Assembly: GCA_937941245.1 (NCBI GenBank)
Contig: CALDYC010000065.1
Location: forward strand, 1-60,564
DNA length: 60,564 nt
From: an uncultured Acidimicrobiales bacterium
Lineage (GTDB): Bacteria > Actinomycetota > Acidimicrobiia > Acidimicrobiales > UBA10347
Direction of reading: 5' to 3'
This document shows, one piece after another, positions 1 to 60,564 of the stretch. Within the stretch, counting starts at the first letter, position 1. Each line of letters starts with the position of its first letter. The notes under the pieces are model-generated. The model was not told where the DNA came from. It saw only the letters and a list, made by a program, of their open reading frames with translations, and ran no database searches. The position numbers were made by a program, and so were the translations under genes.

Positions 1-100
1 GGCGAGCCGCGCTCCAGCGCCTGCGCTTGCGGCCAGCTGCAACCTGTGCTCCCAACGCCCGAGCGGCCTGCCGGGCTTGGGGTGTAAATGCCTTCGACAT
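1..100 (-). CDS. XRE-family helix-turn-helix regulator, N-terminal fragment (cut by window edge)
   Basis: Reading leftwards from ATG at 100 gives an open frame to the window edge, about 33 residues beginning MSKAFTPQARQAARALG and continuing with a basic stretch rich in Arg/Lys followed by WSAAR. This is the usual start of an XRE/Cro-type DNA-binding domain: a first helix, a basic turn, then the LAERAG-type helix, which would lie outside the window. The AT-rich inverted repeat at 118-161 lies directly upstream and may be its operator. The identification rests on a short fragment, so only the class of protein is suggested. Confidence 0.5.
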   Translation of the reverse strand, partial: MSKAFTPQARQAARALGAQVAAGRKRRRWSAAR

Positions 101-117
101 GGAACCACCCGCGATGT

Positions 118-161
118 GCAAATTATTCTTCACTTAGATTATCTATTGAAAGAATATTTGC
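118..161. promoter_or_regulatory. AT-rich nested inverted repeat upstream of the XRE gene
   Basis: An AT-rich island stands out from the GC-rich surroundings. Outer arms GCAAATTATTCTT (118-130) and AAGAATATTTGC (150-161) are inverted copies differing by one inserted T. In the spacer sits a second palindrome, TAGATTATCTA (135-145, 5-1-5). The location just upstream of the start at 100 fits a promoter with a dimer-binding operator, perhaps autoregulatory. The remaining bases to 284 show no convincing gene. Confidence 0.4.
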
Positions 162-284
162 GTTGGTGGTCTTCGGCGAACCGATAGAGCTATGCAGCTT
201 GAATCGCGACATGGCGGCGATTCCAAACGTGCCACCTTCGACTGTGAGACCAGCCGAATCTCGTTACTCGTCGAACGATCTCGG

Positions 285-1499
285 CTACTCGATGCGCAGA
301 CCCGAGATCGCGCGGCTGATCACCAGCTGCTGGATCTGCTCGGTGCCTTCGAAGATGTCGTGGATCTTGGCATCGCGGTGCCAGCGCTCGACTGGGTACT
401 CACGGGTGTAGCCATAGCCGCCCAAGATCTGAATCGCTCGCTCGGTTACGTGGGTTGCGACGCGGCCAGCCTTGAGCTTGGCCATGGAACCCTCGGCGTT
501 GACGAACTTGCCCTGCTTACCGAGCCATGCGCCTCGCCAGATCAACAAACGGGTCGCTTCGATCTCGGTAGCCATGTCGGCGAGCGTGAATGCGATCGAC
601 TGGTTCATGATGATCTTGCGACCAAACGCCTCGCGTTCTTTCGCGTAGTCCAGCGCGTACTCATAGGCAGCGCGCGCGACACCGATCGCCTGGGCGCCGA
701 CGGCAGGGCGGGTAGCTTCGAATGTTTGCATCGCAGCCTGGGCATTGCCCTTCTCGCCTCGGCGCACCCGAGCCAGGCGCTCATCGAGCTTCTCTTTGCC
801 ACCGAGCAGGCATCGGCCTGGCACTCGCACGTCGTCGAGCACGACTTCGGCAGTATGGCTGGCACGAATGCCGTGCTTCTTGTACTTCTGGCCCTGCGTG
901 AGACCTTTGGTTCCCGGAGGCACCACAAAGCTGGCGTGCCCCTTAGACCCAAGCTCGGGGTCGACCACGCCGATCACGACGTGGATGTCAGCCATGCCAC
1001 CGTTGGTGATCCATGCCTTGGTGCCGTTGAGGATCCACTCGTCGGTCGCCTCGTCATAGCGGGCCGAGGTCCGGTAGCCGCCGACATCTGAACCGGCATC
1101 GGGTTCGCTGGCAGCGAACGCACCAGTCTGGATCTTGTCAGGGGTGCCATAACACTGCGGCACCCACTCCATGACCTGTTCCTGCGTACCCGACGCCGAT
1201 ATACCAGCGGCCGCCAGGCCCGAGCCCATGATGGCCATACCCAACCCGGCATCGCCCCAAAACATCTCTTCGATCGCAACAGGCAGGGTCAGCCCGGTTG
1301 GATCGTTGAACATGGCGTTGGCCAGAAACTCCCAGCCGTACAGCCCGATTTCGGCTGCCTGTTCAACGACCGGCCAAGGGAATTCTTCGCGCTCATCCCA
1401 TTCTTCGGCATTGGGACGCATGACGTCGACAGCAAAATCGTGGACCCATTTCTGGATCGTCAGTTGGTCCTCGTTCAGGGCCGGGTTGAAATCAGGCAT
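285..1499 (-). CDS. Acyl-CoA dehydrogenase
   Basis: A 404-residue flavoprotein of the acyl-CoA dehydrogenase family, catalysing FAD-dependent alpha,beta-dehydrogenation of an acyl-CoA in fatty acid, branched-chain or aromatic-acid catabolism. Visible family features are the N-terminal helical domain, the middle beta-domain with AASEPDAGSD and WITNGG, and near the end RWHRDAKIHDIFEGTEQIQ, where the Glu of FEGT is at the catalytic-base position. The start is set at ATG 1499 (MPDFNPALNEDQ), with GGAG upstream; an in-frame extension to 1538 is less like the family. A MarR-type gene lies upstream in the same direction and an 18-bp inverted repeat stands between them. Substrate cannot be told from sequence. 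Confidence 0.93.
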   Translation of the reverse strand: MPDFNPALNEDQLTIQKWVHDFAVDVMRPNAEEWDEREEFPWPVVEQAAEIGLYGWEFLANAMFNDPTGLTLPVAIEEMFWGDAGLGMAIMGSGLAAAGISASGTQEQVMEWVPQCYGTPDKIQTGAFAASEPDAGSDVGGYRTSARYDEATDEWILNGTKAWITNGGMADIHVVIGVVDPELGSKGHASFVVPPGTKGLTQGQKYKKHGIRASHTAEVVLDDVRVPGRCLLGGKEKLDERLARVRRGEKGNAQAAMQTFEATRPAVGAQAIGVARAAYEYALDYAKEREAFGRKIIMNQSIAFTLADMATEIEATRLLIWRGAWLGKQGKFVNAEGSMAKLKAGRVATHVTERAIQILGGYGYTREYPVERWHRDAKIHDIFEGTEQIQQLVISRAISGLRIE

Positions 1500-1535
1500 G
1501 GCTACTCCAAAGGTATGGCTGGCCAACGACGTTCT

Positions 1536-1553
1536 CAATAATCGTCGTTATTG
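1536..1553. promoter_or_regulatory. 18-bp inverted repeat, candidate MarR operator for the acyl-CoA dehydrogenase
   Basis: CAATAA (1536-1541) and TTATTG (1548-1553) are perfect inverted arms around TCGTCG. The site lies 37 bp upstream of the dehydrogenase start and downstream of the MarR gene. Size and spacing suit a MarR dimer. Function is inferred from position only. Confidence 0.4.
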
Positions 1554-1588
1554 GCTCGTACCCAAAACCCTACCCGGGAAGCAGATCG

Positions 1589-2017
1589 CTACGCGCCGAC
1601 CAGATCGGCAAAAAGTCGCACCATTTCATCACGCCGCTCGCTAGCTTCGGTGGCGTTTGCGAACATCGCTGCGGCCACGTCATCGAGCACGCCCGATGCA
1701 TCGGCAACAAGTTCCTGGCCCTGCGCCGTCAACTCGGCAAGCGCAAGACGGGCATCGCGTTGGCCGCGCACCGTCTGCACGTAGCCGATCTTTTCAAGCG
1801 GAGCCAGACCCCGAGTCACCCCCGACGCGGTCATTCCCACCACCTCGGCGAGGGCCACCCGGCTGAGCTTGTGTCCAGGGGCATCGGCAAGAGCTCGCAC
1901 CATTCGGTACTCGGCCAGACTGATGCCTTTAATGGTCGACAGCGATCCGTCCAGTCGTCGTTGCAACCGTTGCGCGGCTTCGTGCAAAGCAAGCAGTGTT
2001 CGTTGATCGGTAAGCAT
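1589..2017 (-). CDS. MarR-family transcriptional regulator
   Basis: A 142-residue winged-helix protein. The central section (ISLAEYRMVRALADAPG, then LAEVVGMTASGVTRGLAPLEKIGYV and a wing with RGQRDARLALAELT) is the classic MarR recognition helix, wing and arginine-rich hairpin, flanked by N- and C-terminal dimerisation helices. Start: ATG 2017 is preceded by TATGGT at 2024-2029 with a 6-nt gap, the leaderless spacing seen at many genes here; an upstream ATG at 2038 with AGGA in front would add seven residues. An 11-bp palindrome ACTCATTGAGT (2033-2043) sits just upstream of the -10 box and may be its autoregulatory operator. It probably controls the acyl-CoA dehydrogenase; the effector is unknown. 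Confidence 0.88.
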   Translation of the reverse strand: MLTDQRTLLALHEAAQRLQRRLDGSLSTIKGISLAEYRMVRALADAPGHKLSRVALAEVVGMTASGVTRGLAPLEKIGYVQTVRGQRDARLALAELTAQGQELVADASGVLDDVAAAMFANATEASERRDEMVRLFADLVGA

Positions 2018-2066
2018 GAGCACACCATAACAACTCATTGAGTCCTCATGCTTCTAGCTTCGCGAG

Positions 2067-2092
2067 ACCATCTCACGACACCATCTCGCGAC
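2067..2092. repeat. Tandem duplication, 13 bp x 2
   Basis: ACCATCTCACGAC at 2067-2079 is followed directly by ACCATCTCGCGAC at 2080-2092 (12/13 identical). It lies in the spacer between the MarR gene and the thioredoxin-like gene. It is one of about ten short tandem duplications in spacers of this window. Confidence 0.75.
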
Positions 2093-2163
2093 ATCATTGC
2101 CATCCGCGAAACTCGCGCCGCGCGCTCCCCATGTCCACCCCCAGGCGTCGTACTGTCGATCCC

Positions 2164-2892
2164 ATGGGAAGCACCTCCGCTGGCCGCGCCGCCGCCGCAA
2201 CAATCGCACTCATCGCCATCGGCCTTTTGACCTGGGTGTTCGTCAAACCCGCCGACAATGAGACCGCCGCCTCAGCGCCCTCAGCCGCTAGCGCTGCCGA
2301 CGACCGGGTGCCAAATGGGATCGACATGTCCCAAGACAACAACGTCCGAGACGACACCATCACCAACAATGAAGCGGCCGACTCCGACGCCACGCCAGAG
2401 CCGACCCCCGAGCCGCTCGAACTCGAGAACTTCGGCGCCCGCATGTCCCTCGACAACCTCGACGGTTGGCTCAACACCGACATCACCTCGCTCGACGACC
2501 TCAACGGCCAAGTGGTGCTCGTCGAAATGTGGACCTTCGCGTGCCGTAACTGCAAGGCCCGCATTCCGTACAACCAGCAGTGGTACGAGCAATACAAGGA
2601 CCAAGGGTTCGAAATCGTCGGCGTACACGCACCCGAGTTCAGCTTCGAAGCCGAGATCCCCAACATCGAACAAGCACTTATCGATCTGGGCGTGACATGG
2701 CCAGTTGCGCTCGATACCAACAAACGGAACTTCCACGACTGGCAAGAAGGCCGCACCGGCTACTGGCCCCGAAGCTACCTGATCGACCAGAATGGCGACA
2801 TCCGCTTCGACCACGTCGGCGAAGGTAAATACAGCGACCTCGAAGCAGCAATCGAACATCTGTTGGACAATCCACCTGCGCCGACCAGCTAG
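2164..2892 (+). CDS. Membrane-anchored thioredoxin-fold protein, DipZ/TlpA-like
   Basis: A 242-residue protein with an N-terminal hydrophobic anchor (TIALIAIGLLTWVFV, about residues 13-27), an acidic Pro/Glu/Asp-rich linker and an extracytoplasmic thioredoxin-like domain. The active-site motif is WTFACRNCKARIPY (CRNC, Cys about 127 and 130), followed by GFEIVGVHAPEF, closely resembling the C-terminal domain of mycobacterial DipZ (WTYTCINC... GVHTPEF). Such domains carry out thiol-disulfide exchange outside the membrane, for example in cytochrome c maturation or oxidative-stress defence. The start at ATG 2164 is chosen because TACTGT ends 7 nt before it. A membrane protein gene follows after 65 bp and may be its partner. 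Confidence 0.82.
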   Translation: MGSTSAGRAAAATIALIAIGLLTWVFVKPADNETAASAPSAASAADDRVPNGIDMSQDNNVRDDTITNNEAADSDATPEPTPEPLELENFGARMSLDNLDGWLNTDITSLDDLNGQVVLVEMWTFACRNCKARIPYNQQWYEQYKDQGFEIVGVHAPEFSFEAEIPNIEQALIDLGVTWPVALDTNKRNFHDWQEGRTGYWPRSYLIDQNGDIRFDHVGEGKYSDLEAAIEHLLDNPPAPTS

Positions 2893-2957
2893 ACGACACC
2901 TACAAACAAGACGAACCGAGATTCATTGCGAGACCCATTGACGGTGGCGAACTGAAC

Positions 2958-3560
2958 ATGGGCGCCCTCGTAGAAGGCATCGAGAGCATCACGCTTGTGT
3001 GCAGCATCGTGCTGTTCCTGCCGGCCCTCGGTGCACTGCTGCTCGGACGCCGCCCCGGACTGCTCACCGCCACCTGGATCATGACCGGCTGGCTCATGGC
3101 CATCGCCCGATTTGCGCTGGTCTGGACCGAACCCGCCACCGGAGCGAGACACAGCCTGACCGGGCTTCTGCTCGTGGGGTTGGCCTGGGCAGCATGGCAG
3201 GACGGCTCGACGTACAACGTCCGCGTCGCCATCGATATCGCACTCGTCGCCATGACCTCAGCACTCGTCACCTGGACCTGGGTCCCGTGTGTCGGAAGCG
3301 AACTTGGCAACATCATCAACGGTGCCCGCACCGATCCGTGGCCACAGGTACTGCCGACGCTGCTCTTCATGACCGGGCTGTTCCTGCCCATGATCGCCAT
3401 AGCGGCAGCAACGAATGCGTGGCCCAAACTCGCCGACATCATCGACCGTTGGTACGTCCGCCGCGCGGGTATTGCACTCATCGCGCTTGTCGGAGCGCTG
3501 GTCGCGGTCACGCTCTACGACGACGTCGCTGCAGAACTCGCACGCCGCAGCAGCTTGTGA
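2958..3560 (+). CDS. Hypothetical multi-pass membrane protein
   Basis: A 200-residue protein that I do not recognise. About five hydrophobic segments are visible: near residues 10-28, 36-54, 65-80, 88-108 and 130-152, with another near 168-186. There is no CcdA-type proline-cysteine signature, so it is not an obvious electron-donating partner of the thioredoxin-like protein upstream, although the 65-bp spacing and common direction suggest co-transcription. The C-terminal tail is short and ends with two arginines. Its role is unknown. Confidence 0.7.
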   Translation: MGALVEGIESITLVCSIVLFLPALGALLLGRRPGLLTATWIMTGWLMAIARFALVWTEPATGARHSLTGLLLVGLAWAAWQDGSTYNVRVAIDIALVAMTSALVTWTWVPCVGSELGNIINGARTDPWPQVLPTLLFMTGLFLPMIAIAAATNAWPKLADIIDRWYVRRAGIALIALVGALVAVTLYDDVAAELARRSSL

Positions 3561-3623
3561 TTGGTCACCCGACCTGGCGTGGCGAACTGACCCCGTCGTC
3601 CTCGGGTTTGCTACAACGTGGCT

Positions 3624-5924
3624 GTGGCTGAACCTCGGATAGCACTCACACTCGCCGACAGCGTGTCTGAGCGCGCCGATCGGCCCTTCAACGCCGAGCG
3701 GCCAAACGTTGTCGTCATCGTCGTCGACGACCTCGGATTCGCCCAGCTCGGAGCGTTCGGCTCCGACCTCGAAACACCAAACCTCGATCGGCTCGCCGCC
3801 GACGGCGTGCGATTCACCAACTTCCACACCACCGGCATGTGCTCGCCCACCCGCGCCGCCATGCTCACCGGCCGCAACCACCACCGCGTCGGCATGGGCA
3901 TGCTTCCGGACTTGCCGATCGGATTTCCCGGCTACACCGGCGAGTTCCCCGAAGGTGCCGGAACCCTGCCCGAGATCCTGAGGACCAACGGATACGCGAC
4001 GGCGGCAATCGGCAAATGGCACCTGGTGCCACGCGACCAGCGAGCCACCGGCCCCTTCAACATGTGGCCCACCGGTCTCGGGTTCGAGCGCTATTACGGC
4101 TTCCTCAACGGCGAAACCAACATGTGGACGCCAAACCTGATCCGCGACCAAAGCCACATCGAACCGCCCGCCACACCCGACGAGGGTTACCACCTCGAAG
4201 CCGACCTCGCGGACCAAGCCGTCCGGTGGCTGCGGGACCTGCGACTACACGCACCCAGTCGGCCATTCATGCTCTGGTACGCCACCGCCGCACCCCACGC
4301 CCCACACCAAGCACCTGCCGAATGGATCGACCGGTTTGCCGGTCGCTTCGACAACGGGTGGGACGACTGGCGCGAACGAGCCTTCGCCCAGCAGCAACGT
4401 CTGGGCATTACCGTCGCGCACGCGACGATGGCACCGTGCCCCGAGTGGATTGAACCGTGGGCCGAGATCGATCCCGACCGCCGCCGTCTGTACAGCCGGA
4501 TGATGGAGTGCTTCGCCGGCTTCCTCGCCTACACCGACCACCAAATCGGTCGAGTGCTCGACGCGCTCGAAGACAACGGAGATCTCGATAACACCGTCAT
4601 CGTGTTCGCGTCAGACAACGGCTGCTCGGCCGAAGGCGGACCAAACGGCACGTGGAACCAACTGCGCCACTACATCGGAGACGAGCCCGACAACCTCGAC
4701 GACGAATTTGCCCACTTCGACGACCTGGGCGGTTTCAGGTCCAGCGGCCACTACCCGTGGGGCTGGGCGTTCGCAGGCAACACGCCCTTCCGGCGCTGGA
4801 AGCGCTACACGTTCGAGGGTGGCGTCCGCGACCCGCTAGTCATTCGACTGCCCGGGGGCGCACATGGCGGCGAACTGCGACACCAGTACTGCCACGCCGT
4901 CGACATCATGGCGACCGTGCTCGACCTCGTCGGCATCGAGGCACCGGCAACACTGGGCGGTGTCGATCAACTCAGCCTCGACGGCACGTCGTTACAACCC
5001 GTGATCGACAACGCGTCAGCCGATGAGGTCCGCACCGAGCAGTACTTTGAACTCTGGGGAAGCCGGGCGATGTATGCCAACGGATGGAAGGCGGTCACCA
5101 ACCACGTCAACCAGCTCACCGCTCACGAACGCGATCACCTCGCCGGAAGCTCAGACTTCACCGACGACGTGTGGGAGCTGTTCGATACCCGCACCGATCC
5201 GACCGAAACCATCGACCTCGCTTCGACCTACCCCGACATTGTTGCCGACCTCGCCGACAGGTGGGACCGAGCTGCCTTAGCCAATCAGGTCCTTCCACTT
5301 GATGACTCGCGCGACAATCGGGTCACCCACATGCGTCTTCCGTGGTACGAGTTTCAACCGACGTACACGTTCCGCCCCGGGGACAAAGTCCACGAATCTC
5401 ACGGACCATTTATGGGCGCGTCGTTCCGACTCGCTGCACTCTTTAGCGGCGATGGCGTGCCCGACAACGCATCGGGTGTGCTCTGCGAACAAGGTGACTG
5501 GATCGCTGGTTGGGCTTTCTATCTGCGTAACGGAACCGCAACCTGGGTGTGCACAACCAGCGGGCGCGAACGCCGCATCGACGCCGACGTGCCCTCCGGC
5601 ACTCGTTCGCTCGAGTTCACGTTGCGTCCATCACCAGCCGACTCGGCAGCACCCAGTGGGGCCGACGACCCCCGATTCACCTACGCCCTAGCAGCAGACG
5701 ATGTTGAGATCGGGCGAACGACTATTGAGGAACCCGTGCCATTTGCCTGGGCTCCCGACGGAGCTTTTCTGACGGTCGGCTATGGACGGCCGTTCCCGGT
5801 CACTACCGACTACGACCCGCCATCTACAGCCCCGAAGGCATTTGCCGGCTTGCGCTTTGACCTTGGAGAACCGGGCCCCGTCAACGCCCAAGTCGAGATC
5901 GCACGAATTCTGAGACACCAATAG
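3624..5924 (+). CDS. Arylsulfatase (type I, formylglycine sulfatase)
   Basis: A 766-residue sulfatase of the alkaline-phosphatase superfamily, which hydrolyses sulfate esters using a formylglycine made from Cys. Early in the protein come VVVIVVDDLG (metal-binding Asp pair) and ETPNLDRLAADGVRFTNFHTT, then the signature CSPTRAAMLTGR with modified Cys near residue 73. Further on, IGKWHL, VIVFASDNG and the Lys/His-bearing segments of the family are visible. The C-terminal 170 residues form an extra beta-rich region common in long arylsulfatases. No signal peptide is evident, so it is probably cytoplasmic. The start is taken at GTG 3624, 6 nt after TACAAC; GTG 3618 is an alternative. The sulfate ester substrate is unknown; an anaerobic maturase or FGE gene is not in the window. 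Confidence 0.9.
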   Translation: MAEPRIALTLADSVSERADRPFNAERPNVVVIVVDDLGFAQLGAFGSDLETPNLDRLAADGVRFTNFHTTGMCSPTRAAMLTGRNHHRVGMGMLPDLPIGFPGYTGEFPEGAGTLPEILRTNGYATAAIGKWHLVPRDQRATGPFNMWPTGLGFERYYGFLNGETNMWTPNLIRDQSHIEPPATPDEGYHLEADLADQAVRWLRDLRLHAPSRPFMLWYATAAPHAPHQAPAEWIDRFAGRFDNGWDDWRERAFAQQQRLGITVAHATMAPCPEWIEPWAEIDPDRRRLYSRMMECFAGFLAYTDHQIGRVLDALEDNGDLDNTVIVFASDNGCSAEGGPNGTWNQLRHYIGDEPDNLDDEFAHFDDLGGFRSSGHYPWGWAFAGNTPFRRWKRYTFEGGVRDPLVIRLPGGAHGGELRHQYCHAVDIMATVLDLVGIEAPATLGGVDQLSLDGTSLQPVIDNASADEVRTEQYFELWGSRAMYANGWKAVTNHVNQLTAHERDHLAGSSDFTDDVWELFDTRTDPTETIDLASTYPDIVADLADRWDRAALANQVLPLDDSRDNRVTHMRLPWYEFQPTYTFRPGDKVHESHGPFMGASFRLAALFSGDGVPDNASGVLCEQGDWIAGWAFYLRNGTATWVCTTSGRERRIDADVPSGTRSLEFTLRPSPADSAAPSGADDPRFTYALAADDVEIGRTTIEEPVPFAWAPDGAFLTVGYGRPFPVTTDYDPPSTAPKAFAGLRFDLGEPGPVNAQVEIARILRHQ

Positions 5925-6179
5925 TCAACCCGTCCACCGGCGGGCCGATCGACGAGGGCACGCCAATGCGGCCGATGACTGGACACGGTTGTTCGCGACT
6001 ACCAAACTGGGTATCGACGCACAATCGTCAGATTGCGGTCGATAGGGACACACCGATTGCGACATGCACGATCTGCTTGACAACCCCGCTGGGGCCAGGC
6101 ACTTGCGCAGCAACGATCAGCACACACCGAACGGCGCATCAGTGCGCTTAGTCGGCTAGCGGGAATGGGGGAACCAGTG

Positions 6180-8237
6180 AATGAGCGTCGACGGCACATG
6201 CCTGCCCCGACCATTCCGGTAGATCCGCGGCGAGTCAATGCGCGCAACCGCAAGACCCAACGAATCCGAATCGGTTCAATCACGACCTTGGCAATCATTG
6301 TGTTGCCGGTCGCGTTCCGCCTGGATCAGGCGCACGTCAATCGATGGCTCATTGCGGCCTGGGTCAGCCAGGTAATTCTGGCAATCGCATTCACTGCAAT
6401 CGCAGCATGGCAGCGGCGAGACACGAGAAGCGGTCAGCACCGCCTTGACAACGTCGCTCGGTTCTTCACCGGCCTGTGGATCACGAGCCTGCCATTCATG
6501 GCGCTGTTCAGCGGCGACGACAAACAGCTCACCGACCCGCTGCTGCTTGCGGTGCTGATGTGCACTGTCTTCTACACCGTCCAGGCAATCCAGTACTTCC
6601 GCCGACGACAAATTTTCACTGCAATGATCACGATGATGGCGATCGAATACGCAATCGTCATCGTGCTCCTCGGTTCGATTGGTCCGGCCCTCTTCGTGCT
6701 TGCCTGGTGCGCAAACGCCATCCTGATCCTCAACCAGGCCGCCCGGTCTCGCCACGAGCTCGGTCTGCTGGCCGATGCATCGTTCACTCGCGCCCAGCTC
6801 GACGGGCTGACGGCGGTGCTCAGCAGAGCCGGACTGCTCGCAACATGGAGCGCGAGCCCTCGGTTGCCCGGACCCCAGTCGCTCATCGCTGTCGATATTG
6901 GACGATTTACCGACATCAACACCGCGCACGGCCACCAGTTTGGCGACCAGGCGCTTCGCGCATTCGCCGAACGTTTGGTCAACGTGTTCGGCAATCAGTC
7001 CACCGTCGCCCGGCTCTACGGCGACCGGTTCCTCATCCTGACGCCGGGGACAGCCACGGCCCACCCGTTCATCGACGACCTCAACACAAAGGTGGCCCGA
7101 CTACGCGAACCCTTCACGATCCAAGGTCGCACCGTCAGTCTGCATTTGCGCGTCGGCGTGTCACCGATCGAGCCACACGAGTCGCTCGCCGAGGCAATCA
7201 GCGACGCTGACGATGCCGTTGTTGCCGCAAAGACCCGCTCAAACAATCGAGTAGTCGTGTTCGACGCCGCGATGCGGGCTCACCGCGACCGTCGCCGCAT
7301 GATCGAAGCTCGTGCTCCTCAAGCCCTGAGAAATGGCGAATTCGAGTTTTGGGCGCAGCCATATGTGCAGACCGGGTCGCTGCAGCCACTCGGCATCGAA
7401 TTGCTGTGTCGATGGCCCCAGCCCGATGGCTCAATCATCATGCCCCGCGAGTTCTTGCCAGTGCTCCAAGCTGCGGGTCTGCTCGAAGAGCTTGACCGCA
7501 AAGCACTCGGTGTTGCGGCCGCGTGGCTTCGTCGTTGGCGACACGACGATGAACTCGGCGCAATCGGTGTCAACGTCAACGTCACGGCCGAGCACCTCGC
7601 TAGCGGTGTCCTACACGACGTGCTCACGACGTTCGACCGCGAAGACACCATTCGACTCGGTATCGAGCTTGTCGAGAATGAAGTCATTTCTCAGATCGAT
7701 CGCATCGGCGCGCAAATCATGGCCCTCCGCAGCATTGGCACCCGCGTCATTCTCGACGATTTCGGCGCCGGCTATGCGGCTCTGTCGCTGCTCGCTGACC
7801 TTCCGTTGAACATGATCAAACTTGACCGCAGCATCATCAGCAATGTCGACACCAACGAGCGGCGACGGGACCTGGTGACATCGATCCAGCTCATCGCCGC
7901 CAGGCTGAACATCAATGTGCTTGCCGAGGGCATCGAGACCCCAGCCGAACTTGCGGTGATGACCGACTTGAACGTGATCCTCAGCCAGGGCTGGCTCTTT
8001 GGCCGGGCCCAGCCCATGCCCGAAGCAGACTTCACGCTGCGACGACTGCGCCGCGAGGCAATTCGCTCCGACCCCGAGCTCGTGAAATTCATCGACCACG
8101 CGGTGCGATCCCATACCGCCGAGGTGCAAGAACGGGCCAACGCCACCGAGCTCTCCGCCCGGGCTGCCCGCCGACCACAGCGCTCCACCTTCGACCCTCT
8201 CGACAGCGACATCAATCCGCCGACGTTGGGTCCGTGA
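6180..8237 (+). CDS. Membrane GGDEF-EAL protein with degenerate GGDEF, probable c-di-GMP phosphodiesterase
   Basis: A 685-residue protein with five to six membrane segments in the first 190 residues, a GGDEF domain and an EAL domain. The cyclase signature is replaced by LYGDRF, so the GGDEF half is probably catalytically dead. The EAL half keeps the residues needed for hydrolysis: the Glu of GIELLCRW, the Asn of NVNVTAEHL, the Glu of IELVENE, DDFGAGY, IKLDRS, LAEGIET and the Gln of QGWLFG. It therefore probably degrades c-di-GMP to pGpG, with the GGDEF half as a regulatory GTP-binding module. The start at ATG 6180 follows a GGGGGA ribosome site; ATG 6165 and GTG 6177 are in frame. The Cys-rich gene follows after 4 bp. 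Confidence 0.88.
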   Translation, partial: NERRRHMPAPTIPVDPRRVNARNRKTQRIRIGSITTLAIIVLPVAFRLDQAHVNRWLIAAWVSQVILAIAFTAIAAWQRRDTRSGQHRLDNVARFFTGLWITSLPFMALFSGDDKQLTDPLLLAVLMCTVFYTVQAIQYFRRRQIFTAMITMMAIEYAIVIVLLGSIGPALFVLAWCANAILILNQAARSRHELGLLADASFTRAQLDGLTAVLSRAGLLATWSASPRLPGPQSLIAVDIGRFTDINTAHGHQFGDQALRAFAERLVNVFGNQSTVARLYGDRFLILTPGTATAHPFIDDLNTKVARLREPFTIQGRTVSLHLRVGVSPIEPHESLAEAISDADDAVVAAKTRSNNRVVVFDAAMRAHRDRRRMIEARAPQALRNGEFEFWAQPYVQTGSLQPLGIELLCRWPQPDGSIIMPREFLPVLQAAGLLEELDRKALGVAAAWLRRWRHDDELGAIGVNVNVTAEHLASGVLHDVLTTFDREDTIRLGIELVENEVISQIDRIGAQIMALRSIGTRVILDDFGAGYAALSLLADLPLNMIKLDRSIISNVDTNERRRDLVTSIQLIAARLNINVLAEGIETPAELAVMTDLNVILSQGWLFGRAQPMPEADFTLRRLRREAIRSDPELVKFIDHAVRSHTAEVQERANATELSARAARRPQRSTFDPLDSDINPPTLGP

Positions 8238-8241
8238 ACTC

Positions 8242-8931
8242 GTGACCCCATCCTCAGAGCACATGTCCGTGCCTGAACTTGAACGCCATACTGACCCGGT
8301 CGACGGCAGCGTCTGGCTACTCGACACCGAGTTCCTCGAATCGAACTGGACATGCATCTGGGGTCGCGGCTGCGAGGGCATGGGCGACACCGCCAGCCCT
8401 GAGCTGCAGCAGGGCTGCTGTTCAGCGGGCGCACAAATGCTCGACGAAGACGAGTCAATGCGGACCGCCGCGATCGGGCTCACGCTTGACCCCACGAGCT
8501 TCCAGTTCAGTAGCCAAGCCGTCAACGGCGGCATGTTCTCTGACGACACCCGCACCGCAACCCGCGTGGTTGACGGCGCATGCATTTTTCTCAACCGACC
8601 CGGGTTCGCAGGCGGGGCCGGATGTGCGCTGCATCTCGCTGCCGTCGCGGAAGGCGAAGACCCAATCGACTACAAGCCCGCGATCTGTTGGCAGCTCCCC
8701 CTGAAGGTCGAGAACAACCCAGACGGATCGCGCACCTTGCGCCGCTGGACCCGCACTGACTGGGGTTCCGGAGGAGCGGCGATGGCGTGGTGCTGCACCG
8801 AGACCGGTCACGCTGACGGACTCGCCTCGGCGTATGTCGGCGATGCACCAGTGGCCGAGTCCCTGAACAGCGAACTCATCGCTCTCGTTGGACCCGACAT
8901 AGCGGTCGCGATTCGAGACCGGCCGCGCTGA
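8242..8931 (+). CDS. Conserved cysteine-rich protein, function unknown
   Basis: A 229-residue protein with many cysteines in clusters: WTCIWGRGCEGMG, GCCSAGAQM, ACIFLNRPG followed by GCALHLAA, AICWQL and WCCTE. The arrangement recalls YkgJ-type proteins, in which conserved Cys bind zinc or an Fe-S cluster, but I cannot assign it firmly. There is no signal peptide, so it is probably cytoplasmic. It starts 4 bp after the EAL gene stop (GTG 8242; ATG 8263 is an alternative) and may be co-transcribed. It is followed by a histidine phosphatase gene with its own -10 box. Confidence 0.7.
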   Translation: MTPSSEHMSVPELERHTDPVDGSVWLLDTEFLESNWTCIWGRGCEGMGDTASPELQQGCCSAGAQMLDEDESMRTAAIGLTLDPTSFQFSSQAVNGGMFSDDTRTATRVVDGACIFLNRPGFAGGAGCALHLAAVAEGEDPIDYKPAICWQLPLKVENNPDGSRTLRRWTRTDWGSGGAAMAWCCTETGHADGLASAYVGDAPVAESLNSELIALVGPDIAVAIRDRPR

Positions 8932-8955
8932 CATCTGCAACTAGCCTTTGCGCTC

Positions 8956-9555
8956 GTGAAGATGATTGTGGTGCGCCACGCGCAACCAAACGACGAGTCC
9001 GCAACCGGTGGTCACGGTGATCCGCCGCTCAGCCCCCTTGGGCTGCGTCAAGCCGACGCTCTGTGCGAGTACCTGCAGGGCGAACCCATTGACAAGATCG
9101 TGGCGAGCCCTATGGTCCGAGCCCGCCAGACCGGTGAGCCGCTCGCAGCCCGTCTCAATATGGACATCGAGTTCGACGACGACCTCAAAGAAGCCGGCTG
9201 GGACGCCGGTGCCTACATGCGAACCGAAGAGAACCTGGCGTTCTTCATCGACAAGATGACCGAGGACCCGGATTTCCTCTATGCCCCCGAAGGCCGCCCA
9301 GCATTCCGAGAACGAGTCGTGCGTTCGTTCACCCGCATCGCCAACCAGAACTCAGGCAAGACCGTCGCAGTGTTCTGCCACGGCATGGTGACGGCAACGA
9401 TCACCGAGCACGCGATCGGCCACGAACTCGATGGCGGAGCACTTCACCCGAACTACACGAGCATCACCCGCGTGCAGGCATCGCCGTCGCGCGACCTGTG
9501 GACACTGACCAGCTTCAACGAACACATGCATCTGCGAGGCATCGCCAATGACTGA
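8956..9555 (+). CDS. Histidine phosphatase (phosphoglycerate-mutase-like)
   Basis: A 199-residue member of the histidine phosphatase superfamily. The catalytic RHA motif is at residues 7-9 (IVVRHAQPND), the second Arg of the phosphate pocket is in SPMVRARQTGEP, and the second His is in VFCHGMVTA. It hydrolyses a phosphate ester of unknown identity; the short family members include cobalamin-pathway, sugar and broad-specificity phosphatases. GTG 8956 is preceded by TAGCCT with an 8-nt gap. The stop overlaps the valS start by 8 bp, so the two are translationally coupled. Confidence 0.85.
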   Translation: MKMIVVRHAQPNDESATGGHGDPPLSPLGLRQADALCEYLQGEPIDKIVASPMVRARQTGEPLAARLNMDIEFDDDLKEAGWDAGAYMRTEENLAFFIDKMTEDPDFLYAPEGRPAFRERVVRSFTRIANQNSGKTVAVFCHGMVTATITEHAIGHELDGGALHPNYTSITRVQASPSRDLWTLTSFNEHMHLRGIAND

Positions 9556-12500
9556 ACCCGCAACCGCCACCGACGGCAGAGCCGAACTCGCCAAGGCCTA
9601 TGTTCCGGCCGAAGCCGAAGCCATCGTCACCCAACGATGGCAAGCCGCCAACGCGTCGCATGCTGAACCAGCAGCCCCTGGGACACCGACGTACTCGATT
9701 GTCATTCCGCCACCGAACGTCACCGCAGCACTGCACCTCGGCCACGCGCTCAACAACACGCTGCAGGACGTGCTCGTCCGCTATCACCGCATGCGCGGCC
9801 ACGCCACGTTGTGGATGCCCGGCACGGACCATGCGGGCATCGCAACCCAAACCGTTGTCGAGAAACGCCTTCTCAACGACGGGATCAAGCGGCTCGAGCT
9901 TGGACGCGACGCGTTCATCGACAAGACCCAAGAATGGAAAGACGAATACGAAGCGATCATCTTGAGCCAACTCAAGCAGATGGGTTTCTCATGCGACTGG
10001 GATCGCACCCGGTTCACCATGGACGAGATCTGCACCGTCGCAGTGCGCGAAGCGTTCTACCGACTGTTCGATGACGGTTTGATCTACCGCGGCAAGCGCT
10101 TGGTCAACTGGGACCCAGCGACTCGCACCGCCCTCTCTGATGACGAAGTCGAGATGGAGGAGATCGACGGCCACATGTGGTATCTGCGGTACCCCATCGA
10201 AGGCGGCCCGCTCGATGACGGCACCACCCACGTCACCGTGGCGACCACCCGTCCCGAAACCATGCTGGGCGACACCGCCGTCGCTCTCAACCCCGATGAC
10301 CCACGTGCCGAGGCGCTACGTGGTCGACGGGTCGTATTGCCAATCGTGAATCGTTCAATCCCGATCGTCGAAGACGATTACGTGGTGATGGCCGACCCCG
10401 ATAGCACCGAGGCCAAGGCCCAGTACGCAAGCGGGTTCCTCAAAGTCACACCGGCCCATGACCCCAATGATTGGGACATCGGCCAACGCCATGAACTGGC
10501 CGTTATCAACATCATGGGTCCCGACGGCTCCATCTCTGACCAGTACGGCTGGGACGACGTATCAGACCAGGCCCGGGCCTTTGTCGGCATGAGCCGTGAA
10601 GATGCCCGAACGGCAATCGTTGCCTGGTTCGACGACAACGACCTGCTCGAACAGGTCCGCAACTACACCCACTCGGTCGGTCACAGCTACCGAAGCCATG
10701 TGCCGATCGAACCGTGGCTCAGCGACCAGTGGTACGTCGCAGTAACCGACGACAAACTGCGCGGGTCCGCGCTGCGTGCGCAGAACGCCGAACAGCTTCC
10801 AGACATGCCCGATGGGGTCGGTGACCGCGGCCGCTCAGACGGCGACGGCAGCCTGACGTTCTACCCCGCTCGCTACGCCCGCACCTACGCGTCGTGGCAC
10901 GAGAATATTCGCGATTGGTGTATCAGCCGCCAGCTTTGGTGGGGCCACCAGATACCGGTGTGGTTGCGCATCGTCGACGAATCCGACGCATCGGCCGAGG
11001 TCATCGATGCACTCGAACGCGCGGGCATTGACCAAGCCGAACCTGTCCAGAGCGAATGGACCCGACGCGGCGCCGCCCACCATGCCCGGCGAGTGACCGC
11101 TACCGAAATCGAAGAGTCAATCTGCATCGGACCCGATGCCGCAGTTCGACGGAGCGACGCTCGGGATGCAACAACCGAAGCAGACCTTGTCGCCGCCGTC
11201 GAAGCGGCCGGTTACACCCGCGACCCTGACGTGCTGGACACGTGGTTCTCGTCTGCCCTCTGGCCGATGTCGACCATGGGCTGGCCGTGGTCGGAGGACT
11301 TTCCCGAAACCGAAGGTCTGCTCGAATCGTTCAACCCCACTTCGGTACTGACGACCGCCCGAGAAATCATCACACTCTGGGTCAGCCGAATGGTCATGTT
11401 CAACCGCTATTTCCTCGACGGCCAGCTGCCGTTCACCGACGTCTTCATCCACGCGATGATCCAAGACGGTCACGGTCAGAAGATGTCCAAAAGTCTGGGC
11501 AACGGCGTCGACCCGCGCGACATCATTCACAGCCACGGCGCCGACGCTCTGCGCTACAGCCTGGTACAGATGACCACCGACACGCAGGACGTTCGCATGC
11601 CGGTGAACATCGTGTGCCCACACACCGGCGACGTCTTCGAGCCCGAGTTCATTACCAACGCCAGCGGTTACACCGTGACTGCACCGGTGCAATCTTCGCC
11701 AAGTGATCCGTCGAAGAAAATGGTTTCGGCGTACGGCATCGCCACCGCCGAAGCTGCTGCGACCGATGACATGCCAGCGGCACGCAACACCTCCGCCAAA
11801 TTCGACCTCGGTCGCAACTTCGCCAACAAGGTGTGGAACGCGACCCGATTCGCACTCGGGCGTCTTGACGGAACGAGCGAAAGCACGGCCAACCGGGTCG
11901 TCAACGCGGCACAGGCATCGTTTGCAGACCGTTGGATCCTCGCCCGCCTGCAACAGACAGTGACCGAGATCGACTCGCTGATGGGGCGCTACCAGTTCAA
12001 CCAGATCGCCGAGACCCTGTACGACTTCATCTGGCGGGATGTGTCAGACCGATACCTCGAAGCGGTCAAGGCAACCATCGACACCGACGTCGACCAGCAG
12101 GTGGTCCTCGGCGCAGTGCTCGACGCTGTGCTGCGTTTACTGCATCCGGTCTGCCCGTTCGTGACCGAAACACTGTGGCCAAACGTCGCCGCTGTTCGCG
12201 GCGGTTCAGTCGCAGGGCTTGCGCTTCCGCCTTCTGAACTCGTTGCGCTCGCCGCATGGCCCGTCGCAGACGATTCGCTCGCCGACCCAGCCGTGATCGC
12301 TGACTTCGACCGCGCCGACGCACTTGCCGCGGCAATCCGCACGGTTCGCTCAGAGCAGCAGGTCAAACCCCGCCGAGAGATCACTATGCATGTTCCCCCA
12401 GCGGTCTCTGCCTTGATCGACACCGCCGGTGGCGTGGTTGAATCACTCGCCGGCATCGGCACCGTGGACGATGCCGAAGGCGCTCCCCCGGGCGCCAACA

Positions 12501-12751
12501 TCATCGTTTTCGAAGGTGAGCAGGTGCTTCTCAGCGACATGGTCGATGCAGCCGACGCTGGGGCAGAAATTGCCCGGCTAGACAAGCGGATCGATGAGCT
12601 CCGCAAGCAGGTCAGCGGCCTCGACGCTCGACTATCAAATGCTGGCTATGTCGACAACGCACCCCCGCACCTTGTCGACGAAACTCGCCAGCAACGAGCC
12701 GCAGCCCAAGCTGATCTCGAAGCGACCCAGGCGGCTCGTTCTGCCCTGTGA
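9548..12751 (+). CDS. valS: Valyl-tRNA synthetase
   Basis: A 1067-residue class I aminoacyl-tRNA synthetase that charges tRNA-Val. The HIGH-type motif is PNVTAALHLGHAL near residue 58, the editing domain carries TTRPETMLGDTAVA, and the KMSKS loop is GQKMSKSLGNGVDP. A C-terminal coiled-coil arm (LDKRIDELRKQVSGLDARL) is present. It is longer than most bacterial ValRS (roughly 870-950). One extra piece follows KMSKS: VRMPVNIVCPHTGDVFEPEF and a Ser/Pro/Ala-rich stretch before FDLGRNFANKVWN. Another lies before DPDVLDTWFSSALWP. An 11-bp tandem duplication begins on the stop codon. Confidence 0.97.
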   Translation: MTEPATATDGRAELAKAYVPAEAEAIVTQRWQAANASHAEPAAPGTPTYSIVIPPPNVTAALHLGHALNNTLQDVLVRYHRMRGHATLWMPGTDHAGIATQTVVEKRLLNDGIKRLELGRDAFIDKTQEWKDEYEAIILSQLKQMGFSCDWDRTRFTMDEICTVAVREAFYRLFDDGLIYRGKRLVNWDPATRTALSDDEVEMEEIDGHMWYLRYPIEGGPLDDGTTHVTVATTRPETMLGDTAVALNPDDPRAEALRGRRVVLPIVNRSIPIVEDDYVVMADPDSTEAKAQYASGFLKVTPAHDPNDWDIGQRHELAVINIMGPDGSISDQYGWDDVSDQARAFVGMSREDARTAIVAWFDDNDLLEQVRNYTHSVGHSYRSHVPIEPWLSDQWYVAVTDDKLRGSALRAQNAEQLPDMPDGVGDRGRSDGDGSLTFYPARYARTYASWHENIRDWCISRQLWWGHQIPVWLRIVDESDASAEVIDALERAGIDQAEPVQSEWTRRGAAHHARRVTATEIEESICIGPDAAVRRSDARDATTEADLVAAVEAAGYTRDPDVLDTWFSSALWPMSTMGWPWSEDFPETEGLLESFNPTSVLTTAREIITLWVSRMVMFNRYFLDGQLPFTDVFIHAMIQDGHGQKMSKSLGNGVDPRDIIHSHGADALRYSLVQMTTDTQDVRMPVNIVCPHTGDVFEPEFITNASGYTVTAPVQSSPSDPSKKMVSAYGIATAEAAATDDMPAARNTSAKFDLGRNFANKVWNATRFALGRLDGTSESTANRVVNAAQASFADRWILARLQQTVTEIDSLMGRYQFNQIAETLYDFIWRDVSDRYLEAVKATIDTDVDQQVVLGAVLDAVLRLLHPVCPFVTETLWPNVAAVRGGSVAGLALPPSELVALAAWPVADDSLADPAVIADFDRADALAAAIRTVRSEQQVKPRREITMHVPPAVSALIDTAGGVVESLAGIGTVDDAEGAPPGANIIVFEGEQVLLSDMVDAADAGAEIARLDKRIDELRKQVSGLDARLSNAGYVDNAPPHLVDETRQQRAAAQADLEATQAARSAL

Positions 12752-12770
12752 CTGCCCGGTGACTGCCCGG
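12749..12770. repeat. Tandem duplication, 11 bp x 2, starting on the valS stop codon
   Basis: TGACTGCCCGG occurs at 12749-12759 and again at 12760-12770, followed by another TGACC. The first TGA is the valS stop, so each copy brings an in-frame or near-frame TGA. It is part of the wider pattern of small tandem duplications at gene ends. Confidence 0.85.
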
Positions 12771-12793
12771 TGACCAAGGTGGTCTGCTGAACC

Positions 12794-13282
12794 TCAGGCC
12801 GCGAGCGCCGCTTCGAGCTTGTCGATTGCCGTAGCCCAACCCTGCGCCCCTGGCGAGTCGGCGGGTACGCCGATATGGGTCATCGTCATCTGCGTCGATT
12901 CGCCATGTTCGGCCAGTTCCACAACGACTGTGGTCGACATGTCAGTACCGGCAGGCATGCCCATCGTTTCGGGTGAGGTTGGCGTGCCGCTCTCATCGCA
13001 CATCACGTCGGTGTAGACCAGGCGGGTGACTGGGTTGACCTCGGTGAATGTGCCGGTGAACCACATCGCCATCTCGCCCTCGGGCGTCGCCATCGTCATG
13101 TTGAGCAGTCGGCTACCTCCGACTGCGACCTCGAATGTGCTCACCGAGATGACGGCTCCCGGCGGGCCATACCACGATGCGAAATGTTCAGCGACCGTCC
13201 ACATCTGCCACACCGTGGCTATCGGCGCAGCAAGAGAGCGTTCAATTACTACATCATTTCGTTGGTCGTTCGGGTCACTCAT
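12794..13282 (-). CDS. AHSA1/SRPBCC-domain protein
   Basis: A 162-residue protein of the SRPBCC superfamily (AHSA1 type): IERSLAAPIATVWQMWTVAEHFASWYGPPG, a central beta-sheet with GGSRLLNMTM and MWFTGTFTEVNPVTRLVYTD, and a C-terminal helix GAQGWATAIDKLEAAL. These domains bind a hydrophobic ligand in a cavity; the precise function is unknown. It overlaps the upstream ArsR-family gene by 8 bp. ArsR/AHSA1 pairs of this kind are common in actinobacteria, usually with the ArsR protein controlling both genes. Confidence 0.88.
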   Translation of the reverse strand: MSDPNDQRNDVVIERSLAAPIATVWQMWTVAEHFASWYGPPGAVISVSTFEVAVGGSRLLNMTMATPEGEMAMWFTGTFTEVNPVTRLVYTDVMCDESGTPTSPETMGMPAGTDMSTTVVVELAEHGESTQMTMTHIGVPADSPGAQGWATAIDKLEAALAA

Positions 13283-13676
13283 TGTGTTCCTTCTTGGGTT
13301 TTGCCGACGTCGGTTGTTGCAGATTGCTGAGATAGGTGTCGAGTCGGTCGAAACGCTCGTGCCAGGTCTGACGGCATGTTTCTGCCCACAGGCTCACTGG
13401 CGCGAGTGCTTCGGGATCCAACGTGCACGGTCGGCACTGAGCCCGACGGGTGCGCTGCACAAGGCCGGCGTGTTCGAGCACCTTGAGATGCCGCGAAACC
13501 GCTGGAAGCGACATGTCAAACGGCTCTGCAAGTTCGGTGACGCTTGCCTCGCCTTGTGCAAGCGTCGACAAGATGTCTCGTCGAGTCGAGTTGGCAAGCG
13601 CCGCGAAAAGATCATCCAACTCGGAAGCTTCGACGTCAGGATTGGAGCGGGTGGCGAGCGGCATCAGGCTTAACAT
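13275..13676 (-). CDS. ArsR-family transcriptional regulator
   Basis: A 133-residue winged-helix regulator: DLFAALANSTRRDILSTLAQGEASVTELAEPFDMSLPAVSRHLKVLEHAGLV is the typical ArsR helix-turn-helix. There is no obvious metal-binding Cys box in the recognition region; the RRAQCRPC segment has two Cys, but members paired with AHSA1 genes are usually not metal sensors. The start at ATG 13676 gives MLSLMPLATRSN; ATG 13664 is an alternative. A 10-bp palindrome at 13681-13690 lies 4 bp upstream of the start and overlaps the expected -10 region. It is translationally coupled to the AHSA1 gene. Confidence 0.9.
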   Translation of the reverse strand: MLSLMPLATRSNPDVEASELDDLFAALANSTRRDILSTLAQGEASVTELAEPFDMSLPAVSRHLKVLEHAGLVQRTRRAQCRPCTLDPEALAPVSLWAETCRQTWHERFDRLDTYLSNLQQPTSAKPKKEHNE

Positions 13677-13680
13677 AGTC

Positions 13681-13690
13681 GTTAATTAAC
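13681..13690. promoter_or_regulatory. Palindrome GTTAATTAAC, candidate ArsR operator
   Basis: A perfect 10-bp palindrome in the AT-rich start of the ArsR promoter. On the minus strand it contains TAATTA, 6 nt from the ATG at 13676, so a bound repressor would cover the -10 region. The divergent substrate-binding-like gene begins 69 bp away. Confidence 0.4.
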
Positions 13691-13758
13691 AACCTCGTCA
13701 AATATCAGAACTCGCGATAGTCGTTGCCGAAATCGCGGTTTGCGGCCAACCTGTGGTC

Positions 13759-14673
13759 ATGACAACACGAGTGCTTCGCGTCGGCGGCGTTGACGAACCC
13801 TTCAACCTCCCGTGGATCCGAGCCTTTAATGCCGGAGCGTTCAACGACCTCAACGTCGAAGTGGTCTTCAGCAGCTACGCCGGCGGAACCGGAGCTTTGG
13901 TCGAAGCTCTCGATGCCGGGACCATTGACCTGGCGACGGTGCTGACCGAAGGTGGCGTTACCGCGATTGGAAATGGCAGCGGCATCAGGTTGCACAGCGC
14001 ATGGACGACGTCCGCGCTGCGATGGGGAATCCACGTCGCCGCCAAGGCAAAAGAGACCAAAGTCAGTGAACTCAAAGGCAAACGGTTCGCCATCTCTCGC
14101 CACGGTTCCGGCAGCGAACTCATGGCCTATGAACTCGCCGATCAGCAAGGCTGGAAGCTCAACGACAACAAGTTCGTGGTCGTTGGAGGCGTCGACGGTG
14201 CCGCCGCTGCCCTACCGAAACGCAAAGCCCACATCTTTTTGTGGGAACGGTTCGTGACCGCCCCTCTCGTCAAACAGGGCATCTTCAAACGAGTCGGCGA
14301 GATTCCAACACCATGGCCTGCGTTCTACACCGCAGCACGGCCTGGCCTGCTCGACAACGATGCCGATCTCGTCGATGAGGTCGTTCGCCGGACGCTCCTT
14401 CATGGCGCCACTCTTGCAGCAGACACAGACGTCACGATCGACGAAATCGTCGACCGCTACGGCATGACCAAGCGTCATGCCCGCACCTGGCTCAGCGACG
14501 TTGCCTGGCCAACCGCTGTTGGCATCGACGAGAACGTGCTGTCCTCGGTGACCGATCGAATGGTCGAACTCGGCCGCATCGACCCCGAATCGCTTGCGCG
14601 AGCGCACGCCGCTGGTTCGCTTCCGACACGGGCCACCGACATGCCCTCGTCGGACGAAATTCACAGCACCTGA
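13759..14673 (+). CDS. NMT1/THI5-like substrate-binding-fold protein without signal peptide
   Basis: A 304-residue protein with the type 2 periplasmic-binding fold of the NMT1/SsuA group: LRVGGVDEPFNLPWIRAF, VVFSSYAGGTGALVEALDAGTIDLATVLTEGG and ELKGKRFAISRHGSGSELMAYELA. Such proteins usually deliver sulfonates, nitrate, taurine or thiamine precursors to ABC importers, but here no signal peptide or lipobox is visible and no permease or ATPase gene is adjacent. It may therefore act in the cytoplasm as a sensor or enzyme. The start is taken at ATG 13759 (MTTRVLRVGG); GTG 13753 is in frame. Its 3' end overlaps the convergent aminotransferase gene by 13 bp. Confidence 0.75.
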   Translation: MTTRVLRVGGVDEPFNLPWIRAFNAGAFNDLNVEVVFSSYAGGTGALVEALDAGTIDLATVLTEGGVTAIGNGSGIRLHSAWTTSALRWGIHVAAKAKETKVSELKGKRFAISRHGSGSELMAYELADQQGWKLNDNKFVVVGGVDGAAAALPKRKAHIFLWERFVTAPLVKQGIFKRVGEIPTPWPAFYTAARPGLLDNDADLVDEVVRRTLLHGATLAADTDVTIDEIVDRYGMTKRHARTWLSDVAWPTAVGIDENVLSSVTDRMVELGRIDPESLARAHAAGSLPTRATDMPSSDEIHST

Positions 14674-15932
14674 TCAAGGGCGGTGACGAGACGGTTGACG
14701 TCGGCGTCATTGGTGTAGTGCACCCACGAGACCCGCACGACGCCGGTCGCAGGATCAACGTCGACGCCTTCGAGTAGTCGGCCCGCATAAAAGTCTCCGT
14801 GGCCGGCCTGCACACCTTGGCCAACCAAGCCAGCGGCAACGGTTTCGGGGGCCCGACCCCGAGGCACGAACGCCACCGTCGGACATCGGTGACCATCGCC
14901 GCCGGTATCCGAGCGGCCAAGTAGCCGCACGCGATCATCCGAGCCGAGCATCGACAGCACTGGCTGAAGCAAGCGCTCCTCATGGTCCTGCCACAGCGCG
15001 GACACATCGGCACAGGCCGAGCGAAGTCCGCCCGAGCCACCGTGATGAGCGTGTAACGCCTCGACGTAATCGAGCACCGCTCCGGCCGAGGCCTCTTGCG
15101 CGTGATCGGGCCCAGCCGGCGTCAACCGCTTTGACGGATAGCCCTCGTTGAACCCGTGGCCCTGATTCGGCAAAGCATCAAGAATGCCGTTCTGGGTGAC
15201 CATCAACCCCTGATGCACCGAAAAGGTCTTGTACAGACTGAACAGGTACACGTCACAGCCAAGTGCCCCGACATCATCGAACCCGTGGGGCGCATAGCTC
15301 ACGGCATCGCAGATGACCCGAGCGCCAACAGCGTGCGCCATCGCCGTGATCGCCGCTACATCGTTTTCCTGCCCAACCAGATTCGAACACTGCGGGAAGC
15401 ACACCAGCGCCGTCCGTTCGCTCAGCAACGCTTCGAGCCCCGCTATGTCGAGCAGACCGGTCTCAGAGTCAACGCGCCATTCGTGCAACGTTGCACCGAC
15501 CCGCTGCGCCATGCGCCGCACCGCCCCGGTATTGGCCTCGTGGTCCTGGTTGGTGACGATGACGTCGTCTTGAGCGCTGAGCACCTGACCAAAGGCATTG
15601 GCCAGCACATACGTATTCATCGACGTGGACGGTCCGAATTGGAGCTCGTCGACCGCGACACCAAGTGCTTCAGCCCACCGCACGCGCGATCGATCCATTT
15701 GCTCACCAGCAGTCGCCGACGTCAGATACTGCGCGTACGGTTGCACCTTCGTCTCGGTGTAGTACCGGTGCATCGCGTCGATCGTCTGAGCGCACGCGAA
15801 CGAGCCGCCAGCGTTCTCGAAGAACGATTGCTCCTGGTTCCCGTGCGCACCGAATGCCGGAAAGTGTGAACGCACGTGATCGACGTCAAGAATCGGACGC
15901 GAGAGATGTGTGGTAGTGGTGTCGTTCGCCAT
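14661..15932 (-). CDS. Class V aminotransferase (cysteine desulfurase-like)
   Basis: A 423-residue PLP enzyme of the class V aminotransferase/NifS-like superfamily. Visible features are FFENAGGSFACAQTIDAM at the N-terminus, a glycine/Ser-rich cofactor region GPSTSMNTYVLANAF, VTNQDHEANTGAVRR, the Asp-bearing VICDAVSYAPH and the PLP lysine in SLYKTFSVHQG. Cysteine desulfurase, kynureninase-like or selenocysteine-lyase-like activity is possible; no catalytic Cys loop typical of IscS is clear. ATG 15932 lies 8 nt after a minus-strand TAGAGT box. One copy of a 45-bp repeat (15969-16013) is just upstream. Confidence 0.85.
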   Translation of the reverse strand: MANDTTTTHLSRPILDVDHVRSHFPAFGAHGNQEQSFFENAGGSFACAQTIDAMHRYYTETKVQPYAQYLTSATAGEQMDRSRVRWAEALGVAVDELQFGPSTSMNTYVLANAFGQVLSAQDDVIVTNQDHEANTGAVRRMAQRVGATLHEWRVDSETGLLDIAGLEALLSERTALVCFPQCSNLVGQENDVAAITAMAHAVGARVICDAVSYAPHGFDDVGALGCDVYLFSLYKTFSVHQGLMVTQNGILDALPNQGHGFNEGYPSKRLTPAGPDHAQEASAGAVLDYVEALHAHHGGSGGLRSACADVSALWQDHEERLLQPVLSMLGSDDRVRLLGRSDTGGDGHRCPTVAFVPRGRAPETVAAGLVGQGVQAGHGDFYAGRLLEGVDVDPATGVVRVSWVHYTNDADVNRLVTALDQVL

Positions 15933-15968
15933 GGCGCCCGACTCTAGGTTCCTAATCGGTGATCATCA

Positions 15969-16013
15969 GCCGATGCTCGACTTTCGAGCGCCGATATGGC
16001 TCGGCGTGCGAGT
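15969..16013. repeat. 45-bp direct repeat, copy 1 (two hairpins)
   Basis: An exact 45-bp match to 17692-17736, in the same orientation. Inside are two potential stem-loops: GCTCGACTTTCGAGC (6-bp stem, 3-nt loop) and GCCGATATGGCTCGGC (5-bp stem). Similarity continues weakly for about 20 bp beyond the 3' end. The two copies bracket the two-gene unit 16088-17542. It looks like an interspersed palindromic element, but with only two copies visible the family cannot be named. Confidence 0.85.
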
Positions 16014-16087
16014 CCTGGCGCACCGCCACGAAGCTCGAGCCACGAGGCGCCGCGACCACCCGTCGCTCGAGGGCCTCACCAAACGCC

Positions 16088-16747
16088 CTATCTCGGTCGG
16101 GCCGGGTTGCCGAGCACGATTGCTCCTGGGGCAACATCTTTGGTAACGACACTGCCCATGCCGACAAATGCGTAGTCGCCAATCGATACTCCGTCTCGCA
16201 CTACAGCTCCGGAACCGACGAACGCTCCCTCACCAACAGTCACGTTGCCCCCGATGCACGTCCGGGCAGCAAGAGCGGCATGGTCTTTAATCACACAGTC
16301 GTGGCCGAGTGTCGCCGCGCTCATCGCCATTACGTGGTCACCTAACTCACAACCGCTGCCGACCTTCGAGTTAGGCATGAGCAGACACCCGACCCCAATG
16401 TCACAGTAGCCAGTCGGCACATAGGCCGATTCGTCGATGACGGTTCGCCATCGTGAACGTGCAACCGATAGCGCCTGGATCCGCTCAACCATTGCACGAC
16501 GGTCGCTCATACCCACCCAAACTGAAATGACGTCGGCGCGGTGCAGCTCCATTATCGCTAGAACGTCTTCTGGTCGACCCAACACGGGGAATGAACCGAA
16601 CCGGCCGATCTGCGTGCCCACGGGGTCGTCATCGACTAAGAATCCCAGAGGAGCGGCGATCGCCTGGTGCTCAAGGATTGCCGCTGTTGTGAGCCCAATG
16701 CCCTTGCCGCCCAAAATGATGACGGGACGTTCAGGTGTTGTCGACAT
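16088..16747 (-). CDS. NeuD-like sugar O-acyltransferase (hexapeptide repeat)
   Basis: A 219-residue protein of the NeuD/PglD type. The N-terminus is a Rossmann-like nucleotide-binding part (VIILGGKGIGLTTAAILE) and from about residue 115 there are left-handed beta-helix hexapeptide repeats (IGVGCLLMPNSKVGSGCELGDHV, IGGNVTVGEGAFVGSGAVV, SIGDYAFVGMGSVVTKDV). The His of ATLGHDCVIKDHAALA fits the catalytic base. These enzymes acetylate amino-sugars or sialic-acid-like sugars with acetyl-CoA for surface polysaccharide. It lies 6 bp downstream of a methyltransferase gene, probably as one operon. Confidence 0.88.
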   Translation of the reverse strand: MSTTPERPVIILGGKGIGLTTAAILEHQAIAAPLGFLVDDDPVGTQIGRFGSFPVLGRPEDVLAIMELHRADVISVWVGMSDRRAMVERIQALSVARSRWRTVIDESAYVPTGYCDIGVGCLLMPNSKVGSGCELGDHVMAMSAATLGHDCVIKDHAALAARTCIGGNVTVGEGAFVGSGAVVRDGVSIGDYAFVGMGSVVTKDVAPGAIVLGNPARPR

Positions 16748-16753
16748 GCGGTG

Positions 16754-17542
16754 TCATTCTCTCCAGTAATCGACAAAGGCCTCTTTGAAATGAAGATCGG
16801 CAGACTTTGCCGCGGCTTGAGCGGCGCCGTCTGGCGTCTCGCGGAACCACAGCCAAAGCCGCGACGGCACGTGATAAAGGGATGACACAAAACCGTATTC
16901 CTCAAACAGAATCTGCATGCTCCGGTTTGTATGGCAGGCGACATGGACGGGCAGCAGGTAGAACCAACTTGGATCCTTGGGGATGTTCTCCCTCACGAGC
17001 GTGTGCATAAGAAAGCAACCCGTGGTGCTGAGGTTCGACAGCATCGCGTCGACGTCGTTTCGAGAGGTGTAGTGCTCCATCACCGACGTGTTGATGATGT
17101 AGTCGAACGGTTTCGCCGCAAGTTCCGAGTCAGAGAGATACGAGCCTTTGCCCGTTGTCATGTACTTGTCGTACTTCTCGACGTGGATCCCGTGAGGAGC
17201 CAACAGAGCAACGAGCTTGCCATCGCCGCACGCGTAGTCAACCCATCTCGCACCCGCATCGCAGATGCTGACGTCAACCAATTCTGAGATAAAGGCTCGC
17301 TGCGCGTTGAGGCGCTCGAGCCATCGGGGGTCGCGCGGCGAACTTTCGAGCCCCTGGTACGACTCATGCACCCGATGATTGAGATCTTGCCACTCGTCAT
17401 GAGACATTTCGAGGTGGGTGCGTGACACCACAAATCCGCAACCGTCACATTTCTCGTAGTCCACCGTCGACAACTGAAACGAACCCTCAAAATCCTTCGT
17501 CATGAAGTGGTTCATGCCCGATCCGCACACGTAGCAGTTCAT
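16754..17542 (-). CDS. SAM-dependent methyltransferase with N-terminal zinc-finger-like motif
   Basis: A 262-residue protein beginning with two CxxC pairs (MNCYVCGSG and KCDGCGFVV), as in methyltransferases of nucleotide-sugar and LPS clusters. The SAM-binding motif I is WVDYACGDGKLVALL and FDYIINTSVMEHY is the post-motif region, typical of Methyltransf_23-type proteins. Target is probably a sugar, but this is inference from the adjacent NeuD-like acyltransferase gene. AAGGAA precedes ATG 17542. The unit's base composition looks a little more AT-rich than neighbours and it is bracketed by the 45-bp repeats, which would fit acquisition as a unit. Confidence 0.8.
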   Translation of the reverse strand: MNCYVCGSGMNHFMTKDFEGSFQLSTVDYEKCDGCGFVVSRTHLEMSHDEWQDLNHRVHESYQGLESSPRDPRWLERLNAQRAFISELVDVSICDAGARWVDYACGDGKLVALLAPHGIHVEKYDKYMTTGKGSYLSDSELAAKPFDYIINTSVMEHYTSRNDVDAMLSNLSTTGCFLMHTLVRENIPKDPSWFYLLPVHVACHTNRSMQILFEEYGFVSSLYHVPSRLWLWFRETPDGAAQAAAKSADLHFKEAFVDYWRE

Positions 17543-17691
17543 CGGTGGGTTCCTTCACATGCGACTGGCAATGACGTCATGTCGGCACATCGTAGCCAGC
17601 CGGCACGCGGCGCTTGTTTCGATATCACTGCTCGTTTTTGCTTGGATACAAACGCGTGGCACCCACGGCTGCGCCATCGGTAACCGTTATG

Positions 17692-17736
17692 GCCGATGCT
17701 CGACTTTCGAGCGCCGATATGGCTCGGCGTGCGAGT
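17692..17736. repeat. 45-bp direct repeat, copy 2
   Basis: Identical to 15969-16013 over 45 bp, 1.7 kb away and in the same orientation, with the same pair of small hairpins. It lies upstream of the methyltransferase gene, so the copies stand at both ends of the two-gene unit. Confidence 0.85.
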
Positions 17737-17817
17737 TCTGCCGCACGCCATGAACTTGGCAACCTCTGGCGCCGCTCCCATGGACTTCCCATCGTGTGTT
17801 GTGGTACGTTGCACGTA

Positions 17818-17845
17818 TTCCACTAGGTAATTCTACCTAGTGGAA
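17818..17845. promoter_or_regulatory. Perfect 12-bp inverted repeat before the diguanylate cyclase gene
   Basis: TTCCACTAGGTA (17818-17829) and TACCTAGTGGAA (17834-17845) are perfect inverted arms around ATTC. There is no T-run after it, so it is not a typical terminator. Its 3' arm runs into the GGAAGG ribosome site (17842-17847) of GTG 17854, so as RNA the hairpin would hide the ribosome site; as DNA it would be a strong dimeric operator. Confidence 0.55.
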
Positions 17846-17853
17846 GGCGATCG

Positions 17854-19503
17854 GTGGGACTGATCGCCGGTGGGATTGCGATGGATAAGCCCAAGTGGCA
17901 AAAGACACTTCTCCGTAACGTTTTTGTCGCGGTCGCCGTCGTTGCGGTCGGCCTCGCAGTCGCATCGCTGGTCTTGCTGCAAGACCACCGCAGCAATGCT
18001 GCTGATCAACGTGAGATGGAACGCGTGGTCAACGCCATCGCAGCCGAGTCGGCCGCGGTCACTACCGAATATCTTGCCGCCCCCGAGTCAGCGGTGGGCG
18101 TGGTTGCCAGCGTCTACAACGATGTCGCGTTAAGCGAGGACATGCGTAGACGCCTCTTCATTGGCTTGATCGACAGCCACGATCAGATCGACGCCGTCTT
18201 TGTCGGTTACCCCAACGGGGACTTCTCATTTTTCGCACGTGCCCTTGAAACTGAAGGTATCTATCGGTCGCGCGAGATCTCGACGAGCCCAACCCGACGT
18301 GTCGCTGAAGCGTGGTACGACAGCGACCAACGCGAGATCCGGTCCGCCTTCAATGACGAGTCTGACTACGATCCGCGCAGTCGGCCCTGGTACGGGCGAG
18401 TGGCGTCAGGCGCTCAGGACCAAAGCTGGACCGACCCGTATGTCTTTTCGAGTAGCAACGAAATCGGTGTCACCTTTAGTCGTGGAATCCGTAACGAAGC
18501 TGGCGAAATCGAGGCAGTCATCGGCGTCGATGTCACTCTCGACGAACTCGTATCGTTCATGGCGCGGCGCCGCCCGAGCGCCGATGGAACGGTCGCAGTG
18601 CTCAATGAGCGGGGCGATCTGCTCGCCAGCTCCGAAATCGACGTCGATGATCTGCGCCCCGACGATTGGGCCCTCCCGGCGGCTTCGGTGCACGCCGTCG
18701 AACAGGTCCAGCATCTGCAGGCGACTGGTGTCAACGCCGAACGGGCTGTATCGACCTATCGCAATGACGGGCAATTCGGCCAGGTCGTTCCGGTCGGTGG
18801 GACTTCGAGCTGGTACCTCGCGGTCGAAGCTGCCCAACACAACTTCATCGAGAGCCCGGCCTCGCCCCGATCGGTGCGAGTCATTGCGACGTTTCTGCTG
18901 GCAACACTGGCTGCAGCCATCGTTGCCCATGTCATACGCAGCCGAATCATCCGTTCGAAGGAGCTGCATATCGCGGCCAACATCGACCAGATGACCAAGC
19001 TCACCAATCGCGCGGGTGTTCTTAGTCACTTACGCGAGCTTCAGTCAACCGTTTCATCAACCCAAGACATCGTCGTCGCGGTCGTTGATGTCGACCGCTT
19101 TAAGAGCGTGAATGACACGTGGGGTCATGACGTCGGTGACGACGCGCTACGCGAGGTTGCACGGCGCATCGCCGGCAGCGCTCAGTCGCGCGATCTCCAC
19201 ACCGGGCGCCTCGGCGGCGACGAATTCATCGTCTACGGCGCCGTTGCCGCAGGCACATCGCTCGACGACGTGTGGGCCGCGATCGCAAGCCGCGTCGCCA
19301 GCATCGACAATCTCAACGGTCTGCCGATCGACATTGGAGCGAGCGTCGGCGTTGCTCAATCGCAAGACAACGCGACGATCGGCCTGCCGGAATTGCTCAA
19401 GCGAGCCGACACGGCGCTTTACCAAGCCAAGGCTCTTGGCGGCGGCGTAGCCGAACATGTCGATGCAACGGCGGGGTTACCCCACCAACGTTCGGCGAGG
19501 TAA
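17854..19503 (+). CDS. Membrane sensor diguanylate cyclase (dCache-like sensor + GGDEF)
   Basis: A 549-residue signal protein. A first membrane segment (about residues 25-46, VFVAVAVVAVGLAVASLVLL) and a second (about 344-364, VIATFLLATLAAAIVAHVI) bracket an extracytoplasmic Cache-type sensor with the diagnostic SRPWYGRV and SRGIRNEAGEIEAVIGVDVTLDEL. The C-terminal GGDEF domain has the intact signature GRLGGDEFIVYG, preceded by VDVDRFKSVNDTWGHDVGDDAL, so it should make c-di-GMP from two GTP. The RxxD inhibitory site is not obvious. GTG 17854 has GGAAGG 6 nt upstream; ATG 17881 is an alternative. The 3' end carries a 20-bp imperfect tandem duplication. Confidence 0.92.
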   Translation: MGLIAGGIAMDKPKWQKTLLRNVFVAVAVVAVGLAVASLVLLQDHRSNAADQREMERVVNAIAAESAAVTTEYLAAPESAVGVVASVYNDVALSEDMRRRLFIGLIDSHDQIDAVFVGYPNGDFSFFARALETEGIYRSREISTSPTRRVAEAWYDSDQREIRSAFNDESDYDPRSRPWYGRVASGAQDQSWTDPYVFSSSNEIGVTFSRGIRNEAGEIEAVIGVDVTLDELVSFMARRRPSADGTVAVLNERGDLLASSEIDVDDLRPDDWALPAASVHAVEQVQHLQATGVNAERAVSTYRNDGQFGQVVPVGGTSSWYLAVEAAQHNFIESPASPRSVRVIATFLLATLAAAIVAHVIRSRIIRSKELHIAANIDQMTKLTNRAGVLSHLRELQSTVSSTQDIVVAVVDVDRFKSVNDTWGHDVGDDALREVARRIAGSAQSRDLHTGRLGGDEFIVYGAVAAGTSLDDVWAAIASRVASIDNLNGLPIDIGASVGVAQSQDNATIGLPELLKRADTALYQAKALGGGVAEHVDATAGLPHQRSAR

Positions 19504-19530
19504 CCCCCAACAACGTTCGGCCAGGTCACC
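19486..19530. repeat. Tandem duplication across the cyclase stop codon, 20 bp, period 25
   Basis: Segments 19486-19505 and 19511-19530 match at 18 of 20 positions (core CAACGTTCGG then AGGT). The first contains the TAA stop at 19501-19503. It resembles the duplications at the ends of valS, the DmdA-like gene and tauD-like gene. Confidence 0.75.
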
Positions 19531-19645
19531 GTCATCGGTTCACACCACTGATTCGAACTCCAACGTTGTGATTTGCCGTGTTCTCGTGGTATCGCCCGGA
19601 TCTAGGGTTCGTCGCTGGACTTCGGCTGCAGAGAATTTCGATCAA

Positions 19646-19668
19646 AAACCCTTGATTTTCAGGGGTTT
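19646..19668 (-). terminator. Hairpin with T-run on the minus strand
   Basis: AAACCCTTGA and TCAGGGGTTT pair as a 10-bp stem with one G-T pair around TTT. Read on the minus strand the stem is followed by TTTTT, as in an intrinsic terminator; on the plus strand it may end transcription from the cyclase gene less efficiently. No minus-strand gene is seen upstream of it, so its client is unclear. Confidence 0.45.
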
Positions 19669-19691
19669 GGGGGCCCGAATCGTATTGCGCC

Positions 19692-19757
19692 TTGACAGAG
19701 CGCTCGGCTGACCTGTTCAATGGTGCACCTGCTGTAATTACGAATGTGTAATTACAC
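19692..19757 (+). promoter_or_regulatory. Candidate nrdAB promoter and palindromic operators
   Basis: TTGACA (19692-19697) is followed after 18 bp by TTCAAT (19716-19721). Directly downstream are GTAATTAC (19734-19741) and the perfect 12-bp palindrome GTGTAATTACAC (19746-19757), centres 14 bp apart. Repressor binding here would block initiation or early elongation. nrd operons are commonly repressed by NrdR, but this does not match the usual NrdR-box sequence or spacing, so the regulator is open. Confidence 0.5.
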
Positions 19758-19791
19758 CGGTGGTTGTGGGAAACTGGGCTAGATGTATGTC

Positions 19792-19937
19792 GTGCTCAGA
19801 GCAAACACCGGTGCGCATATCTCGCAACCAGCAGGAGCGACTGCCAACCCGCTTCCGGGACCAACATAGGAAGTGGACGCAGCCGCAGACCGCAAGGTCG
19901 CCTGCACTACTGGATTTGAGCGCATAGCTCTGAGCAC
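19792..19937 (+). ncRNA. Candidate structured 5' leader of nrdAB
   Basis: GTGCTCAGAGC (19792-19802) and GCTCTGAGCAC (19927-19937) are perfectly complementary over 11 bp. Just inside, TGCGC (19812-19816) pairs with GCGCA (19920-19924), and CCAGCAGG (19828-19835) with CCTG and CTGG (19901-19904, 19910-19913, 5-nt bulge between). Local hairpins are CTTCC/GGAAG (19852-19856 with 19869-19873) and GACC-GCAA-GGTC (19888-19899). The last competes with CGAC/GTCG pairing (19838-19841 with 19897-19900), so two alternative folds exist. This is hand pairing, not an energy calculation. Confidence 0.45.
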
Positions 19938-20053
19938 AACGACTCCAGCAAGCGGCAGTGAGTAACGGCAGTGAGCACACGGCACCGACGGGGGCGCTGA
20001 ACCGCACACGACCGCCTCGCTGGCATCGCGGAGTCGTGATTGAGGGAGAGAAC

Positions 20054-22513
20054 GTGGCATTGACCGATACCGCCAGCACCACACAAGTAGCTGACACCAA
20101 CGGACACAAGCCCGGCGACGACATCACGTTTGTCGACGACGCACCAACGCTCTCTGCCCCGCAAATGCGGGTTCGCAAGCGAGATAACAGCTTCGAGCCT
20201 GTTGACCCTATGAAGATCGTCGGTCGCATTCAGCGATGCGGTGAGGGCCTCGACGGGGTCGACCCCATGCGAGTCGCCACCCGGACCATGAGCGGTCTAC
20301 ACGACGGAGCAACCACGGTCGAACTCGACGAACTGGCGATCCGCACTGCCGCCTCGCTCATCATCGAAGAGCCGAACTACAGCCGCCTCGCCAGTCGTCT
20401 GCTCGCGACCTACATTCACGAAGAACTCCGTAACACCAACGTCAAGTCATTTAGCCAGTCCATCTCCGCTGGCCGCCTTGTAGGACTGATCAACGACCAG
20501 ACCGCTGACTTCGTCGAAGCACACGCGGCCCAATTCAACGGCGCCATCGACCACGACCGTGACAAGCTCTTCGAGTTCTTCGGCTTGCGCACCGTCTATG
20601 ACCGGTACCTCCTACGTCACCCCGAGACCCGCAAAGTCGTCGAGACCCCGCAGTACTTCTTCATGCGTGTTGCGTGTGGCCTGGCCACCGAGCCTGACGA
20701 AGCAATCACCTTCTACAACCTGCTGTCGTCGCTCGAATACCTGACGTCGAGCCCGACGCTGTTCAACTCCGGCACTGCCCACCCCCAAATGTCATCGTGC
20801 TACCTGCTCGACTCGCCACTCGACAGCCTCGAGAGCATCTACAAGCGCTACACCGACGTCGCCCGCCTCTCCAAGCATGCTGGTGGCATTGGGCTCAGCT
20901 ACAGCCGCATTCGCAGTCGCGGTTCGCTCATCAAGGGCACCAACGGTCTGTCGAACGGCATCGTCCCTTGGCTCAAGACCCTCGACTCGTCGGTCCAAGC
21001 CGTAAACCAGGGCGGCAAGCGCAAGGGCGCAGCCTGCGTCTATGTCGAGAGCTGGCACGCCGACATTTACGAGTTCCTCGAACTGCGCGACAACGCCGGC
21101 GACGAATCACGACGCACCCACCACCTCAATCTCGCCAATTGGGTCCCTGACCTGTTCATGCAGCGAGTCGAAAACGACTGGCAGTGGAGCCTGTTCGACC
21201 CCAAGAACGTTCCTCATTTCGTCGACCTGTATGGCGAAGAGTTCGAACGGGCCTACATCGAAGCTGAAGAAGCTGGCGCCTACGACCGGCAAGTTTCAGC
21301 CCGCGACCTCTACAGCCGCATGATGCGCACCCTGGCCCAGACGGGCAACGGCTGGATGACGTTCAAAGACGCATCGAACATCAAGTGCAACCAGACCGGC
21401 GCTCCACCCGTCGCTGGCGAACCACCGCGAGTCGTGCATTTGTCCAACCTGTGCACCGAAATTCTCGAAGTCACAAACCAGGACGAAACCGCCGTCTGCA
21501 ACCTCGGCTCGGTCAACCTGAGCCGTTTCGTCACAACCGACGACGCAGGCGACCCGACTTTTGACTTCGACAAGCTCGGCGAAGTCGTCCGCACTGCGGT
21601 GCCATTCCTCGACCGAGTCATCGACATCAACTTCTACCCAACCGACGAAGCCAGCACCTCAAACTCGGCATGGCGTCCAATCGGCCTCGGCATCATGGGC
21701 CTGCAAGACGTGCTGTTCAAGCTCCGCCTGCCGTTCGACTCGCCACAAGCACTCGAACTGTCAACCCGGATCTCCGAAGAGATTTACTACTGGGCCCTGT
21801 CAACGAGCTGCGACCTGGCTGAGCGCAACGGGCCCCACCCGACATTCGAACACACTCGCGCCGCCCGCGGCGAGCTTCAGTACGACATGTGGGCCGATGC
21901 CGTTCCGAGCGACATCGCCCGGTTCGATGCGCTCAAAGAACGCATCAGCACACACGGCCTGCGCAACTCGCTGATGATCGCCATCGCCCCAACGGCAACG
22001 ATTGCATCGATCTCTGGGTGCTACGAGTGCATCGAGCCGCAGGTCTCGAACCTGTTCAAGCGCGAAACGCTCTCAGGCGAGTTCATCCAGATCAATGCCT
22101 ACCTGGTGCGTGACCTACAGGCCCGGGGCTTGTGGACTGCAGACATGATTGCCGAGATCAAGACGGCCGAAGGCAGCATTCAGGACATCGACGGCATCCC
22201 TGATGACCTCAAGCAGCTGTATCGCACGGCATGGGAAGTACCCATGCGCTCGCTCATAGACATGGCCGCCGCTCGTGGTGCCTATATCGACCAAAGCCAG
22301 TCACTGAACCTGTTCATGGAAACGCCGACCATCGGCAAACTCAGCTCGATGTATCTGCATGCCTGGAAGGCCGGTCTCAAGACCACCTATTACCTGCGCA
22401 GCCGAGCAGCGACCCGCATCAACCAAACAACCACCACGACCAACCGTTTCAGTGACCAGGACGCCGTTGCGTGCTCACTTGAAAACCCCGAGTCCTGCGA
22501 GGCATGCGACTAA
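20054..22513 (+). CDS. nrdA: Ribonucleoside-diphosphate reductase, alpha subunit
   Basis: An 819-residue class I ribonucleotide reductase large subunit, which reduces NDPs to dNDPs. The N-terminus carries an ATP-cone (MRVRKRDNSFEPVDPMKIVGRI) for allosteric activity control. The catalytic barrel shows SCYLLDSPLDSL (active-site Cys), NQGGKRKGA, LCTEILEVTNQDETAVCNLGSVNLS (Asn-x-Cys-x-Glu catalytic stretch) and IAPTATIASISGCYECIEPQ. The C-terminal tail ends ESCEACD, the thioredoxin/glutaredoxin-reducible CxxC. GTG 20054 is chosen because GAGGGAGAG precedes it. The stop overlaps the nrdB start (TAATG). Confidence 0.97.
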   Translation: MALTDTASTTQVADTNGHKPGDDITFVDDAPTLSAPQMRVRKRDNSFEPVDPMKIVGRIQRCGEGLDGVDPMRVATRTMSGLHDGATTVELDELAIRTAASLIIEEPNYSRLASRLLATYIHEELRNTNVKSFSQSISAGRLVGLINDQTADFVEAHAAQFNGAIDHDRDKLFEFFGLRTVYDRYLLRHPETRKVVETPQYFFMRVACGLATEPDEAITFYNLLSSLEYLTSSPTLFNSGTAHPQMSSCYLLDSPLDSLESIYKRYTDVARLSKHAGGIGLSYSRIRSRGSLIKGTNGLSNGIVPWLKTLDSSVQAVNQGGKRKGAACVYVESWHADIYEFLELRDNAGDESRRTHHLNLANWVPDLFMQRVENDWQWSLFDPKNVPHFVDLYGEEFERAYIEAEEAGAYDRQVSARDLYSRMMRTLAQTGNGWMTFKDASNIKCNQTGAPPVAGEPPRVVHLSNLCTEILEVTNQDETAVCNLGSVNLSRFVTTDDAGDPTFDFDKLGEVVRTAVPFLDRVIDINFYPTDEASTSNSAWRPIGLGIMGLQDVLFKLRLPFDSPQALELSTRISEEIYYWALSTSCDLAERNGPHPTFEHTRAARGELQYDMWADAVPSDIARFDALKERISTHGLRNSLMIAIAPTATIASISGCYECIEPQVSNLFKRETLSGEFIQINAYLVRDLQARGLWTADMIAEIKTAEGSIQDIDGIPDDLKQLYRTAWEVPMRSLIDMAAARGAYIDQSQSLNLFMETPTIGKLSSMYLHAWKAGLKTTYYLRSRAATRINQTTTTTNRFSDQDAVACSLENPESCEACD

Positions 22514-23607
22514 TGGCCCTCACCGACCCCGCCTTTGATTACGACGACTACCAAAGCCGTCCAGATCTCGACCCACCACCGGCTACCCCGCCGATCACCG
22601 CTGAGCGGAACATTCTTGATCCGGGCTTTGAGCTCACGCTGCGCCCCATGCGGTACCCGCAGTTCTTCGACATGTATCGCGATGCAATCAAGAACACCTG
22701 GACCGTCGACGAAATCGACTTCAACGACGATCTCGCTGACCTTGCAAACAAGCTGACCCCAGCCGAACGCCACCTGGTCAACCGCCTGGTTGCGTTCTTT
22801 GCTACCGGCGACTCAATCGTCGCAAACAACTTGGTACTCAACCTGTACCAGCACATCAATGCTCCCGAAGCACGCATGTACCTGTCACGCCAGCTCTACG
22901 AAGAGGCACTGCACGTTCAGTTCTATTTGACGCTGCTCGACAACTACATCCCAGATCACGACGAACGACAGGCCGCCTTTGCGGCAGTTGAGAACATTCC
23001 GTCGATCAAGCAAAAAGCCGACTTTTGTTTCAAGTACATGGGAAGCCTGAACGGCGTCACCGAACTGCGCACCAAAGACGAACGCCGCCAGTTCCTGATG
23101 AACTTGATCTGCTTCGCCACATGTATCGAAGGCCTGTTCTTCTTCGCAGCGTTCGCCTACGTGTATTTCCTGCGATCCAAGGGACTGCTCAACGGCCTCG
23201 CCGACGGCACCAACTGGGTGTTCCGCGACGAGAGCATGCACATGAATTTCGCGCTCGAAGTCGTCAACACCGTCCGCGCTGAAGAGCCCGACCTCTTCGA
23301 CGACGCAATGAATCAGCGCATCAGCGACATGCTCGACGAAGCGGTCGACGTCGAATACAACTTCGCCGAAGACCTGCTGCGCGAAGGCGTCACTGGCATG
23401 TCGCTCAAAGACACCCGCCAATACCTCGAGTTCGTCGCTGACCAGCGCCTCACCCAGCTCGGGCTTCCGCTTCGATACAACGCATCGAACCCGTTTTCAT
23501 TCATGGAACTGCAAGACGTCCAACAGCTCGCGAACTTCTTCGAGCGCACCGTGTCGTCCTATCAGACCGGCATCGAAGGGACCGTCAACTTCGACGAGGA
23601 CTTCTAA
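22513..23607 (+). CDS. nrdB: Ribonucleoside-diphosphate reductase, beta subunit
   Basis: A 364-residue R2 protein housing the dimetal-tyrosyl cofactor for NrdA. Metal ligands are visible in helical motifs: YEEALHVQFY supplies Glu and His, with a Tyr seven residues after the Glu, matching the radical-tyrosine spacing of E. coli R2 (Glu115-His118-Tyr122). EGLFFFAAFAYVYF and RDESMHMNF supply the second Glu/Glu/His set. The start is taken at ATG 22513, which shares one base with the nrdA stop; ATG 22504 is in frame. The two subunits are thus translationally coupled. A strong hairpin at 23733-23760 follows. Confidence 0.96.
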   Translation: MALTDPAFDYDDYQSRPDLDPPPATPPITAERNILDPGFELTLRPMRYPQFFDMYRDAIKNTWTVDEIDFNDDLADLANKLTPAERHLVNRLVAFFATGDSIVANNLVLNLYQHINAPEARMYLSRQLYEEALHVQFYLTLLDNYIPDHDERQAAFAAVENIPSIKQKADFCFKYMGSLNGVTELRTKDERRQFLMNLICFATCIEGLFFFAAFAYVYFLRSKGLLNGLADGTNWVFRDESMHMNFALEVVNTVRAEEPDLFDDAMNQRISDMLDEAVDVEYNFAEDLLREGVTGMSLKDTRQYLEFVADQRLTQLGLPLRYNASNPFSFMELQDVQQLANFFERTVSSYQTGIEGTVNFDEDF

Positions 23608-23732
23608 CCACGATCGCTGGTGCCGCGGTGTTTCCCGACACCGCCGCCAGTCGCTCCATGACCGTCGTCCCCGGTCATGTGCAGCAAACCGGGAGTGGGT
23701 TTATCCCGAACGCACTCCCGTCTCCGGCATTG

Positions 23733-23760
23733 GGGCCCGACGTTCACCCTCGTCGGGCCC
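23733..23760 (+). terminator. Strong hairpin downstream of nrdB
   Basis: GGGCCCGACG (23733-23742) and CGTCGGGCCC (23751-23760) form a perfect 10-bp stem with an 8-nt loop, followed by TAATGTGGTTTT. The T-run is weak, as often in high-GC actinobacteria, but position and strength fit the end of the nrdAB transcript. A weaker stem, GGGAGTG/CACTCCC, precedes it. Confidence 0.65.
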
Positions 23761-23885
23761 TAATGTGGTTTTCAGGCAGAGATCTGAACACCATGGGCAT
23801 CGAGCACAAGCTCAGTCTGAACGGGCGACGCCGCCACTGAGCCGTTGGTCACCGTGACGCCTCAAACCACCTGCGGTGAGGCACG

Positions 23886-24287
23886 ATGGTGTCTATGCAG
23901 GGCTGGCCCATCCTCACCCGTTTGAGCACAGCGATTGCGGTTGCTATTTCAGTAGCGATTGCGATCTCGGCATGTGCAGCCGAAGCACCCCTCGACCTGT
24001 CCCCTCAAGCTGCGACCGGCCGCGATATCGCGAACGCCAACGGGTGCGCTTCGTGCCACGGCAAGAACGGACAAGGCAACACCGGCCCGAGTTGGCAGGG
24101 GCTTTATCTCACGCGTGTCAAGCTCGACGACGAGGCGACGGTGCTCGCAGACGACGAGTATCTGTATCGCTCAATCACTGACCCGAGCGGTCAAATCAAG
24201 CGAGACTGGACCCTCAAAATGCCTGAGAACGACCTCACCGATGACCAGGTATTCGCGATCATCGACTACATCAAGGAGCTGCAATGA
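23886..24287 (+). CDS. Lipid-anchored c-type cytochrome
   Basis: A 133-residue monohaem cytochrome c. The N-terminal hydrophobic stretch ends in a lipobox-like AISACAA, so it is probably a lipoprotein on the outer face of the membrane. The haem site is GCASCHGKNGQGNTGPSW; the axial Met is probably in LKMPENDLTDDQV, followed by the C-terminal helix AIIDYIKEL. It resembles small cytochromes that feed or accompany haem-copper oxidases. Its stop overlaps the SCO gene start by 4 bp (ATGA), beginning a tightly coupled six-gene run ending in menC. Confidence 0.92.
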   Translation: MVSMQGWPILTRLSTAIAVAISVAIAISACAAEAPLDLSPQAATGRDIANANGCASCHGKNGQGNTGPSWQGLYLTRVKLDDEATVLADDEYLYRSITDPSGQIKRDWTLKMPENDLTDDQVFAIIDYIKELQ

Positions 24288-24892
24288 AACGCCCATTCAG
24301 CGCCACAATCTTCGCCGCTCTCGCCGCTGTGCTACTGATCACTGCTTGTAGCTCTGCGCCGGAACGAACTATCGCTGGATATGAGCGTGACCCCGAGCCA
24401 TTCGTTGGCGACATCGCCCTACCAGCGGTCAACCGAGGCAACGTCGACTATGCCCTGCGGGCCGACCCAGGTGAGTTTTTGCTGGTCTACTTCGGATTCG
24501 CCAACTGCCCCGACATCTGCCCGACCACGCTGTCCGATGCCCGTCGAGCAATAGACGACCTCGGCGATCGAAGCGAGGACGTGGGGTTGGCGCTGATCAC
24601 GATCGACCCAGATCGAGACAACGCCGAAGATCTGAGCAACTACGTCCAGGCCTTTGTGACCGACGGAGTCGCCCTGCGCACCGAGGACCAGTTTGTGTTG
24701 CAGTCCGCTGCCGACGTGTTTGGCGTTACCTATGCGGTGCTGACCGACGACGCAGGCGAGATCGAGGTCAACCATACGCCCAGCCTGTTCGTCGTTGACG
24801 ATCAGGGAGTACTCAAGCTCACCTGGCCGTTCGGGGTGCCGTCGTCAGACATCACGAACGACCTCGACATCTTGTTCGGTCGTTTACCGTGA
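24284..24892 (+). CDS. SCO1/SenC/PrrC-family copper chaperone lipoprotein
   Basis: A 202-residue thioredoxin-fold protein with a lipobox (LLITACSS). The copper site is intact: CPDIC in FGFANCPDICPTTL and the distal His in VNHTPSLFVVDDQG. SCO proteins deliver copper to the CuA centre of cytochrome c oxidase or act as thiol reductases for it. Its place between a cytochrome c gene and a cupredoxin-like gene supports a role in a copper-dependent respiratory chain. It overlaps both neighbours by 4 bp. Confidence 0.93.
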   Translation: MKRPFSATIFAALAAVLLITACSSAPERTIAGYERDPEPFVGDIALPAVNRGNVDYALRADPGEFLLVYFGFANCPDICPTTLSDARRAIDDLGDRSEDVGLALITIDPDRDNAEDLSNYVQAFVTDGVALRTEDQFVLQSAADVFGVTYAVLTDDAGEIEVNHTPSLFVVDDQGVLKLTWPFGVPSSDITNDLDILFGRLP

Positions 24893-25284
24893 AGATTCGG
24901 CGGCGAATCGCTCAGTGCACCATGGCGTTGTTCGCGTCTGTTCTTGCTGTGACGGTGGTCGGCGGGTGCAGTAACAACGACGCCAGCTTCGAAGTCCTCG
25001 ACGCCGATCCCGAAGCCGTCGTCGATCATGGCTATGAGATTCCAGCCGGTGCCGGGCAAGCGCTCGATGCTGGCACACCCCTTGAGATCTTCCCGCCCGA
25101 GTTCCAGGCGCAGGTCGGCCAAACCCTCGAAATCGTCAACCTTGATGACCGGGGTCACCTCGTCGGCCCCTGGTTCGTCGGCGCTGGCGAGACGCTGCGC
25201 CAGACGTTTGCGTCGCCGGGAACCTTCATCGGCGAGTGCACGGTGCACCCGAGCGGCCAGATCGTCGTCAACATCTTCGCATGA
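24889..25284 (+). CDS. Cupredoxin-like lipoprotein
   Basis: A 131-residue protein with a lipobox (TVVGGCSNN) and one cupredoxin-like domain. The possible type 1 copper ligands are the His of DDRGHLVGPW and the Cys and His of GTFIGECTVHPSGQIVV; the usual axial Met after the last His is not obvious. It may carry electrons or copper at the cell surface. GTG 24889 overlaps the SCO stop and its own stop overlaps the next gene (ATGA). Confidence 0.85.
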   Translation: MKIRRRIAQCTMALFASVLAVTVVGGCSNNDASFEVLDADPEAVVDHGYEIPAGAGQALDAGTPLEIFPPEFQAQVGQTLEIVNLDDRGHLVGPWFVGAGETLRQTFASPGTFIGECTVHPSGQIVVNIFA

Positions 25285-26321
25285 CCCGTCGAACGAGCCG
25301 GTGGGCGATGGCAACTCGACGCATCGTCGTCGCGCTCGTGATCGTTGGTGCGACCACAAGTAGTGCGGTGTTGACCGCCGATCCGGCAGCAGCCGATGCC
25401 GCTGGGCCGACCGACTTCGCTACCGAGGTCGTCGCGATCGAGCCCGCAGATGATCGGCTCGCCGTTGAAATCATCGGCGGTGACAGTTTCGTGCAGCTCG
25501 ACGTTGAGGCCGGAAGCGACGTCGTCGTCATCGGCTACCAGGGCGAGCCATACCTGTGGTTTCGCTCTGACGGAACAATCAGCGAGAACACCCGGTCGCC
25601 CTCCACCTGGCAAAACGCAGAACGGTATGGGACCGCTGACATCCCTGGCTTCGCGAACGCTGAAGCCGAACCGCAATGGCGCGAGATTGCAACCTCAACA
25701 TCATGGGCGTGGCATGACCATCGTGCCCACTGGATGAACGATGTTGACCCGCCCGGCGCTCAACCCGGTGACCAAATTCTCGAAGGAGTCGTGCCGCTGA
25801 TCGTCAATGGTGAGAACGTACGAATCACCGTGGCGAGCTTTTTGCTCGACCCACCAGCGCAGTGGCCGAGAATCATCGGTGCACTGATTGGACTTGCCGG
25901 CGCAGCAGCCGTGCTGACTCGCCAACGTTCGCTTCAAGCCCTGGTGATCGTCGTGGTTGCGTGCTCTGCCGGACTGTTCGGTTGGGTCGCGTTCGGGTCG
26001 GTTCCGGCCGAGACCGCACCCAGCATGCGCCTGTGGGTACTCCCGCTGATCGCGGCGGGTGCGGCGGCCGGCATTGCGCTTCTGCATAAACGATTGACCA
26101 CCACCGTGTACCTCGACGGATTCTCGGTTGCAGCCGGGGTGTCGCTGGCCGTCTGGGGCGCACAGCGACTCGATGCCGTCACCAGTGCATTGATTCCATC
26201 AAACGCGCCGGCAGACCTCGATCGAGTGATCATCGTCACTGCGTTCGTCGTCGGCGTCGCTCTGGCTATTCGCGGCCTGTACGGGCTCCTGCGACCACAA
26301 CGGATCAACCATGGTGTCTGA
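25281..26321 (+). CDS. Membrane protein with large extracytoplasmic N-terminal domain
   Basis: A 346-residue protein with a signal-like N-terminus (IVVALVIVGATTSSAVLTADPAAA), an outside domain of about 170 residues and then six or so membrane segments from about residue 195. The outside domain has VQLDVEAGSDVVVIGYQGEPYLWFRSDG and a His-rich patch WAWHDHRAHWMND, which could bind a metal. I do not recognise the family with certainty; the operon (SCO, cupredoxin, TlpA) suggests copper handling or oxidase assembly. It starts inside the cupredoxin stop (ATGA) and overlaps the next gene by 11 bp. Confidence 0.75.
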   Translation: MTRRTSRWAMATRRIVVALVIVGATTSSAVLTADPAAADAAGPTDFATEVVAIEPADDRLAVEIIGGDSFVQLDVEAGSDVVVIGYQGEPYLWFRSDGTISENTRSPSTWQNAERYGTADIPGFANAEAEPQWREIATSTSWAWHDHRAHWMNDVDPPGAQPGDQILEGVVPLIVNGENVRITVASFLLDPPAQWPRIIGALIGLAGAAAVLTRQRSLQALVIVVVACSAGLFGWVAFGSVPAETAPSMRLWVLPLIAAGAAAGIALLHKRLTTTVYLDGFSVAAGVSLAVWGAQRLDAVTSALIPSNAPADLDRVIIVTAFVVGVALAIRGLYGLLRPQRINHGV

Positions 26322-26898
26322 CCTGCCCGAGCATGAAGATCGGGTGTCTCAAGCTCGTTGGTCGATCAACGCCAGCCCCACGAATCGAACGCGACTGTTG
26401 GCCGTCATTGCCACCGTGGCGCTCACCGCGCTTGTTTCGCTTGCCTGCGGCGACGGCAGCCCCGGGTCAGACGCACAAAACGGGTTGCCAACGACCGACC
26501 TCGCTCTGCTCGATGGCGGTGTCGTGAACATCGGCGAGCCCGGTCAAGCACGGGTGCTCAACCTGTGGGCAACCTGGTGTACGCCATGTCGGGCCGAGCT
26601 GCCCGTTTTCGACGCCGCCGCGCGTGCAATGCCCGAGGGCGGACCTCGGATCATCGGTGTGAATACCGGCGACCGCGACGGCGACGCCCGCGAGCTCGTC
26701 GAAGAACTCGGACTGAGCTTCGATCAGCTACTCGATCCCGACGCTTCGCTTCAGACCGGACTACAGATCATGGGACTTCCGGCGACAGTGTTTCTCGACG
26801 ACGCGGCAAACGTGCTTGCGATCCGCAGCGGCGAGGTCGACGCAGCCGAGCTCGACGAGTTGCTCGCCACCTACTACCCCTCGCTCGCGTCGCCGTGA
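26311..26898 (+). CDS. TlpA-like thiol-disulfide lipoprotein
   Basis: A 195-residue TlpA/ResA-type protein. After a hydrophobic segment comes a lipobox-like VSLACGDG, then the thioredoxin fold with active site NLWATWCTPCRAELPVF and cis-Pro loop MGLPATVFLDD. Such proteins reduce apocytochrome c haem sites or the Cys of SCO and CuA outside the membrane. Its stop overlaps the menC start by 4 bp (GTGA). The start is ATG 26311; GTG 26314 follows immediately. Confidence 0.9.
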   Translation: MVSDLPEHEDRVSQARWSINASPTNRTRLLAVIATVALTALVSLACGDGSPGSDAQNGLPTTDLALLDGGVVNIGEPGQARVLNLWATWCTPCRAELPVFDAAARAMPEGGPRIIGVNTGDRDGDARELVEELGLSFDQLLDPDASLQTGLQIMGLPATVFLDDAANVLAIRSGEVDAAELDELLATYYPSLASP

Positions 26899-27980
26899 GT
26901 GGCCTGGTCACTCATCTGCGAATCCGCCAGGTCGAGCTGGCGACCCGAACGGGCTTAGCCGCAGCGCACGACCGGGCTCCCGATCCCGTTCGACGTCTGA
27001 TCTACGTGAGCACCCATGTTGGCGACAGCAGCGAGCCTGCGACTGGCTGGGGGGAATGCTCGGCGCTCAACACTGTTGGGTACACACACGAATCTGTTGA
27101 CACCGTGTGGGCAACGCTGACTGGCAGCGACCCACGACCACTGAGCACGCAGCCAATGGCAGCCGCTGGCGTCCGCATGGCGTTGGCGGACCATCGTTTG
27201 CGATTGGCCGGGGTTTCGCTATCGGAACAGCTTGGCACCCAAGGCAGGTCCGCCGTTGCTGGAGCCGTCGTTGGGTTGGGCCCGACAGCCGAGCGACGTC
27301 ATGAAGTCGAGCAACTCGTCGCCGACGGATTCAGGCACATCAAACTCAAGATCGACGCTTCGACCACGGCAGCCGACATTGCTTCGATCGTCGCAGGACT
27401 GCCGGGCGTTGACTGGCATGTCGACGCCAACGGCTCGCTCCATAGCGACAACCTGCCCATGCTCATCGGCCTGAGCGAGCTCGGGGTATCAGCGATTGAA
27501 CAGCCCTTTGCACCCCGTGAACACGAATTGGCAACCCAGCTGGTCGCGGCTACCGCCGGCGCGGTGATTGCCGACGAAGGCGCAGTCACGGCAACCGATA
27601 TCGAACAGCTCGCTGACCGCAAAACCGCAACTGCGGTAGCCGTCAAACCCCCACGAGCCGGCGGCATCGACCACGCCGTCGCACTGGCCCAGACCGCAGC
27701 TCGCTGCGGACTGGCAGTGTCGATCGGCGGCATGGTCGAGTCAGGATTGGGCCGCCACTCGCTAGCTGCCCTCGCCGCTCATCCCGAGATCACAGCCGGG
27801 GACCTATCCCCCGCTGGTCGTTGGCTCGCCGAAGATCCGTTCACCGACCTCACTGTCGTCGACGGTCGAATTGCTGCGCCGACAGGTATCGGGATTGCCG
27901 GCGACCCTGATCTTGAGCTGCTCGAGTGGTGCACCCGTCGAGTTGAAGTCATTGCACTCGATGCACTTGACTGGGGCTGA
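26895..27980 (+). CDS. menC: o-Succinylbenzoate synthase
   Basis: A 361-residue enolase-superfamily enzyme that dehydrates SHCHC to o-succinylbenzoate in menaquinone synthesis. Visible residues are the KxK acid/base pair in HIKLKID, the metal ligands in WHVDANGSL (Asp), AIEQPF (Glu) and IADEGA (Asp/Glu), and the second catalytic Lys in AVKPPRAGG. SIGGMVESGLGRHSLAALA is typical of MenC. The GTG 26895 start overlaps the TlpA-like gene stop, tying menaquinone synthesis to the cytochrome/copper operon. The frame is open further upstream, but that part lies over the TlpA gene. Confidence 0.92.
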   Translation: MSGLVTHLRIRQVELATRTGLAAAHDRAPDPVRRLIYVSTHVGDSSEPATGWGECSALNTVGYTHESVDTVWATLTGSDPRPLSTQPMAAAGVRMALADHRLRLAGVSLSEQLGTQGRSAVAGAVVGLGPTAERRHEVEQLVADGFRHIKLKIDASTTAADIASIVAGLPGVDWHVDANGSLHSDNLPMLIGLSELGVSAIEQPFAPREHELATQLVAATAGAVIADEGAVTATDIEQLADRKTATAVAVKPPRAGGIDHAVALAQTAARCGLAVSIGGMVESGLGRHSLAALAAHPEITAGDLSPAGRWLAEDPFTDLTVVDGRIAAPTGIGIAGDPDLELLEWCTRRVEVIALDALDWG

Positions 27981-28055
27981 GGCAGTCAGTCGCCATCAAT
28001 CTCACTCCCCATGCCCAACCGCCGAACCCCTTGCGGTGGTGTGGTCGGCTGAGCG

Positions 28056-28832
28056 CTAGGTCCGTTCCACCTCGTCCCAAAACGCGGCGACCACCGACGC
28101 GGTCTCAACCGGTGATTCAAGGTGCACCGCGTGGCTTGCAGCGACTGCCACAAACTGCGCGTTGTCACCAATCGATTCGACCAGACGACGGCCAAGCCCG
28201 GTGAACTTGTCGTCATTGCTGCCAGCAATGACCAGGACCGGAAGCTCAATCGCCGCCAACTGCTCCCACAGCGGGGACTGGCTTCCGGTCCCACAGTTAC
28301 GCAACGACGATGCCAAACCTTCGGCCCGATTCGCCAGTCGAGATTCGCGGCACGCCTGCTCGGCTGAAAGGCCGGCGAACAGCGGGTTGGCAAGCCACCG
28401 ATCAATGAACTGTTCGATCCCGACAGATTCGGCGAGACCTGCGAGCTCAGCATCGCCCGCTCGACGAACCTCGCGTTCGGTTCGATCATCGATACCTGCA
28501 GTTGCGCCGATGAGGACAAGTGACCGCATTGGTTCAGGGTTTGGTTCGAGCGCCGCGTGGAGCAGCATGCGGCCACCCATCGAGTAGCCGAGCGCATGAC
28601 GTTGGCTCACGATCGGCGCGAGCAGACGCGCCGTCTCGACGAGTGAGCTGTCATCGGCGAGGCTGTTTCCATGCCCAGGCGCATCGACCGCCACGATCTG
28701 ACGCTCAGCCGCAACCGCTTCGCCGAAGGCACCCCAACAGTTCGCATTCTGCGTGAAGCCATGGACGAGCACAACCGACTCACCTGCTGCGGACAGATCG
28801 CGCACGGCGAGGCTCGACTCACGGTTCGACAT
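28056..28832 (-). CDS. menH: SHCHC synthase (alpha/beta hydrolase)
   Basis: A 258-residue alpha/beta-hydrolase. The MenH pattern is clear: VVLVHGFTQNANCW (oxyanion loop), VDAPGHGNS, nucleophile GYSMGGRMLLHAAL, the Asp of IAGSNDDKFTGLG and the His of VAASHAVHLESP. It removes pyruvate from SEPHCHC to give SHCHC in menaquinone synthesis. The gene is divergent from menD, which supports the assignment over a general hydrolase. ATG 28832 is taken as start; a TTG at 28862 would add ten residues. Confidence 0.88.
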   Translation of the reverse strand: MSNRESSLAVRDLSAAGESVVLVHGFTQNANCWGAFGEAVAAERQIVAVDAPGHGNSLADDSSLVETARLLAPIVSQRHALGYSMGGRMLLHAALEPNPEPMRSLVLIGATAGIDDRTEREVRRAGDAELAGLAESVGIEQFIDRWLANPLFAGLSAEQACRESRLANRAEGLASSLRNCGTGSQSPLWEQLAAIELPVLVIAGSNDDKFTGLGRRLVESIGDNAQFVAVAASHAVHLESPVETASVVAAFWDEVERT

Positions 28833-28882
28833 CTGTCCATTCGACCACACCAGCTCCCTCAACCAGTCATACAGTCGGCGAC

Positions 28883-30613
28883 GTGAGCACCGACATGGCC
28901 GTCACCGTGAACGCAACGTTCTGCGCAACGCTCGTCGACACCTGGGTGAACCTCGGTGTTCGTCGAGCCTTTATCGCTCCTGGCTCGCGATCTACCCCGC
29001 TGGCTCTCGCATGTCTGCGCAACGAGCAGCTCGACACCGTTGTGTTCCATGACGAACGATCGGCGTCGTTCGCCGCACTGGGCCATGGCCTGCGCACCCA
29101 CACTCCTGCACTCGTGCTGTGCACCAGCGGGACTGCAGCGACGCATTTCTTCGCGGCAGTCGTCGAAGCAGACCTCAGCGCAGTCCCGATGATTCTGTGC
29201 ACCGCTGATCGCCCACCTGAACTATGGGGACGAGGCGCGCCACAAACCATCGACCAGGTCGAGCTCTTTGGTAACAAGACTCGACTAGCAACCACTTTCC
29301 TTCCGCCTGATGAGACCGACCCTGCATCGTGGCGGCCGCTCGCAACGCAGGCCTGGCATTGCTCCACTGGTCAAACAGTGGCGATGGATGTGCAGCCGCG
29401 ACCCGGACCGGTCCATCTCAATCTGAGCTTCCGTGACCCGCTGGTTGGGACAGCCGGGGACCTACCACCTGCGACGTCGCGTGCGAACGCCGATCCGAGC
29501 GGGGCCGATGATTCACCGCCCCAACCCGATCCGGTCGACAGTGATCAACTCGCTGCAGCCATCGCTTCGCCTCGAGGTGTGCTCGTGGTCGGGCGTCACG
29601 CCTGTGCACCGGCTGACATTTTCGAACTGGCCGAGAAGCTCGAGTGGCCAATCATCTCAGACCATCGGTCGGGCTGCCGTACCGACCATCGACTCGCCAT
29701 GCATCGCTTCGACGCGGTCCTGCGCACACCGAATGCAAACGCGCTCCTTCGACCCGACGTGATCATCCGCATTGGCGAGATTGTTGCCAGCAAGGCAACC
29801 AGTCAGTGGATTGCTGCAGCGGCACGCTCCGGAACGACAGTGATCGGCGCCACCGCCGGCGGCCGCCGGATCGACCCCGAAGATGTCAACTCGTTGACCC
29901 TCGACTCCACACAGGCGATGCCGATGATGGTCGACCTTGCGAACGATCAACCGGATCGAACCAACTCGTGGGCAGCCCAGTGGTCTGACATCGACAACCG
30001 CGCGCATGCGACCGTTGAACAGGTCCTCGAAGCTGAACGCACGACGACTCTCGAGATCGACGTCGTCCGCCAAGCTCTCGATGCCGTTGCGTCTGGGGGC
30101 GCACTCGTTGTGTCGTCCTCAATGCCGGTGCGCGATCTCGAATGGTTCGGGCAGCCACGGGCCGACATCACCGTGCTCGCCAATCGCGGTGCGAACGGCA
30201 TCGACGGCGTGATCGCCACCGCTATTGGCGTGGCACTCACCGGCACGCCCACCACGTGCCTGATCGGTGATGTGGCGTTCTTACACGACAGCACATCGCT
30301 CATCGCCCTCGCCGATCGTGACATCGACCTTGTCGTCGTGGTCATCAACAACGACGGCGGCGGAATCTTCTCGTTCTTGCCCCAACACCAGCTGCTTAAC
30401 TCGCACGCGTACGAGACGCTCTTTGGCACGCCACACGGAACCGACATCACGGCCCTGTGCCAGGCCCATGGTTTGTCCGTACACGACATCTCAAGTGACT
30501 GGGCCAGCCGCACCGAACCTGGCCCGGCCGTCGTTGTTGCCCGAACCGAGCGAGACCACAACCTGCAGGTACACGAACGTATTGCCGCAGCGGTCGCCGC
30601 TGACCTGAGCTGA
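28883..30613 (+). CDS. menD: SEPHCHC synthase (2-succinyl-5-enolpyruvyl-6-hydroxy-3-cyclohexene-1-carboxylate synthase)
   Basis: A 576-residue thiamine-diphosphate enzyme joining isochorismate and 2-oxoglutarate. The N-terminus VDTWVNLGVRRAFIAPGSRSTPLALAC is characteristic of MenD, with the ThDP-activating Glu in FHDERSASFAALG. The cofactor/Mg motif is IGDVAFLHD ... VVINNDGGGIFSFLPQ. GTG 28883 is preceded by TACAGT with a 7-nt gap, so the transcript is probably leaderless, and this box is the only clear promoter element between menH and menD. Confidence 0.96.
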   Translation: MSTDMAVTVNATFCATLVDTWVNLGVRRAFIAPGSRSTPLALACLRNEQLDTVVFHDERSASFAALGHGLRTHTPALVLCTSGTAATHFFAAVVEADLSAVPMILCTADRPPELWGRGAPQTIDQVELFGNKTRLATTFLPPDETDPASWRPLATQAWHCSTGQTVAMDVQPRPGPVHLNLSFRDPLVGTAGDLPPATSRANADPSGADDSPPQPDPVDSDQLAAAIASPRGVLVVGRHACAPADIFELAEKLEWPIISDHRSGCRTDHRLAMHRFDAVLRTPNANALLRPDVIIRIGEIVASKATSQWIAAAARSGTTVIGATAGGRRIDPEDVNSLTLDSTQAMPMMVDLANDQPDRTNSWAAQWSDIDNRAHATVEQVLEAERTTTLEIDVVRQALDAVASGGALVVSSSMPVRDLEWFGQPRADITVLANRGANGIDGVIATAIGVALTGTPTTCLIGDVAFLHDSTSLIALADRDIDLVVVVINNDGGGIFSFLPQHQLLNSHAYETLFGTPHGTDITALCQAHGLSVHDISSDWASRTEPGPAVVVARTERDHNLQVHERIAAAVAADLS

Positions 30614-30650
30614 CCGGGCCGAAGCAGCCACCTGTCCTACGCTCCCCCGC

Positions 30651-31127
30651 ATGCGCATGCACAACCGCTCTATTGGCTTCTGGACATCGGCGCGGGTGCG
30701 TGGGGCGCTGGGCGCGTGCGCTGTCGCATGTTTGTGTCTTGCATCGTGCAGCGGTTCTGACGCCGCAGTCGCAGATTCAGAACAGACGACCCAACGCGAC
30801 AACGAAGCCGATATCGGCGACCTGCTCTCTGACGACGCCAGCATCGCGTTCGACGACGGCCCGCTGCAGGCAACCTTTGGTGGATATCTGCTGATCGAAG
30901 GCGAATCCCAACGCATGTGCGCATCGCTGCTCGAGTCCTATCCGCCACAATGCGGCGAGGAACTCATCGAGCTCGTCGGTGACTTCGACACGATCACCGA
31001 ACGCGCCCGAGAGTCATTCGAGGATCCCGACAACGCGCCAATCACGACCGATGCAGGCGTGACCTGGACGACCGAGTGGACGACCATCCGAGGCATCCTC
31101 GCCGACGGCACGCTGCTCGTCGACTAG
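30651..31127 (+). CDS. Small putative lipoprotein
   Basis: A 158-residue protein with a typical lipoprotein signal: basic start, hydrophobic stretch and lipobox CLASCSGSD near residue 34. The mature part is acidic, with two Cys (RMCASLLESYPPQCGEELIEL) that could form a disulfide, and the segment WTTEWTTIRGILADGTLL at the end. No function can be assigned. TACGCT lies 7 nt before ATG 30651, so it has its own leaderless promoter. Two 13-bp direct repeats follow the stop. Confidence 0.8.
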   Translation: MRMHNRSIGFWTSARVRGALGACAVACLCLASCSGSDAAVADSEQTTQRDNEADIGDLLSDDASIAFDDGPLQATFGGYLLIEGESQRMCASLLESYPPQCGEELIELVGDFDTITERARESFEDPDNAPITTDAGVTWTTEWTTIRGILADGTLLVD

Positions 31128-31140
31128 CACTGCTCGCCAC

Positions 31141-31169
31141 AAACACGGCTCGCGAGAAACACGGCTCGC
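31141..31169. repeat. Short direct repeat, 13 bp, period 16
   Basis: AAACACGGCTCGC is present at 31141-31153 and 31157-31169, between the lipoprotein gene and menF. It is another small duplication at a gene end. Confidence 0.75.
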
Positions 31170-31196
31170 TGAATGGCCAGCAACGATCGTGCGAGC

Positions 31197-32453
31197 TTAC
31201 GGACGAACAACAGCCGACAGCATGGCCTGGAACTTTGACCGCGTCTCGGCCAATTCGGCTGCCGGATCGCTATCGGCAACCACACCAACCCCGGCCCACA
31301 ACGACGCATTTCGGCCGCTGATCGTGCCCGACCGGATAGCCACAGCAAACTCGCCATTGCCCTCTGCGTCGACCCAACCGGTCGGTCCGGCGTAGAGACC
31401 TCGGTCGCCCGGTTCAAGCGAACCGATCAGTTCGAGGGCGTCGGGCTGCGGGTTGCCGCCGACCGCCGGGGTCGGGTGCAACGCCGCGACCAGTTCGAGC
31501 ACCGACGCCGCTGGCCGAGACAACAGTCCCTCGACTCGCGTGCCGAGATGGTGCACGTTTGCCAGCGAGATGATCGCCGGTTCGGGTTCGGCATCGACAA
31601 ACGAGCAAAAGGGCAAAAGCGAGTCGAGCAGCCACTCAATGGTGATCCGATGCTCATGCTGGTTCTTTGTCGATGCCGCGAGCCCCTGGGCAAGAGCGGC
31701 ATCGAGCTCCGGGTCAGATCCCCGCGGAGCTGTTCCGGCGAGAGGGTGGGCATGAACCGCGTCTCCGATCCGCGATACCAACAACTCCGGAGACGCGCCC
31801 ACAAACCCCTCGACGCCGAACAGGCATGCGGTGCCGTAACTCTGGTGCAATCGACGCAGCACCGAACCCGGGTTCAGCGCCAGATCGGTTTCGATTCGTA
31901 GCTCACGCGCCAGGACCACCTTGCTTAAGGCACCCGCTCGGATCTTGTCTCGAGCTGCGGCGACAACGTCGTCTCTCCACGATGCCGGTGAGACTGCAGA
32001 GACAAGGTTGTAGCTTTCCGGATCGTCAACCGCTATTTCGTCTGCCGCTGCCACGATGCGGCTGTGCGCCCTCGCCATCGCTTGGTCGCTCACATCGTCG
32101 GCGCACAGCGTTACGAAACGATGACCGTTGGGGTCAGCGACAACCGTGATTTCAGGAATCACGCATTCGCCAGATGCATGCCGGTCGAACGGAAGCGCTG
32201 CGAATGCGCAGACCCCGCTGCCAGCAAGACCAACATTGTCATCGACCGGTATCGCTCGAAGCCGACGCTGTGCTTCGGCGAACCCATGCGGACGGGTAAC
32301 CGGCACTCGCATCGCCTCGCCAATTCCAGCGATCACGCGTCGGTCACGCTTCCACAACATCGCGGTTCCAAAGCCAACCTGGAGCGGGTCGACATCGACA
32401 TCCAATGGAACCGAACGCGCGTGCATTGGTTCAGCGTATGAACCGTTCACCAC
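31197..32453 (-). CDS. menF: Isochorismate synthase
   Basis: A 418-residue chorismate-utilising enzyme. The C-terminal catalytic domain shows KVVLARELRIE (Lys at the general-base position), GVEGFVGASPELLVSR, HPLAGTAPRG, NQHEHRITIEW and VGGNPQPDALELI with GLYAGPTGWVDAEGNGEFAVAIRS near the end. This pattern fits isochorismate synthase (MenF/EntC/DhbC); with menD, menH, menC and menE close by, MenF is the sensible call rather than anthranilate synthase. The GTG start overlaps the ilvA stop (GTGGTGA), so it is coupled to ilvA. Confidence 0.92.
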   Translation of the reverse strand: MVNGSYAEPMHARSVPLDVDVDPLQVGFGTAMLWKRDRRVIAGIGEAMRVPVTRPHGFAEAQRRLRAIPVDDNVGLAGSGVCAFAALPFDRHASGECVIPEITVVADPNGHRFVTLCADDVSDQAMARAHSRIVAAADEIAVDDPESYNLVSAVSPASWRDDVVAAARDKIRAGALSKVVLARELRIETDLALNPGSVLRRLHQSYGTACLFGVEGFVGASPELLVSRIGDAVHAHPLAGTAPRGSDPELDAALAQGLAASTKNQHEHRITIEWLLDSLLPFCSFVDAEPEPAIISLANVHHLGTRVEGLLSRPAASVLELVAALHPTPAVGGNPQPDALELIGSLEPGDRGLYAGPTGWVDAEGNGEFAVAIRSGTISGRNASLWAGVGVVADSDPAAELAETRSKFQAMLSAVVRP

Positions 32454-33658
32454 GGAAGCAGATCAGCCGAAATCGATGCATGCTGCAGGTCCGCGAGCAC
32501 CTGTTCGGCATGGGCCTGATCGATCGAGTCAATCCGAAGTTCGAGCACTGTGCTGCGCGCCCCGGTCGAACCGAGACCGTCATGGTCGACTTGCACGACG
32601 TTGGCACGTGCATCAGCGATCACCTTGGACACCATGGCAAGGCCGCCAGGAATGTCATCGAGTTCGACACGCACCCGATGCAACCGCCCCTGCGTTGCCA
32701 AACCGCGCAACGTCACCTGCGACAACGTCCTTGGGTCGATGTTGCCGCCGCACAGTACAACGCCAACCTTGCGACCACTGAAGACATCGCCATGCGTTGC
32801 GCACGCCGCCAACGCCGCAGCCCCCGCACCTTCAACGACCGTCTTTTCAATCTCAAGCAGCCAGGCAATCGACTGCTCGATCGCTGATTCGGGCACCACC
32901 TGCACGTCAACGTTGTGGCTGCGCAACATCCGCTCGGTGATCGCTCCCGGTTCGCTCACCGCAATACCGTCTGCGACCGTTGAACCGTCTCGGGCGGTGG
33001 TTGTGCGTCCGGCGAGAGCATCGGCCATGGACGGGTAGCGTTCGGTTTGCACGCCGATCACGCGCACCTCGCGATCATGCGCCGCGGCCGCAACGGCGAT
33101 CCCTGCCGCGAGCCCACCGCCACCGACAGCTGCGACAATCACATCAAGGTCCGGTTGTTGTTCCAGCATTTCCAGACCGACTGTTCCCTGGCCAGCAATG
33201 ACCAGCCGATCGTCAAACGGGTGTACAAACTCGAGATCACGTTCGACCGCGAACGCTCTTGCCGCAACAGCTGCTTCCATCACATCGTCGCCAACCAGTT
33301 CGACCTGCGCACCAAGGTCACGGGTGCGAGCGACCTTCACGAACGGCGTGTTTTCGGGCATAACGATGGTGGTCTCGATACCCAGCTGGGTGCCGTGATA
33401 GGCGACACCCTGCGCATGGTTGCCTGCCGACATGGCGATCACACCGCGGCCAGCTTCGACCTGCTCCAGCCGATTGCGAGCCCCACGTTCCTTGAATGAG
33501 CCGGTGAACTGCAGGTTCTCAAACTTCAGATGGACGTGCGCGCCAATGATCTCGGAAAGCGTCTGCGAGTGGTTCAACGGAGTCCGGACCACATGGCCAT
33601 CTATGCGCTCCGCTGCCGAACGGACATCGTCAATCGTGACTTCTGGTCGACTGTTCAC
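32447..33658 (-). CDS. ilvA: Threonine ammonia-lyase (threonine dehydratase) with C-terminal ACT domain
   Basis: A 403-residue PLP enzyme that deaminates threonine to 2-oxobutyrate, the first step to isoleucine. The PLP Lys is in FTGSFKERGARNRL, the phosphate-binding glycine loop is AAVGGGGLAAGIAVAA, and the last 75 residues form an ACT-like domain (RVRVELDDIPGGLAMVSKVIADARANVVQV), as in shorter TdcB/IlvA-type enzymes. GTG 33658 lies 6 nt after a minus-strand TAGCCT box. It is joined to menF by an overlap; no metabolic link between the two is evident. Confidence 0.94.
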   Translation of the reverse strand: MNSRPEVTIDDVRSAAERIDGHVVRTPLNHSQTLSEIIGAHVHLKFENLQFTGSFKERGARNRLEQVEAGRGVIAMSAGNHAQGVAYHGTQLGIETTIVMPENTPFVKVARTRDLGAQVELVGDDVMEAAVAARAFAVERDLEFVHPFDDRLVIAGQGTVGLEMLEQQPDLDVIVAAVGGGGLAAGIAVAAAAHDREVRVIGVQTERYPSMADALAGRTTTARDGSTVADGIAVSEPGAITERMLRSHNVDVQVVPESAIEQSIAWLLEIEKTVVEGAGAAALAACATHGDVFSGRKVGVVLCGGNIDPRTLSQVTLRGLATQGRLHRVRVELDDIPGGLAMVSKVIADARANVVQVDHDGLGSTGARSTVLELRIDSIDQAHAEQVLADLQHASISADLLPW

Positions 33659-33710
33659 CTGTTGAGGCTACGCAGCCCAATCTGCAAGTAGAGAAGGCAC
33701 ACTCGGGACC

Positions 33711-34289
33711 GTGGATCAGGACTCGACCAGCGCCATCGACCGAGTGATCACTGCTGAGGTCACGGCCACGCCCGAACAGACGCTCGCCGCCCTCGCCGAC
33801 CTCTCGACGTATCCAGAATGGCTCGGACTCGTCGCCTCTGCGACGCTCGACGAACCAGCACCGAGCGACACGACCTCGAGCAACGCCACCGCTCGCGACG
33901 CCACCGCGCCCGCCGCAGCAGCAGCAGCAGCCGGTCAGCCGGCCTGGATCGTCACACTGCGCGCCAAGCTCGGCCCACTCGCCCGGTCAAAGAGACTGCG
34001 CATGCAACGAGTGGCCGCAGCTGCGGACCACGTCCGTTTCGAGCGACGAGAAATCGACGGTCGCGACCATGCATCGTGGGTGCTCGAAGCCCGAACCCGC
34101 CCCGCTGACGACCAGGCAATGACTACTGCCGTCGATGTGTCGCTGCAATACGACGGGTCGTTCTGGTCTGCGCCACTCGAGGCCGCTCTGTCCGCCGCCG
34201 AAGGGCCAGCGGCTCGGCGTCTCGGCACCTGGCTTGCAACCCAGGTCTCTTCCGCACATCCTCCGGACAGCGACCAGACCCATGGCTGA
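33711..34289 (+). CDS. SRPBCC-fold (polyketide cyclase-like) protein
   Basis: A 192-residue protein with the START/SRPBCC pattern: ITAEVTATPEQTLAALADLSTYPEWLGLVASATL at the N-terminus and a long C-terminal helix (AAEGPAARRLGTWLATQV). A low-complexity Ala/Thr insert interrupts the fold near residues 48-72, and then WIVTLRAKLGPLARSKRLRMQRV continues the sheet. Ligand and role are unknown. It overlaps menE by 8 bp, so it may be co-translated with it. GTG 33711 is taken as start. Confidence 0.75.
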   Translation: MDQDSTSAIDRVITAEVTATPEQTLAALADLSTYPEWLGLVASATLDEPAPSDTTSSNATARDATAPAAAAAAAGQPAWIVTLRAKLGPLARSKRLRMQRVAAAADHVRFERREIDGRDHASWVLEARTRPADDQAMTTAVDVSLQYDGSFWSAPLEAALSAAEGPAARRLGTWLATQVSSAHPPDSDQTHG

Positions 34290-35406
34290 CCTGGTCATGC
34301 TCGACCTGCCTGCCGGGCCCGACTTCGTCACTGCGTTGCAACGGGTGTGGGAACAAGGCGACGCCGCGTTTCCGCTCGACCAACGTCTGCCTGCTAGCGA
34401 GCGCGCCATGGTCACCGGCATACTCGCGCCGACCGCCGTGATCGAAGCTGACCTCACCCGCCGCGCTCTCAGCGGCGGGCGCCCGGTCGAATCCGGCGAT
34501 GCGTTGGCGCTGGCCACCTCGGGCACCTCTGGGGTTCCAAAGGGCGTCATCTTGACCCATGACGCCGTTCAGGCATCGTCGACCGCTACGAGCACCGCTA
34601 TCGGCGTCGACCCCACAAGCGACCGTTGGCTGTGTTGTCTGCCCGTTGCGCATGTCGGCGGGCTGTCGATCATCACTCGGGCGCTACACACCGGAACGTC
34701 ACTCGACGTTCACCCCACCTTCCAGGCCCAAGCCGTCACCCTCGCCGCCCGAGCCGGTGCCACCCTGGTTTCGCTCGTCACGCGCGCACTCAACCAGATC
34801 GACACGACGCTGTGGCGTCGGATCGTCATCGGAGGGGCCGCCCCACCACCGGATCGGGCAGCAAATGTGCTCGCCACGTGGGGCATGACCGAAACCGGTT
34901 CGGGATGTGTCTACGACGGCTATCCGATCGCGAACACTGAGCTGCGCACAACAGCCGAGGGTGAACTCGAAGTCCGCGGCCCCATGCTATTGCGCGCATA
35001 TCGGACGTCCGAGCGCGACACCGACCCGAAGAGCGCCGACGGGTGGCTGCGCACCGGCGACCTGGCGACGCTCGATTCACGTGGACGCCTCTTTGTCGAA
35101 GGACGTCGCGGCGACGTAATTAATACCGGCGCCGAAAAGGTCTGGCCGGACCGCGTCGAACAGCTGATCACGACCCATCGCGGGGTCGCCGATGTAGCCG
35201 TCGTCGGCCGCCCAGACCCCGAATGGGGCCAGCGGGTTGTAGCGGTGATTGTCGCCGCGGATCGGGCTTCGTTGCCGCAGCTCAGCGAGCTTCGTGATCT
35301 GGTCAAATCCCAGTTGGGGACCTGGCATGCGCCGACCTCGATCGAGTTCGTCGAACGCCTTCCGCGGACCGCGATCGGCAAGCTCAAACGCGGCGAGTTG
35401 CGCTGA
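34282..35406 (+). CDS. menE: o-Succinylbenzoate-CoA ligase
   Basis: A 374-residue AMP-forming acyl-CoA synthetase, short for the family as MenE proteins often are. Motifs: ALATSGTSGVPKGVILTH (P-loop), ATWGMTETGSGCVYDG (A5), GWLRTGDLATLD (A7), GRRGDVINTGAEKVWP (A8) and PRTAIGKLKRGEL with the catalytic Lys (A10). It activates o-succinylbenzoate for naphthoate ring closure. With the other men genes in the neighbourhood the assignment is safe. menA and menB are not in the window. Confidence 0.9.
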   Translation: MADLVMLDLPAGPDFVTALQRVWEQGDAAFPLDQRLPASERAMVTGILAPTAVIEADLTRRALSGGRPVESGDALALATSGTSGVPKGVILTHDAVQASSTATSTAIGVDPTSDRWLCCLPVAHVGGLSIITRALHTGTSLDVHPTFQAQAVTLAARAGATLVSLVTRALNQIDTTLWRRIVIGGAAPPPDRAANVLATWGMTETGSGCVYDGYPIANTELRTTAEGELEVRGPMLLRAYRTSERDTDPKSADGWLRTGDLATLDSRGRLFVEGRRGDVINTGAEKVWPDRVEQLITTHRGVADVAVVGRPDPEWGQRVVAVIVAADRASLPQLSELRDLVKSQLGTWHAPTSIEFVERLPRTAIGKLKRGELR

Positions 35407-35428
35407 CCCGGACTGCTACGTTCACGTG

Positions 35429-36190
35429 ATGTCAGAGACGTCAGCCCAGGCAGCCGATATGGAGTTCTTCTGGGACCCGGTTTGCCCATTCGCGTGGATC
35501 ACCTCTCGTTGGATCGTGAAGGTCGTCGAACAGTCTGACTACAGCGTCGACTGGCGCTTCATCTCGCTTCGGTTACTGAACACAGACAAGAACTACGACA
35601 CCGACTTTCCTGCGGGCTACGAACATGGTCACACCGCAGGGTTGCGCATGTTGCGCGTCGCCGCGCGCGTGCGCCAAGACGTCAACCGCGACGCCATGGG
35701 CCCGCTCTATACCGAGCTCTCAGGCGGCTACTTCGACGTACCACAGCCTCAGGCCGAAACGGTGCGCCGAGTCATTGGCACGGTCGACTATTGCCGCTCT
35801 GCGCTTGAGCGCGCAGGGCTTGACCCGGCGTTTGCCGAGAGCGCCGATGACGCCAGCTTCGATGACGAGATCGCAACTGAAACCGAGCTCGCGCTCAGCC
35901 GCACCGGCCGCGACGTTGGAACCCCGATCATCTCGTTTCAGCCGCCGGACGGCGTGTCATTCTTTGGACCCGTCATCAGCCGGGTGCCATCTGACGAGCA
36001 AGCAATCCCCCTCTGGAATGCCGTGACTACGCTCGCTGCATTCCCTGGATTTGCTGAAATGAAGCGCAGCTTGCGCGAAAAACCACAGCTCGCAGTCCTT
36101 GGCACGCTCGGCGACGACCCCGGCCTCGAAGACTGGCAAGGCGGAGCCCGCGCCGCGCACCTGCCAACCGGCAGTGCAACGCCCCAGTGA
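35429..36190 (+). CDS. DsbA-fold protein, mycothiol-dependent nitroreductase (Mrx2)-like
   Basis: A 253-residue DsbA-family protein resembling mycobacterial Rv2466c, a mycothiol-dependent reductase: MEFFWDPVCPFAWITSRWIVKVVEQ, TGRDVGTPIISFQPPDGVSFFGPVISRVPSDEQAIPLWNAV. The mycobacterial CPWC is CPFA here, so only the N-terminal Cys remains and a monothiol, mycothiol-linked mechanism is likely if it is active. The family uses mycothiol to reduce nitro-compounds or mixed disulfides. ATG 35429 lies 6 nt after TACGTT. The next gene overlaps its stop (GTGA). Confidence 0.82.
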   Translation: MSETSAQAADMEFFWDPVCPFAWITSRWIVKVVEQSDYSVDWRFISLRLLNTDKNYDTDFPAGYEHGHTAGLRMLRVAARVRQDVNRDAMGPLYTELSGGYFDVPQPQAETVRRVIGTVDYCRSALERAGLDPAFAESADDASFDDEIATETELALSRTGRDVGTPIISFQPPDGVSFFGPVISRVPSDEQAIPLWNAVTTLAAFPGFAEMKRSLREKPQLAVLGTLGDDPGLEDWQGGARAAHLPTGSATPQ

Positions 36191-36834
36191 ACACCTCGAT
36201 CGAAGACCTTCGCACCCTCGCCGGGTTCAGAGTCCTTCCGCTGGCGGCGCCGAAACCGCGTCGAATCTCACAACTTCTCTTCGGCCTGTGCCTGTTTGGA
36301 TTCGCGCTCGCACTCGCGGTCGAAGCAAGCCTCGGAGTAAACGCCTGGAGCGTGTTCACCCAGGGCGTATCTGACCTCACCGGCCTGAGCTTTGGGACCG
36401 TCGTCGTGCTTACCGGCGTGGCGCTCCTCGTCGTTCTGCGCCAACTCGGCGAGCCCCTAGGACTCGGCACGATCTGCAACGCGCTCATCATCGGCCCCGC
36501 CGCCGACCTTTGCCTGTGGGTAATCCCTGACGTGTCAAACATGGCGATTCGGGTGGCGATGATCGCCGCCGCACCAGCCGTACTCGGACTGGCTTCGGGC
36601 CTGTACCTTGGCGCCGGAGTCGGGCCCGGTCCTCGCGACGGGCTTATGACGGCAATCAGCCGCAGAGGTTTCACGATCTGGAAAGCCCGCACGATGGTTG
36701 AACTCGGGGCACTCGCCGTTGGTGCGATCCTTGGCGGCGACGTCGGATTCGGCACCGCATGGATGGCTCTGAGCGTCGGCTATTGGGTGCAGCTGTTTGT
36801 GCCCCCATTCAACATTGATGACGCCACCGGCTGA
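36187..36834 (+). CDS. YczE/YitT-like membrane protein
   Basis: A 215-residue membrane protein with five hydrophobic segments. The pattern FGLCLFGFALALAVEASLGVNAWSVFTQGVSDLTGLSFGTVVVLTG and LGAGVGPGPRDGLMTAISRR matches the YczE/YyaS/YitT group (GxG..PxD motif), whose function is poorly known. GTG 36187 overlaps the stop of the Mrx2-like gene, suggesting co-expression. Confidence 0.8.
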   Translation: MNTSIEDLRTLAGFRVLPLAAPKPRRISQLLFGLCLFGFALALAVEASLGVNAWSVFTQGVSDLTGLSFGTVVVLTGVALLVVLRQLGEPLGLGTICNALIIGPAADLCLWVIPDVSNMAIRVAMIAAAPAVLGLASGLYLGAGVGPGPRDGLMTAISRRGFTIWKARTMVELGALAVGAILGGDVGFGTAWMALSVGYWVQLFVPPFNIDDATG

Positions 36835-36855
36835 GTCTGCCGACACACTGGTCCC

Positions 36856-37680
36856 ATGAACTCCCGAGAACCCGACGACCTGTCGCATCTGCATGCGACC
36901 TGGCCCGGAACCTCGTGCCTGGCCGTCGCCAACCGCGAACGCGTGCTCGGCGCCGGCGGTGACACGCAATGGTCGACGCGTATTGCGTCGGTTTCCAAAC
37001 TCTTTACGTGTTATGCCGCCTTGATCTCGATCGAAGAAGGGTCTATCTCACTCGATGATCCCGCCGGCCAAACCGGTTCAACAGTGCGCCACCTGCTGGC
37101 CCATGCGTCAGGTATGGGATTCGCTGACCCCACGCCGTTGTTCGCGCCAGGCACTCGGCGGGTCTACTCGAACGTGGGCATCGAAGCACTCGCCGCCCAC
37201 ATCGCGGACCGCGCGGGCATGGACTTCGCTGACTATCTGTCCGAGGCCGTAATCAGCCCGCTCGAACTGCACGGGTTCGACCACAGCGGATCGCCTGCGC
37301 ACGGCATGAGTGGATCGGTCGATCACCTGATCCGCTTCGGCCAAGAGCTGTTGAACCCGACACTGATCGACCGCTCAACGCTCGACGCGGCGACGACACC
37401 CGTCTATCCGCAACTACGTGGCGTGCTTCCGGGCTTCGGGAGCGCTGACCCCAACCCCTGGGGCCTGGGATTCGAGATACGCGGCAACAAAGACCCGCAC
37501 TGGACTGGGGCCAGTCACGATCCCTCGACATTCGGCCACTTCGGCGGCTCAGGGTCGTTCCTCTGGGTCGACCCCACACGCCAGCTCGTCGGCGCCTCGC
37601 TGTGCAGCACCCCGTTCGGCGAGTGGGCAGTTACCGCCTGGCCACACGCCAACGAAGCCCTACTTGATACGTACAGCTGA
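36856..37680 (+). CDS. Serine beta-lactamase-fold hydrolase (class C/esterase EstB-like)
   Basis: A 274-residue protein of the beta-lactamase/DD-peptidase family. The SxxK motif is SVSK (RIASVSKLFTCYAALISIEEG), the Tyr motif is VYSNVGIEALA, and HFGGSGSFLWVDP takes the place of the third, KTG-like, motif. The region between is short, so it is closer to small esterase-like members than to true AmpC enzymes. No signal peptide is visible, which argues for a cytoplasmic hydrolase. ATG 36856 follows CACACT with a 6-nt gap. The prmA gene starts one base after its stop. Confidence 0.82.
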   Translation: MNSREPDDLSHLHATWPGTSCLAVANRERVLGAGGDTQWSTRIASVSKLFTCYAALISIEEGSISLDDPAGQTGSTVRHLLAHASGMGFADPTPLFAPGTRRVYSNVGIEALAAHIADRAGMDFADYLSEAVISPLELHGFDHSGSPAHGMSGSVDHLIRFGQELLNPTLIDRSTLDAATTPVYPQLRGVLPGFGSADPNPWGLGFEIRGNKDPHWTGASHDPSTFGHFGGSGSFLWVDPTRQLVGASLCSTPFGEWAVTAWPHANEALLDTYS

Positions 37681-37681
37681 C

Positions 37682-38512
37682 ATGGGTGTCCTGGTCATTC
37701 GGGTGGCAGAGCCTGACATCGAGCCATGCAGTGACCTGCTTTTCCAGCTCGGCGCGACCGCGATCGAAGAACGCGACACACCCGAGTCCTGCCTGGTCGC
37801 CGGATTTGCTTCTGACGATGCTGCGCTCGCCGCTCGTTCCCTGATTTCGGAACGCTGGCCGGCGCGCCTGGAAGATACCGGCGACGAAGCGGCCTGGCGA
37901 GACGTCTGGCTGCATCACCTCGAGCCCGTCACCGTCGGGCCGTTCGATGTTCGGGCCCCGTGGCACTCGCCTGCTGGCCAGCCCGACTCTGACCGCCATC
38001 AGTTGATCGTTGACCCGGGTCGTGCCTTTGGTTCAGGGCATCACCCGACTACCCGTCTCGCGTTGCACGCGCTTGCAGACACGGTCGAAGCCGGCCAGAG
38101 CTGCCTCGATGTGGGCTGCGGCACGGGCATTCTCGCCATAGCGGCAGCTCTTCTTGGTGCCACCGATGTTCTTGGCGTCGACCTCGATCACGACATCATC
38201 ACCGTCGCATCAGCAAACGCCGAAGCGAATGCCGTCGACGAGATCGTCACCGTTGCGACAACGCCGCTCTGCGACATTGAACGGTCACGCTCGATCGTGA
38301 TCGCAAACATCGTTGTCGGGGAGCTTCGACCGCTGCTCAACGATCTCGTGGCACTCGCCGAACAGACCGTAATCCTGACCGGGTTCCTGAGCACACAAGT
38401 CGAGACAATCCTTGCCCTCACCGGAACGCCACCGCACATACTCACCACCGACGGCGAATGGGCGTGTCTGCGTTTCGGGTCGGCTCACTTCAGCGTTGGC
38501 ACCTTGGCCTGA
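37682..38512 (+). CDS. prmA: Ribosomal protein L11 methyltransferase-like
   Basis: A 276-residue protein with PrmA architecture: an N-terminal substrate-recognition domain (VLVIRVAEPDIEPCSDLLFQLGATAIEER), linker with WRDVWLHHLEPVTVG, then LIVDPGRAFGSGHHPTTRLAL and the SAM site SCLDVGCGTGILAIAAALLGA, followed by IVIANIVVGELRPL. It trimethylates ribosomal protein L11 in other bacteria. The start is ATG 37682, two bases after the upstream stop. Its end overlaps the convergent tag gene by 28 bp. Confidence 0.88.
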   Translation: MGVLVIRVAEPDIEPCSDLLFQLGATAIEERDTPESCLVAGFASDDAALAARSLISERWPARLEDTGDEAAWRDVWLHHLEPVTVGPFDVRAPWHSPAGQPDSDRHQLIVDPGRAFGSGHHPTTRLALHALADTVEAGQSCLDVGCGTGILAIAAALLGATDVLGVDLDHDIITVASANAEANAVDEIVTVATTPLCDIERSRSIVIANIVVGELRPLLNDLVALAEQTVILTGFLSTQVETILALTGTPPHILTTDGEWACLRFGSAHFSVGTLA

Positions 38513-39159
38513 GCTAATTCGTCGTTGCAGATCTCGCGCCATTCACAACCAACAACGTGGTCGTTGACCAGACCCATCGCCTGCATAAATGCATAGGCGG
38601 TTGTCGGCCCGAAAAATTTCCATCCCTGCTTCTTTAGTGCGGTGCTCAGTGCCTTAGAGGTTGCCGTGCTCGCTGGGGCCGGGCCGTCCCCACCAGCGAG
38701 ATCTGGCTCAACGCCATCGGGCTTCCAAGACCAGAGCCACGCCGCAAGCGAACCGAACTCGGCGATCATCTCGTTGGCGCACGCTGCGTTGTTGATCGTT
38801 GCTTCGATCTTGCCTCGATGTCGGACAATGCCAGCGTCGTCGAGCAGCCGCTCAATGTCTGACTCATCAAAGCGTGCGACTTTCTCAGTGTCGAAATCGG
38901 CGAAGGCAGCCCTGAAGTTGTCTCGCTTGCGCAGAATCGTCAGCCACGACAACCCCGACTGGAAGCCCTCGAGGCAGATCTTCTCGAAAAGTCGAGTGTC
39001 ATCGAGCGTCGGCCGCCCCCACTCGTCGTCGTGATAGGCGACATAGTCATCAGCATCGCCGCACCACCAGCAACGCACCCGCCCGTCGTCGCCCTCGCGT
39101 AACCACTCGGGTTGAGCAACCGCCAGCGGATCGAGGGACCGGTCTGTCTCTGATGCCAT
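38485..39159 (-). CDS. tag: DNA-3-methyladenine glycosylase I
   Basis: A 224-residue base-excision repair enzyme of the HhH family that removes 3-methyladenine. The zinc-binding ends are visible: RCWWCGDADDYVAYHDDEWG (Cys and His) at the N-terminus and VNDHVVGCEWREIC (His and Cys) near the C-terminus. FEKICLEGFQSGLSWLTILRKRDNF is the Tag signature. ATG 39159 is chosen for its AGGAG ribosome site; a TTG at 39180 is in frame. It is convergent with prmA and divergent from the oxidoreductase gene. Confidence 0.94.
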   Translation of the reverse strand: MASETDRSLDPLAVAQPEWLREGDDGRVRCWWCGDADDYVAYHDDEWGRPTLDDTRLFEKICLEGFQSGLSWLTILRKRDNFRAAFADFDTEKVARFDESDIERLLDDAGIVRHRGKIEATINNAACANEMIAEFGSLAAWLWSWKPDGVEPDLAGGDGPAPASTATSKALSTALKKQGWKFFGPTTAYAFMQAMGLVNDHVVGCEWREICNDELAQAKVPTLK

Positions 39160-39218
39160 CTCGGACTCCTGATTCGACAAAAGGTTTACGTTAGGCCCAA
39201 TCGATCTAACGTGTTCGA

Positions 39219-40292
39219 GTGGACGACATTCGGTACGGCATCATCGGCACCGGCATGATGGGCATTGAGCACATCGAGAACCTGGCCGAAGTCGATGGAG
39301 CAGTGGTGACCGCCGTCGCGGACCCCAATGCCGACTCACTTGCGGCCGGCATCGACGCATCTCCCGATCACGTTCAGGGGTTCAGCGACTATCGGGCGTT
39401 GGTTGACGCTGACGTGTGCGACGCGCTCGTCATCGTGTCGCCGAACCATACCCACCACCAGATTTTGCTCGACGTGCTCGACACCGAATTACATGTCCTC
39501 ACCGAAAAGCCGATGTGCACGACGACGTCTCACTGCATCGAGGTCCATGAGCTGGCCCAACAACGTCAGGCATTGACGTGGGTTGGATTGGAATATCGGT
39601 ACATGCCGCCCGTTGCTGCGCTCATCGACGCCGTGCGCTCCGACGCAGTCGGCGACGTACAGATGGTCGCAATACGCGAGCACCGATTTCCGTTCTTGGT
39701 CAAGGTCGACAACTGGAATCGGTTCAACCGCAACACTGGCGGAACTCTGGTTGAGAAGTGCTGCCACTTCTTTGACCTGATGAATCTCATCGTCCAAGCT
39801 CACCCCGTCGCGGTGATTGCATCAGGCGGGCAGAACGTCAACCATCTCGACGAAACCTACGACGGTGAACCAAGTGACATTTTGGACAATGCGTATGTGA
39901 TCGTCGAGTACCCGGGTGGGGTGCGAGCCATGCTCGACCTGTGCATGTTCGCCGAGGCGACACATAACCAAGAAGAAGTGAGCGTTGTCGGAACAACCGG
40001 CAAGGTCGAGGCCCTGATACCCGAGAACGTGCTTCGTTGCGGCACGCGGGGCACTCACGTCATCGGCGATGTCGAAACCACCTCGATCAGCAACGATGAT
40101 GTTCGTATCGCGGGCTTTCATCACGGGTCGAGCTACTTGGAGCATGTTGACTTCGCCCACGCGATTCGCACCGGCGGGCCAGCCAAGGTGACAACCGCCG
40201 ACGGGCTCTGGAGTGTGGCCATCGGCGAGGCCGCACACCGCTCAATCGACGAACAGCGACGAGTCGAACTACGCGAAATTCTGGGCTCGTAG
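39219..40292 (+). CDS. Gfo/Idh/MocA-family oxidoreductase
   Basis: A 357-residue NAD(P)-dependent dehydrogenase of the inositol/glucose-fructose family. N-terminal Rossmann motif: YGIIGTGMMGIEHIENL; VLTEKPMCTT carries the catalytic-type Lys-Pro; FNRNTGGTLVEKCCHFFDLMNL has the Asp/His region. The substrate is probably a sugar or cyclitol, not further defined. GTG 39219 lies 6 nt after TAACGT. It converges with the alkyl-sulfatase-like gene after 12 bp. Confidence 0.88.
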   Translation: MDDIRYGIIGTGMMGIEHIENLAEVDGAVVTAVADPNADSLAAGIDASPDHVQGFSDYRALVDADVCDALVIVSPNHTHHQILLDVLDTELHVLTEKPMCTTTSHCIEVHELAQQRQALTWVGLEYRYMPPVAALIDAVRSDAVGDVQMVAIREHRFPFLVKVDNWNRFNRNTGGTLVEKCCHFFDLMNLIVQAHPVAVIASGGQNVNHLDETYDGEPSDILDNAYVIVEYPGGVRAMLDLCMFAEATHNQEEVSVVGTTGKVEALIPENVLRCGTRGTHVIGDVETTSISNDDVRIAGFHHGSSYLEHVDFAHAIRTGGPAKVTTADGLWSVAIGEAAHRSIDEQRRVELREILGS

Positions 40293-40304
40293 CCGCGCCC
40301 GAGT

Positions 40305-42221
40305 TCAGTCCGGGTCAACCACTTGTGGCTCGACAACGCGTGGGGTGACGAAAACGTCCAAGGCAGCAACAAACTGTCGCAGCACCAAATCGTCGCCAGA
40401 AGTGACAACCAGCTCGCCGGAATCGATCAGCTCATCAAGTCGCTCGGGTTCGTAGCCGATGGTGACAATGGCACGGTGGGTTGCGCTCACTGCAACATCG
40501 GCCTGCCCGACAACAGCCGGAGACGGATCAACCTGCTGATGAATCGCACCGTTCGAAACCCCGATGTAGTGAAGTTCACCGAGATCAGAGATCGTCAGCG
40601 CAATCGACGCCGGGCGAGTGAATCGTGCCGGAACAAACCGCACCCCGAGCATGTCGACGAGCTGCTCGCCGGTCATTGCATCGGCTTCGCCTGGGGCTCG
40701 CACCCGACCGAGGTTGTAGGACCCGTGACGTAGCTCATGCGCTCCGCTGAGATAGGCGTTTCGCCAGGTAGACGATTCGGCCTGGTAGCCGAGCTGTTCC
40801 ATCGCATCGGCCGACAGTGCGCGAGCCGCAGTGTTTTCTGCGTCGGCGAAGATGACATGATTCAGAACCTGCACCACCCAGCGGTAGTCGCCGTCGTTGA
40901 ACGCCCGCTGCGCGCCAGCGATCACCGCATCGGCGCCGCCCATCATTTCGAGGTATCGGTGAGCTGACTCGACCGGCGGGTGGCGGTGCAAGTTCGCCGG
41001 GTTGCCGTCATACCAACCGAGATAGCGGTCATACACCGACCGAACGTTGTGCGACACCGTTCCGTAATAGCCCTGCACATGCGAATGCCCCGACACGCTG
41101 GCCGGAAGCTCGATCCGTGCCGCGATGTCTTCGGGTGTGAATCCGTGGTTCGCCAAACGCAGCGTCTGGTCGTGGAGATATCGATAGACATCGCGCTGGA
41201 CCTCGAGAAATTGGCGCACGTCATCGGTGCCAAAGCGCGGCCAGTGGTGGCTCGCGAACATCGTGTCGGTGTGATCGCCCCACAGCAGCAGAGCTTCTTG
41301 GATGTACTTGCTCCACGCCATGGCATCGCGCACTTTGGCACCGCGCAACGGGTACAGGTTGTGCAACGTGTGGGTGCAGTTTTCCGCCATGCACAGCACC
41401 CGTTTATCGGGGAAGAAAAAGTTCATCTCGGCCGGAGCTTCGGCATCGGGCGTGTTCTGGAATACGACCCGGACCCCACCAATGTCGAGTTCGGCACCGG
41501 TCTCATTGATCGTCTCGGTCGGGGCGATCAGACTGCGGTGACCAATCGGCATCGAGATTCCGAGGCCAGTGTTGACCCGGTGCTGCGGACCGTGGGGCAA
41601 CAACACACCAAACTGATGCAACGCCCGACGCATCATGATTGGGCCGGCGGTCCCGTTCTCGCTGACCGCCTCTTCGAGGAAACCTTCCGGTGCGATGATT
41701 CGGACGTCGCCCGCAGCCACTGCGTCGGCGGTGGTCACGCCGAGCACTCCTCCGTAGTGGTCGACGTGGCTGTGGGTATAGATCACCGCATGGACCGGCC
41801 GTTCACCGAGCGTCTGATTTGCGAGCGCAAGACACGCTTCGGCGGTCGGCGTTGTCGTGAGCGGATCGATGATCAGCCAGCCTTCAGCTGTGTCGATGAA
41901 GGTGATGTTCGAAATGTCATAGCCGCGCGCCTGCCAGACGCCGTCGGCAACCTCAAACAGTCCATGGATGGCTGTCAGCTGACTCTGACGCCACAACCCC
42001 GGGTGCACCGTGTCCGGTGCGTCAGCTCCGATCAGATAGTCATGTTTGGTGCCGTCCCACGCCACCCCATGATCTCGACCGATCACGTTGGTCGGATGCT
42101 GTGCGATCAACCCCTGCCGTGCCGCCGCAAAGTCCCGGTCATCGTCAAAGTCCACGACCACGGCCGAGTTCCGCGCTCGGGTATCGGCGGTCGCTGTGTG
42201 TGGGCCGGCGGCATCTGACAT
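40305..42221 (-). CDS. Alkyl sulfatase-like metallo-beta-lactamase
   Basis: A 638-residue protein of the SdsA1/BDS1 group. The metal site THSHVDHYGG is at residues 149-158, with further ligands expected in AENCTHTLHNLYPLRGAKVRD and SHHWPRFG. The middle part is helical, the dimerisation domain of alkyl sulfatases, and the end is SCP2-like (IALTISDLGELHYIGVSNGAIHQ). Such enzymes cleave primary alkyl sulfates with inversion. No signal peptide is visible, unlike SdsA1, so the enzyme appears cytoplasmic and the ester would have to be imported. ATG 42221 has GAGGAGAG upstream. Confidence 0.9.
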   Translation of the reverse strand: MSDAAGPHTATADTRARNSAVVVDFDDDRDFAAARQGLIAQHPTNVIGRDHGVAWDGTKHDYLIGADAPDTVHPGLWRQSQLTAIHGLFEVADGVWQARGYDISNITFIDTAEGWLIIDPLTTTPTAEACLALANQTLGERPVHAVIYTHSHVDHYGGVLGVTTADAVAAGDVRIIAPEGFLEEAVSENGTAGPIMMRRALHQFGVLLPHGPQHRVNTGLGISMPIGHRSLIAPTETINETGAELDIGGVRVVFQNTPDAEAPAEMNFFFPDKRVLCMAENCTHTLHNLYPLRGAKVRDAMAWSKYIQEALLLWGDHTDTMFASHHWPRFGTDDVRQFLEVQRDVYRYLHDQTLRLANHGFTPEDIAARIELPASVSGHSHVQGYYGTVSHNVRSVYDRYLGWYDGNPANLHRHPPVESAHRYLEMMGGADAVIAGAQRAFNDGDYRWVVQVLNHVIFADAENTAARALSADAMEQLGYQAESSTWRNAYLSGAHELRHGSYNLGRVRAPGEADAMTGEQLVDMLGVRFVPARFTRPASIALTISDLGELHYIGVSNGAIHQQVDPSPAVVGQADVAVSATHRAIVTIGYEPERLDELIDSGELVVTSGDDLVLRQFVAALDVFVTPRVVEPQVVDPD

Positions 42222-42290
42222 CGGGGCACTCTCCTCAAACCTGGTCTGAGGGGACCTTATGTTGCACCGCAAGAGTTCTACTCGGTCGGG

Positions 42291-42328
42291 TTGCACTTGT
42301 GCAGAGATTTGCTACGGTCCCCGGACCG
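42291..42328 (+). promoter_or_regulatory. Promoter of the DmdA-like gene with palindromic operator on the -10 box
   Basis: TTGCAC (42291-42296), a 16-bp spacer and TACGGT (42313-42318) make a good vegetative promoter. CGGTCC-CC-GGACCG (42315-42328), a 6-2-6 palindrome, covers the -10 box and expected start site, so a bound repressor would shut the promoter. Transcription would start near 42325, giving a leader of about 115 nt. Confidence 0.6.
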
Positions 42329-42354
42329 ACGTGGCGCATGTCACATCGATTGCA

Positions 42355-42419
42355 CAAGCGGGCCCTGCCCGTCAGCTTGATCCCCTGTCTTCCAATGTCC
42401 GGACACGTCCGGCCTTTTT
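42355..42419 (+). ncRNA. Structured leader with terminator-like hairpin before the DmdA-like gene
   Basis: Hairpin 1: CAAGC (42355-42359) pairs with GCTTG (42375-42379), enclosing GGGC-CCT-GCCC and an asymmetric GTCA. Hairpin 2: CCGGA (42399-42403), loop CACG, TCCGG (42408-42412), followed by CC and TTTTT (42415-42419), 20 nt before the ATG. Intrinsic-type terminators are uncommon in such genomes, and one here, inside a leader, suggests attenuation or a riboswitch. It matches no ligand class that I can recognise by eye. Confidence 0.45.
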
Positions 42420-42438
42420 CGTCGAAAGCAGCAGTGCT

Positions 42439-43551
42439 ATGCCGGAAATCACCTTCGGTTCGCGGATCCGCAAGTCGCCGTACTTCGACGCGACGATTGC
42501 CGCGGGCGCGTCAGCGTTCACGATCTATAACAAGATGTACATGCCGACGGCATATGGCGACCCAGCAGCTGAATACGCTCGCCTGACACAGACCGTTGCC
42601 ATCTGGGATGTCGCCGCTGAACGTCAGGTTGAGATTGTTGGTCCCGACGCAGCTGCTCTCACTCAATACCTGTCAGCACGCGACCTCACGACATTGAAAG
42701 TCGGCCGGGCTCGCTACGCGCCCATCTGCGACCATCACGGCAGGCTGATCAACGACCCAGTCGTTCTTCGGGTTGACGATCATCGATTCTGGCTATCGAT
42801 CGCGGATAGCGATCTGTTGCTGTGGGCTCGTGCCGTTGCCGGTGAGCGCGGATTTGACGCCATCGTCGACGAGCCTGACGTGTCGCCGCTCGCCATTCAG
42901 GGTCCACGCGCTGACGACCTCGCTTCGGACCTTTTCGGGGCCGCGTTGGTGTCGAGTCTGGGCTTCTTCCACCACGTTCCGGTAACGCTCGATGGCATTG
43001 CGATCGTGCTGTGCCGCTCCGGGTGGAGCAAGCAGGGTGGGTTCGAGCTGTTTCTCACCGACTCGACTCGCGGCCAGGACCTGTGGCATGCCGTGGTCGC
43101 AGCCGGCGAACGCTACGGCATCGGGCCGGGAAGTCCGAACCACACCGAACGCATCGAGAGCGGCCTGCTTAGCTTCGGTTCAGACCACGACCGTTCAACC
43201 GATCCTTTCGAAGCCGGTCTTGGCCAATACGTATCACTCGACGTGAGTCACGACTTCATCGGCAAGCAAGCATTGCTCGCGTGTGACCCCTCGCGAAGAC
43301 GACCAATCGTGAACGTTCGGTTGAGCAGCGATCCGCTGTATCAAGGCCATCCGCAACCCGCAATCGTTGACGGAAGCGTTGTTGGGCAGGTGCAGACCTG
43401 CACCTGGTCGCCGCGGCTCGATGCATGGATCGGCCTGGCGCAGTTGTCGGCGCCCCATTGCGTTCCCGGCTCAACGATCGACGTCCAGACCCAGGCGGGA
43501 TGGGTTACTGCAACGGTTCAACCCGACCCCTTCGGCGCGATCCAGCAGTGA
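42439..43551 (+). CDS. DMSP demethylase (DmdA)-like, GcvT-fold THF-dependent methyltransferase
   Basis: A 370-residue protein of the GcvT/aminomethyltransferase family, the length of characterised DmdA. Segments FTIYNKMYMPTAYGD, VAIWDVAAERQVEIVGPDAAALTQYLSARDL and LINDPVVLRVDDHRFWLSIADSDLLLWAR are strikingly like DmdA from marine bacteria. DmdA moves a methyl group from dimethylsulfoniopropionate to tetrahydrofolate; related proteins act on other methylated substrates, so specificity is not certain. The start at ATG 42439 removes a low-similarity upstream extension. Upstream are a promoter, operator and attenuator-like leader; downstream is a coupled group of unusual genes and then folD and the corrinoid operon, all consistent with methyl-THF formation. 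Confidence 0.78.
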   Translation: MPEITFGSRIRKSPYFDATIAAGASAFTIYNKMYMPTAYGDPAAEYARLTQTVAIWDVAAERQVEIVGPDAAALTQYLSARDLTTLKVGRARYAPICDHHGRLINDPVVLRVDDHRFWLSIADSDLLLWARAVAGERGFDAIVDEPDVSPLAIQGPRADDLASDLFGAALVSSLGFFHHVPVTLDGIAIVLCRSGWSKQGGFELFLTDSTRGQDLWHAVVAAGERYGIGPGSPNHTERIESGLLSFGSDHDRSTDPFEAGLGQYVSLDVSHDFIGKQALLACDPSRRRPIVNVRLSSDPLYQGHPQPAIVDGSVVGQVQTCTWSPRLDAWIGLAQLSAPHCVPGSTIDVQTQAGWVTATVQPDPFGAIQQ

Positions 43552-43571
43552 GTCGCGATCCAGCAGTGAGT
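43536..43571. repeat. Perfect 18-bp tandem duplication across the DmdA-like stop codon
   Basis: CGCGATCCAGCAGTGAGT at 43536-43553 is repeated exactly at 43554-43571; the first copy contains the TGA stop (43549-43551). The absence of mismatches suggests a recent event. Confidence 0.9.
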
Positions 43572-43582
43572 ACTGTCTAGCC

Positions 43583-43603
43583 GTGAGCTGTCACCTGACA
43601 TGA
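43583..43603 (+). CDS. Possible six-codon leaderless leader peptide
   Basis: TACTGT (43571-43576) stands 6 nt before GTG 43583, the leaderless spacing used by many genes here. The frame reads V/M-S-C-H-L-T and stops at TGA 43601-43603, which overlaps the ATG of the next gene (ATGA at 43600). Translation of the mini-frame could be coupled to the 577-residue protein. It could also be chance; no product is known. Confidence 0.3.
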   Translation: MSCHLT

Positions 43604-45333
43604 AGACGATCGGCCTCGACCCGGCGACCCTGCTTGAACGTGAGCTTGCCGATCGTCGCGGTCGACTTCGTAGCGCTGATCACGTGATGTCGCCGCCGGT
43701 CGTCGGCGCAGCTCGGCTGACCCGATACAGCTTCAATCGCATGATGCTGCGTCGAGCCTCGACAGACGGCTGGACCGTTGTCCGAAGCCGATTCGATATC
43801 GACGAGCATGGAGCCGGCGAAGCCGTCTATGAATGGCACCTCGATGACCAGGTGTATTCCTTCGTCGCCTTCACCGAGACCCTGGACGAATCTGCACACA
43901 CCGACCGGGTGGTGGCGGATCGGTGGGAGATCACCGCCGTTCTGGTCGATGGACCCGTCGATGCCGCGTTGCTCGGCTCGCTTCGGCATGAGGTTCCACT
44001 GCAAGAAGGCGGTCGGTTCGACGCTCGGGTCCTCACCCTGACCAGAGGTAACCGCAGCGTTCGCTTCTTTGACTACCTGGTCGAAACGCTCGCCTCCGGC
44101 GCGCAACCCGATCCGGAACTGGTCGCCGACGCCGGCTACATCATGCGAAGCACCGCGTTTTACGGCAACGGCAAATTCGGCATGCGGTCGTTCGGCGGCT
44201 ACGACGACACCGACCCAATGGGCGTGCCGTACCGGGCCCAGTTCGCCGCCGCGTTTTTGTTCCGCGAGCTGAGCTACGACGTCGTCGAGCATTGCGCCGC
44301 CCTACGAGGCGGCGCCGGGGCTGTTCGCTTCGATGACGAATGGCGCCGGTTCTTCGGACTTGGAAATGCGACTGGGCTAGGTCTGGTGTTCTATGCATTC
44401 AAACACCCGCGCATCATGCATGCCTGGGCGTCGGTTCGCGAGATCGCGCTCGCTGATGTTCGAGCCCTCGAAAACGACCTCGCGCTCAGCACCCAGCTCG
44501 AATGGTGGATCGACCGGGCCCAAACGCACTTCGCCACAGCCGGAGACGACGATTGTGCGCCGTTCGCATCGCCCTCAGGCATTGCTGCGCGTTGCGGCAG
44601 GGTACGCGCGGCGTGGCGCGAACTGCGAACCCATCCGACCCCATTTGACGAACTCTGGCGATGGTCGAATACCCAAGATCCCGAAACCGAGGAGCTCGTC
44701 GTCTCACTACTGATCGAACTCCACGATGGCGACGATGCCGTGGTCGATCAGCTACTTCGGGTCAGCGAATCGGCCAATCCCGATCTTTCGATGTCAGCGA
44801 GCGAAGCACAGGCACTGCTCAACGAACGGTTCGGCTGGGTGTCGTCCACGAGCACCAACCGCAGTCAGTCCGCGGACCAGATGTTCTGGTGGGTCATCAG
44901 CGACAACACCGACGAACCTCGGCGAGTGCGGCGCGGGGCCCTCGAGCCGAACGGCCGAGACGTGACCATCGATGTTGCTGGTCGTATGCAAGCCCTCGCC
45001 CATGCTCTCGAACTCGCCGCCCCTGACGAGACGGTCGGCGACGTCGTCGCGCGCAACCCGGAACTGCTCTTTGCGGTGCATCGCCTCGCGGTCAGCGACC
45101 AGAGGTACGGCGAGTTTCACGACGATGCCTGCGCGGCTGGCTACCTGCCATTGCAGGTCCAACGTTTCCAGCTGGCGTTCTACGGCATGGATAACTTCAA
45201 ACCCAAATCAACTGACTGGCTGCGGGTCACCCTTTTTCAGGGAGCCCCACGAGCCGAAGATCTCGCCAACGGGTGCAACGACGACTGGGTGCTTCCGCCC
45301 CGACCAACAACGCGAGCCGGAGAGCCAGCATGA
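43600..45333 (+). CDS. Uncharacterised 577-residue protein in one-carbon cluster
   Basis: I do not recognise this protein. No signal peptide, membrane segment, P-loop, Rossmann glycine motif or Cys cluster is visible. It is rich in Trp, Arg and acidic residues, with a mixed N-terminal part to about residue 150, a patch MRSTAFYGNGKFGMRSFGGYDDTDPMGVPYRAQF near 183-216 that looks like a ligand site, and a largely helical second half. Its stop overlaps the start of the dipeptidase-like gene (ATGA), so they are translationally coupled and probably interact or act in one pathway. It follows the DmdA-like gene by 48 bp. Confidence 0.75.
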   Translation: MKTIGLDPATLLERELADRRGRLRSADHVMSPPVVGAARLTRYSFNRMMLRRASTDGWTVVRSRFDIDEHGAGEAVYEWHLDDQVYSFVAFTETLDESAHTDRVVADRWEITAVLVDGPVDAALLGSLRHEVPLQEGGRFDARVLTLTRGNRSVRFFDYLVETLASGAQPDPELVADAGYIMRSTAFYGNGKFGMRSFGGYDDTDPMGVPYRAQFAAAFLFRELSYDVVEHCAALRGGAGAVRFDDEWRRFFGLGNATGLGLVFYAFKHPRIMHAWASVREIALADVRALENDLALSTQLEWWIDRAQTHFATAGDDDCAPFASPSGIAARCGRVRAAWRELRTHPTPFDELWRWSNTQDPETEELVVSLLIELHDGDDAVVDQLLRVSESANPDLSMSASEAQALLNERFGWVSSTSTNRSQSADQMFWWVISDNTDEPRRVRRGALEPNGRDVTIDVAGRMQALAHALELAAPDETVGDVVARNPELLFAVHRLAVSDQRYGEFHDDACAAGYLPLQVQRFQLAFYGMDNFKPKSTDWLRVTLFQGAPRAEDLANGCNDDWVLPPRPTTRAGEPA

Positions 45334-46280
45334 TTATCGACGGACTGCAGATCAACAATTGGACACGCGACGTCGCGATCGAAGCAGCATCGGGCGGCGT
45401 GAACGTGGTACACGCGACCGTTGGCGTGTGGGAAGACCTTGCTGGTGCGATGACCCGCATCGGCGCGTTTCGGCATTTCTGTCGGCACAACAGTGACGTC
45501 ATCCGCATTGTCACGACCGTCGACGACATGCGCCGAGCGACCAATGATGGAGTACTCGGCGTCGTCCTCGGCTTCCAAAATGCGACCATGCTCGGCGACG
45601 ATCCCGAGATGGCTCAACTATTCGCCGACGTCGGCATGCGCGTCATCCAACTCACCTACAACATCGCAAATCATCTCGGATCGAGTTGCTGGGAACCAAC
45701 CGATGGCGGGCTCACCCGGGCTGGACATCGCATGGTGGCAGCGTTGAACGAAGCCGGAGTCCTTGTCGACATCAGCCACGTCGGCAACATCACGGGCCGT
45801 CAGGCTGTCGATGCCAGCGCCAAACCCATCGCTGTCACCCACGGCAACCCGTACTGGTTTTGCGAATCCAATCGGAACAAACCCGACGAGGTACTCGACG
45901 CGGTTGCAAGCCGCGGAGGCGTGATTGGTTGCACGATGTACCCGCTCTTTATGGGCGGCGCCGACGTCACCCGGTCGCAGTACTGCGCCATGCTGGCCAG
46001 GCTGGCTGACCAGGTCGGCATCGATCACGTCGCCATCGGCACCGACGCCGTGCTGGGTTGGGACCCCGACGCACTCGGCTGGATGCGCAGCGGGCGCTGG
46101 GACCGCCCGGTCGACCCGGCCCAGGTTCCGGAGTTTCCGCCGTGGCCTACATGGTTTGACGGGCCAAAGGACTTTCCGTCGCTACGCGAGGGACTTGATC
46201 AAGCTGGCTTCAGTCCGCAAGATCGCGACAAAGTGCTCGGAGGCAACTGGGAACGAATCTTCACCGAGGTCTTCGTGTGA
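45330..46280 (+). CDS. Divergent M19 (renal dipeptidase-like) protein lacking half of the metal site
   Basis: A 316-residue TIM-barrel protein of the M19 membrane-dipeptidase family. It keeps the second-site histidines in DISHVGNI (His150) and AVTHGNPYWFCESNRNKPDE (His171), and the family IGTD near the end. The N-terminal HxD is absent (IIDGLQINNW) and the bridging Glu is replaced (LGFQNATML, Gln83), so the dinuclear zinc centre cannot form normally. It is unlikely to be an ordinary dipeptidase. From memory, M19-like genes occur beside dimethylglycine-demethylation genes in Pseudomonas, which suits this one-carbon setting. GTGA joins it to the next small gene. Confidence 0.85.
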   Translation: MIIDGLQINNWTRDVAIEAASGGVNVVHATVGVWEDLAGAMTRIGAFRHFCRHNSDVIRIVTTVDDMRRATNDGVLGVVLGFQNATMLGDDPEMAQLFADVGMRVIQLTYNIANHLGSSCWEPTDGGLTRAGHRMVAALNEAGVLVDISHVGNITGRQAVDASAKPIAVTHGNPYWFCESNRNKPDEVLDAVASRGGVIGCTMYPLFMGGADVTRSQYCAMLARLADQVGIDHVAIGTDAVLGWDPDALGWMRSGRWDRPVDPAQVPEFPPWPTWFDGPKDFPSLREGLDQAGFSPQDRDKVLGGNWERIFTEVFV

Positions 46281-46618
46281 ACCAAGTCGTTGTTGCACCA
46301 CGAGAACTCGTAGATCTGGTGTATCGATGCAATCGACTCGCTGGCGTCGACCCCGGACATGCCGCCCTGTGGGCTCAAACGATCGTCGAACACACTGCCA
46401 CAGCTATCGAAACCCTCACCGCAGCGGTTGACCAGATCGTTGCGGGCGAACCGGCGCGGCCCGATGCCGACGCATGCTTTGATCGCGCCGCCTGGGCGAC
46501 GGCTGAGCGCGACGGGCTACCAATTCCAGTGCCGACGTTCGATGCTCTCAATCGACACGCCAGTGCCTTTCTCGTCGCCGAACACGTACTGGACCACGCC
46601 GACGTTCCAACCACGTAA
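46277..46618 (+). CDS. Small hypothetical protein at the end of the DmdA-like gene group
   Basis: A 113-residue acidic, Ala-rich, helical protein. The first part (LVDLVYRCNRLAGVDPGHAALWAQTIVEHT) recalls DUF3726-type proteins found in some bacterial methyl-compound clusters, but the resemblance is weak and not relied on. GTG 46277 overlaps the dipeptidase-like stop (GTGA), so it is translated with it. No function is assigned. An 11-bp repeat follows the stop. Confidence 0.65.
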   Translation: MNQVVVAPRELVDLVYRCNRLAGVDPGHAALWAQTIVEHTATAIETLTAAVDQIVAGEPARPDADACFDRAAWATAERDGLPIPVPTFDALNRHASAFLVAEHVLDHADVPTT

Positions 46619-46645
46619 CAGTCGCGGTGTTCCCACAGTCGCGGT
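46618..46645. repeat. Short direct repeat, 11 bp, period 17, at a gene end
   Basis: ACAGTCGCGGT occurs at 46618-46628 and 46635-46645, the first overlapping the last base of the TAA stop at 46616-46618. Confidence 0.7.
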
Positions 46646-46653
46646 ATGTGCTT

Positions 46654-47115
46654 TCAGTTGAGGATTGATTCGAGCCGGGTCTGGAATTGGCGGGCAACTT
46701 GATAGCGCTCGCCGTCGATCGTCACCTTGAGATTGAGCAGGCCTTTGTCGATTTCTGCAGAGACGGGCCGGTTCATTCGGCTATCGACCGCCTTGGCTTT
46801 GGCCGACATTTTGCTCGACTTGGCCAACACCACCTGATCGCCGCCTGCGGCGATCACGAAGTAGTCAACGAACACCGCGAAACACGTTCCAACCGCGCCA
46901 CCGATCACTGCGCCACGAGCGATTGACGAACCAATGTCGACAAGGTTGGCGAACAGAACCGCGAGCGAACCAACGACGAACACGGCAAGCATGATCCACC
47001 GCGGCCGCCGTTGCATGACGATTGCTTCGGTGCATTCGCCACCGCTGCCACCGTCAGCGCCCATCAGCGCGTTGACCGACGCGATCATTCGGCTTCGTCC
47101 ACTCATACCTGCCAT
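46654..47115 (-). CDS. Hypothetical protein with two membrane segments
   Basis: A 153-residue protein with two hydrophobic segments (WIMLAVFVVGSLAVLFANLVDI, about 39-60, and GAVIGGAVGTCFAVFVDYFVIAAG, about 68-91) and a basic C-terminal cytoplasmic tail ending KVTIDGERYQVARQFQTRLESIL. I do not recognise the family. AAAGG precedes ATG 47115. It lies downstream of folD in the same direction (63 bp), but a link to folate metabolism is not evident. Confidence 0.6.
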   Translation of the reverse strand: MAGMSGRSRMIASVNALMGADGGSGGECTEAIVMQRRPRWIMLAVFVVGSLAVLFANLVDIGSSIARGAVIGGAVGTCFAVFVDYFVIAAGGDQVVLAKSSKMSAKAKAVDSRMNRPVSAEIDKGLLNLKVTIDGERYQVARQFQTRLESILN

Positions 47116-47178
47116 GGTTTCCCTTTCGTTGTTCGGCTGTCGCCATGCAAGCCGAATTCGCCACGTACGCCGAATGGG

Positions 47179-48036
47179 TCAGCCCGCCACCCGTTCTGCA
47201 GCAGAAACTGTATTTCCCATAAGCAAGGTTCGGGTCATCGGCCCGACCCCACCCATACGCGGCGAGAGCCAGCCAGCAACCTCGGCGACCGCATCATCAA
47301 CATCAGAGACCAACTTGGGACCTTCGAAGCTCACGCCAGCAGCAACCACTGCGGCGCCTGGCTTGACCATGTCCGCGGTGATCATGCGCGGCGCACCCGC
47401 TGCGGCGATCAAGATGTCGGCCTGTCGAGTGAAACTGCCGATGTCCTGCACCCCGGTGTGCACGACGGTGACCGCGGCGTTAGCCATGTCGCGCTTGAGT
47501 GCCATCAGATTGGCGAGCGGCCGACCGATCGTCAGGCCACGCCCGACGATGACCACATGCTGGCCCTTGATTGGCACGTCATAGTGATTCAGAAGCAGCT
47601 GGATGCCCGCTGGGGTGCATGCGACCGGCGCCTCGATGCCTTGGACCAGCTTGCCGAGGTTCACCGGGTGCAGGCCATCGGCATCTTTCTCCGGAAGCAC
47701 TCTGATGAGCGCTGACTCGTAGTCGAGACCCTTCGGGAACGGATACTGGATGATGTAGGCATGCACTGCCGGGTCCGCATTGAAGTCGTCGACCACGTCA
47801 TCGATCTCGGCCTGAGTGACCGTTGCAGGAAGCACCACTTCGCGAGATGCCATACCGAGCTGTTCGCAGTCGCGGTGTTTCATCGCTACGTAATTCGCCG
47901 AAGGACCGTCGTCGCCAACAAGCAGGGTGCCCAGTCCAGGAATCACGCCCTGGTCTGCCAAGGCCGCAATGCGAGTGCGAAGGTCGTCTTTGATCGCTGA
48001 CGAAACCAGCTCGCCGTCGAGTTTGATCGCTGTCAT
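47179..48036 (-). CDS. folD: Methylene-THF dehydrogenase / methenyl-THF cyclohydrolase
   Basis: A 285-residue bifunctional enzyme converting 5,10-methylene-THF to 10-formyl-THF. Motifs: SANYVAMKHRDCEQLGM (catalytic Lys after Tyr), IIQYPFPKGLD (active-site Gln; the usual QLPLP is QYPFP here), PEKDADGLHPVNLGKL, ACTPAGIQLLL and the nucleotide loop VVIVGRGLTIGRPLANLM. AGGAAG precedes ATG 48036. It diverges from the corrinoid operon across 139 bp with two 18-bp repeats, so the two directions are probably regulated together. Its job would be oxidation of the one-carbon units delivered to THF. Confidence 0.95.
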   Translation of the reverse strand: MTAIKLDGELVSSAIKDDLRTRIAALADQGVIPGLGTLLVGDDGPSANYVAMKHRDCEQLGMASREVVLPATVTQAEIDDVVDDFNADPAVHAYIIQYPFPKGLDYESALIRVLPEKDADGLHPVNLGKLVQGIEAPVACTPAGIQLLLNHYDVPIKGQHVVIVGRGLTIGRPLANLMALKRDMANAAVTVVHTGVQDIGSFTRQADILIAAAGAPRMITADMVKPGAAVVAAGVSFEGPKLVSDVDDAVAEVAGWLSPRMGGVGPMTRTLLMGNTVSAAERVAG

Positions 48037-48075
48037 ATGAGCTTCCTAAACAGATCGTTGCGTTGGAAAGAGTAC

Positions 48076-48111
48076 TACGGTTCCGTGATACGGTACGGTT
48101 CCACGATACGG
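48076..48111. promoter_or_regulatory. Two tandem 18-bp repeats between folD and the corrinoid operon
   Basis: TACGGTTCCGTGATACGG (48076-48093) is followed at once by a second copy differing at two bases (48094-48111, GT changed to AC). Each copy starts with TACGGT, which can serve as a -10 box, and the first contains CCGT-GAT-ACGG inverted arms. A CACCA/TGGTG hairpin (48112-48127) follows. Two adjacent equal sites in a divergent promoter region fit a cooperative regulator. Confidence 0.55.
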
Positions 48112-48175
48112 CACCAGAGCTTTGGTGTCATGTGGCGGTCAAAACACAGATCACAAGCCCGGGGGTACTGGCGAC

Positions 48176-48892
48176 ATGAGTGACACACCAGCCAACGATC
48201 AACCCGAAGAAGACGAGGAAATCATCCTCGCCGACCTCAACGACGAAGATCTCACCGCACAGATGCACGATGACCTGTACGACGGTCTCGCAGACGAAAT
48301 CGCCGAAGGCACCAACCTGCTCTTGAGCCGCGGATGGGCAGCTGACAAGGTCCTCAACGATGCGCTGGTCGAAGGCATGCGCATTGTTGGCATCGACTTT
48401 CGCGACGGCATTTTGTTCGTTCCCGAGGTATTGCTTGCCGCCAATGCCATGAAAGCCGGCATGGCGATCTTGCGTCCCCTGCTGGCCGAGACCGGCGTCG
48501 AACCCATTGGCAAGATCGTCATCGGCACGGTCAAAGGCGACATTCACGACATCGGCAAAAACCTGGTTGCCATGATGATGGAAGGCGCCGGATTTGAAGT
48601 CGTCGACGTCAGTGTTAATGCCGAGGTCGACGAATACCTTGCCGCACTCGAAGAACACAAGCCCGACATCCTCGGCATGTCCGCATTGCTCACCACGACC
48701 ATGCCGTACATGAAGGTCGTCATCGACACCATGGCCGAAAGGGGCCTACGCGATGATTACATCATCCTCGTCGGAGGAGCCCCGCTGAACCAAGAGTTCG
48801 GCGACGCCATCGGCGCAAACGGCTACTGCCGAGACGCCGCGATCGCTGCGGAAATGGCAACCGCAATGGTTGCCGCCAAACGCGCCGCCTGA
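48176..48892 (+). CDS. Corrinoid protein (MttC/MtbC-type B12-binding methyl carrier)
   Basis: A 238-residue cobalamin-binding methyl carrier. The N-terminal helical cap (LYDGLADEIAEGTNLLLSRGWAADKVLNDALVEGMRIVG) precedes a Rossmann-like B12 domain with GTVKGDIHDIGKNLVAMMMEGAGFEVVD, whose His124 in DxHxxG is the lower cobalt ligand. It shuttles methyl between the MttB-like enzyme and the methyl-THF enzyme downstream. The start is taken at ATG 48176 (MSDTPANDQ) after a G-rich ribosome site; the frame opens further upstream. It is the first gene of a six-gene operon and shares one base with the next start (TGATG). Confidence 0.95.
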   Translation: MSDTPANDQPEEDEEIILADLNDEDLTAQMHDDLYDGLADEIAEGTNLLLSRGWAADKVLNDALVEGMRIVGIDFRDGILFVPEVLLAANAMKAGMAILRPLLAETGVEPIGKIVIGTVKGDIHDIGKNLVAMMMEGAGFEVVDVSVNAEVDEYLAALEEHKPDILGMSALLTTTMPYMKVVIDTMAERGLRDDYIILVGGAPLNQEFGDAIGANGYCRDAAIAAEMATAMVAAKRAA

Positions 48893-49515
48893 TGACAGCG
48901 GTTCCACACGCTCGCACGCTGGTGCTTGCCTGTGGCGCGCTCGCCGGAGAGATCACCGCAATCCGCAAGGCATACCATCTCGATCACCTCGAACTTGACT
49001 GCTTGCCAGCCAAGCTCCACCTACGCCCAGAACTGATCGCCGATGCGCTACGAGACCGTCTTCGGGATCGGCGCGGCGAATTCGAACGAGTCCTGATCGG
49101 CTACGCCGACTGTGGCACCGCTGGCGAAATCGATGACGTGTGCGCAGAATTCGACGCCGATCGGATTGACGGTGCGCACTGCTATCAGTTCTTCGCTGGA
49201 ATCGAACGATTCGATCAAATCCATGCCAGCGATCCGACCATCTTTTGGCTAACCGACTTCCTCGCCCGACATTTCGACCTCTTCGTCATCAATGCCCTTG
49301 GCATTGCCGACCATCCCGAACTCGCCGAGTTGTATTTCGGCAACTACACCCGGCTCATCTACTTGGCGCAGACCGACGACGCCGACCTGGATCTGCGGGC
49401 CCAAGCTGCGGCCGAGCGACTCGGGCTGCGGTACGAGCGCATGTACACCGGTTTCGGCGACCTTGAGCCAGCGCTCGTTGGCGCGGTTCCCGTTTCGATT
49501 GCGAGTCCGCCATGA
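48892..49515 (+). CDS. DUF1638-family protein
   Basis: A 207-residue cytoplasmic protein with the DUF1638 pattern: TLVLACGALAGEITAI, LDCLPAKLHLRPELIADALRDRL and ERVLIGYADCGTAGEIDDVC ... HCYQFFAGIERF. Conserved Cys and His in these motifs could bind a metal or corrinoid. DUF1638 genes commonly lie in MttB-type methyltransferase clusters, but a biochemical role has not been settled as far as I know. It is coupled by overlaps to the corrinoid gene before it and the small gene after it. Confidence 0.9.
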   Translation: MTAVPHARTLVLACGALAGEITAIRKAYHLDHLELDCLPAKLHLRPELIADALRDRLRDRRGEFERVLIGYADCGTAGEIDDVCAEFDADRIDGAHCYQFFAGIERFDQIHASDPTIFWLTDFLARHFDLFVINALGIADHPELAELYFGNYTRLIYLAQTDDADLDLRAQAAAERLGLRYERMYTGFGDLEPALVGAVPVSIASPP

Positions 49516-49901
49516 GCGAACTACCAGCTCAGCCACGCCGAAGCAGCGGGCGACGACGGTCTGGCAAAGATGAGCTCGTCACCATCTACTGGCGAGACAT
49601 CCCAGCTCAGGTCAAGGCCTCTGTCGATGGTGAAACCGGATCTTGGCTGCTCGAAGAGCGATTTCAGGTGGCCATTGATCGTGCCGCTGGCGTCGCTGGT
49701 CTAACTAACGCGGACGACTACGTCCTCGAATGGCGACGTTCGACCCAACCGTGCAGCGGCAACCCACAGGTCGCGGCACAAACCGAAGCCGAACGGCTGC
49801 AACACGAATACGACAGTGAACGGGTGCGTGCACTCGTTAACAACGGCGGATGTGACGCCGTTAACTCTGAGAACGAACCGCCACCAGCGGGAAATGAATA
49901 G
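49512..49901 (+). CDS. Virulence_fact (PF13769-like) domain protein
   Basis: A 129-residue protein. After a basic Arg/Ser-rich N-terminus (residues 7-19) comes LVTIYWRDIPAQVKASVDGE and FQVAIDRAAGVAGLTNADDYVLEWRRS, the core of the domain misleadingly called 'virulence factor'. To my knowledge it recurs beside DUF1638 and methyl-THF:corrinoid methyltransferase genes in alphaproteobacteria, so an auxiliary role in corrinoid methyl transfer is more likely than virulence. The start overlaps the DUF1638 stop (ATGA). Confidence 0.82.
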   Translation: MSELPAQPRRSSGRRRSGKDELVTIYWRDIPAQVKASVDGETGSWLLEERFQVAIDRAAGVAGLTNADDYVLEWRRSTQPCSGNPQVAAQTEAERLQHEYDSERVRALVNNGGCDAVNSENEPPPAGNE

Positions 49902-49910
49902 GAATCAGCC

Positions 49911-50813
49911 ATGACCGAGACCGTCATCAGCTCAGCCACCAAGGAAGTCGTCATCGGCTTCGACCGACCGTTCGTCATGATCGGCGAGCGGATCAATCCA
50001 ACCGGGCGCAAACTTCTCGCAGCAGAGATGAAAGAAGGCGACTTCAGCCGGGTCGAGGCCGACGCGATCGCCCAGGTTGCGGCAGGCGCTCACATGCTCG
50101 ACGTCAATGCGGGTATTCCTCTCGCCGACGAACCAGCGCTACTCGCTCAGGCGATCAAACTGGTCCAGTCAGTTACCGACGTTCCCCTCGCCATTGACTC
50201 GTCAATCGTCGAAGCGCTCGAAGCCGGCATCGAGGCCTATGAAGGCAAGCCGCTGATCAACTCGGTCACCGGCGAGGACGAACAGATGGAACGGGTGCTG
50301 CCACTGGTCGCACGCGCCGGCGCTGCCGTGGTCGCAATCAGTAACGATGAGACCGGTATCAGCGAGGACCCAGACGTGCGCTTTGAGGTCGCACGCAAGA
50401 TCGTCAACCGCGCCGCCGACCACGGCATTCTCCCCTGCGACATCGTCGTCGACCCACTCGTCATGCCAATCGGCGCGATGGGAACCGCCGGCAAACAAGT
50501 CTTCCGGTTGGTCGGACGCCTCCGAGACGAACTCGGCGTGAACACCACCTGCGGTGCATCCAACGTCAGCTTCGGCCTACCGAACCGCCACAACATCACG
50601 GGCACCTTCCTGTCGATGGCGGTCGGTGCTGGCATGACCAGTGCAATCATGAACCCGTTGCATGCCGAGGTAAAAGCCGCCGTCATGGCTGCCGACGTCC
50701 TCGCTGGCAACGACGAAAACTGCGCGGCGTGGATTCGCGAGTTCCGTGACCCCGAAGCCGGGGGCGGCGCAGGTGGCGCTCGACGGCGAGCCGGTGGCCG
50801 CCGTCGTCGCTGA
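49911..50813 (+). CDS. Methyltetrahydrofolate:corrinoid methyltransferase (pterin-binding)
   Basis: A 300-residue TIM-barrel protein of the pterin-binding family (AcsE/MtgA/MtvA-type). Motifs: MIGERINPTGRKLLAAEM, GAHMLDVNAGIP (Asp-Asn pterin site), PLAIDSSIVEALEAG, INSVTGEDEQ, DIVVDPLVMPIG and TTCGASNVSFGLPNR. It would move methyl from the corrinoid protein to tetrahydrofolate, or the reverse. The last 20 residues form a Gly/Arg-rich tail (GGGAGGARRRAGGRRRR) that is outside the barrel. ATAGGAAT precedes the start. A separate -10 box lies between it and the next gene. Confidence 0.93.
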   Translation: MTETVISSATKEVVIGFDRPFVMIGERINPTGRKLLAAEMKEGDFSRVEADAIAQVAAGAHMLDVNAGIPLADEPALLAQAIKLVQSVTDVPLAIDSSIVEALEAGIEAYEGKPLINSVTGEDEQMERVLPLVARAGAAVVAISNDETGISEDPDVRFEVARKIVNRAADHGILPCDIVVDPLVMPIGAMGTAGKQVFRLVGRLRDELGVNTTCGASNVSFGLPNRHNITGTFLSMAVGAGMTSAIMNPLHAEVKAAVMAADVLAGNDENCAAWIREFRDPEAGGGAGGARRRAGGRRRR

Positions 50814-50837
50814 ACCCGCCTACCTAAGCTCAAAACC

Positions 50838-52790
50838 GTGCCTATCCCTGTGACCAGCCCGCAGCACCGAGTCGTGTTCACGCCTTCGGGGTTGAGCGGA
50901 AGCGTGCCCGAGGGCACGACCGTCCTGCAAGCAGCAGCCGAGCTCGGCGCCGACCTTGACACGGTCTGCGGCGGCCGCGGGATCTGTGGCCGGTGTCAGG
51001 TCAAACCAAGCATTGGCAGCTTTGCGAAATGGGCGGTCGACGTCGACGAGCAGGCGTTGTCACCCTGGGGAACGCTCGAAGCCAACTACACCGGCCGGCG
51101 CGCTATCACCGACGGTCGCCGTCTCGGATGCTCGGCGACGATCTGTGGCGATGTGGTCATCGACATTCCACCCGAGAGTCAGATCCACAAGCAAGTCATT
51201 CGCAAGTCGGTCGACGTCGGAGACCTCAGAATCGACCCGATTCACACCTTGCATTACATCCACGACGGGCCGGTACGCGCCGCGCTGTTTGACGACTGGG
51301 GGGTTGCGGCCAATGATTCGACTGACGACCTCGGCAGCGGCCCACGCACAGTTGCAGTCCGCAACGGCAACCAGATCGTTGCCAGCTGGGACGGCTATGT
51401 CGATCGGGTGACCGGTATCGCCATCGACGTCGGCTCGACAACCATCGCCGGCCACTTGATCGACCTTTCGACAGGCGACGTTCTCGCAACCGCAGGGCGA
51501 ATGAATCCGCAGATTCGCTTTGGCGAAGACCTCATGAGTCGCGTGAGCTACGTGATGATGAACCCCGGCGGCGACGCTGAGTTAACTGCCGCTGTACGAA
51601 CGGCGCTGCAAGAGCTCACCGGTGAGCTTGTCAACGAAGCTGCCTTTCCCGTTGACCGAGTTCTCGATGTCACGCTGGTTGGCAATCCGATCATGCACCA
51701 TCTTGTGCTTGGCTATGACCCGACGCCTCTCGGACAATCGCCGTTTCCGTTAGCAGTCGAAGGTGCGGTCTCGACGACGGCCGCCGCGATCGAGCTTGAG
51801 CTTCCCAACGCTTCGGTCTACGTCGCTCCGTGCATCGCCGGCCATGTCGGAGCTGACACCGCCGCCGCGATTCTTAACGAGGGCCCGCACCGAAGCTCCG
51901 CCATTCAGCTTCTCGTTGATGTTGGCACAAACGCCGAAATCGTGCTCGGCAATGACCAACAGCTCTTTGCCTGTTCCAGCCCAACCGGCCCGGCATTCGA
52001 AGGAGCCCAGATCAGCTCCGGTCAACGAGCAACAGCTGGCGCTATCGAACGGGTGCAGATTGACCGGACCACCCTTGAGCCCCGCTTCACGGTAATCGGG
52101 AGCGAGCTGTGGTCAGACGAACCCGGCTTCGCCGAAGCAACCCAATCGACCGGGATCACCGGTATTTGTGGATCCGGGATCATCGAAGCGATCAGCGAGT
52201 TGGTCAGCACCGGCATCATCGACCAGGCAGGCGTCATACGCGGCGAGCTGGCATCGACCACTACCAGAATCGTTGCCGATCACCGGACGTTTGACTACAT
52301 CCTCGCGGCCGGCATCGCAGCCGACGGGACCGACGAGATCCGGGTCACTCAGGCTGACGTACGAGCAATTCAGCTCGCCAAGGCGGCGCTCAAAGCCGGC
52401 ATTGACCTGCTGCTCGAACACGCCGAACTAACCACCGTCGACGAGATCCGTCTGGCAGGAGCGTTCGGAGCCCATATCGACCCAGCCCATGCCATGGTCG
52501 TCGGCTTGATCCCGGAGATCGACGTGACCAACGTTCGTGCCGTCGGCAACGCGGCCGGAAGCGGCGCCGTCCGCACCCTGCTTTCAGGCGAGCAGCGGCG
52601 CGAAATAGAAGACGTCGTGCGCGACGTCATCAAGATCGAGACGGCGATCGAGCCTCGCTTTCAGGAGCACTTCGTCACCGCCCTCGCATTCCCCCGATCG
52701 ACCGCCCCGACCACGGGCACCAGCAGCAGTACCGGCGGCCGTCGCAGACGATCCCGCACAGCCACGAGCACCTCCAGGAGTCCCTCATGA
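50838..52790 (+). CDS. RamA-like reductive activator of corrinoid proteins (2Fe-2S + ASKHA, DUF4445)
   Basis: A 650-residue protein. The N-terminal ferredoxin domain binds a plant-type [2Fe-2S] cluster through Cys44, Cys50, Cys53 and Cys98 (DTVCGGRGICGRCQV and RRLGCSA). The C-terminal DUF4445 part is an ASKHA-type ATPase: GIAIDVGSTTIAGHLID, LLVDVGTNAEIVLG and TGICGSGIIEAISELV. Such proteins use ATP to drive reduction of inactive Co(II) corrinoid to Co(I). The tail after about residue 625 is Ser/Thr/Arg/Gly-rich. GTG 50838 is placed by TAAGCT ending 7 nt upstream, an internal promoter. Its stop overlaps the MttB-like start (ATGA). Confidence 0.93.
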   Translation: MPIPVTSPQHRVVFTPSGLSGSVPEGTTVLQAAAELGADLDTVCGGRGICGRCQVKPSIGSFAKWAVDVDEQALSPWGTLEANYTGRRAITDGRRLGCSATICGDVVIDIPPESQIHKQVIRKSVDVGDLRIDPIHTLHYIHDGPVRAALFDDWGVAANDSTDDLGSGPRTVAVRNGNQIVASWDGYVDRVTGIAIDVGSTTIAGHLIDLSTGDVLATAGRMNPQIRFGEDLMSRVSYVMMNPGGDAELTAAVRTALQELTGELVNEAAFPVDRVLDVTLVGNPIMHHLVLGYDPTPLGQSPFPLAVEGAVSTTAAAIELELPNASVYVAPCIAGHVGADTAAAILNEGPHRSSAIQLLVDVGTNAEIVLGNDQQLFACSSPTGPAFEGAQISSGQRATAGAIERVQIDRTTLEPRFTVIGSELWSDEPGFAEATQSTGITGICGSGIIEAISELVSTGIIDQAGVIRGELASTTTRIVADHRTFDYILAAGIAADGTDEIRVTQADVRAIQLAKAALKAGIDLLLEHAELTTVDEIRLAGAFGAHIDPAHAMVVGLIPEIDVTNVRAVGNAAGSGAVRTLLSGEQRREIEDVVRDVIKIETAIEPRFQEHFVTALAFPRSTAPTTGTSSSTGGRRRRSRTATSTSRSPS

Positions 52791-54340
52791 CCGATGCAGA
52801 AACACCAAGCCCACGCCGTCGCCGCGGTGGTGGGGGCCGAGCCGCGCGGCAGGCCGCACGTGCCGGCAACAACGCCGAAGTGCAGGCCTGGCTCGAACGT
52901 CGGCTTCCCCCCGTCGACATGATCGACGATGAGGCGTATGCCACGATCGAAGCGAACGCCGACATCATTCTCGAAGAGATCGGTATCGCATTTCAGGACT
53001 TCCCCGAAGCCCTGCAGATCTGGAAGAACGCTGGCGCTGACGTCCGCGGCGACATGGTCCACTTCCCCAAGGGCATGTGTCGCCAGATCGTCCAGGACAA
53101 CGCGCCGAAGATTTTCACCCAACATGCTCGCAACGCTGACCGAAGCGTGCAGATCGGCGGAAACGCCACCGTATTCGCACCGAACTATGGGTCACCATTC
53201 GCAATGGACCTCGACAATGGTCGGCGTTACGCGACGCTCAACGACTTCGAGAACATCGTGAAGCTCGTGTATCAACTTCCCCATCTGCATCATTCAGGTG
53301 GCACGGTCTGCGAGCCGGTGGACGTTCCGGTGAACAAGCGGCATCTCGACATGGTGTATTCACACATCAAGTACAGCGACAAGCCATATATGGGATCGGT
53401 CACCGCTGCAGAGCGCGCCGTCGACTCGATTGAGCTGAGCCGAATCGCATTCGGCGGCGACCTCGCTGACCGCACCGTGATGACATCGCTCATCAATGCT
53501 TCGTCGCCGCTGCGCTGGGACGGGACCATGCTCGGCGCCGCAACCGCGTACGCCAAAGAGAACCAGGCCGCGATCTTGTCGCCATTCATTCTCGCTGGAG
53601 CCATGTCTCCGGTAACGGTGGCGGGTTTGGCCGCTCAGTCTCTGGCCGAGGCCCTCTCGGGGATGGCGTACTACCAGCTGGTCCGGCCTGGGGCTCCGGT
53701 CATCTTCGGCACCTTCGCTAGCTCGATGTCGATGGCGACCGGAGCTCCGACGTTCGGCACCCCCGAGGCAGGTCAAGCAATTCACGTGATGGCCGGGTTG
53801 GCGAGGCGGGTCGGCGTTCCGTTCCGCTCGGGCGGCCAGTTCACCTCATCGAAGTACCCCGACGCCCAAGCGGCCTACGAGTCAGCCCACAGCCTCATGC
53901 CGACCGTCCAGGCTGGAGTGAACTTTGTTCTGCATGCCGCTGGTTGGCAAGAGGGCGGCCTGTCGATCGGCTACGAGAAACTCATCCTCGATGCCGACCA
54001 GCTGGGAGCGATGACCGTGTACGGCCAGGGTGTTGACATGTCCGACAATGGCCAGGCCATGGAAGCGTTCCACACCAACGACCACGGTCAGCACTTTCTC
54101 GGCAACGGACACACCCTGAAGAACTTCGAATCTGCGTTCTGGCGGTCTGAAATGTCGAACAACGACAGCTTCGAGCAGTGGGAGGAAGAAGGCTCACTGA
54201 CCTCAGCCAACCGGGCAAACGCTCGATGGAAGCAGTTGCTCACCGAGTACCAGGCACCCGAGCTCGACGCCGCGATCGACGCCGAGCTCACGGACTTCAT
54301 CGCTCGCCGAAAGTCCGAAATGCCCGACGCCTCGTACTAG
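52787..54340 (+). CDS. MttB-family (trimethylamine methyltransferase-like) corrinoid methyltransferase, non-pyrrolysine
   Basis: A 517-residue member of the MttB superfamily: a basic Arg/Gly-rich N-terminus (residues 9-27), then LPPVDMIDDEAYATIEANADIILEEIGI, IFTQHARNADRSVQIGG, APNYGSPFAMDLDNGRRYATLNDFENIVKL, and LSPFILAGAMSPVTVAGLAAQSLAEALSG. The frame has no internal TAG, so it belongs to the non-Pyl branch that includes glycine betaine methyltransferases (MtgB and the Roseobacter glycine betaine transmethylase). It should transfer a methyl from a quaternary amine, such as glycine betaine, to the corrinoid protein. The substrate is inferred, not shown. It is the last gene of the operon. Confidence 0.93.
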   Translation: MTDAETPSPRRRRGGGGRAARQAARAGNNAEVQAWLERRLPPVDMIDDEAYATIEANADIILEEIGIAFQDFPEALQIWKNAGADVRGDMVHFPKGMCRQIVQDNAPKIFTQHARNADRSVQIGGNATVFAPNYGSPFAMDLDNGRRYATLNDFENIVKLVYQLPHLHHSGGTVCEPVDVPVNKRHLDMVYSHIKYSDKPYMGSVTAAERAVDSIELSRIAFGGDLADRTVMTSLINASSPLRWDGTMLGAATAYAKENQAAILSPFILAGAMSPVTVAGLAAQSLAEALSGMAYYQLVRPGAPVIFGTFASSMSMATGAPTFGTPEAGQAIHVMAGLARRVGVPFRSGGQFTSSKYPDAQAAYESAHSLMPTVQAGVNFVLHAAGWQEGGLSIGYEKLILDADQLGAMTVYGQGVDMSDNGQAMEAFHTNDHGQHFLGNGHTLKNFESAFWRSEMSNNDSFEQWEEEGSLTSANRANARWKQLLTEYQAPELDAAIDAELTDFIARRKSEMPDASY

Positions 54341-54355
54341 CTAGCCTCGTACGAG
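54329..54355. repeat. Short direct repeat at the MttB-like gene end with a palindrome
   Basis: GCCTCGTAC is found at 54329-54337 and 54344-54352, spanning the TAG stop (54338-54340). CTCGTACGAG (54346-54355) is a perfect 10-bp palindrome and may help end transcription, although no T-run follows. Confidence 0.65.
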
Positions 54356-54380
54356 CTCGCACTGCCCCTGGCCAACGCAT

Positions 54381-54993
54381 TCAGTGCGCGTATGACTCCT
54401 CAGAGCGTGCATAGGCATTGAGCACCGCTACGCCCTGAGTCGGGTCGTCAACGGTCACGACGAACACCTTTCCGTTCTTGAGATCGACTCGAATCGCCGG
54501 CCCCTTACGCAACACCACTGCGGCCTGCTTCATAAGAAACAAACTGCCCCGATAGCCCCAGCCACCCCAGTCTCGTGGTTTGGCGTCGATCACCGAAGCT
54601 GACGCGATATCAGTTGAACGAATGCGGGTGCGGGGCCACGGCAACAATCCGTAGTGCACCGTCAACCCGGTGGGTCCGGCATGGACCCTGATCGACCCGA
54701 GACTCAGCACGAGCAGCCCGATACATGCCGGGGGCAGACGCTGCCGGCATCGACCGTGACTGCGTCGCAACAACGATCACGAGCGCCATCGATGCAGCGA
54801 GCAGCACACCCGAGGTCAAACCGAACCATAGGGGCGACATCGACCCATCAGGGGTGCCCGACCCCAAGGCGAAGTGCGTTGCGATCGGATTCGGAAGGTC
54901 GCCTGACCACAGCAGCCACGGAATAACGGCGAGCAAACCAAGCGCTACCGGAATTCCGATTCCGAGGATGGCCTGTGCGTTTCGTGTACTCAT
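54381..54993 (-). pseudogene. DUF1648-type membrane protein, frameshifted
   Basis: Two overlapping frames give the two halves of one actinobacterial protein type. The first (from ATG 54993) reads ILGIGIPVALGLLAVIPWLLWSGDLPNPIATHF and continues to a second membrane segment. The second, ending at 54381, reads LGSIRVHAGPTGLTVHYGLLPWPRTRI and DWGGWGYRGSLFLMKQAAVVLRKG with RVDLKNGKVFVVTVDDPTQG, the typical C-terminal domain. A frame change near 54730-54750 is needed to join them, and the combined length, about 205 residues, is short, so some middle sequence may also be lost. A sequencing error cannot be ruled out. The start overlaps the stop of the GntR gene (ATGA). Confidence 0.75.
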
Positions 54994-55337
54994 AGCTGCA
55001 CCTCCAGCAGTGCGTGGATTTCGTCGTCTGTCAGACCGTTCAGACGGGCCTGCGTCACGAGCTCTCGGACGATTTCGGTCAGATCAACTCGCTCAACTGC
55101 TGCCTCGGTCACGATGGTTCCGCGACCGCGTCGTACCTCGAGTAGGCCCTCATCTCGCAGCGTCTGGTACGCACGCAACAGCGTGTGTACGTTGACATCG
55201 AGCGTGCTGGCCAATGCACGAGCAGCGGGAAGCCGGTCGCCCGGCGATAGCTCGTGTGAGCTAATCGCACGACGCAACTGAGCAGCCAACTGTTCATGCA
55301 GAGGTTGCGAAGAACCGAGGTCGACCCGTAACAGCAT
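54990..55337 (-). CDS. GntR-family regulator, YtrA subfamily
   Basis: A 115-residue short GntR protein: PLHEQLAAQLRRAISSHELSPGDRLPAARALASTLDVNVHTLLRAYQTLRDEGLLEVRRGRGTIV is the winged helix, and only about 45 residues follow, the small dimerisation tail of the YtrA type. These usually control an adjacent membrane-protein or ABC gene; here the partner is the broken DUF1648 gene, coupled by ATGA. ATG 55337 follows TATAAT by 6 nt. As a leaderless gene with a consensus promoter it may be strongly expressed unless autorepressed. Confidence 0.92.
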   Translation of the reverse strand: MLLRVDLGSSQPLHEQLAAQLRRAISSHELSPGDRLPAARALASTLDVNVHTLLRAYQTLRDEGLLEVRRGRGTIVTEAAVERVDLTEIVRELVTQARLNGLTDDEIHALLEVQL

Positions 55338-55343
55338 TGTTTG

Positions 55344-55371
55344 ATTATAACTAGAACAACGAGATTGTCAA
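55344..55371 (-). promoter_or_regulatory. Consensus promoter of the GntR gene
   Basis: On the minus strand TTGACA (55371-55366), a 16-bp spacer and TATAAT (55349-55344) are both perfect consensus hexamers. TATAAT ends 6 nt before the ATG at 55337, so the mRNA would have little or no 5' leader. This anchors the interpretation of weaker TANNNT boxes in the window. Confidence 0.8.
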
Positions 55372-55511
55372 CGGCAGCGTCTCAGAATTGTCAACTGGCT
55401 GCCACACCCGGACCGAGCCGAGATAATCCGCCCGACGCACTAGACGGGGGGTGCAGTTGGTGACCGGGCGGCCGACGTCGATTCGACGCCGCCAGCCATG
55501 CCACCAAGCAG

Positions 55512-57722
55512 TCAGCGACCTGCGCCAACGAGTTCAACCCGAGGCAATGCATCAGGCTCGACCCCGCCAGGGTTTCCGCCATCGGACCGATCCTCGCCTG
55601 CTGACCGCTTCGACAACGCTGCACCGCTCTCCGAGAGCCCAAATCGCTGATGGAAGCGGCGAAGTGGCGCTGGCGCCCACCAGTTCCATTCGCCGAGCAG
55701 TTTCATCGTGGCCGGCACAAGCAGCATACGGACGACGGTTGCATCGAGTACGACAGCAAGAGCGAGACCCACGCCGAGTGCCTTGATCTCGACCGTCGAT
55801 GCCGTTGCGAACGAGAGAAACACAATGGCGATCAACGCCGCTGCCGAGGTGATGATCCGACCTGTCGAGGTCAAACCCCGACGGACTGCTTCGTCATTGG
55901 CATGCGGGTGGCCCTCAGCAACAAGCTCATCATGGATCTCCGCGACCCGGCTCAACAGAAATACCTCGTAGTCCATGCTCAAACCAAATGCCAGGAAAAA
56001 GATCAGGAACGGGGCCCACAAGGACAGATAGCCGACCGTCTCGAAGTCGAGCACCCCAGCGAGCGCTCCATTCTGGAAGCCCCACACGAGCACCCCGAAC
56101 GTTGCAGTTAGCGACAGGGCATTCATGACCATTGCCTTGATAGGGATCAGGACTGACCCGGTCAACAAGAACAGGAGCACCAACGTGGCAAGCGCCATCA
56201 CCGCAAGGGCCAGCGGCAGCCGCCCGAATAATTGGTCTTTACCGTCGACCAACATTGCTGCTGCGCCACCGACCTGAATATCGGCTTGGGTCTCGATCGA
56301 TCGCAGATCGCCAACAACAGTTTCGGCGCGTTCACCCTGAGACTCGCCGTCGACGATGACATCGAGAACGACCGTGCCATCAGGAGATCCTGGCCGTTCA
56401 CCGGCGAATGCCACGCCCGGGACCTGCTCGACCTGCATGCGCAGATCAGCGAGCGCAGCGACCGAACCCTGTGCCACCACGACGACCGGGTCTGCGCCCC
56501 CGTCGGCGAATCGGTCCTGGCGTAGGTCGAATAGTTCCCGGGTCTCAAGGGAAGCAGGCAGCCCTTCGGCACCCGGGATCTGCAGACGGGCCCCGAGGAA
56601 CGGAGCGGCCATCGCAACAAGGACAACCGTGACTGCAACAGCCACAGGCACTGCACGACGCTGCACAAAGTGGGCAACCGTTCCGAATAGTCCTGCTCGT
56701 TCGGTGTCAGGTTCGGGGACCGAGATGCGGTGACCGAGGGCAGCGAGAACTGCCGGAACCAGCGTGATGGCCGCAGCCATTGCCAGCAACACCACACCCA
56801 TGCCACCAATACCGATCGATGTGAAAATCATGTTGTCAAACAACAAGAAGCCGAGGAGCGAAACCGCCACGGTCAACCCGCTGAACAGAACGGTTCGCCC
56901 CGCGGACGCAACCGTGCGAACAACCGATTCGTGCACGTCAAACCCGTCACGACGCTCACTACGGAATCGGCTAACGACGAGAAGTGCGTAGTCAACTGAC
57001 AGGCCGAGGCCAAGCATGGTCGCGGCGTTGAGCGCGAACACCGACAGCTCGGTGAATTCGGCGGCGATGCGCAGAATCAGCAACGTGCCGGGCACTGCGA
57101 CCACCGTGACGAGAAGCGGAAGCGATGCAGCCAGCAGCCCGCCGAAGATCAGAAACAGCACCAGAAGCACGAGCGGCATCGAAATCAGTTCAGCTCGTTG
57201 CAGGTCAGACTCGTTTTGTTCGACTGCCTCGATTTGCACCATCGCGGCACCGCCGACAATCACACGTGGGGCATCGATCTCCCGCAAGGTCTCCTCGACC
57301 TCATCGATGACCGCTGATGTCTGGGCCTCGGTCAGGTCCGAGTTGATCGTGATCGCGATAAGGGTGGCCTGGCCGTCGTTCGCGGTGAGCTGTGGAAGCG
57401 GAACCGAGTACCGGTCCACGGCAGCGTCGACCCCGTCGATGTCTTGGACGGCCGCGGTAGCGGCGGTGACGGTCTCGGCCGTGGCTGGGTCCTCGACGTC
57501 GAGCCCGACAACTGCGGCCACCAGGGACGGATCGGCCATACCCATGTCTTCGAGGGCGTTCGTCACTGCCTCGGATTCGCTTCCTCGAATCCCACCAGGG
57601 TCCGTGACCAAGCGACTGGTGACGCTGCCGCCGATGACAACAGCAGCGATCACAAAGAGCATCCAGAAGGCCATGACCAAACGTCTGCGTTTGACGATGA
57701 GGGAGCCGAGTGCACCAAGCAT
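55512..57722 (-). CDS. MMPL/RND-family exporter
   Basis: A 736-residue transporter of the MMPL type: an initial membrane segment (MAFWMLFVIAAVVIGGSV), an extracytoplasmic domain, a first group of membrane helices around LVLLVLFLIFGGLLAASLPLLVTV and MLGLGLSVDYALLVVSRF, a second outside domain, and a second group with FLLTGSVLIPIKAMVMNAL and LAFGLSMDYEVFLLSRV. The paired GLSxDY motifs carry the proton-relay Asp residues. It exports lipids, antibiotics or other hydrophobic compounds with the proton gradient. ATG 57722 follows AAAGGA. Its promoter region carries palindromes shared with the tetR-type gene, which very likely represses it. Confidence 0.93.
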   Translation of the reverse strand: MLGALGSLIVKRRRLVMAFWMLFVIAAVVIGGSVTSRLVTDPGGIRGSESEAVTNALEDMGMADPSLVAAVVGLDVEDPATAETVTAATAAVQDIDGVDAAVDRYSVPLPQLTANDGQATLIAITINSDLTEAQTSAVIDEVEETLREIDAPRVIVGGAAMVQIEAVEQNESDLQRAELISMPLVLLVLFLIFGGLLAASLPLLVTVVAVPGTLLILRIAAEFTELSVFALNAATMLGLGLSVDYALLVVSRFRSERRDGFDVHESVVRTVASAGRTVLFSGLTVAVSLLGFLLFDNMIFTSIGIGGMGVVLLAMAAAITLVPAVLAALGHRISVPEPDTERAGLFGTVAHFVQRRAVPVAVAVTVVLVAMAAPFLGARLQIPGAEGLPASLETRELFDLRQDRFADGGADPVVVVAQGSVAALADLRMQVEQVPGVAFAGERPGSPDGTVVLDVIVDGESQGERAETVVGDLRSIETQADIQVGGAAAMLVDGKDQLFGRLPLALAVMALATLVLLFLLTGSVLIPIKAMVMNALSLTATFGVLVWGFQNGALAGVLDFETVGYLSLWAPFLIFFLAFGLSMDYEVFLLSRVAEIHDELVAEGHPHANDEAVRRGLTSTGRIITSAAALIAIVFLSFATASTVEIKALGVGLALAVVLDATVVRMLLVPATMKLLGEWNWWAPAPLRRFHQRFGLSESGAALSKRSAGEDRSDGGNPGGVEPDALPRVELVGAGR

Positions 57723-57758
57723 GGGTTGTGTTCCTTTCGATCCGGCCACGGAAGGTAC

Positions 57759-57811
57759 TTACGATGTATGTTGTGGCTCGACTGCCAACATACACCGTAA
57801 ACTTACGGTGT
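57759..57811. promoter_or_regulatory. Operators in the MMPL promoter, matching the TetR-gene operator
   Basis: A perfect 9-2-9 palindrome ACACCGTAA-AC-TTACGGTGT lies at 57792-57811. Its left arm also pairs with a second half-site: TTACGATGTATGTTG (57759-57773) and CAACATACACCGTAA (57786-57800) are 14/15 inverted with a 12-bp spacer. The half-site TTACGGTGT recurs in the operator at the TetR gene start. Confidence 0.72.
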
Positions 57812-57849
57812 CAACCCGTGCGCTGAAAATCGTGACACAGAACACACAC

Positions 57850-57885
57850 CACAACGCCGACATCACAACGCCGACATCACAACGC
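57850..57885. repeat. Tandem repeat, 14 bp x 2.6
   Basis: CACAACGCCGACAT is repeated at 57850-57863 and 57864-57877, then an 8-bp partial copy to 57885. It lies between the MMPL promoter and the end of the TetR gene. Confidence 0.85.
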
Positions 57886-57973
57886 ATGGAGCGCGACAAA
57901 GGGCAGGTTGGGTTCGCCGAGCCCGCCCCCGACCCGACTTCGCTCTGCGCTCGATGCCGACGCAGTGCGGTGA

Positions 57974-58612
57974 CTACGAGCGCGAGAAGCGGGCTTCGAG
58001 ACCGGCTACAAGCACCTCGACGACCTCGTCAAACCGGTCGTCAGACGACTGAGTCAGACACGAATCTCGGAGCATCACAGCAGCGGCAAGTTCGTCGGGC
58101 ACATCGTCGGCGTCGAATGCCGTATCGGTCAACGCGATGATCACGGTCTGTTCGTGACGCAGGAACCCTGAAATCGCGCTCGCCGCCACATTGAACGCCA
58201 GAGCAGCGCCGTCATCGGTGTCAGCTACTTTGCCGAAGACCTCGAAACAGGTCTGCAAAAACTCAAGCCCACGAAGCGACGACAATGGCTGGTCGTACAT
58301 CAGCGACGCTGATCCAGGATGTCGGATCGCCACATTTCGGAAGGCGACCGCAATTGCCCTCGTGTCTTCGGCGAACGATCGCTCGGGGTCGGCAACGAAC
58401 TCGTTGAGGACCTCGCCCAGCAGCACGTCACCTGCAGCTGCAAGCAGATCGTCTTTGTTCGCAACGTGGTTGTAGAGCGACATCGCCTCGACGCCGAGCT
58501 TGGCCCCGAGCTTGCGCATGCTCAAACCGGTCATGCCATTTTCGTCGATGAACGCAACCGCGACGGCGGCGATGCGCTCACGGCTCAGCGGCAGCCTGTC
58601 TTCGTCAACCAT
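57974..58612 (-). CDS. TetR-family repressor
   Basis: A 212-residue regulator. The HTH is FIDENGMTGLSMRKLGAKLGVEAMSLYNHVANKDDLLAAAGDVLL, a form typical of TetR proteins with a tetracycline-repressor-like C-terminal ligand domain (residues about 75-205). The gene lies behind the MMPL gene in the same direction. Its start codon is one base from a 20-bp palindrome that holds the -10 box TAAGGT with a 6-nt gap to ATG 58612, so autorepression is nearly certain by layout. The same half-site occurs at the MMPL promoter; the ligand is probably an MMPL substrate. Confidence 0.92.
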   Translation of the reverse strand: MVDEDRLPLSRERIAAVAVAFIDENGMTGLSMRKLGAKLGVEAMSLYNHVANKDDLLAAAGDVLLGEVLNEFVADPERSFAEDTRAIAVAFRNVAIRHPGSASLMYDQPLSSLRGLEFLQTCFEVFGKVADTDDGAALAFNVAASAISGFLRHEQTVIIALTDTAFDADDVPDELAAAVMLRDSCLTQSSDDRFDEVVEVLVAGLEARFSRS

Positions 58613-58613
58613 C

Positions 58614-58633
58614 CCTACACCTTACGGTGTAGG
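58614..58633. promoter_or_regulatory. TetR autoregulatory operator overlapping the -10 box
   Basis: CCTACACC-TTAC-GGTGTAGG is an 8-4-8 palindrome ending one base before the tetR-type start codon. It includes TTACGGTGT, the half-site of the MMPL operator, and the minus-strand TAAGGT -10 box. Being 53 bp from the divergent VOC gene, it may also affect that gene. Confidence 0.75.
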
Positions 58634-58686
58634 TTTCGGGCATCCCCGCATCGGGCTCATCAACGACCATCACGGAGCACTGCACG

Positions 58687-59055
58687 ATGACATTCGCAGA
58701 GATTCAACCAATCTTTCCAGTCAGCAACATGGCGACGTCGGTGGCCCACTACCGAGCCCTCGGATTTGACGTCGAGAGCCACCATGGACCCGAGGCCTAT
58801 GCATTTGCGACACGAGGCCACATCCGGCTCCACCTGGCCGAGGTATATCGACCCAAGCTCAAACCCAAACGAAATATGAGCGCTGCATATGTGTATCTCG
58901 ATGATGCCGATGCGCTCTACGCCGAATGGTCTGCTTCGGGGGCAGGTGGAACCGACATCGCACCTACCGACACCGACTACGGGCTGCGCGAAGGGGCTCA
59001 CCTCGACGACGACGCCAACCTCATCCGCTACGGAAGTCCACTTGAGCCGAACTAG
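58687..59055 (+). CDS. VOC-family (glyoxalase/bleomycin-resistance-like) protein
   Basis: A 122-residue single-module VOC protein: IQPIFPVSNMATSVAHYRALGFDVESH at the N-terminus, HIRLHLAEV in the middle and DTDYGLREGAHLDDDANLIRYGSPL at the end. It resembles bleomycin-resistance-type binding proteins, which sequester drugs, more than metal-dependent glyoxalases. GGAG precedes ATG 58687. Divergence from the TetR gene suggests a shared response to a toxic compound. Confidence 0.85.
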   Translation: MTFAEIQPIFPVSNMATSVAHYRALGFDVESHHGPEAYAFATRGHIRLHLAEVYRPKLKPKRNMSAAYVYLDDADALYAEWSASGAGGTDIAPTDTDYGLREGAHLDDDANLIRYGSPLEPN

Positions 59056-59089
59056 CGACACCGCGACACCTGCACCTACCGTTGCGACG

Positions 59090-59938
59090 ATGAACCCAAT
59101 CAGCATCCGCCCGATCACCGGTGTGCTCGGTGCTGAAATCGACGGTATCGACCTCGCTACCCCACTTGACGAGCACAGTCGGCGAGCAATCACACAAGGC
59201 TTTGCCGAGCACAGCGTGCTTGTGTTTCGTGACCAGTCACTGTCGATTCAACAACTCGAAGCATTTGCCCTTCAACTTGGCGAGTTCGGCGACACCCCGT
59301 TCATCACACCACTCGACGACCACCCACATGTGCTGGCAGTTGCCCGCGAAGCAGACGAGGCCGGGCCGTTGTTCGGCGGGTCGTGGCACAGCGACTGGAG
59401 CTTCCAGCCAACGCCACCGTCAGCCACGATTCTCTATGGCCGTGATGTCCCTGATGCAGGCGGTGACACGTTGTTCTCCAACCAGTATCTGGCCTACGAG
59501 ACATTGTCTGATGCCATGAAACAGATGCTTGCCGGTCTTCACGGCGTGCACTCGGCCAAACGCTCCTACGGTCCGGGAGCGGTCTTTGGCCAACCTGACC
59601 CGAACGCCGCAATGCACATTCAGGGCAGCGAAGAGGCCCTGGCCAAACAATCACATCCGCTCGTATGTACGCATCCGGTGACCGGTCGCAAACTTCTCTT
59701 CATCAATGATGTGTACACGATCGGCATCGAGGGATTCACCGGCCCAGAAAGTGCGGCACTACTGGGGTATCTGCTCGGTCACTGCCGTGACGTGAACTTC
59801 CAATGTCGGGTGCGCTGGGAGCCGGGAACGCTCACGATGTGGGACAACCGATGCGTGCAACATCACGCCATCAACGACTACTCGGGCCAGCGTCGCGAGA
59901 TGTACCGGGTCACGCTCGCTGGCGAGCGACCGACCTGA
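59090..59938 (+). CDS. TauD/TfdA-family 2-oxoglutarate-dependent dioxygenase
   Basis: A 282-residue Fe(II)/2-oxoglutarate dioxygenase. The iron ligands are HSDW (in GGSWHSDWSFQPTPPSA) and the distal His in TMWDNRCVQHHAINDY; the 2-oxoglutarate Arg is in GQRREMYRVTL. RPITGVLGAEIDGIDLATPLDEHSRRAI is the usual start. Family substrates include taurine and other sulfonates, alkyl sulfates and 2,4-D-type acids. ATG 59090 lies 7 nt after TACCGT; the frame is open further upstream over the VOC gene. A 25-bp tandem duplication follows its stop. Confidence 0.92.
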   Translation: MNPISIRPITGVLGAEIDGIDLATPLDEHSRRAITQGFAEHSVLVFRDQSLSIQQLEAFALQLGEFGDTPFITPLDDHPHVLAVAREADEAGPLFGGSWHSDWSFQPTPPSATILYGRDVPDAGGDTLFSNQYLAYETLSDAMKQMLAGLHGVHSAKRSYGPGAVFGQPDPNAAMHIQGSEEALAKQSHPLVCTHPVTGRKLLFINDVYTIGIEGFTGPESAALLGYLLGHCRDVNFQCRVRWEPGTLTMWDNRCVQHHAINDYSGQRREMYRVTLAGERPT

Positions 59939-59942
59939 GCCG

Positions 59943-59992
59943 CTGCTCACTCGTAGTGGCGGTTGGACTGCTCACTCTTAGTGGCGGCTGGA
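59943..59992. repeat. Tandem duplication, 25 bp x 2, after the TauD-like gene
   Basis: 59943-59967 and 59968-59992 match at 23 of 25 positions (core CTGCTCACTC, TAGTGGCGG, TGGA). It begins 4 bp after the stop at 59938. Confidence 0.88.
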
Positions 59993-60029
59993 ACGCGACC
60001 AGCGCTGTCGCGTTGGTTACACTTTTGGC

Positions 60030-60564
60030 ATGAGTCGAAATATCACCCTGCCCGTACCCGAACCAAGATCCGAGTCGGAATTACCCAAGTCTCAACCGCG
60101 CCTGCTCAAGGTCGTGTTCGGCCTGTCGCTGGCCTTGCTCGGACTTGTTGGACTGTCGCTCGATGCACCCGATGCATCGGCACAGGCCTCAGTCGTCTCG
60201 GTTAGCAAGGTTTTGACCGAAGGTTCGGCGGTACCCGCCGAGCCGTTCTCCTTCTCTGTGGTCCCTAGCGGAGATGCGTGCACCGCTGTTGATCCGCTTA
60301 CCCTCGCTGGCGGCGAGACCGCCAATTTTGAGGTCACGTTCGCAAATCCAGACGGCGGCGGCTGCAGTTACACCGTTTCAGAGGTCGACCTACCACCAGG
60401 CTGCTCATTGGTCTCTGAGAACGGGCTGCTGATCGACCGCAACGTGATGGCGGTGACCTTCACCAACGAATGCGTGTCCCTCGTGCAAACCCAAGACGTC
60501 GTGATTAACAAGGTCATGACCGACGGTTCGTTGGTTCCCGACGAGCCATTCCCATTCACCATCA
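60030..60564 (+). CDS. Repeat-containing secreted surface protein, N-terminal part (cut by window edge)
   Basis: An open frame from ATG 60030 runs to the right edge (178 codons). After a charged start there is a hydrophobic signal segment LLKVVFGLSLALLGLVGLSL and an ASAQA cleavage site. The mature part has at least two Ig-like repeats of DUF5979 type: VSVSKVLTEGSAVPAEPFSFSV and VVINKVMTDGSLVPDEPFPF, separated by about 80 residues with Cys near the repeat ends. These are typical of large actinobacterial surface or adhesin proteins. TACACT lies 6 nt before the start. Small minus-strand frames here are shadows. Confidence 0.8.
   Translation, partial: MSRNITLPVPEPRSESELPKSQPRLLKVVFGLSLALLGLVGLSLDAPDASAQASVVSVSKVLTEGSAVPAEPFSFSVVPSGDACTAVDPLTLAGGETANFEVTFANPDGGGCSYTVSEVDLPPGCSLVSENGLLIDRNVMAVTFTNECVSLVQTQDVVINKVMTDGSLVPDEPFPFTI

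Follow-up and report, generated by a model that had tools for sequence, protein, structure and literature searches.

The locus and its surroundings

This locus raises the question of whether a gene resembling dmdA and the three genes behind it constitute a single pathway or two that lie side by side. The window is the whole stretch of 60,564 nucleotides that was analyzed, and the four genes occupy positions 42439 to 46618, all in one direction. According to the list of open reading frames, the last three are joined by 4-bp overlaps, ATGA at 45330-45333 between the genes for the 577-aa protein (U577) and the M19-like protein, and GTGA at 46277-46280 between the latter and the gene for the 113-aa protein. 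The DmdA-like gene precedes the U577 gene on the same strand across a 48-bp gap, in which neither promoter- nor terminator-like sites were detected. The features of the locus are as follows.

40305-42218, - strand: gene for an alkyl-sulfatase-like metallo-beta-lactamase, transcribed divergently from the DmdA-like gene
42439-43551, + strand: DmdA-sister-clade THF-dependent methyltransferase, 370 aa (Pfam GCV_T and GCV_T_C, NCBIfam, 3tfh, tree)
43600-45333, + strand: U577, 577 aa, probable key enzyme of the cassette (AF2 model; without Pfam or NCBIfam family)
45330-46280, + strand: M19-fold protein of the PA5396 (2i5g) type, 316 aa (Pfam PF01244, 2i5g)
46277-46618, + strand: shortened DUF3726-related protein, 113 aa (alignment and profile-profile match)
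47179-48036, downstream of the four-gene group: FolD
48122-54340, + strand: corrinoid/MttB operon (MtgC-like, DUF1638, Virulence_fact [PF13769], pterin-binding methyltransferase, RACo-type reactivase, MttB [PF06253])

The preliminary description of this stretch had reported the four-gene group with its overlaps, folD, and the corrinoid operon, and open reading frames and domain searches place all of them where it did. The corrinoid/MttB operon is a separate C1 route, and the earlier suggestion of two C1 entry routes into THF is plausible. The alkyl-sulfatase-like neighbor was considered as a partner and rejected, as a remote relative (23%) precedes just one other DmdA-like gene (L209). Between the last of the four genes and folD, the - strand encodes a 153-aa protein (46654-47115) that contains a hydrophobic segment and matches no family.

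A DmdA-type protein outside the DmdA clade

Judged by its sequence, the 42439-43551 product is of the DmdA kind but lies outside the group with established DMSP activity. The best-scoring NCBIfam model is that of DmdA (NF009133), at 365.7 bits and thus below the curated cut-off of 410, and the closest PDB match is DmdA of P. ubique (3tfh, E 1e-81), with which the protein shares fold, length, and the RSGWSKQGG motif at 39% identity. GcvT models score 152.6 and 114.7 bits, under their cut-offs of 300 and 235.85. Phylogeny refines this placement. In a maximum-likelihood tree of 68 proteins, comprising relatives from the order, proteins of named U577-bearing genomes, P. ubique DmdA, TMAO demethylase, and outgroups, the bona fide DmdA clade consists of 15 rows including P. 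ubique (support 100/99), and the window protein falls outside it, within a 37-row clade (95/93) that is sister to it; the joint node of 52 rows has support of 100/98. GcvT-like proteins, including the genome's own, and TMAO demethylase rows fall outside this joint group. The earlier reading of the protein as DmdA-like is thereby borne out over GcvT, TMAO demethylase, and dimethylglycine-type paralogues; the assignment as DmdA stands at the level of the superclade and gives way within it, given the sister-clade position and the sub-cut-off score.

GcvT, sarcosine-oxidase, DMG, and TMAO demethylase identities are ruled out by the tree. A demethylenase identity (BrdA/SesA; PMC5547118) was rejected on length, since the protein has, at 370 aa, the size of DmdA and not that of LigM (about 450 aa); BrdA and SesA were left out of the tree.

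At the substrate- and cofactor-contacting residues, the picture is mixed. Most residues invariant across the superclade are common to DmdA and the window protein, which keeps the equivalents of S122, W197, and E204 and differs in Y206, replaced by Phe here and in all ten of its closest rows. W197 itself is Tyr in 8 of the 15 DmdA-clade rows. PMC7487153 identifies a tryptophan (its W171) as key for DMSP and a Ser, a Glu, and a Tyr as folate binding; by position, these would correspond to W197, S122, E204, and Y206. The same source describes a "non-DmdA" clade that, compared by description, is likewise DmdA-like, outside the DmdA clade, and in possession of the tryptophan, and a text search of that paper found no mention of Acidimicrobiia. 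The window protein is probably an onium (S- or N-methyl) demethylase.

Across the order, the NCBIfam DmdA cut-off is passed by 3 of 248 genomes, and about 35 further genomes have genes closely related to it, almost all of which fall outside the true DmdA clade; counts of "Acidimicrobiia dmdA" from metagenomes may therefore be inflated. A fusion of DUF1989 and GCV_T, seen in one Acidimicrobiales family (L229 613-3021, L230, and L234) near ammonium-transporter-like and DmdA-like genes, groups with TMAO demethylase.

A conserved cassette, mostly without DmdA

The three genes behind the DmdA-like gene are a conserved, widespread, and separate cassette that occurs mostly without DmdA. The preliminary description had recognized them as other than DmdB, DmdC, and DmdD, which holds, and had offered new DmdA accessory proteins as one explanation, which this distribution contradicts. 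In the window, as the definition of the cassette has it, the three genes are adjacent and co-directional. Hundreds of loci carry the cassette, spread over Actinomycetota, Bacillota, Proteobacteria, and a single haloarchaeon, and relatives of U577 occur in 29 of the 248 genomes of the order (the window genome included), in more than 580 stretches of a species-level genome collection, on 168 plasmid records, and in 39 of 289 alphaproteobacterial species sampled, or about 1 in 8. Where the contig permits, the M19-like and small DUF3726-like genes mostly adjoin U577. The haloarchaeal case is the Natrinema versiforme plasmid pNVE500 (L276), which carries a U577 relative together with aldehyde dehydrogenase and BCCT genes, and the family therefore crosses domains.

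The companions of U577 were counted at 80 named loci and compared with 60 DmdA-centered control loci, with Fisher p computed. M19 is present at 71 of the 80 and at none of the controls; DUF3726-like genes follow at 58, aldehyde dehydrogenase at 40, RidA at 25, LysR at 24, and Ldh2 at 22, against 0 to 5 of 60 for each companion type. A betaine transporter of the BCCT or OpuAC type is encoded at 31 of 59 full-length loci, and in seven Acidimicrobiia loci the OpuAC gene (65-82% identity) lies directly upstream of U577, the place that the DmdA-like gene occupies in the window. The full cassette order is LysR, divided from RidA, aldehyde dehydrogenase, M19-like, transporter, U577, DUF3726, and Ldh2, and it is complete or nearly so on annotated plasmids of Aminobacter, Tritonibacter, Sulfitobacter, Pseudomonas, and Phaeobacter. 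In Phaeobacter inhibens 2.10, U577 is encoded at 176009-177700 of pPGA2_239. On the Phaeobacter plasmid a sarcosine-oxidase-type tetramer adjoins the cassette; such a SoxBDAG/Mgd tetramer, for which NCBIfam does not separate Mgd from Sox, is adjacent at a minority of loci only. The cassette aldehyde dehydrogenase scores best against 2-oxoglutarate-semialdehyde dehydrogenase, at 474 bits and below the cut-off of 770.

Structural character of the cassette proteins

U577 has no family in Pfam or NCBIfam, and 50 diverse members match no Pfam family consistently. Its AF2 model is of high quality (pLDDT 91.0, pTM 0.92), and a Foldseek comparison of the model with PDB and BFVD returned 0 matches at E<=0.001; a profile search of PDB sequences likewise came back empty. 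The predicted fold thus appears new relative to PDB and BFVD, the scope of this comparison. A phage or defense origin for U577 or the 113-aa protein was rejected, no matches having been obtained.

The M19-like protein contains the Peptidase_M19 domain (PF01244, 223.7 bits against a cut-off of 26), and its closest PDB match is 2i5g (E 2.8e-51). In place of DGHxD it has DGLQI, with Glu changed to Gln, and the HxD and Glu ligands of the binuclear metal site are gone in all aligned cassette members. These members and 2i5g show DGLxx (or DCLxx or DGIxx) and keep the two later His residues and the Asp. From this pattern, a canonical binuclear dipeptidase is unlikely. The 2i5g structure is that of PA5396 (pepD), in which HxD is lost, Glu is changed to Gln, and the later His and Asp are kept, as in the cassette proteins; PA5396 neighbors dgcAB, whereas the partner of the window protein is U577. 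PA5396-type M19 genes are described in PMC12093977 as known neighbors of dgcAB in betaine catabolism.

The 113-aa protein matches no Pfam or NCBIfam model, PF12525 (DUF3726) included, and is related to DUF3726 by a profile-profile match over the N-terminal 52 columns (probability score 90, E 1.7e-6). Aligned with relatives of 177-203 aa, it retains their N- and C-terminal parts and lacks the middle, and similarly short versions occur in L046, L065, L071, L076, and L268. A model of DUF3726 built from 26 members (pLDDT 88) matches 3uoe, YiaK, and piperideine-carboxylate reductase 1wtj with a probability score of 1.00 and TM of about 0.65-0.70. Because the model matches type II malate/lactate (Ldh2) dehydrogenases, DUF3726 is a reduced Ldh2 fold; the window protein is shorter again, and its profile match to DUF3726 is N-terminal only.

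Candidate further pathway genes in the window genome

The window genome is 71.5% complete, and candidates for some of the other companions lie on its contig C33. The Ldh2 encoded there is 63-72% identical to most cassette-side Ldh2 proteins of the order (52% to one). The contig also encodes LysR and a SoxBDAG/Mgd-type tetramer; the SoxB and SoxA subunits of the latter share 81% and 75% identity with their counterparts adjoining the cassette in L067. Behind the tetramer lies a DddP-like M24 gene (L271 10126-11439; NCBIfam DddP 445 bits, cut-off 600), and relatives of this gene stand ahead of the M19 gene of the cassette in L102, L119, and L129. Among the neighbor genes in the window, no betaine transporter, aldehyde dehydrogenase, or RidA was seen near the cassette. 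No BCCT gene was found in the 71.5%-complete genome, and its sole OpuAC (contig C19) is not orthologous to the cassette type. These gaps, like the small share of loci at which the tetramer adjoins the cassette, count against the scheme proposed below.

Linkage of the DmdA-like gene and the cassette

When these results are placed side by side, the linkage of DmdA and the cassette is recurrent but loose. The exact four-gene order is absent from the 28 other U577-bearing genomes of the order, none of which has a DmdA-like gene adjoining U577; a betaine-type OpuAC gene is often found upstream of U577 there. The earlier proposal that the DmdA gene opens one four-gene unit finds no support in this. 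The neighborhood survey that had been suggested gave a divided answer: the exact order was found nowhere else, but some alpha- and gammaproteobacteria do have DmdA or a DmdA-like gene in the vicinity of the cassette. These cases (L100, L110, L320, L321, and L324) represent at least three other lineages, with L320, L321, and L324 being small alphaproteobacterial genomes. In the 1.4-Mb genome of L321 (12460-16513), the cassette-adjacent DmdA is followed by genes that by eye are MFS-like and RidA-like, and others resemble gamma-butyrobetaine-type dioxygenases and mandelate racemases.

Three explanations can be weighed against this record. We consider it reasonably probable that two modules stand side by side, a catabolic cassette for a betaine osmolyte, perhaps homarine, and an onium demethylase, both feeding tetrahydrofolate. 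Alternatively, the four genes could be one pathway in which the DmdA-like enzyme demethylates the compound of the cassette or an intermediate. The shared strand and the 48-bp gap would suit this, as would the surroundings of DmdA-like orthologues in the same genus, which follow MttB and DMGDH-like genes in L238 and a DMGDH-like gene in L235 and which in L225 have a DddP-like M24 gene and a cassette-type Ldh2 close by. The same kinds of genes join the cassette in L102, L119, and L129, and in the gammaproteobacterial L102 and L119 MttB, DMGDH-like, and DddP-like genes precede M19 and U577. The proximity of DmdA or DmdA-like genes to the cassette in the five loci above points the same way, as does the occurrence of DmdA-like genes in 6 of 6 U577 families of the order against 2 of 55 others (p 5e-7), an association in which habitat is not controlled. 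Against a single pathway stand the lack of adjacency in all 28 other U577 genomes of the order and the nature of the adjacent DmdA in L320 and L321, which at 54-56% identity to the P. ubique protein belongs to the bona fide DMSP type and suggests neighboring osmolyte pathways instead. We favor neighboring osmolyte pathways, judging them roughly twice as likely as a single pathway, which we hold to be rather unlikely. More improbable still is a chance neighborhood, in which an unrelated dmdA-type gene landed ahead of the cassette in the window genome. This would agree with an exact order that is unique to the window genome among those examined and with sister-species orthologues located elsewhere, but it accounts poorly for companions held in common and for a proximity that recurs in other lineages; a rough estimate puts the cases expected by chance in about 100 loci at fewer than one, whereas five were seen, of which two are syntenic relatives.

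Proposed pathway and substrate

We infer every substrate and reaction of the two-module scheme; gene content, conservation, folds, and the orthology of Ldh2 and the tetramer are what was observed. In the first module (42439-43551), a methyl group, most likely that of DMSP or of an onium osmolyte very similar to it, would be transferred to give 5-methyl-THF. The second (43600-46618) would be the Acidimicrobiia version of the betaine-osmolyte cassette, fed by OpuA or BCCT transporters; our leading candidate for its substrate is homarine (N-methylpicolinate). U577 may attack this compound, possibly aided by the DUF3726 and M19-like proteins, to yield a five-carbon semialdehyde that carries an N-methyl imine or enamine. 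The semialdehyde would be oxidized to the acid by the aldehyde dehydrogenase, which is most like 2-oxoglutarate-semialdehyde dehydrogenases, Ldh2 would reduce the C=N bond to form an N-methyl amino acid, and the SoxBDAG/Mgd-type tetramer would remove the methyl group as methylene-THF. In the window genome, Ldh2 and the tetramer could be supplied from contig C33.

Betaine transporters, the type of aldehyde dehydrogenase, RidA, Ldh2, and the Sox/Mgd tetramer together make a route from an N-methylated betaine through an N-methyl amino acid to methylene-THF a fitting one, and homarine to N-methylglutamate is its best match. The cassette Ldh2 belongs to the same family as piperideine-carboxylate reductase. 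PMC13390433, citing doi 10.1038/s41564-026-02313-7, reports a role for Mgd in the catabolism of homarine, and the pathway described there resembles the cassette route in this role of Mgd and in the use of an osmolyte by environmental bacteria. It can be hypothesized that this pathway and the cassette are identical. The homarine study reportedly describes an operon homABCDER, and its five enzyme genes and regulator would, we assume, equal aldehyde dehydrogenase, M19-like, U577, DUF3726, Ldh2, and LysR.

The substrate could also differ between lineages, as the varied neighbors of the cassette, among them stachydrine-, glycine-betaine-, or luciferase-type genes, imply. That the cassette acts on a different betaine, such as proline betaine, carnitine, trigonelline, or dimethylglycine, and not on homarine has a substantial chance of being correct, if somewhat short of even. 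Rieske, aldehyde dehydrogenase, and FAD-oxidoreductase genes adjoin the cassette in Pseudomonas MPC6 and Phaeobacter, luciferase-type, AA_synth, and aldehyde dehydrogenase genes do so in L044, and the PA5396-type M19 is a companion of dgcAB. The 2-oxoglutarate-semialdehyde-type aldehyde dehydrogenase, the imine-reductase-type Ldh2, and the Mgd/Sox tetramer fit the N-methylglutamate route better. A bolder proposal, which we regard as doubtful, is that U577 founds a new-fold enzyme family that opens or activates the ring or chain of an N-methylated betaine together with a reduced Ldh2-fold protein and a metal-site-depleted M19, the DmdA-clade enzyme having been recruited for the same compound or an intermediate.

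The source organism is a marine actinobacterium that carries a close cousin of DmdA directly before the cassette, and the U577 family occurs in many marine genomes yet is without a Pfam or NCBIfam model or a solved relative. Knowing what U577 acts on would give a large family of "hypothetical proteins" its place in marine carbon and nitrogen cycling. Should the cassette turn out to be the homarine operon, the window would carry a rearranged version of a system that was described recently, preceded by a DmdA-clade gene; otherwise, U577 would be an unassigned and structurally new enzyme family of wide reach.

In L044, the genes convergent to the cassette (11455-16521) encode Ldh2, aldehyde dehydrogenase, an alpha/beta hydrolase, AA_synth (PF06684), and luciferase-like proteins, an arrangement suggestive of a second pathway, for a heterocycle or a betaine.

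Follow-up and report, generated by a model that had tools for sequence, protein, structure and literature searches.

A protein family without a recognizable domain, translationally coupled to an M19-like gene in an Acidimicrobiales genome, is probably part of a catabolic operon for an N-methylated betaine-like osmolyte

The window analyzed here is the whole stretch of 60,564 nucleotides of contig CALDYC010000065.1 (GenBank assembly GCA_937941245.1), from an uncultured Acidimicrobiales bacterium, and it contains a gene for a 577-residue protein, X577, followed by genes for an M19-like and a DUF3726-like protein (Table 1). The TGA stop codon of X577 (45331 to 45333) overlaps the ATG start codon of the M19-like gene (45330) in the letters ATGA at 45330 to 45333, which bears out the translational coupling to a dipeptidase-like gene that the original prediction, made from the letters of the window, had claimed. 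We found full-length X577 homologues with 50 to 58% identity and no internal stops in six genomes of the order, and a divergent version with 29 to 41% identity in two genomes of the same genus. Since the full-length homologues in these six genomes lack internal stops, we conclude that X577 is a real gene, and the original observation of it is correct, well beyond chance.

Table 1. Positions of the genes and gene groups discussed in the text, in the window and in other loci.
Feature	Location	Positions	Strand	Details
X577	Window	43600-45333	+	577 aa, no known domain; ORF and translation, homologues, AlphaFold2 model
M19-like partner (PF01244)	Window	45330-46280	+	4-nt overlap with X577; Pfam 223.7 bits
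DUF3726-like third gene	Window	46277-46618	+	113 aa, GTGA overlap with M19-like gene; tblastn, alignment, weak genome match
DmdA-like GcvT-fold gene	Window	42439-43551	+	48 nt upstream of X577, same strand; not a conserved neighbor
Alkyl-sulfatase-type metallo-beta-lactamase gene	Window	40305-42230	-	Divergent from the DmdA-like gene
Corrinoid demethylation cluster	Window	48122-54340	+	Several domains of unknown function
DddP-like M24 gene	L115 (G000:C33:1-12000)	10126-11439	+	NCBIfam 445 bits, cut-off 600
DmdA-like gene	G005:C356	3571-4692		Same genus as the window
Ldh_2 orthologue	G005:C356	8325-9293		Within 4 kb of the DmdA-like gene
X577-DUF3726 fusion	L078, Poseidonibacter ostreae	7973-10381	+	Single protein of 802 aa
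Ldh_2 gene	L011	4359-5369	-	Weak DUF3726 match at the N terminus
Luciferase-like monooxygenase, AA_synth (PF06684), and alpha/beta hydrolase genes	L011	4359-8018	-	Beside the X577 operon; similar in L013 and L029

X577 had also been described as a protein without a recognizable domain, and it gave no match at E < 1 in either Pfam or NCBIfam. A profile built from 66 relatives matched nothing among PDB sequences, and when the same relatives were scanned singly against Pfam there were just isolated weak matches of single members, none above the curated cut-off. With 8 sequences as input, AlphaFold2 gave a mediocre model (pLDDT 74) whose structure search came back empty; the model from the 66-sequence alignment is confident (pLDDT 92.8, pTM 0.93). 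With this better model, Foldseek returned no PDB match at E < 0.001, and its top rows belong to the fumarase/aspartase superfamily but have E values of 0.34 (the best) or worse and a TM of about 0.1. The best VIA-align result, with phage Mu Mom (Z 5.5, 152 residues at 5.4 Å), is not significant; residues 57 to 223 align with the helix-grip (START/SRPBCC) structures 3put, 3otl, and 3q64 at Z values of 3.9 to 4.9 (96 to 98 residues, 4.1 to 4.3 Å), which lie below the level of kinship, and nothing significant was found among viral models. As calibrated, these structure searches neither prove a new fold nor name a known one. The sensitive profile search and predicted-structure comparison, both of which had been suggested as checks, thus place X577 in no characterized family, and the absence of structural matches recommends it for studies of structure and mechanism.

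An alignment of 66 diverse relatives contains 47 invariant positions, which are rich in Arg, Trp, Tyr, and Gly and include no Cys or His, and no cofactor or metal pattern was seen. Conservation is concentrated in five blocks, at approximately residues 149 to 155, 180 to 194, 253 to 261, 431 to 441, and 537 to 550. The patch at residues 183 to 216 that had been put forward as a candidate active or binding site stands in its first part, where R183, A186, Y188, G191, K192, and G194 are invariant in the 66 relatives, but residues 195 to 216 vary, and what stands is one of the five blocks.

The Pfam match of the M19-like partner spans its whole length, and like membrane dipeptidase family M19 it keeps H150, H171, and D239 across 76 copies. 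Unlike that family, it has Leu at the His position of the HxD motif and Gln in place of the bridging Glu, each in at least 93% of the 76 copies, so that half of the metal ligands of the two-metal site are gone; the ligands are named here as is usual for the family. The closest solved relative, 2i5g, which is labeled an "amidohydrolase," has the same ligand changes. The protein matches M19 in Pfam but lacks both HxD and the bridging Glu, and the label "dipeptidase" should not be used for it. These losses bear on the idea that X577 has a nonenzymatic role, serving the M19-like partner or the Ldh_2-type partner described below as a scaffold, maturation factor, or activator, since a protein deprived of half its metal ligands might need such help, X577 has no cofactor or metal pattern of its own, and its coupling to its partners is constant. 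However, the 47 invariant positions, held over five phyla and in several blocks, resemble a catalytic or ligand site, and we consider a nonenzymatic role unlikely.

The third gene, the DUF3726-like partner, was missing from the original prediction. Its product in the window gave no match to Pfam PF12525 and measures 113 residues versus approximately 180 in relatives, with the middle missing, so this copy may be decaying or minimal. By profile comparison, the partner of approximately 180 residues in Acidimicrobiia is a distant relative of DUF3726 (E values of 4e-7 to 5e-6), and Pfam confirmed DUF3726 in sampled partners of X577. In Poseidonibacter ostreae, X577 and DUF3726 are fused into a single protein. 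DUF3726 is not mentioned in any of the papers searched. The N terminus of the Ldh_2 protein in L011 has a weak DUF3726 match (E 0.026, below the cut-off), and the profile comparison is also weak, hinting at a resemblance between DUF3726 and the N-terminal region of Ldh_2.

Beyond the window, X577 lies in an operon with genes for a LysR regulator, an aldehyde dehydrogenase, the M19-like protein, a BCCT or betaine ABC transporter, the DUF3726-like protein, and Ldh_2, and sometimes with an added operon resembling sarcosine oxidase (Sox) or N-methylglutamate dehydrogenase (Mgd). The full layout is seen in annotated plasmid regions of Aminobacter, Shinella, and Pararhizobium, where the order is LysR, aldehyde dehydrogenase, "membrane dipeptidase," X577, DUF3726, Ldh family oxidoreductase, and glycine-betaine-type ABC transporter. 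A BCCT transporter replaces the ABC type in Phaeobacter, and in Pseudomonas sp. MPC6, X577-DUF3726 is arranged divergently to the genes for the aldehyde dehydrogenase and the dipeptidase. For the operon's aldehyde dehydrogenase, the nearest models are 2-ketoglutaric-semialdehyde dehydrogenases, matched below the cut-off. The neighborhood counts describe a sample of the best-scoring loci: an M19-like gene was found in 81 of the 86 best-scoring loci and in 55 of the 58 well-flanked ones among them (8 kb or more on each side). The gene after X577 starts no more than 60 nucleotides from its stop codon in 82 of 84 loci (median offset, -4 nucleotides); in these 82 loci it overlaps or abuts X577 in 68, and it is of the DUF3726-like type in 57 and M19-like in 25.

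The original prediction had read the coupling as a sign of an obligate partner, and the near constancy of the M19-like neighbor agrees with a lasting partnership. In addition, nine of 59 order genomes carry X577, and these nine are also the ones with the M19-like gene. A further suggested check was whether homologues always lie beside M19-like and GcvT-like genes; the former is nearly always the case and the latter (as DmdA-like genes) seldom, and the homologues share a conserved setting rather than being scattered over unrelated contexts. A Sox/Mgd-like operon adjoins the X577 operon in L028, L091, L101, and L104, although annotation cannot separate Mgd from sarcosine oxidase, and a SoxA-type match, in some cases weak, is near X577 in 5 of the 58 well-flanked loci. 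In L101 and L104, from Shinella and Phaeobacter, the Sox/Mgd-like genes, an AraC-type or helix-turn-helix regulator, and the X577 operon lie side by side. Rieske-type and other demethylase genes are found near X577 in Pseudomonas and Phaeobacter. The luciferase-like monooxygenase, AA_synth, and hydrolase genes that flank the operon in L011, L013, and L029, all from Acidimicrobiia, were considered as part of the core and rejected, because a luciferase-like neighbor was found in just 4 of the 58 well-flanked loci.

Relatives of X577 were confirmed at no fewer than 576 loci in species genomes, the best 80 of which come from five phyla (Actinomycetota, Pseudomonadota, Bacillota, Campylobacterota, and Chloroflexota), and 168 plasmid records also contain one. 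This widespread family is annotated just as "hypothetical protein." In a tree of 92 proteins, 22 Acidimicrobiia rows, the window X577 among them, form a supported clade, and its sister group contains other actinobacteria, Rhodococcus and Arthrobacter for example. Some Acidimicrobiia copies, including that of a genome of the same genus (G005, L017), fall among alphaproteobacterial sequences, a placement consistent with horizontal transfer.

In the genome from which the window comes, which is 71.5% complete, the pathway genes are split: X577, the M19-like gene, and the shortened DUF3726-like gene are in the window, and a single Ldh_2 gene is on contig C33, adjoined by a LysR gene and a Sox/Mgd-like operon. 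This Ldh_2 is 72% identical to the one beside X577 in L011, and the Mgd/Sox-like subunits show 82% and 75% identity to their counterparts next to X577 in L028. No close operon-type aldehyde dehydrogenase was found in this genome (best identity, 37%), and none lies near the window X577. Among the 59 order genomes, an Ldh_2 orthologue (at least 54% identity) is present in eight, all of which carry X577, and an Mgd/Sox-like beta subunit (at least 81%) is present in eight, six of which are X577 carriers. The uncorrected probabilities of overlap are approximately 8e-11 for X577 with the M19-like gene and 4e-9 for X577 with Ldh_2; they ignore kinship and are indicative only. A DddP-like M24 gene follows the Mgd/Sox-like operon on C33, and relatives of it (approximately 40% identity) lie just upstream of the M19-like gene in the gammaproteobacterial loci L062, L080, and L090.

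The original prediction had placed X577 in a one-carbon cluster next to a DmdA-like gene, a framing that did not survive comparison: among the loci examined, such a gene is directly beside X577 only in the window and loosely near it in two gammaproteobacterial loci, and the setting that recurs around X577 is an operon for the catabolism of a betaine-type osmolyte. Against the NCBIfam DMSP demethylase model the gene scores 365.7 bits, short of the equivalog cut-off of 410, so it is DmdA-like only. One could propose that X577 works with this enzyme in DMSP-type demethylation or one-carbon supply, given that the gene is co-directional and 48 nucleotides upstream, that ten of the 59 order genomes have DmdA-like genes, namely, all nine X577 carriers and one other, and that a DddP-like gene adjoins both the X577 operon of three gammaproteobacterial loci and the Mgd-like operon on C33. 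However, in the other eight carriers the DmdA-like gene and X577 are on separate contigs, and the co-occurrence may reflect a shared marine, osmolyte-rich lifestyle; we regard this proposal as very improbable. We considered a DmdA-X577 functional unit and rejected it: the two genes co-occur, but they are not consistently adjacent. Another loose DmdA link is seen in a genome of the same genus, where a DmdA-like gene and the Ldh_2 orthologue share contig G005:C356. Elsewhere in the window, a row of genes encodes a corrinoid protein, DUF1638, a PF13769 "virulence factor," a pterin-binding methyltransferase, a 650-residue ferredoxin/ASKHA-like protein, and an MttB-family methyltransferase, and an alkyl-sulfatase-type metallo-beta-lactamase gene diverges from the DmdA-like gene (Table 1).

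As the sequences show, the translationally coupled core consists of X577, the DUF3726-like protein, and the metal-depleted M19-like protein, and it travels with betaine-type uptake (BCCT or ProVWX), an aldehyde dehydrogenase, an Ldh_2-type reductase, LysR, and, in some lineages, a Mgd/Sox-like complex. The transporter types, together with the aldehyde dehydrogenase, Ldh_2, and the Mgd-like complex, suggest that an N-methylated betaine is broken down as far as an N-methyl amino acid. We therefore propose that X577 is probably an enzyme component dedicated to an operon for catabolism of an N-methylated betaine-like osmolyte, with homarine (N-methylpicolinate) or a near relative of it as the likeliest substrate. 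Between homarine, with seven carbons, and N-methylglutamate, with six, one carbon must be lost, and this count fits a sequence of ring opening, one-carbon removal, semialdehyde oxidation, and imine reduction. X577 and DUF3726 would act as one two-part enzyme that, with the M19-like protein, opens and trims the N-methylated ring; the aldehyde dehydrogenase would then oxidize a C5 semialdehyde, Ldh_2 would reduce an N-methyl imine to N-methylglutamate, and Mgd would demethylate this product to glutamate and a folate-bound one-carbon unit. In this scheme, we infer that ring opening and hydrolysis fall to the remaining components, X577, DUF3726, and the M19-like protein. More tentatively, X577 and DUF3726 could be a new type of enzyme with a fold absent from the PDB and no recognizable cofactor site, its reaction being the opening of an N-methylpyridinium ring, and the M19-like protein could be a repurposed, metal-depleted hydrolase; we think it somewhat doubtful that all of this holds. 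Speaking against homarine, Mgd/Sox-like genes are near X577 in few loci, and the window copy has no nearby aldehyde dehydrogenase and a shortened DUF3726-like partner.

The core triad might instead degrade another N-methylated or quaternary osmolyte, such as trigonelline or some other cyclic or pyridinium betaine, or its substrate might vary from clade to clade, with homarine at most one among several. The transporters do vary, with BCCT, betaine ABC, and, in Sinorhizobium and Bosea, a third ABC type, and demethylase genes, including the Rieske type, are near X577 in Pseudomonas and Phaeobacter. A long-branch version of the triad in Ensifer, Bosea, and Sinorhizobium meliloti pSymB (L112, L113, and L114) has an IclR regulator and the other ABC transporter type, and in Ensifer and Sinorhizobium it also has an aminotransferase and RidA proteins (two in the Sinorhizobium pSymB type, which sits on a very long branch). 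Since regulator, transporter, aminotransferase, and RidA proteins differ there, the substrate may differ between clades, and this version probably serves another one. On the other hand, four lineages and the genome that contains the window show a link between the operon and Mgd/Sox-like genes, and Mgd serves homarine catabolism according to a 2026 report, as it is cited in PMC13390433. For the operon as a whole, another osmolyte is a possible but rather unlikely substrate, and our preferred reading is the homarine-type one. In either case, X577, DUF3726, and a group of wrongly named "dipeptidases" gain a testable role from their placement in this operon.

The known systems closest to this operon differ from it in various ways. 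A dimethylglycine cluster of Pseudomonas and Vibrio, pepD-hypothetical-dgcAB (PMC12093977), likewise has a "dipeptidase" gene beside betaine-pathway N-demethylation genes, but X577, DUF3726, and Ldh_2 are not described there. The trigonelline (tgn) pathway of Acinetobacter breaks down an N-methylpyridinium carboxylate with a semialdehyde dehydrogenase, as we propose here, but it uses a flavin reductase and a luciferase-like monooxygenase, a type of gene that is rare near X577. As for the dgcAB cluster, we take the "hypothetical protein" beside pepD to be different from X577. The published homarine operon is said to have five structural genes plus a regulator and reportedly occurs in Rhodobacterales and SAR116; LysR with aldehyde dehydrogenase, M19-like protein, X577, DUF3726, and Ldh_2 gives the same number, six, which we use as a lead. 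The pathway of the X577 operon is probably the one described in 2026. According to PMC13390433, an AraC-type regulator adjoins mgdABCD, and Mgd has a role in homarine catabolism, for which it cites the 2026 work on the bacterial homarine pathway (Ferrer-Gonzalez et al. 2026, Nat Microbiol 11:1531, doi 10.1038/s41564-026-02313-7). The Acidimicrobiia differ in their gene order (X577, M19-like, DUF3726-like), and the genome analyzed here differs in having its genes split over two contigs, a shortened DUF3726-like gene, and no operon-type aldehyde dehydrogenase that we could find. The involvement of Mgd would be a point of likeness, Mgd/Sox-like genes being linked to the X577 operon in some lineages, and the placement of X577 in this operon would extend a likely homarine-type pathway to Acidimicrobiia.
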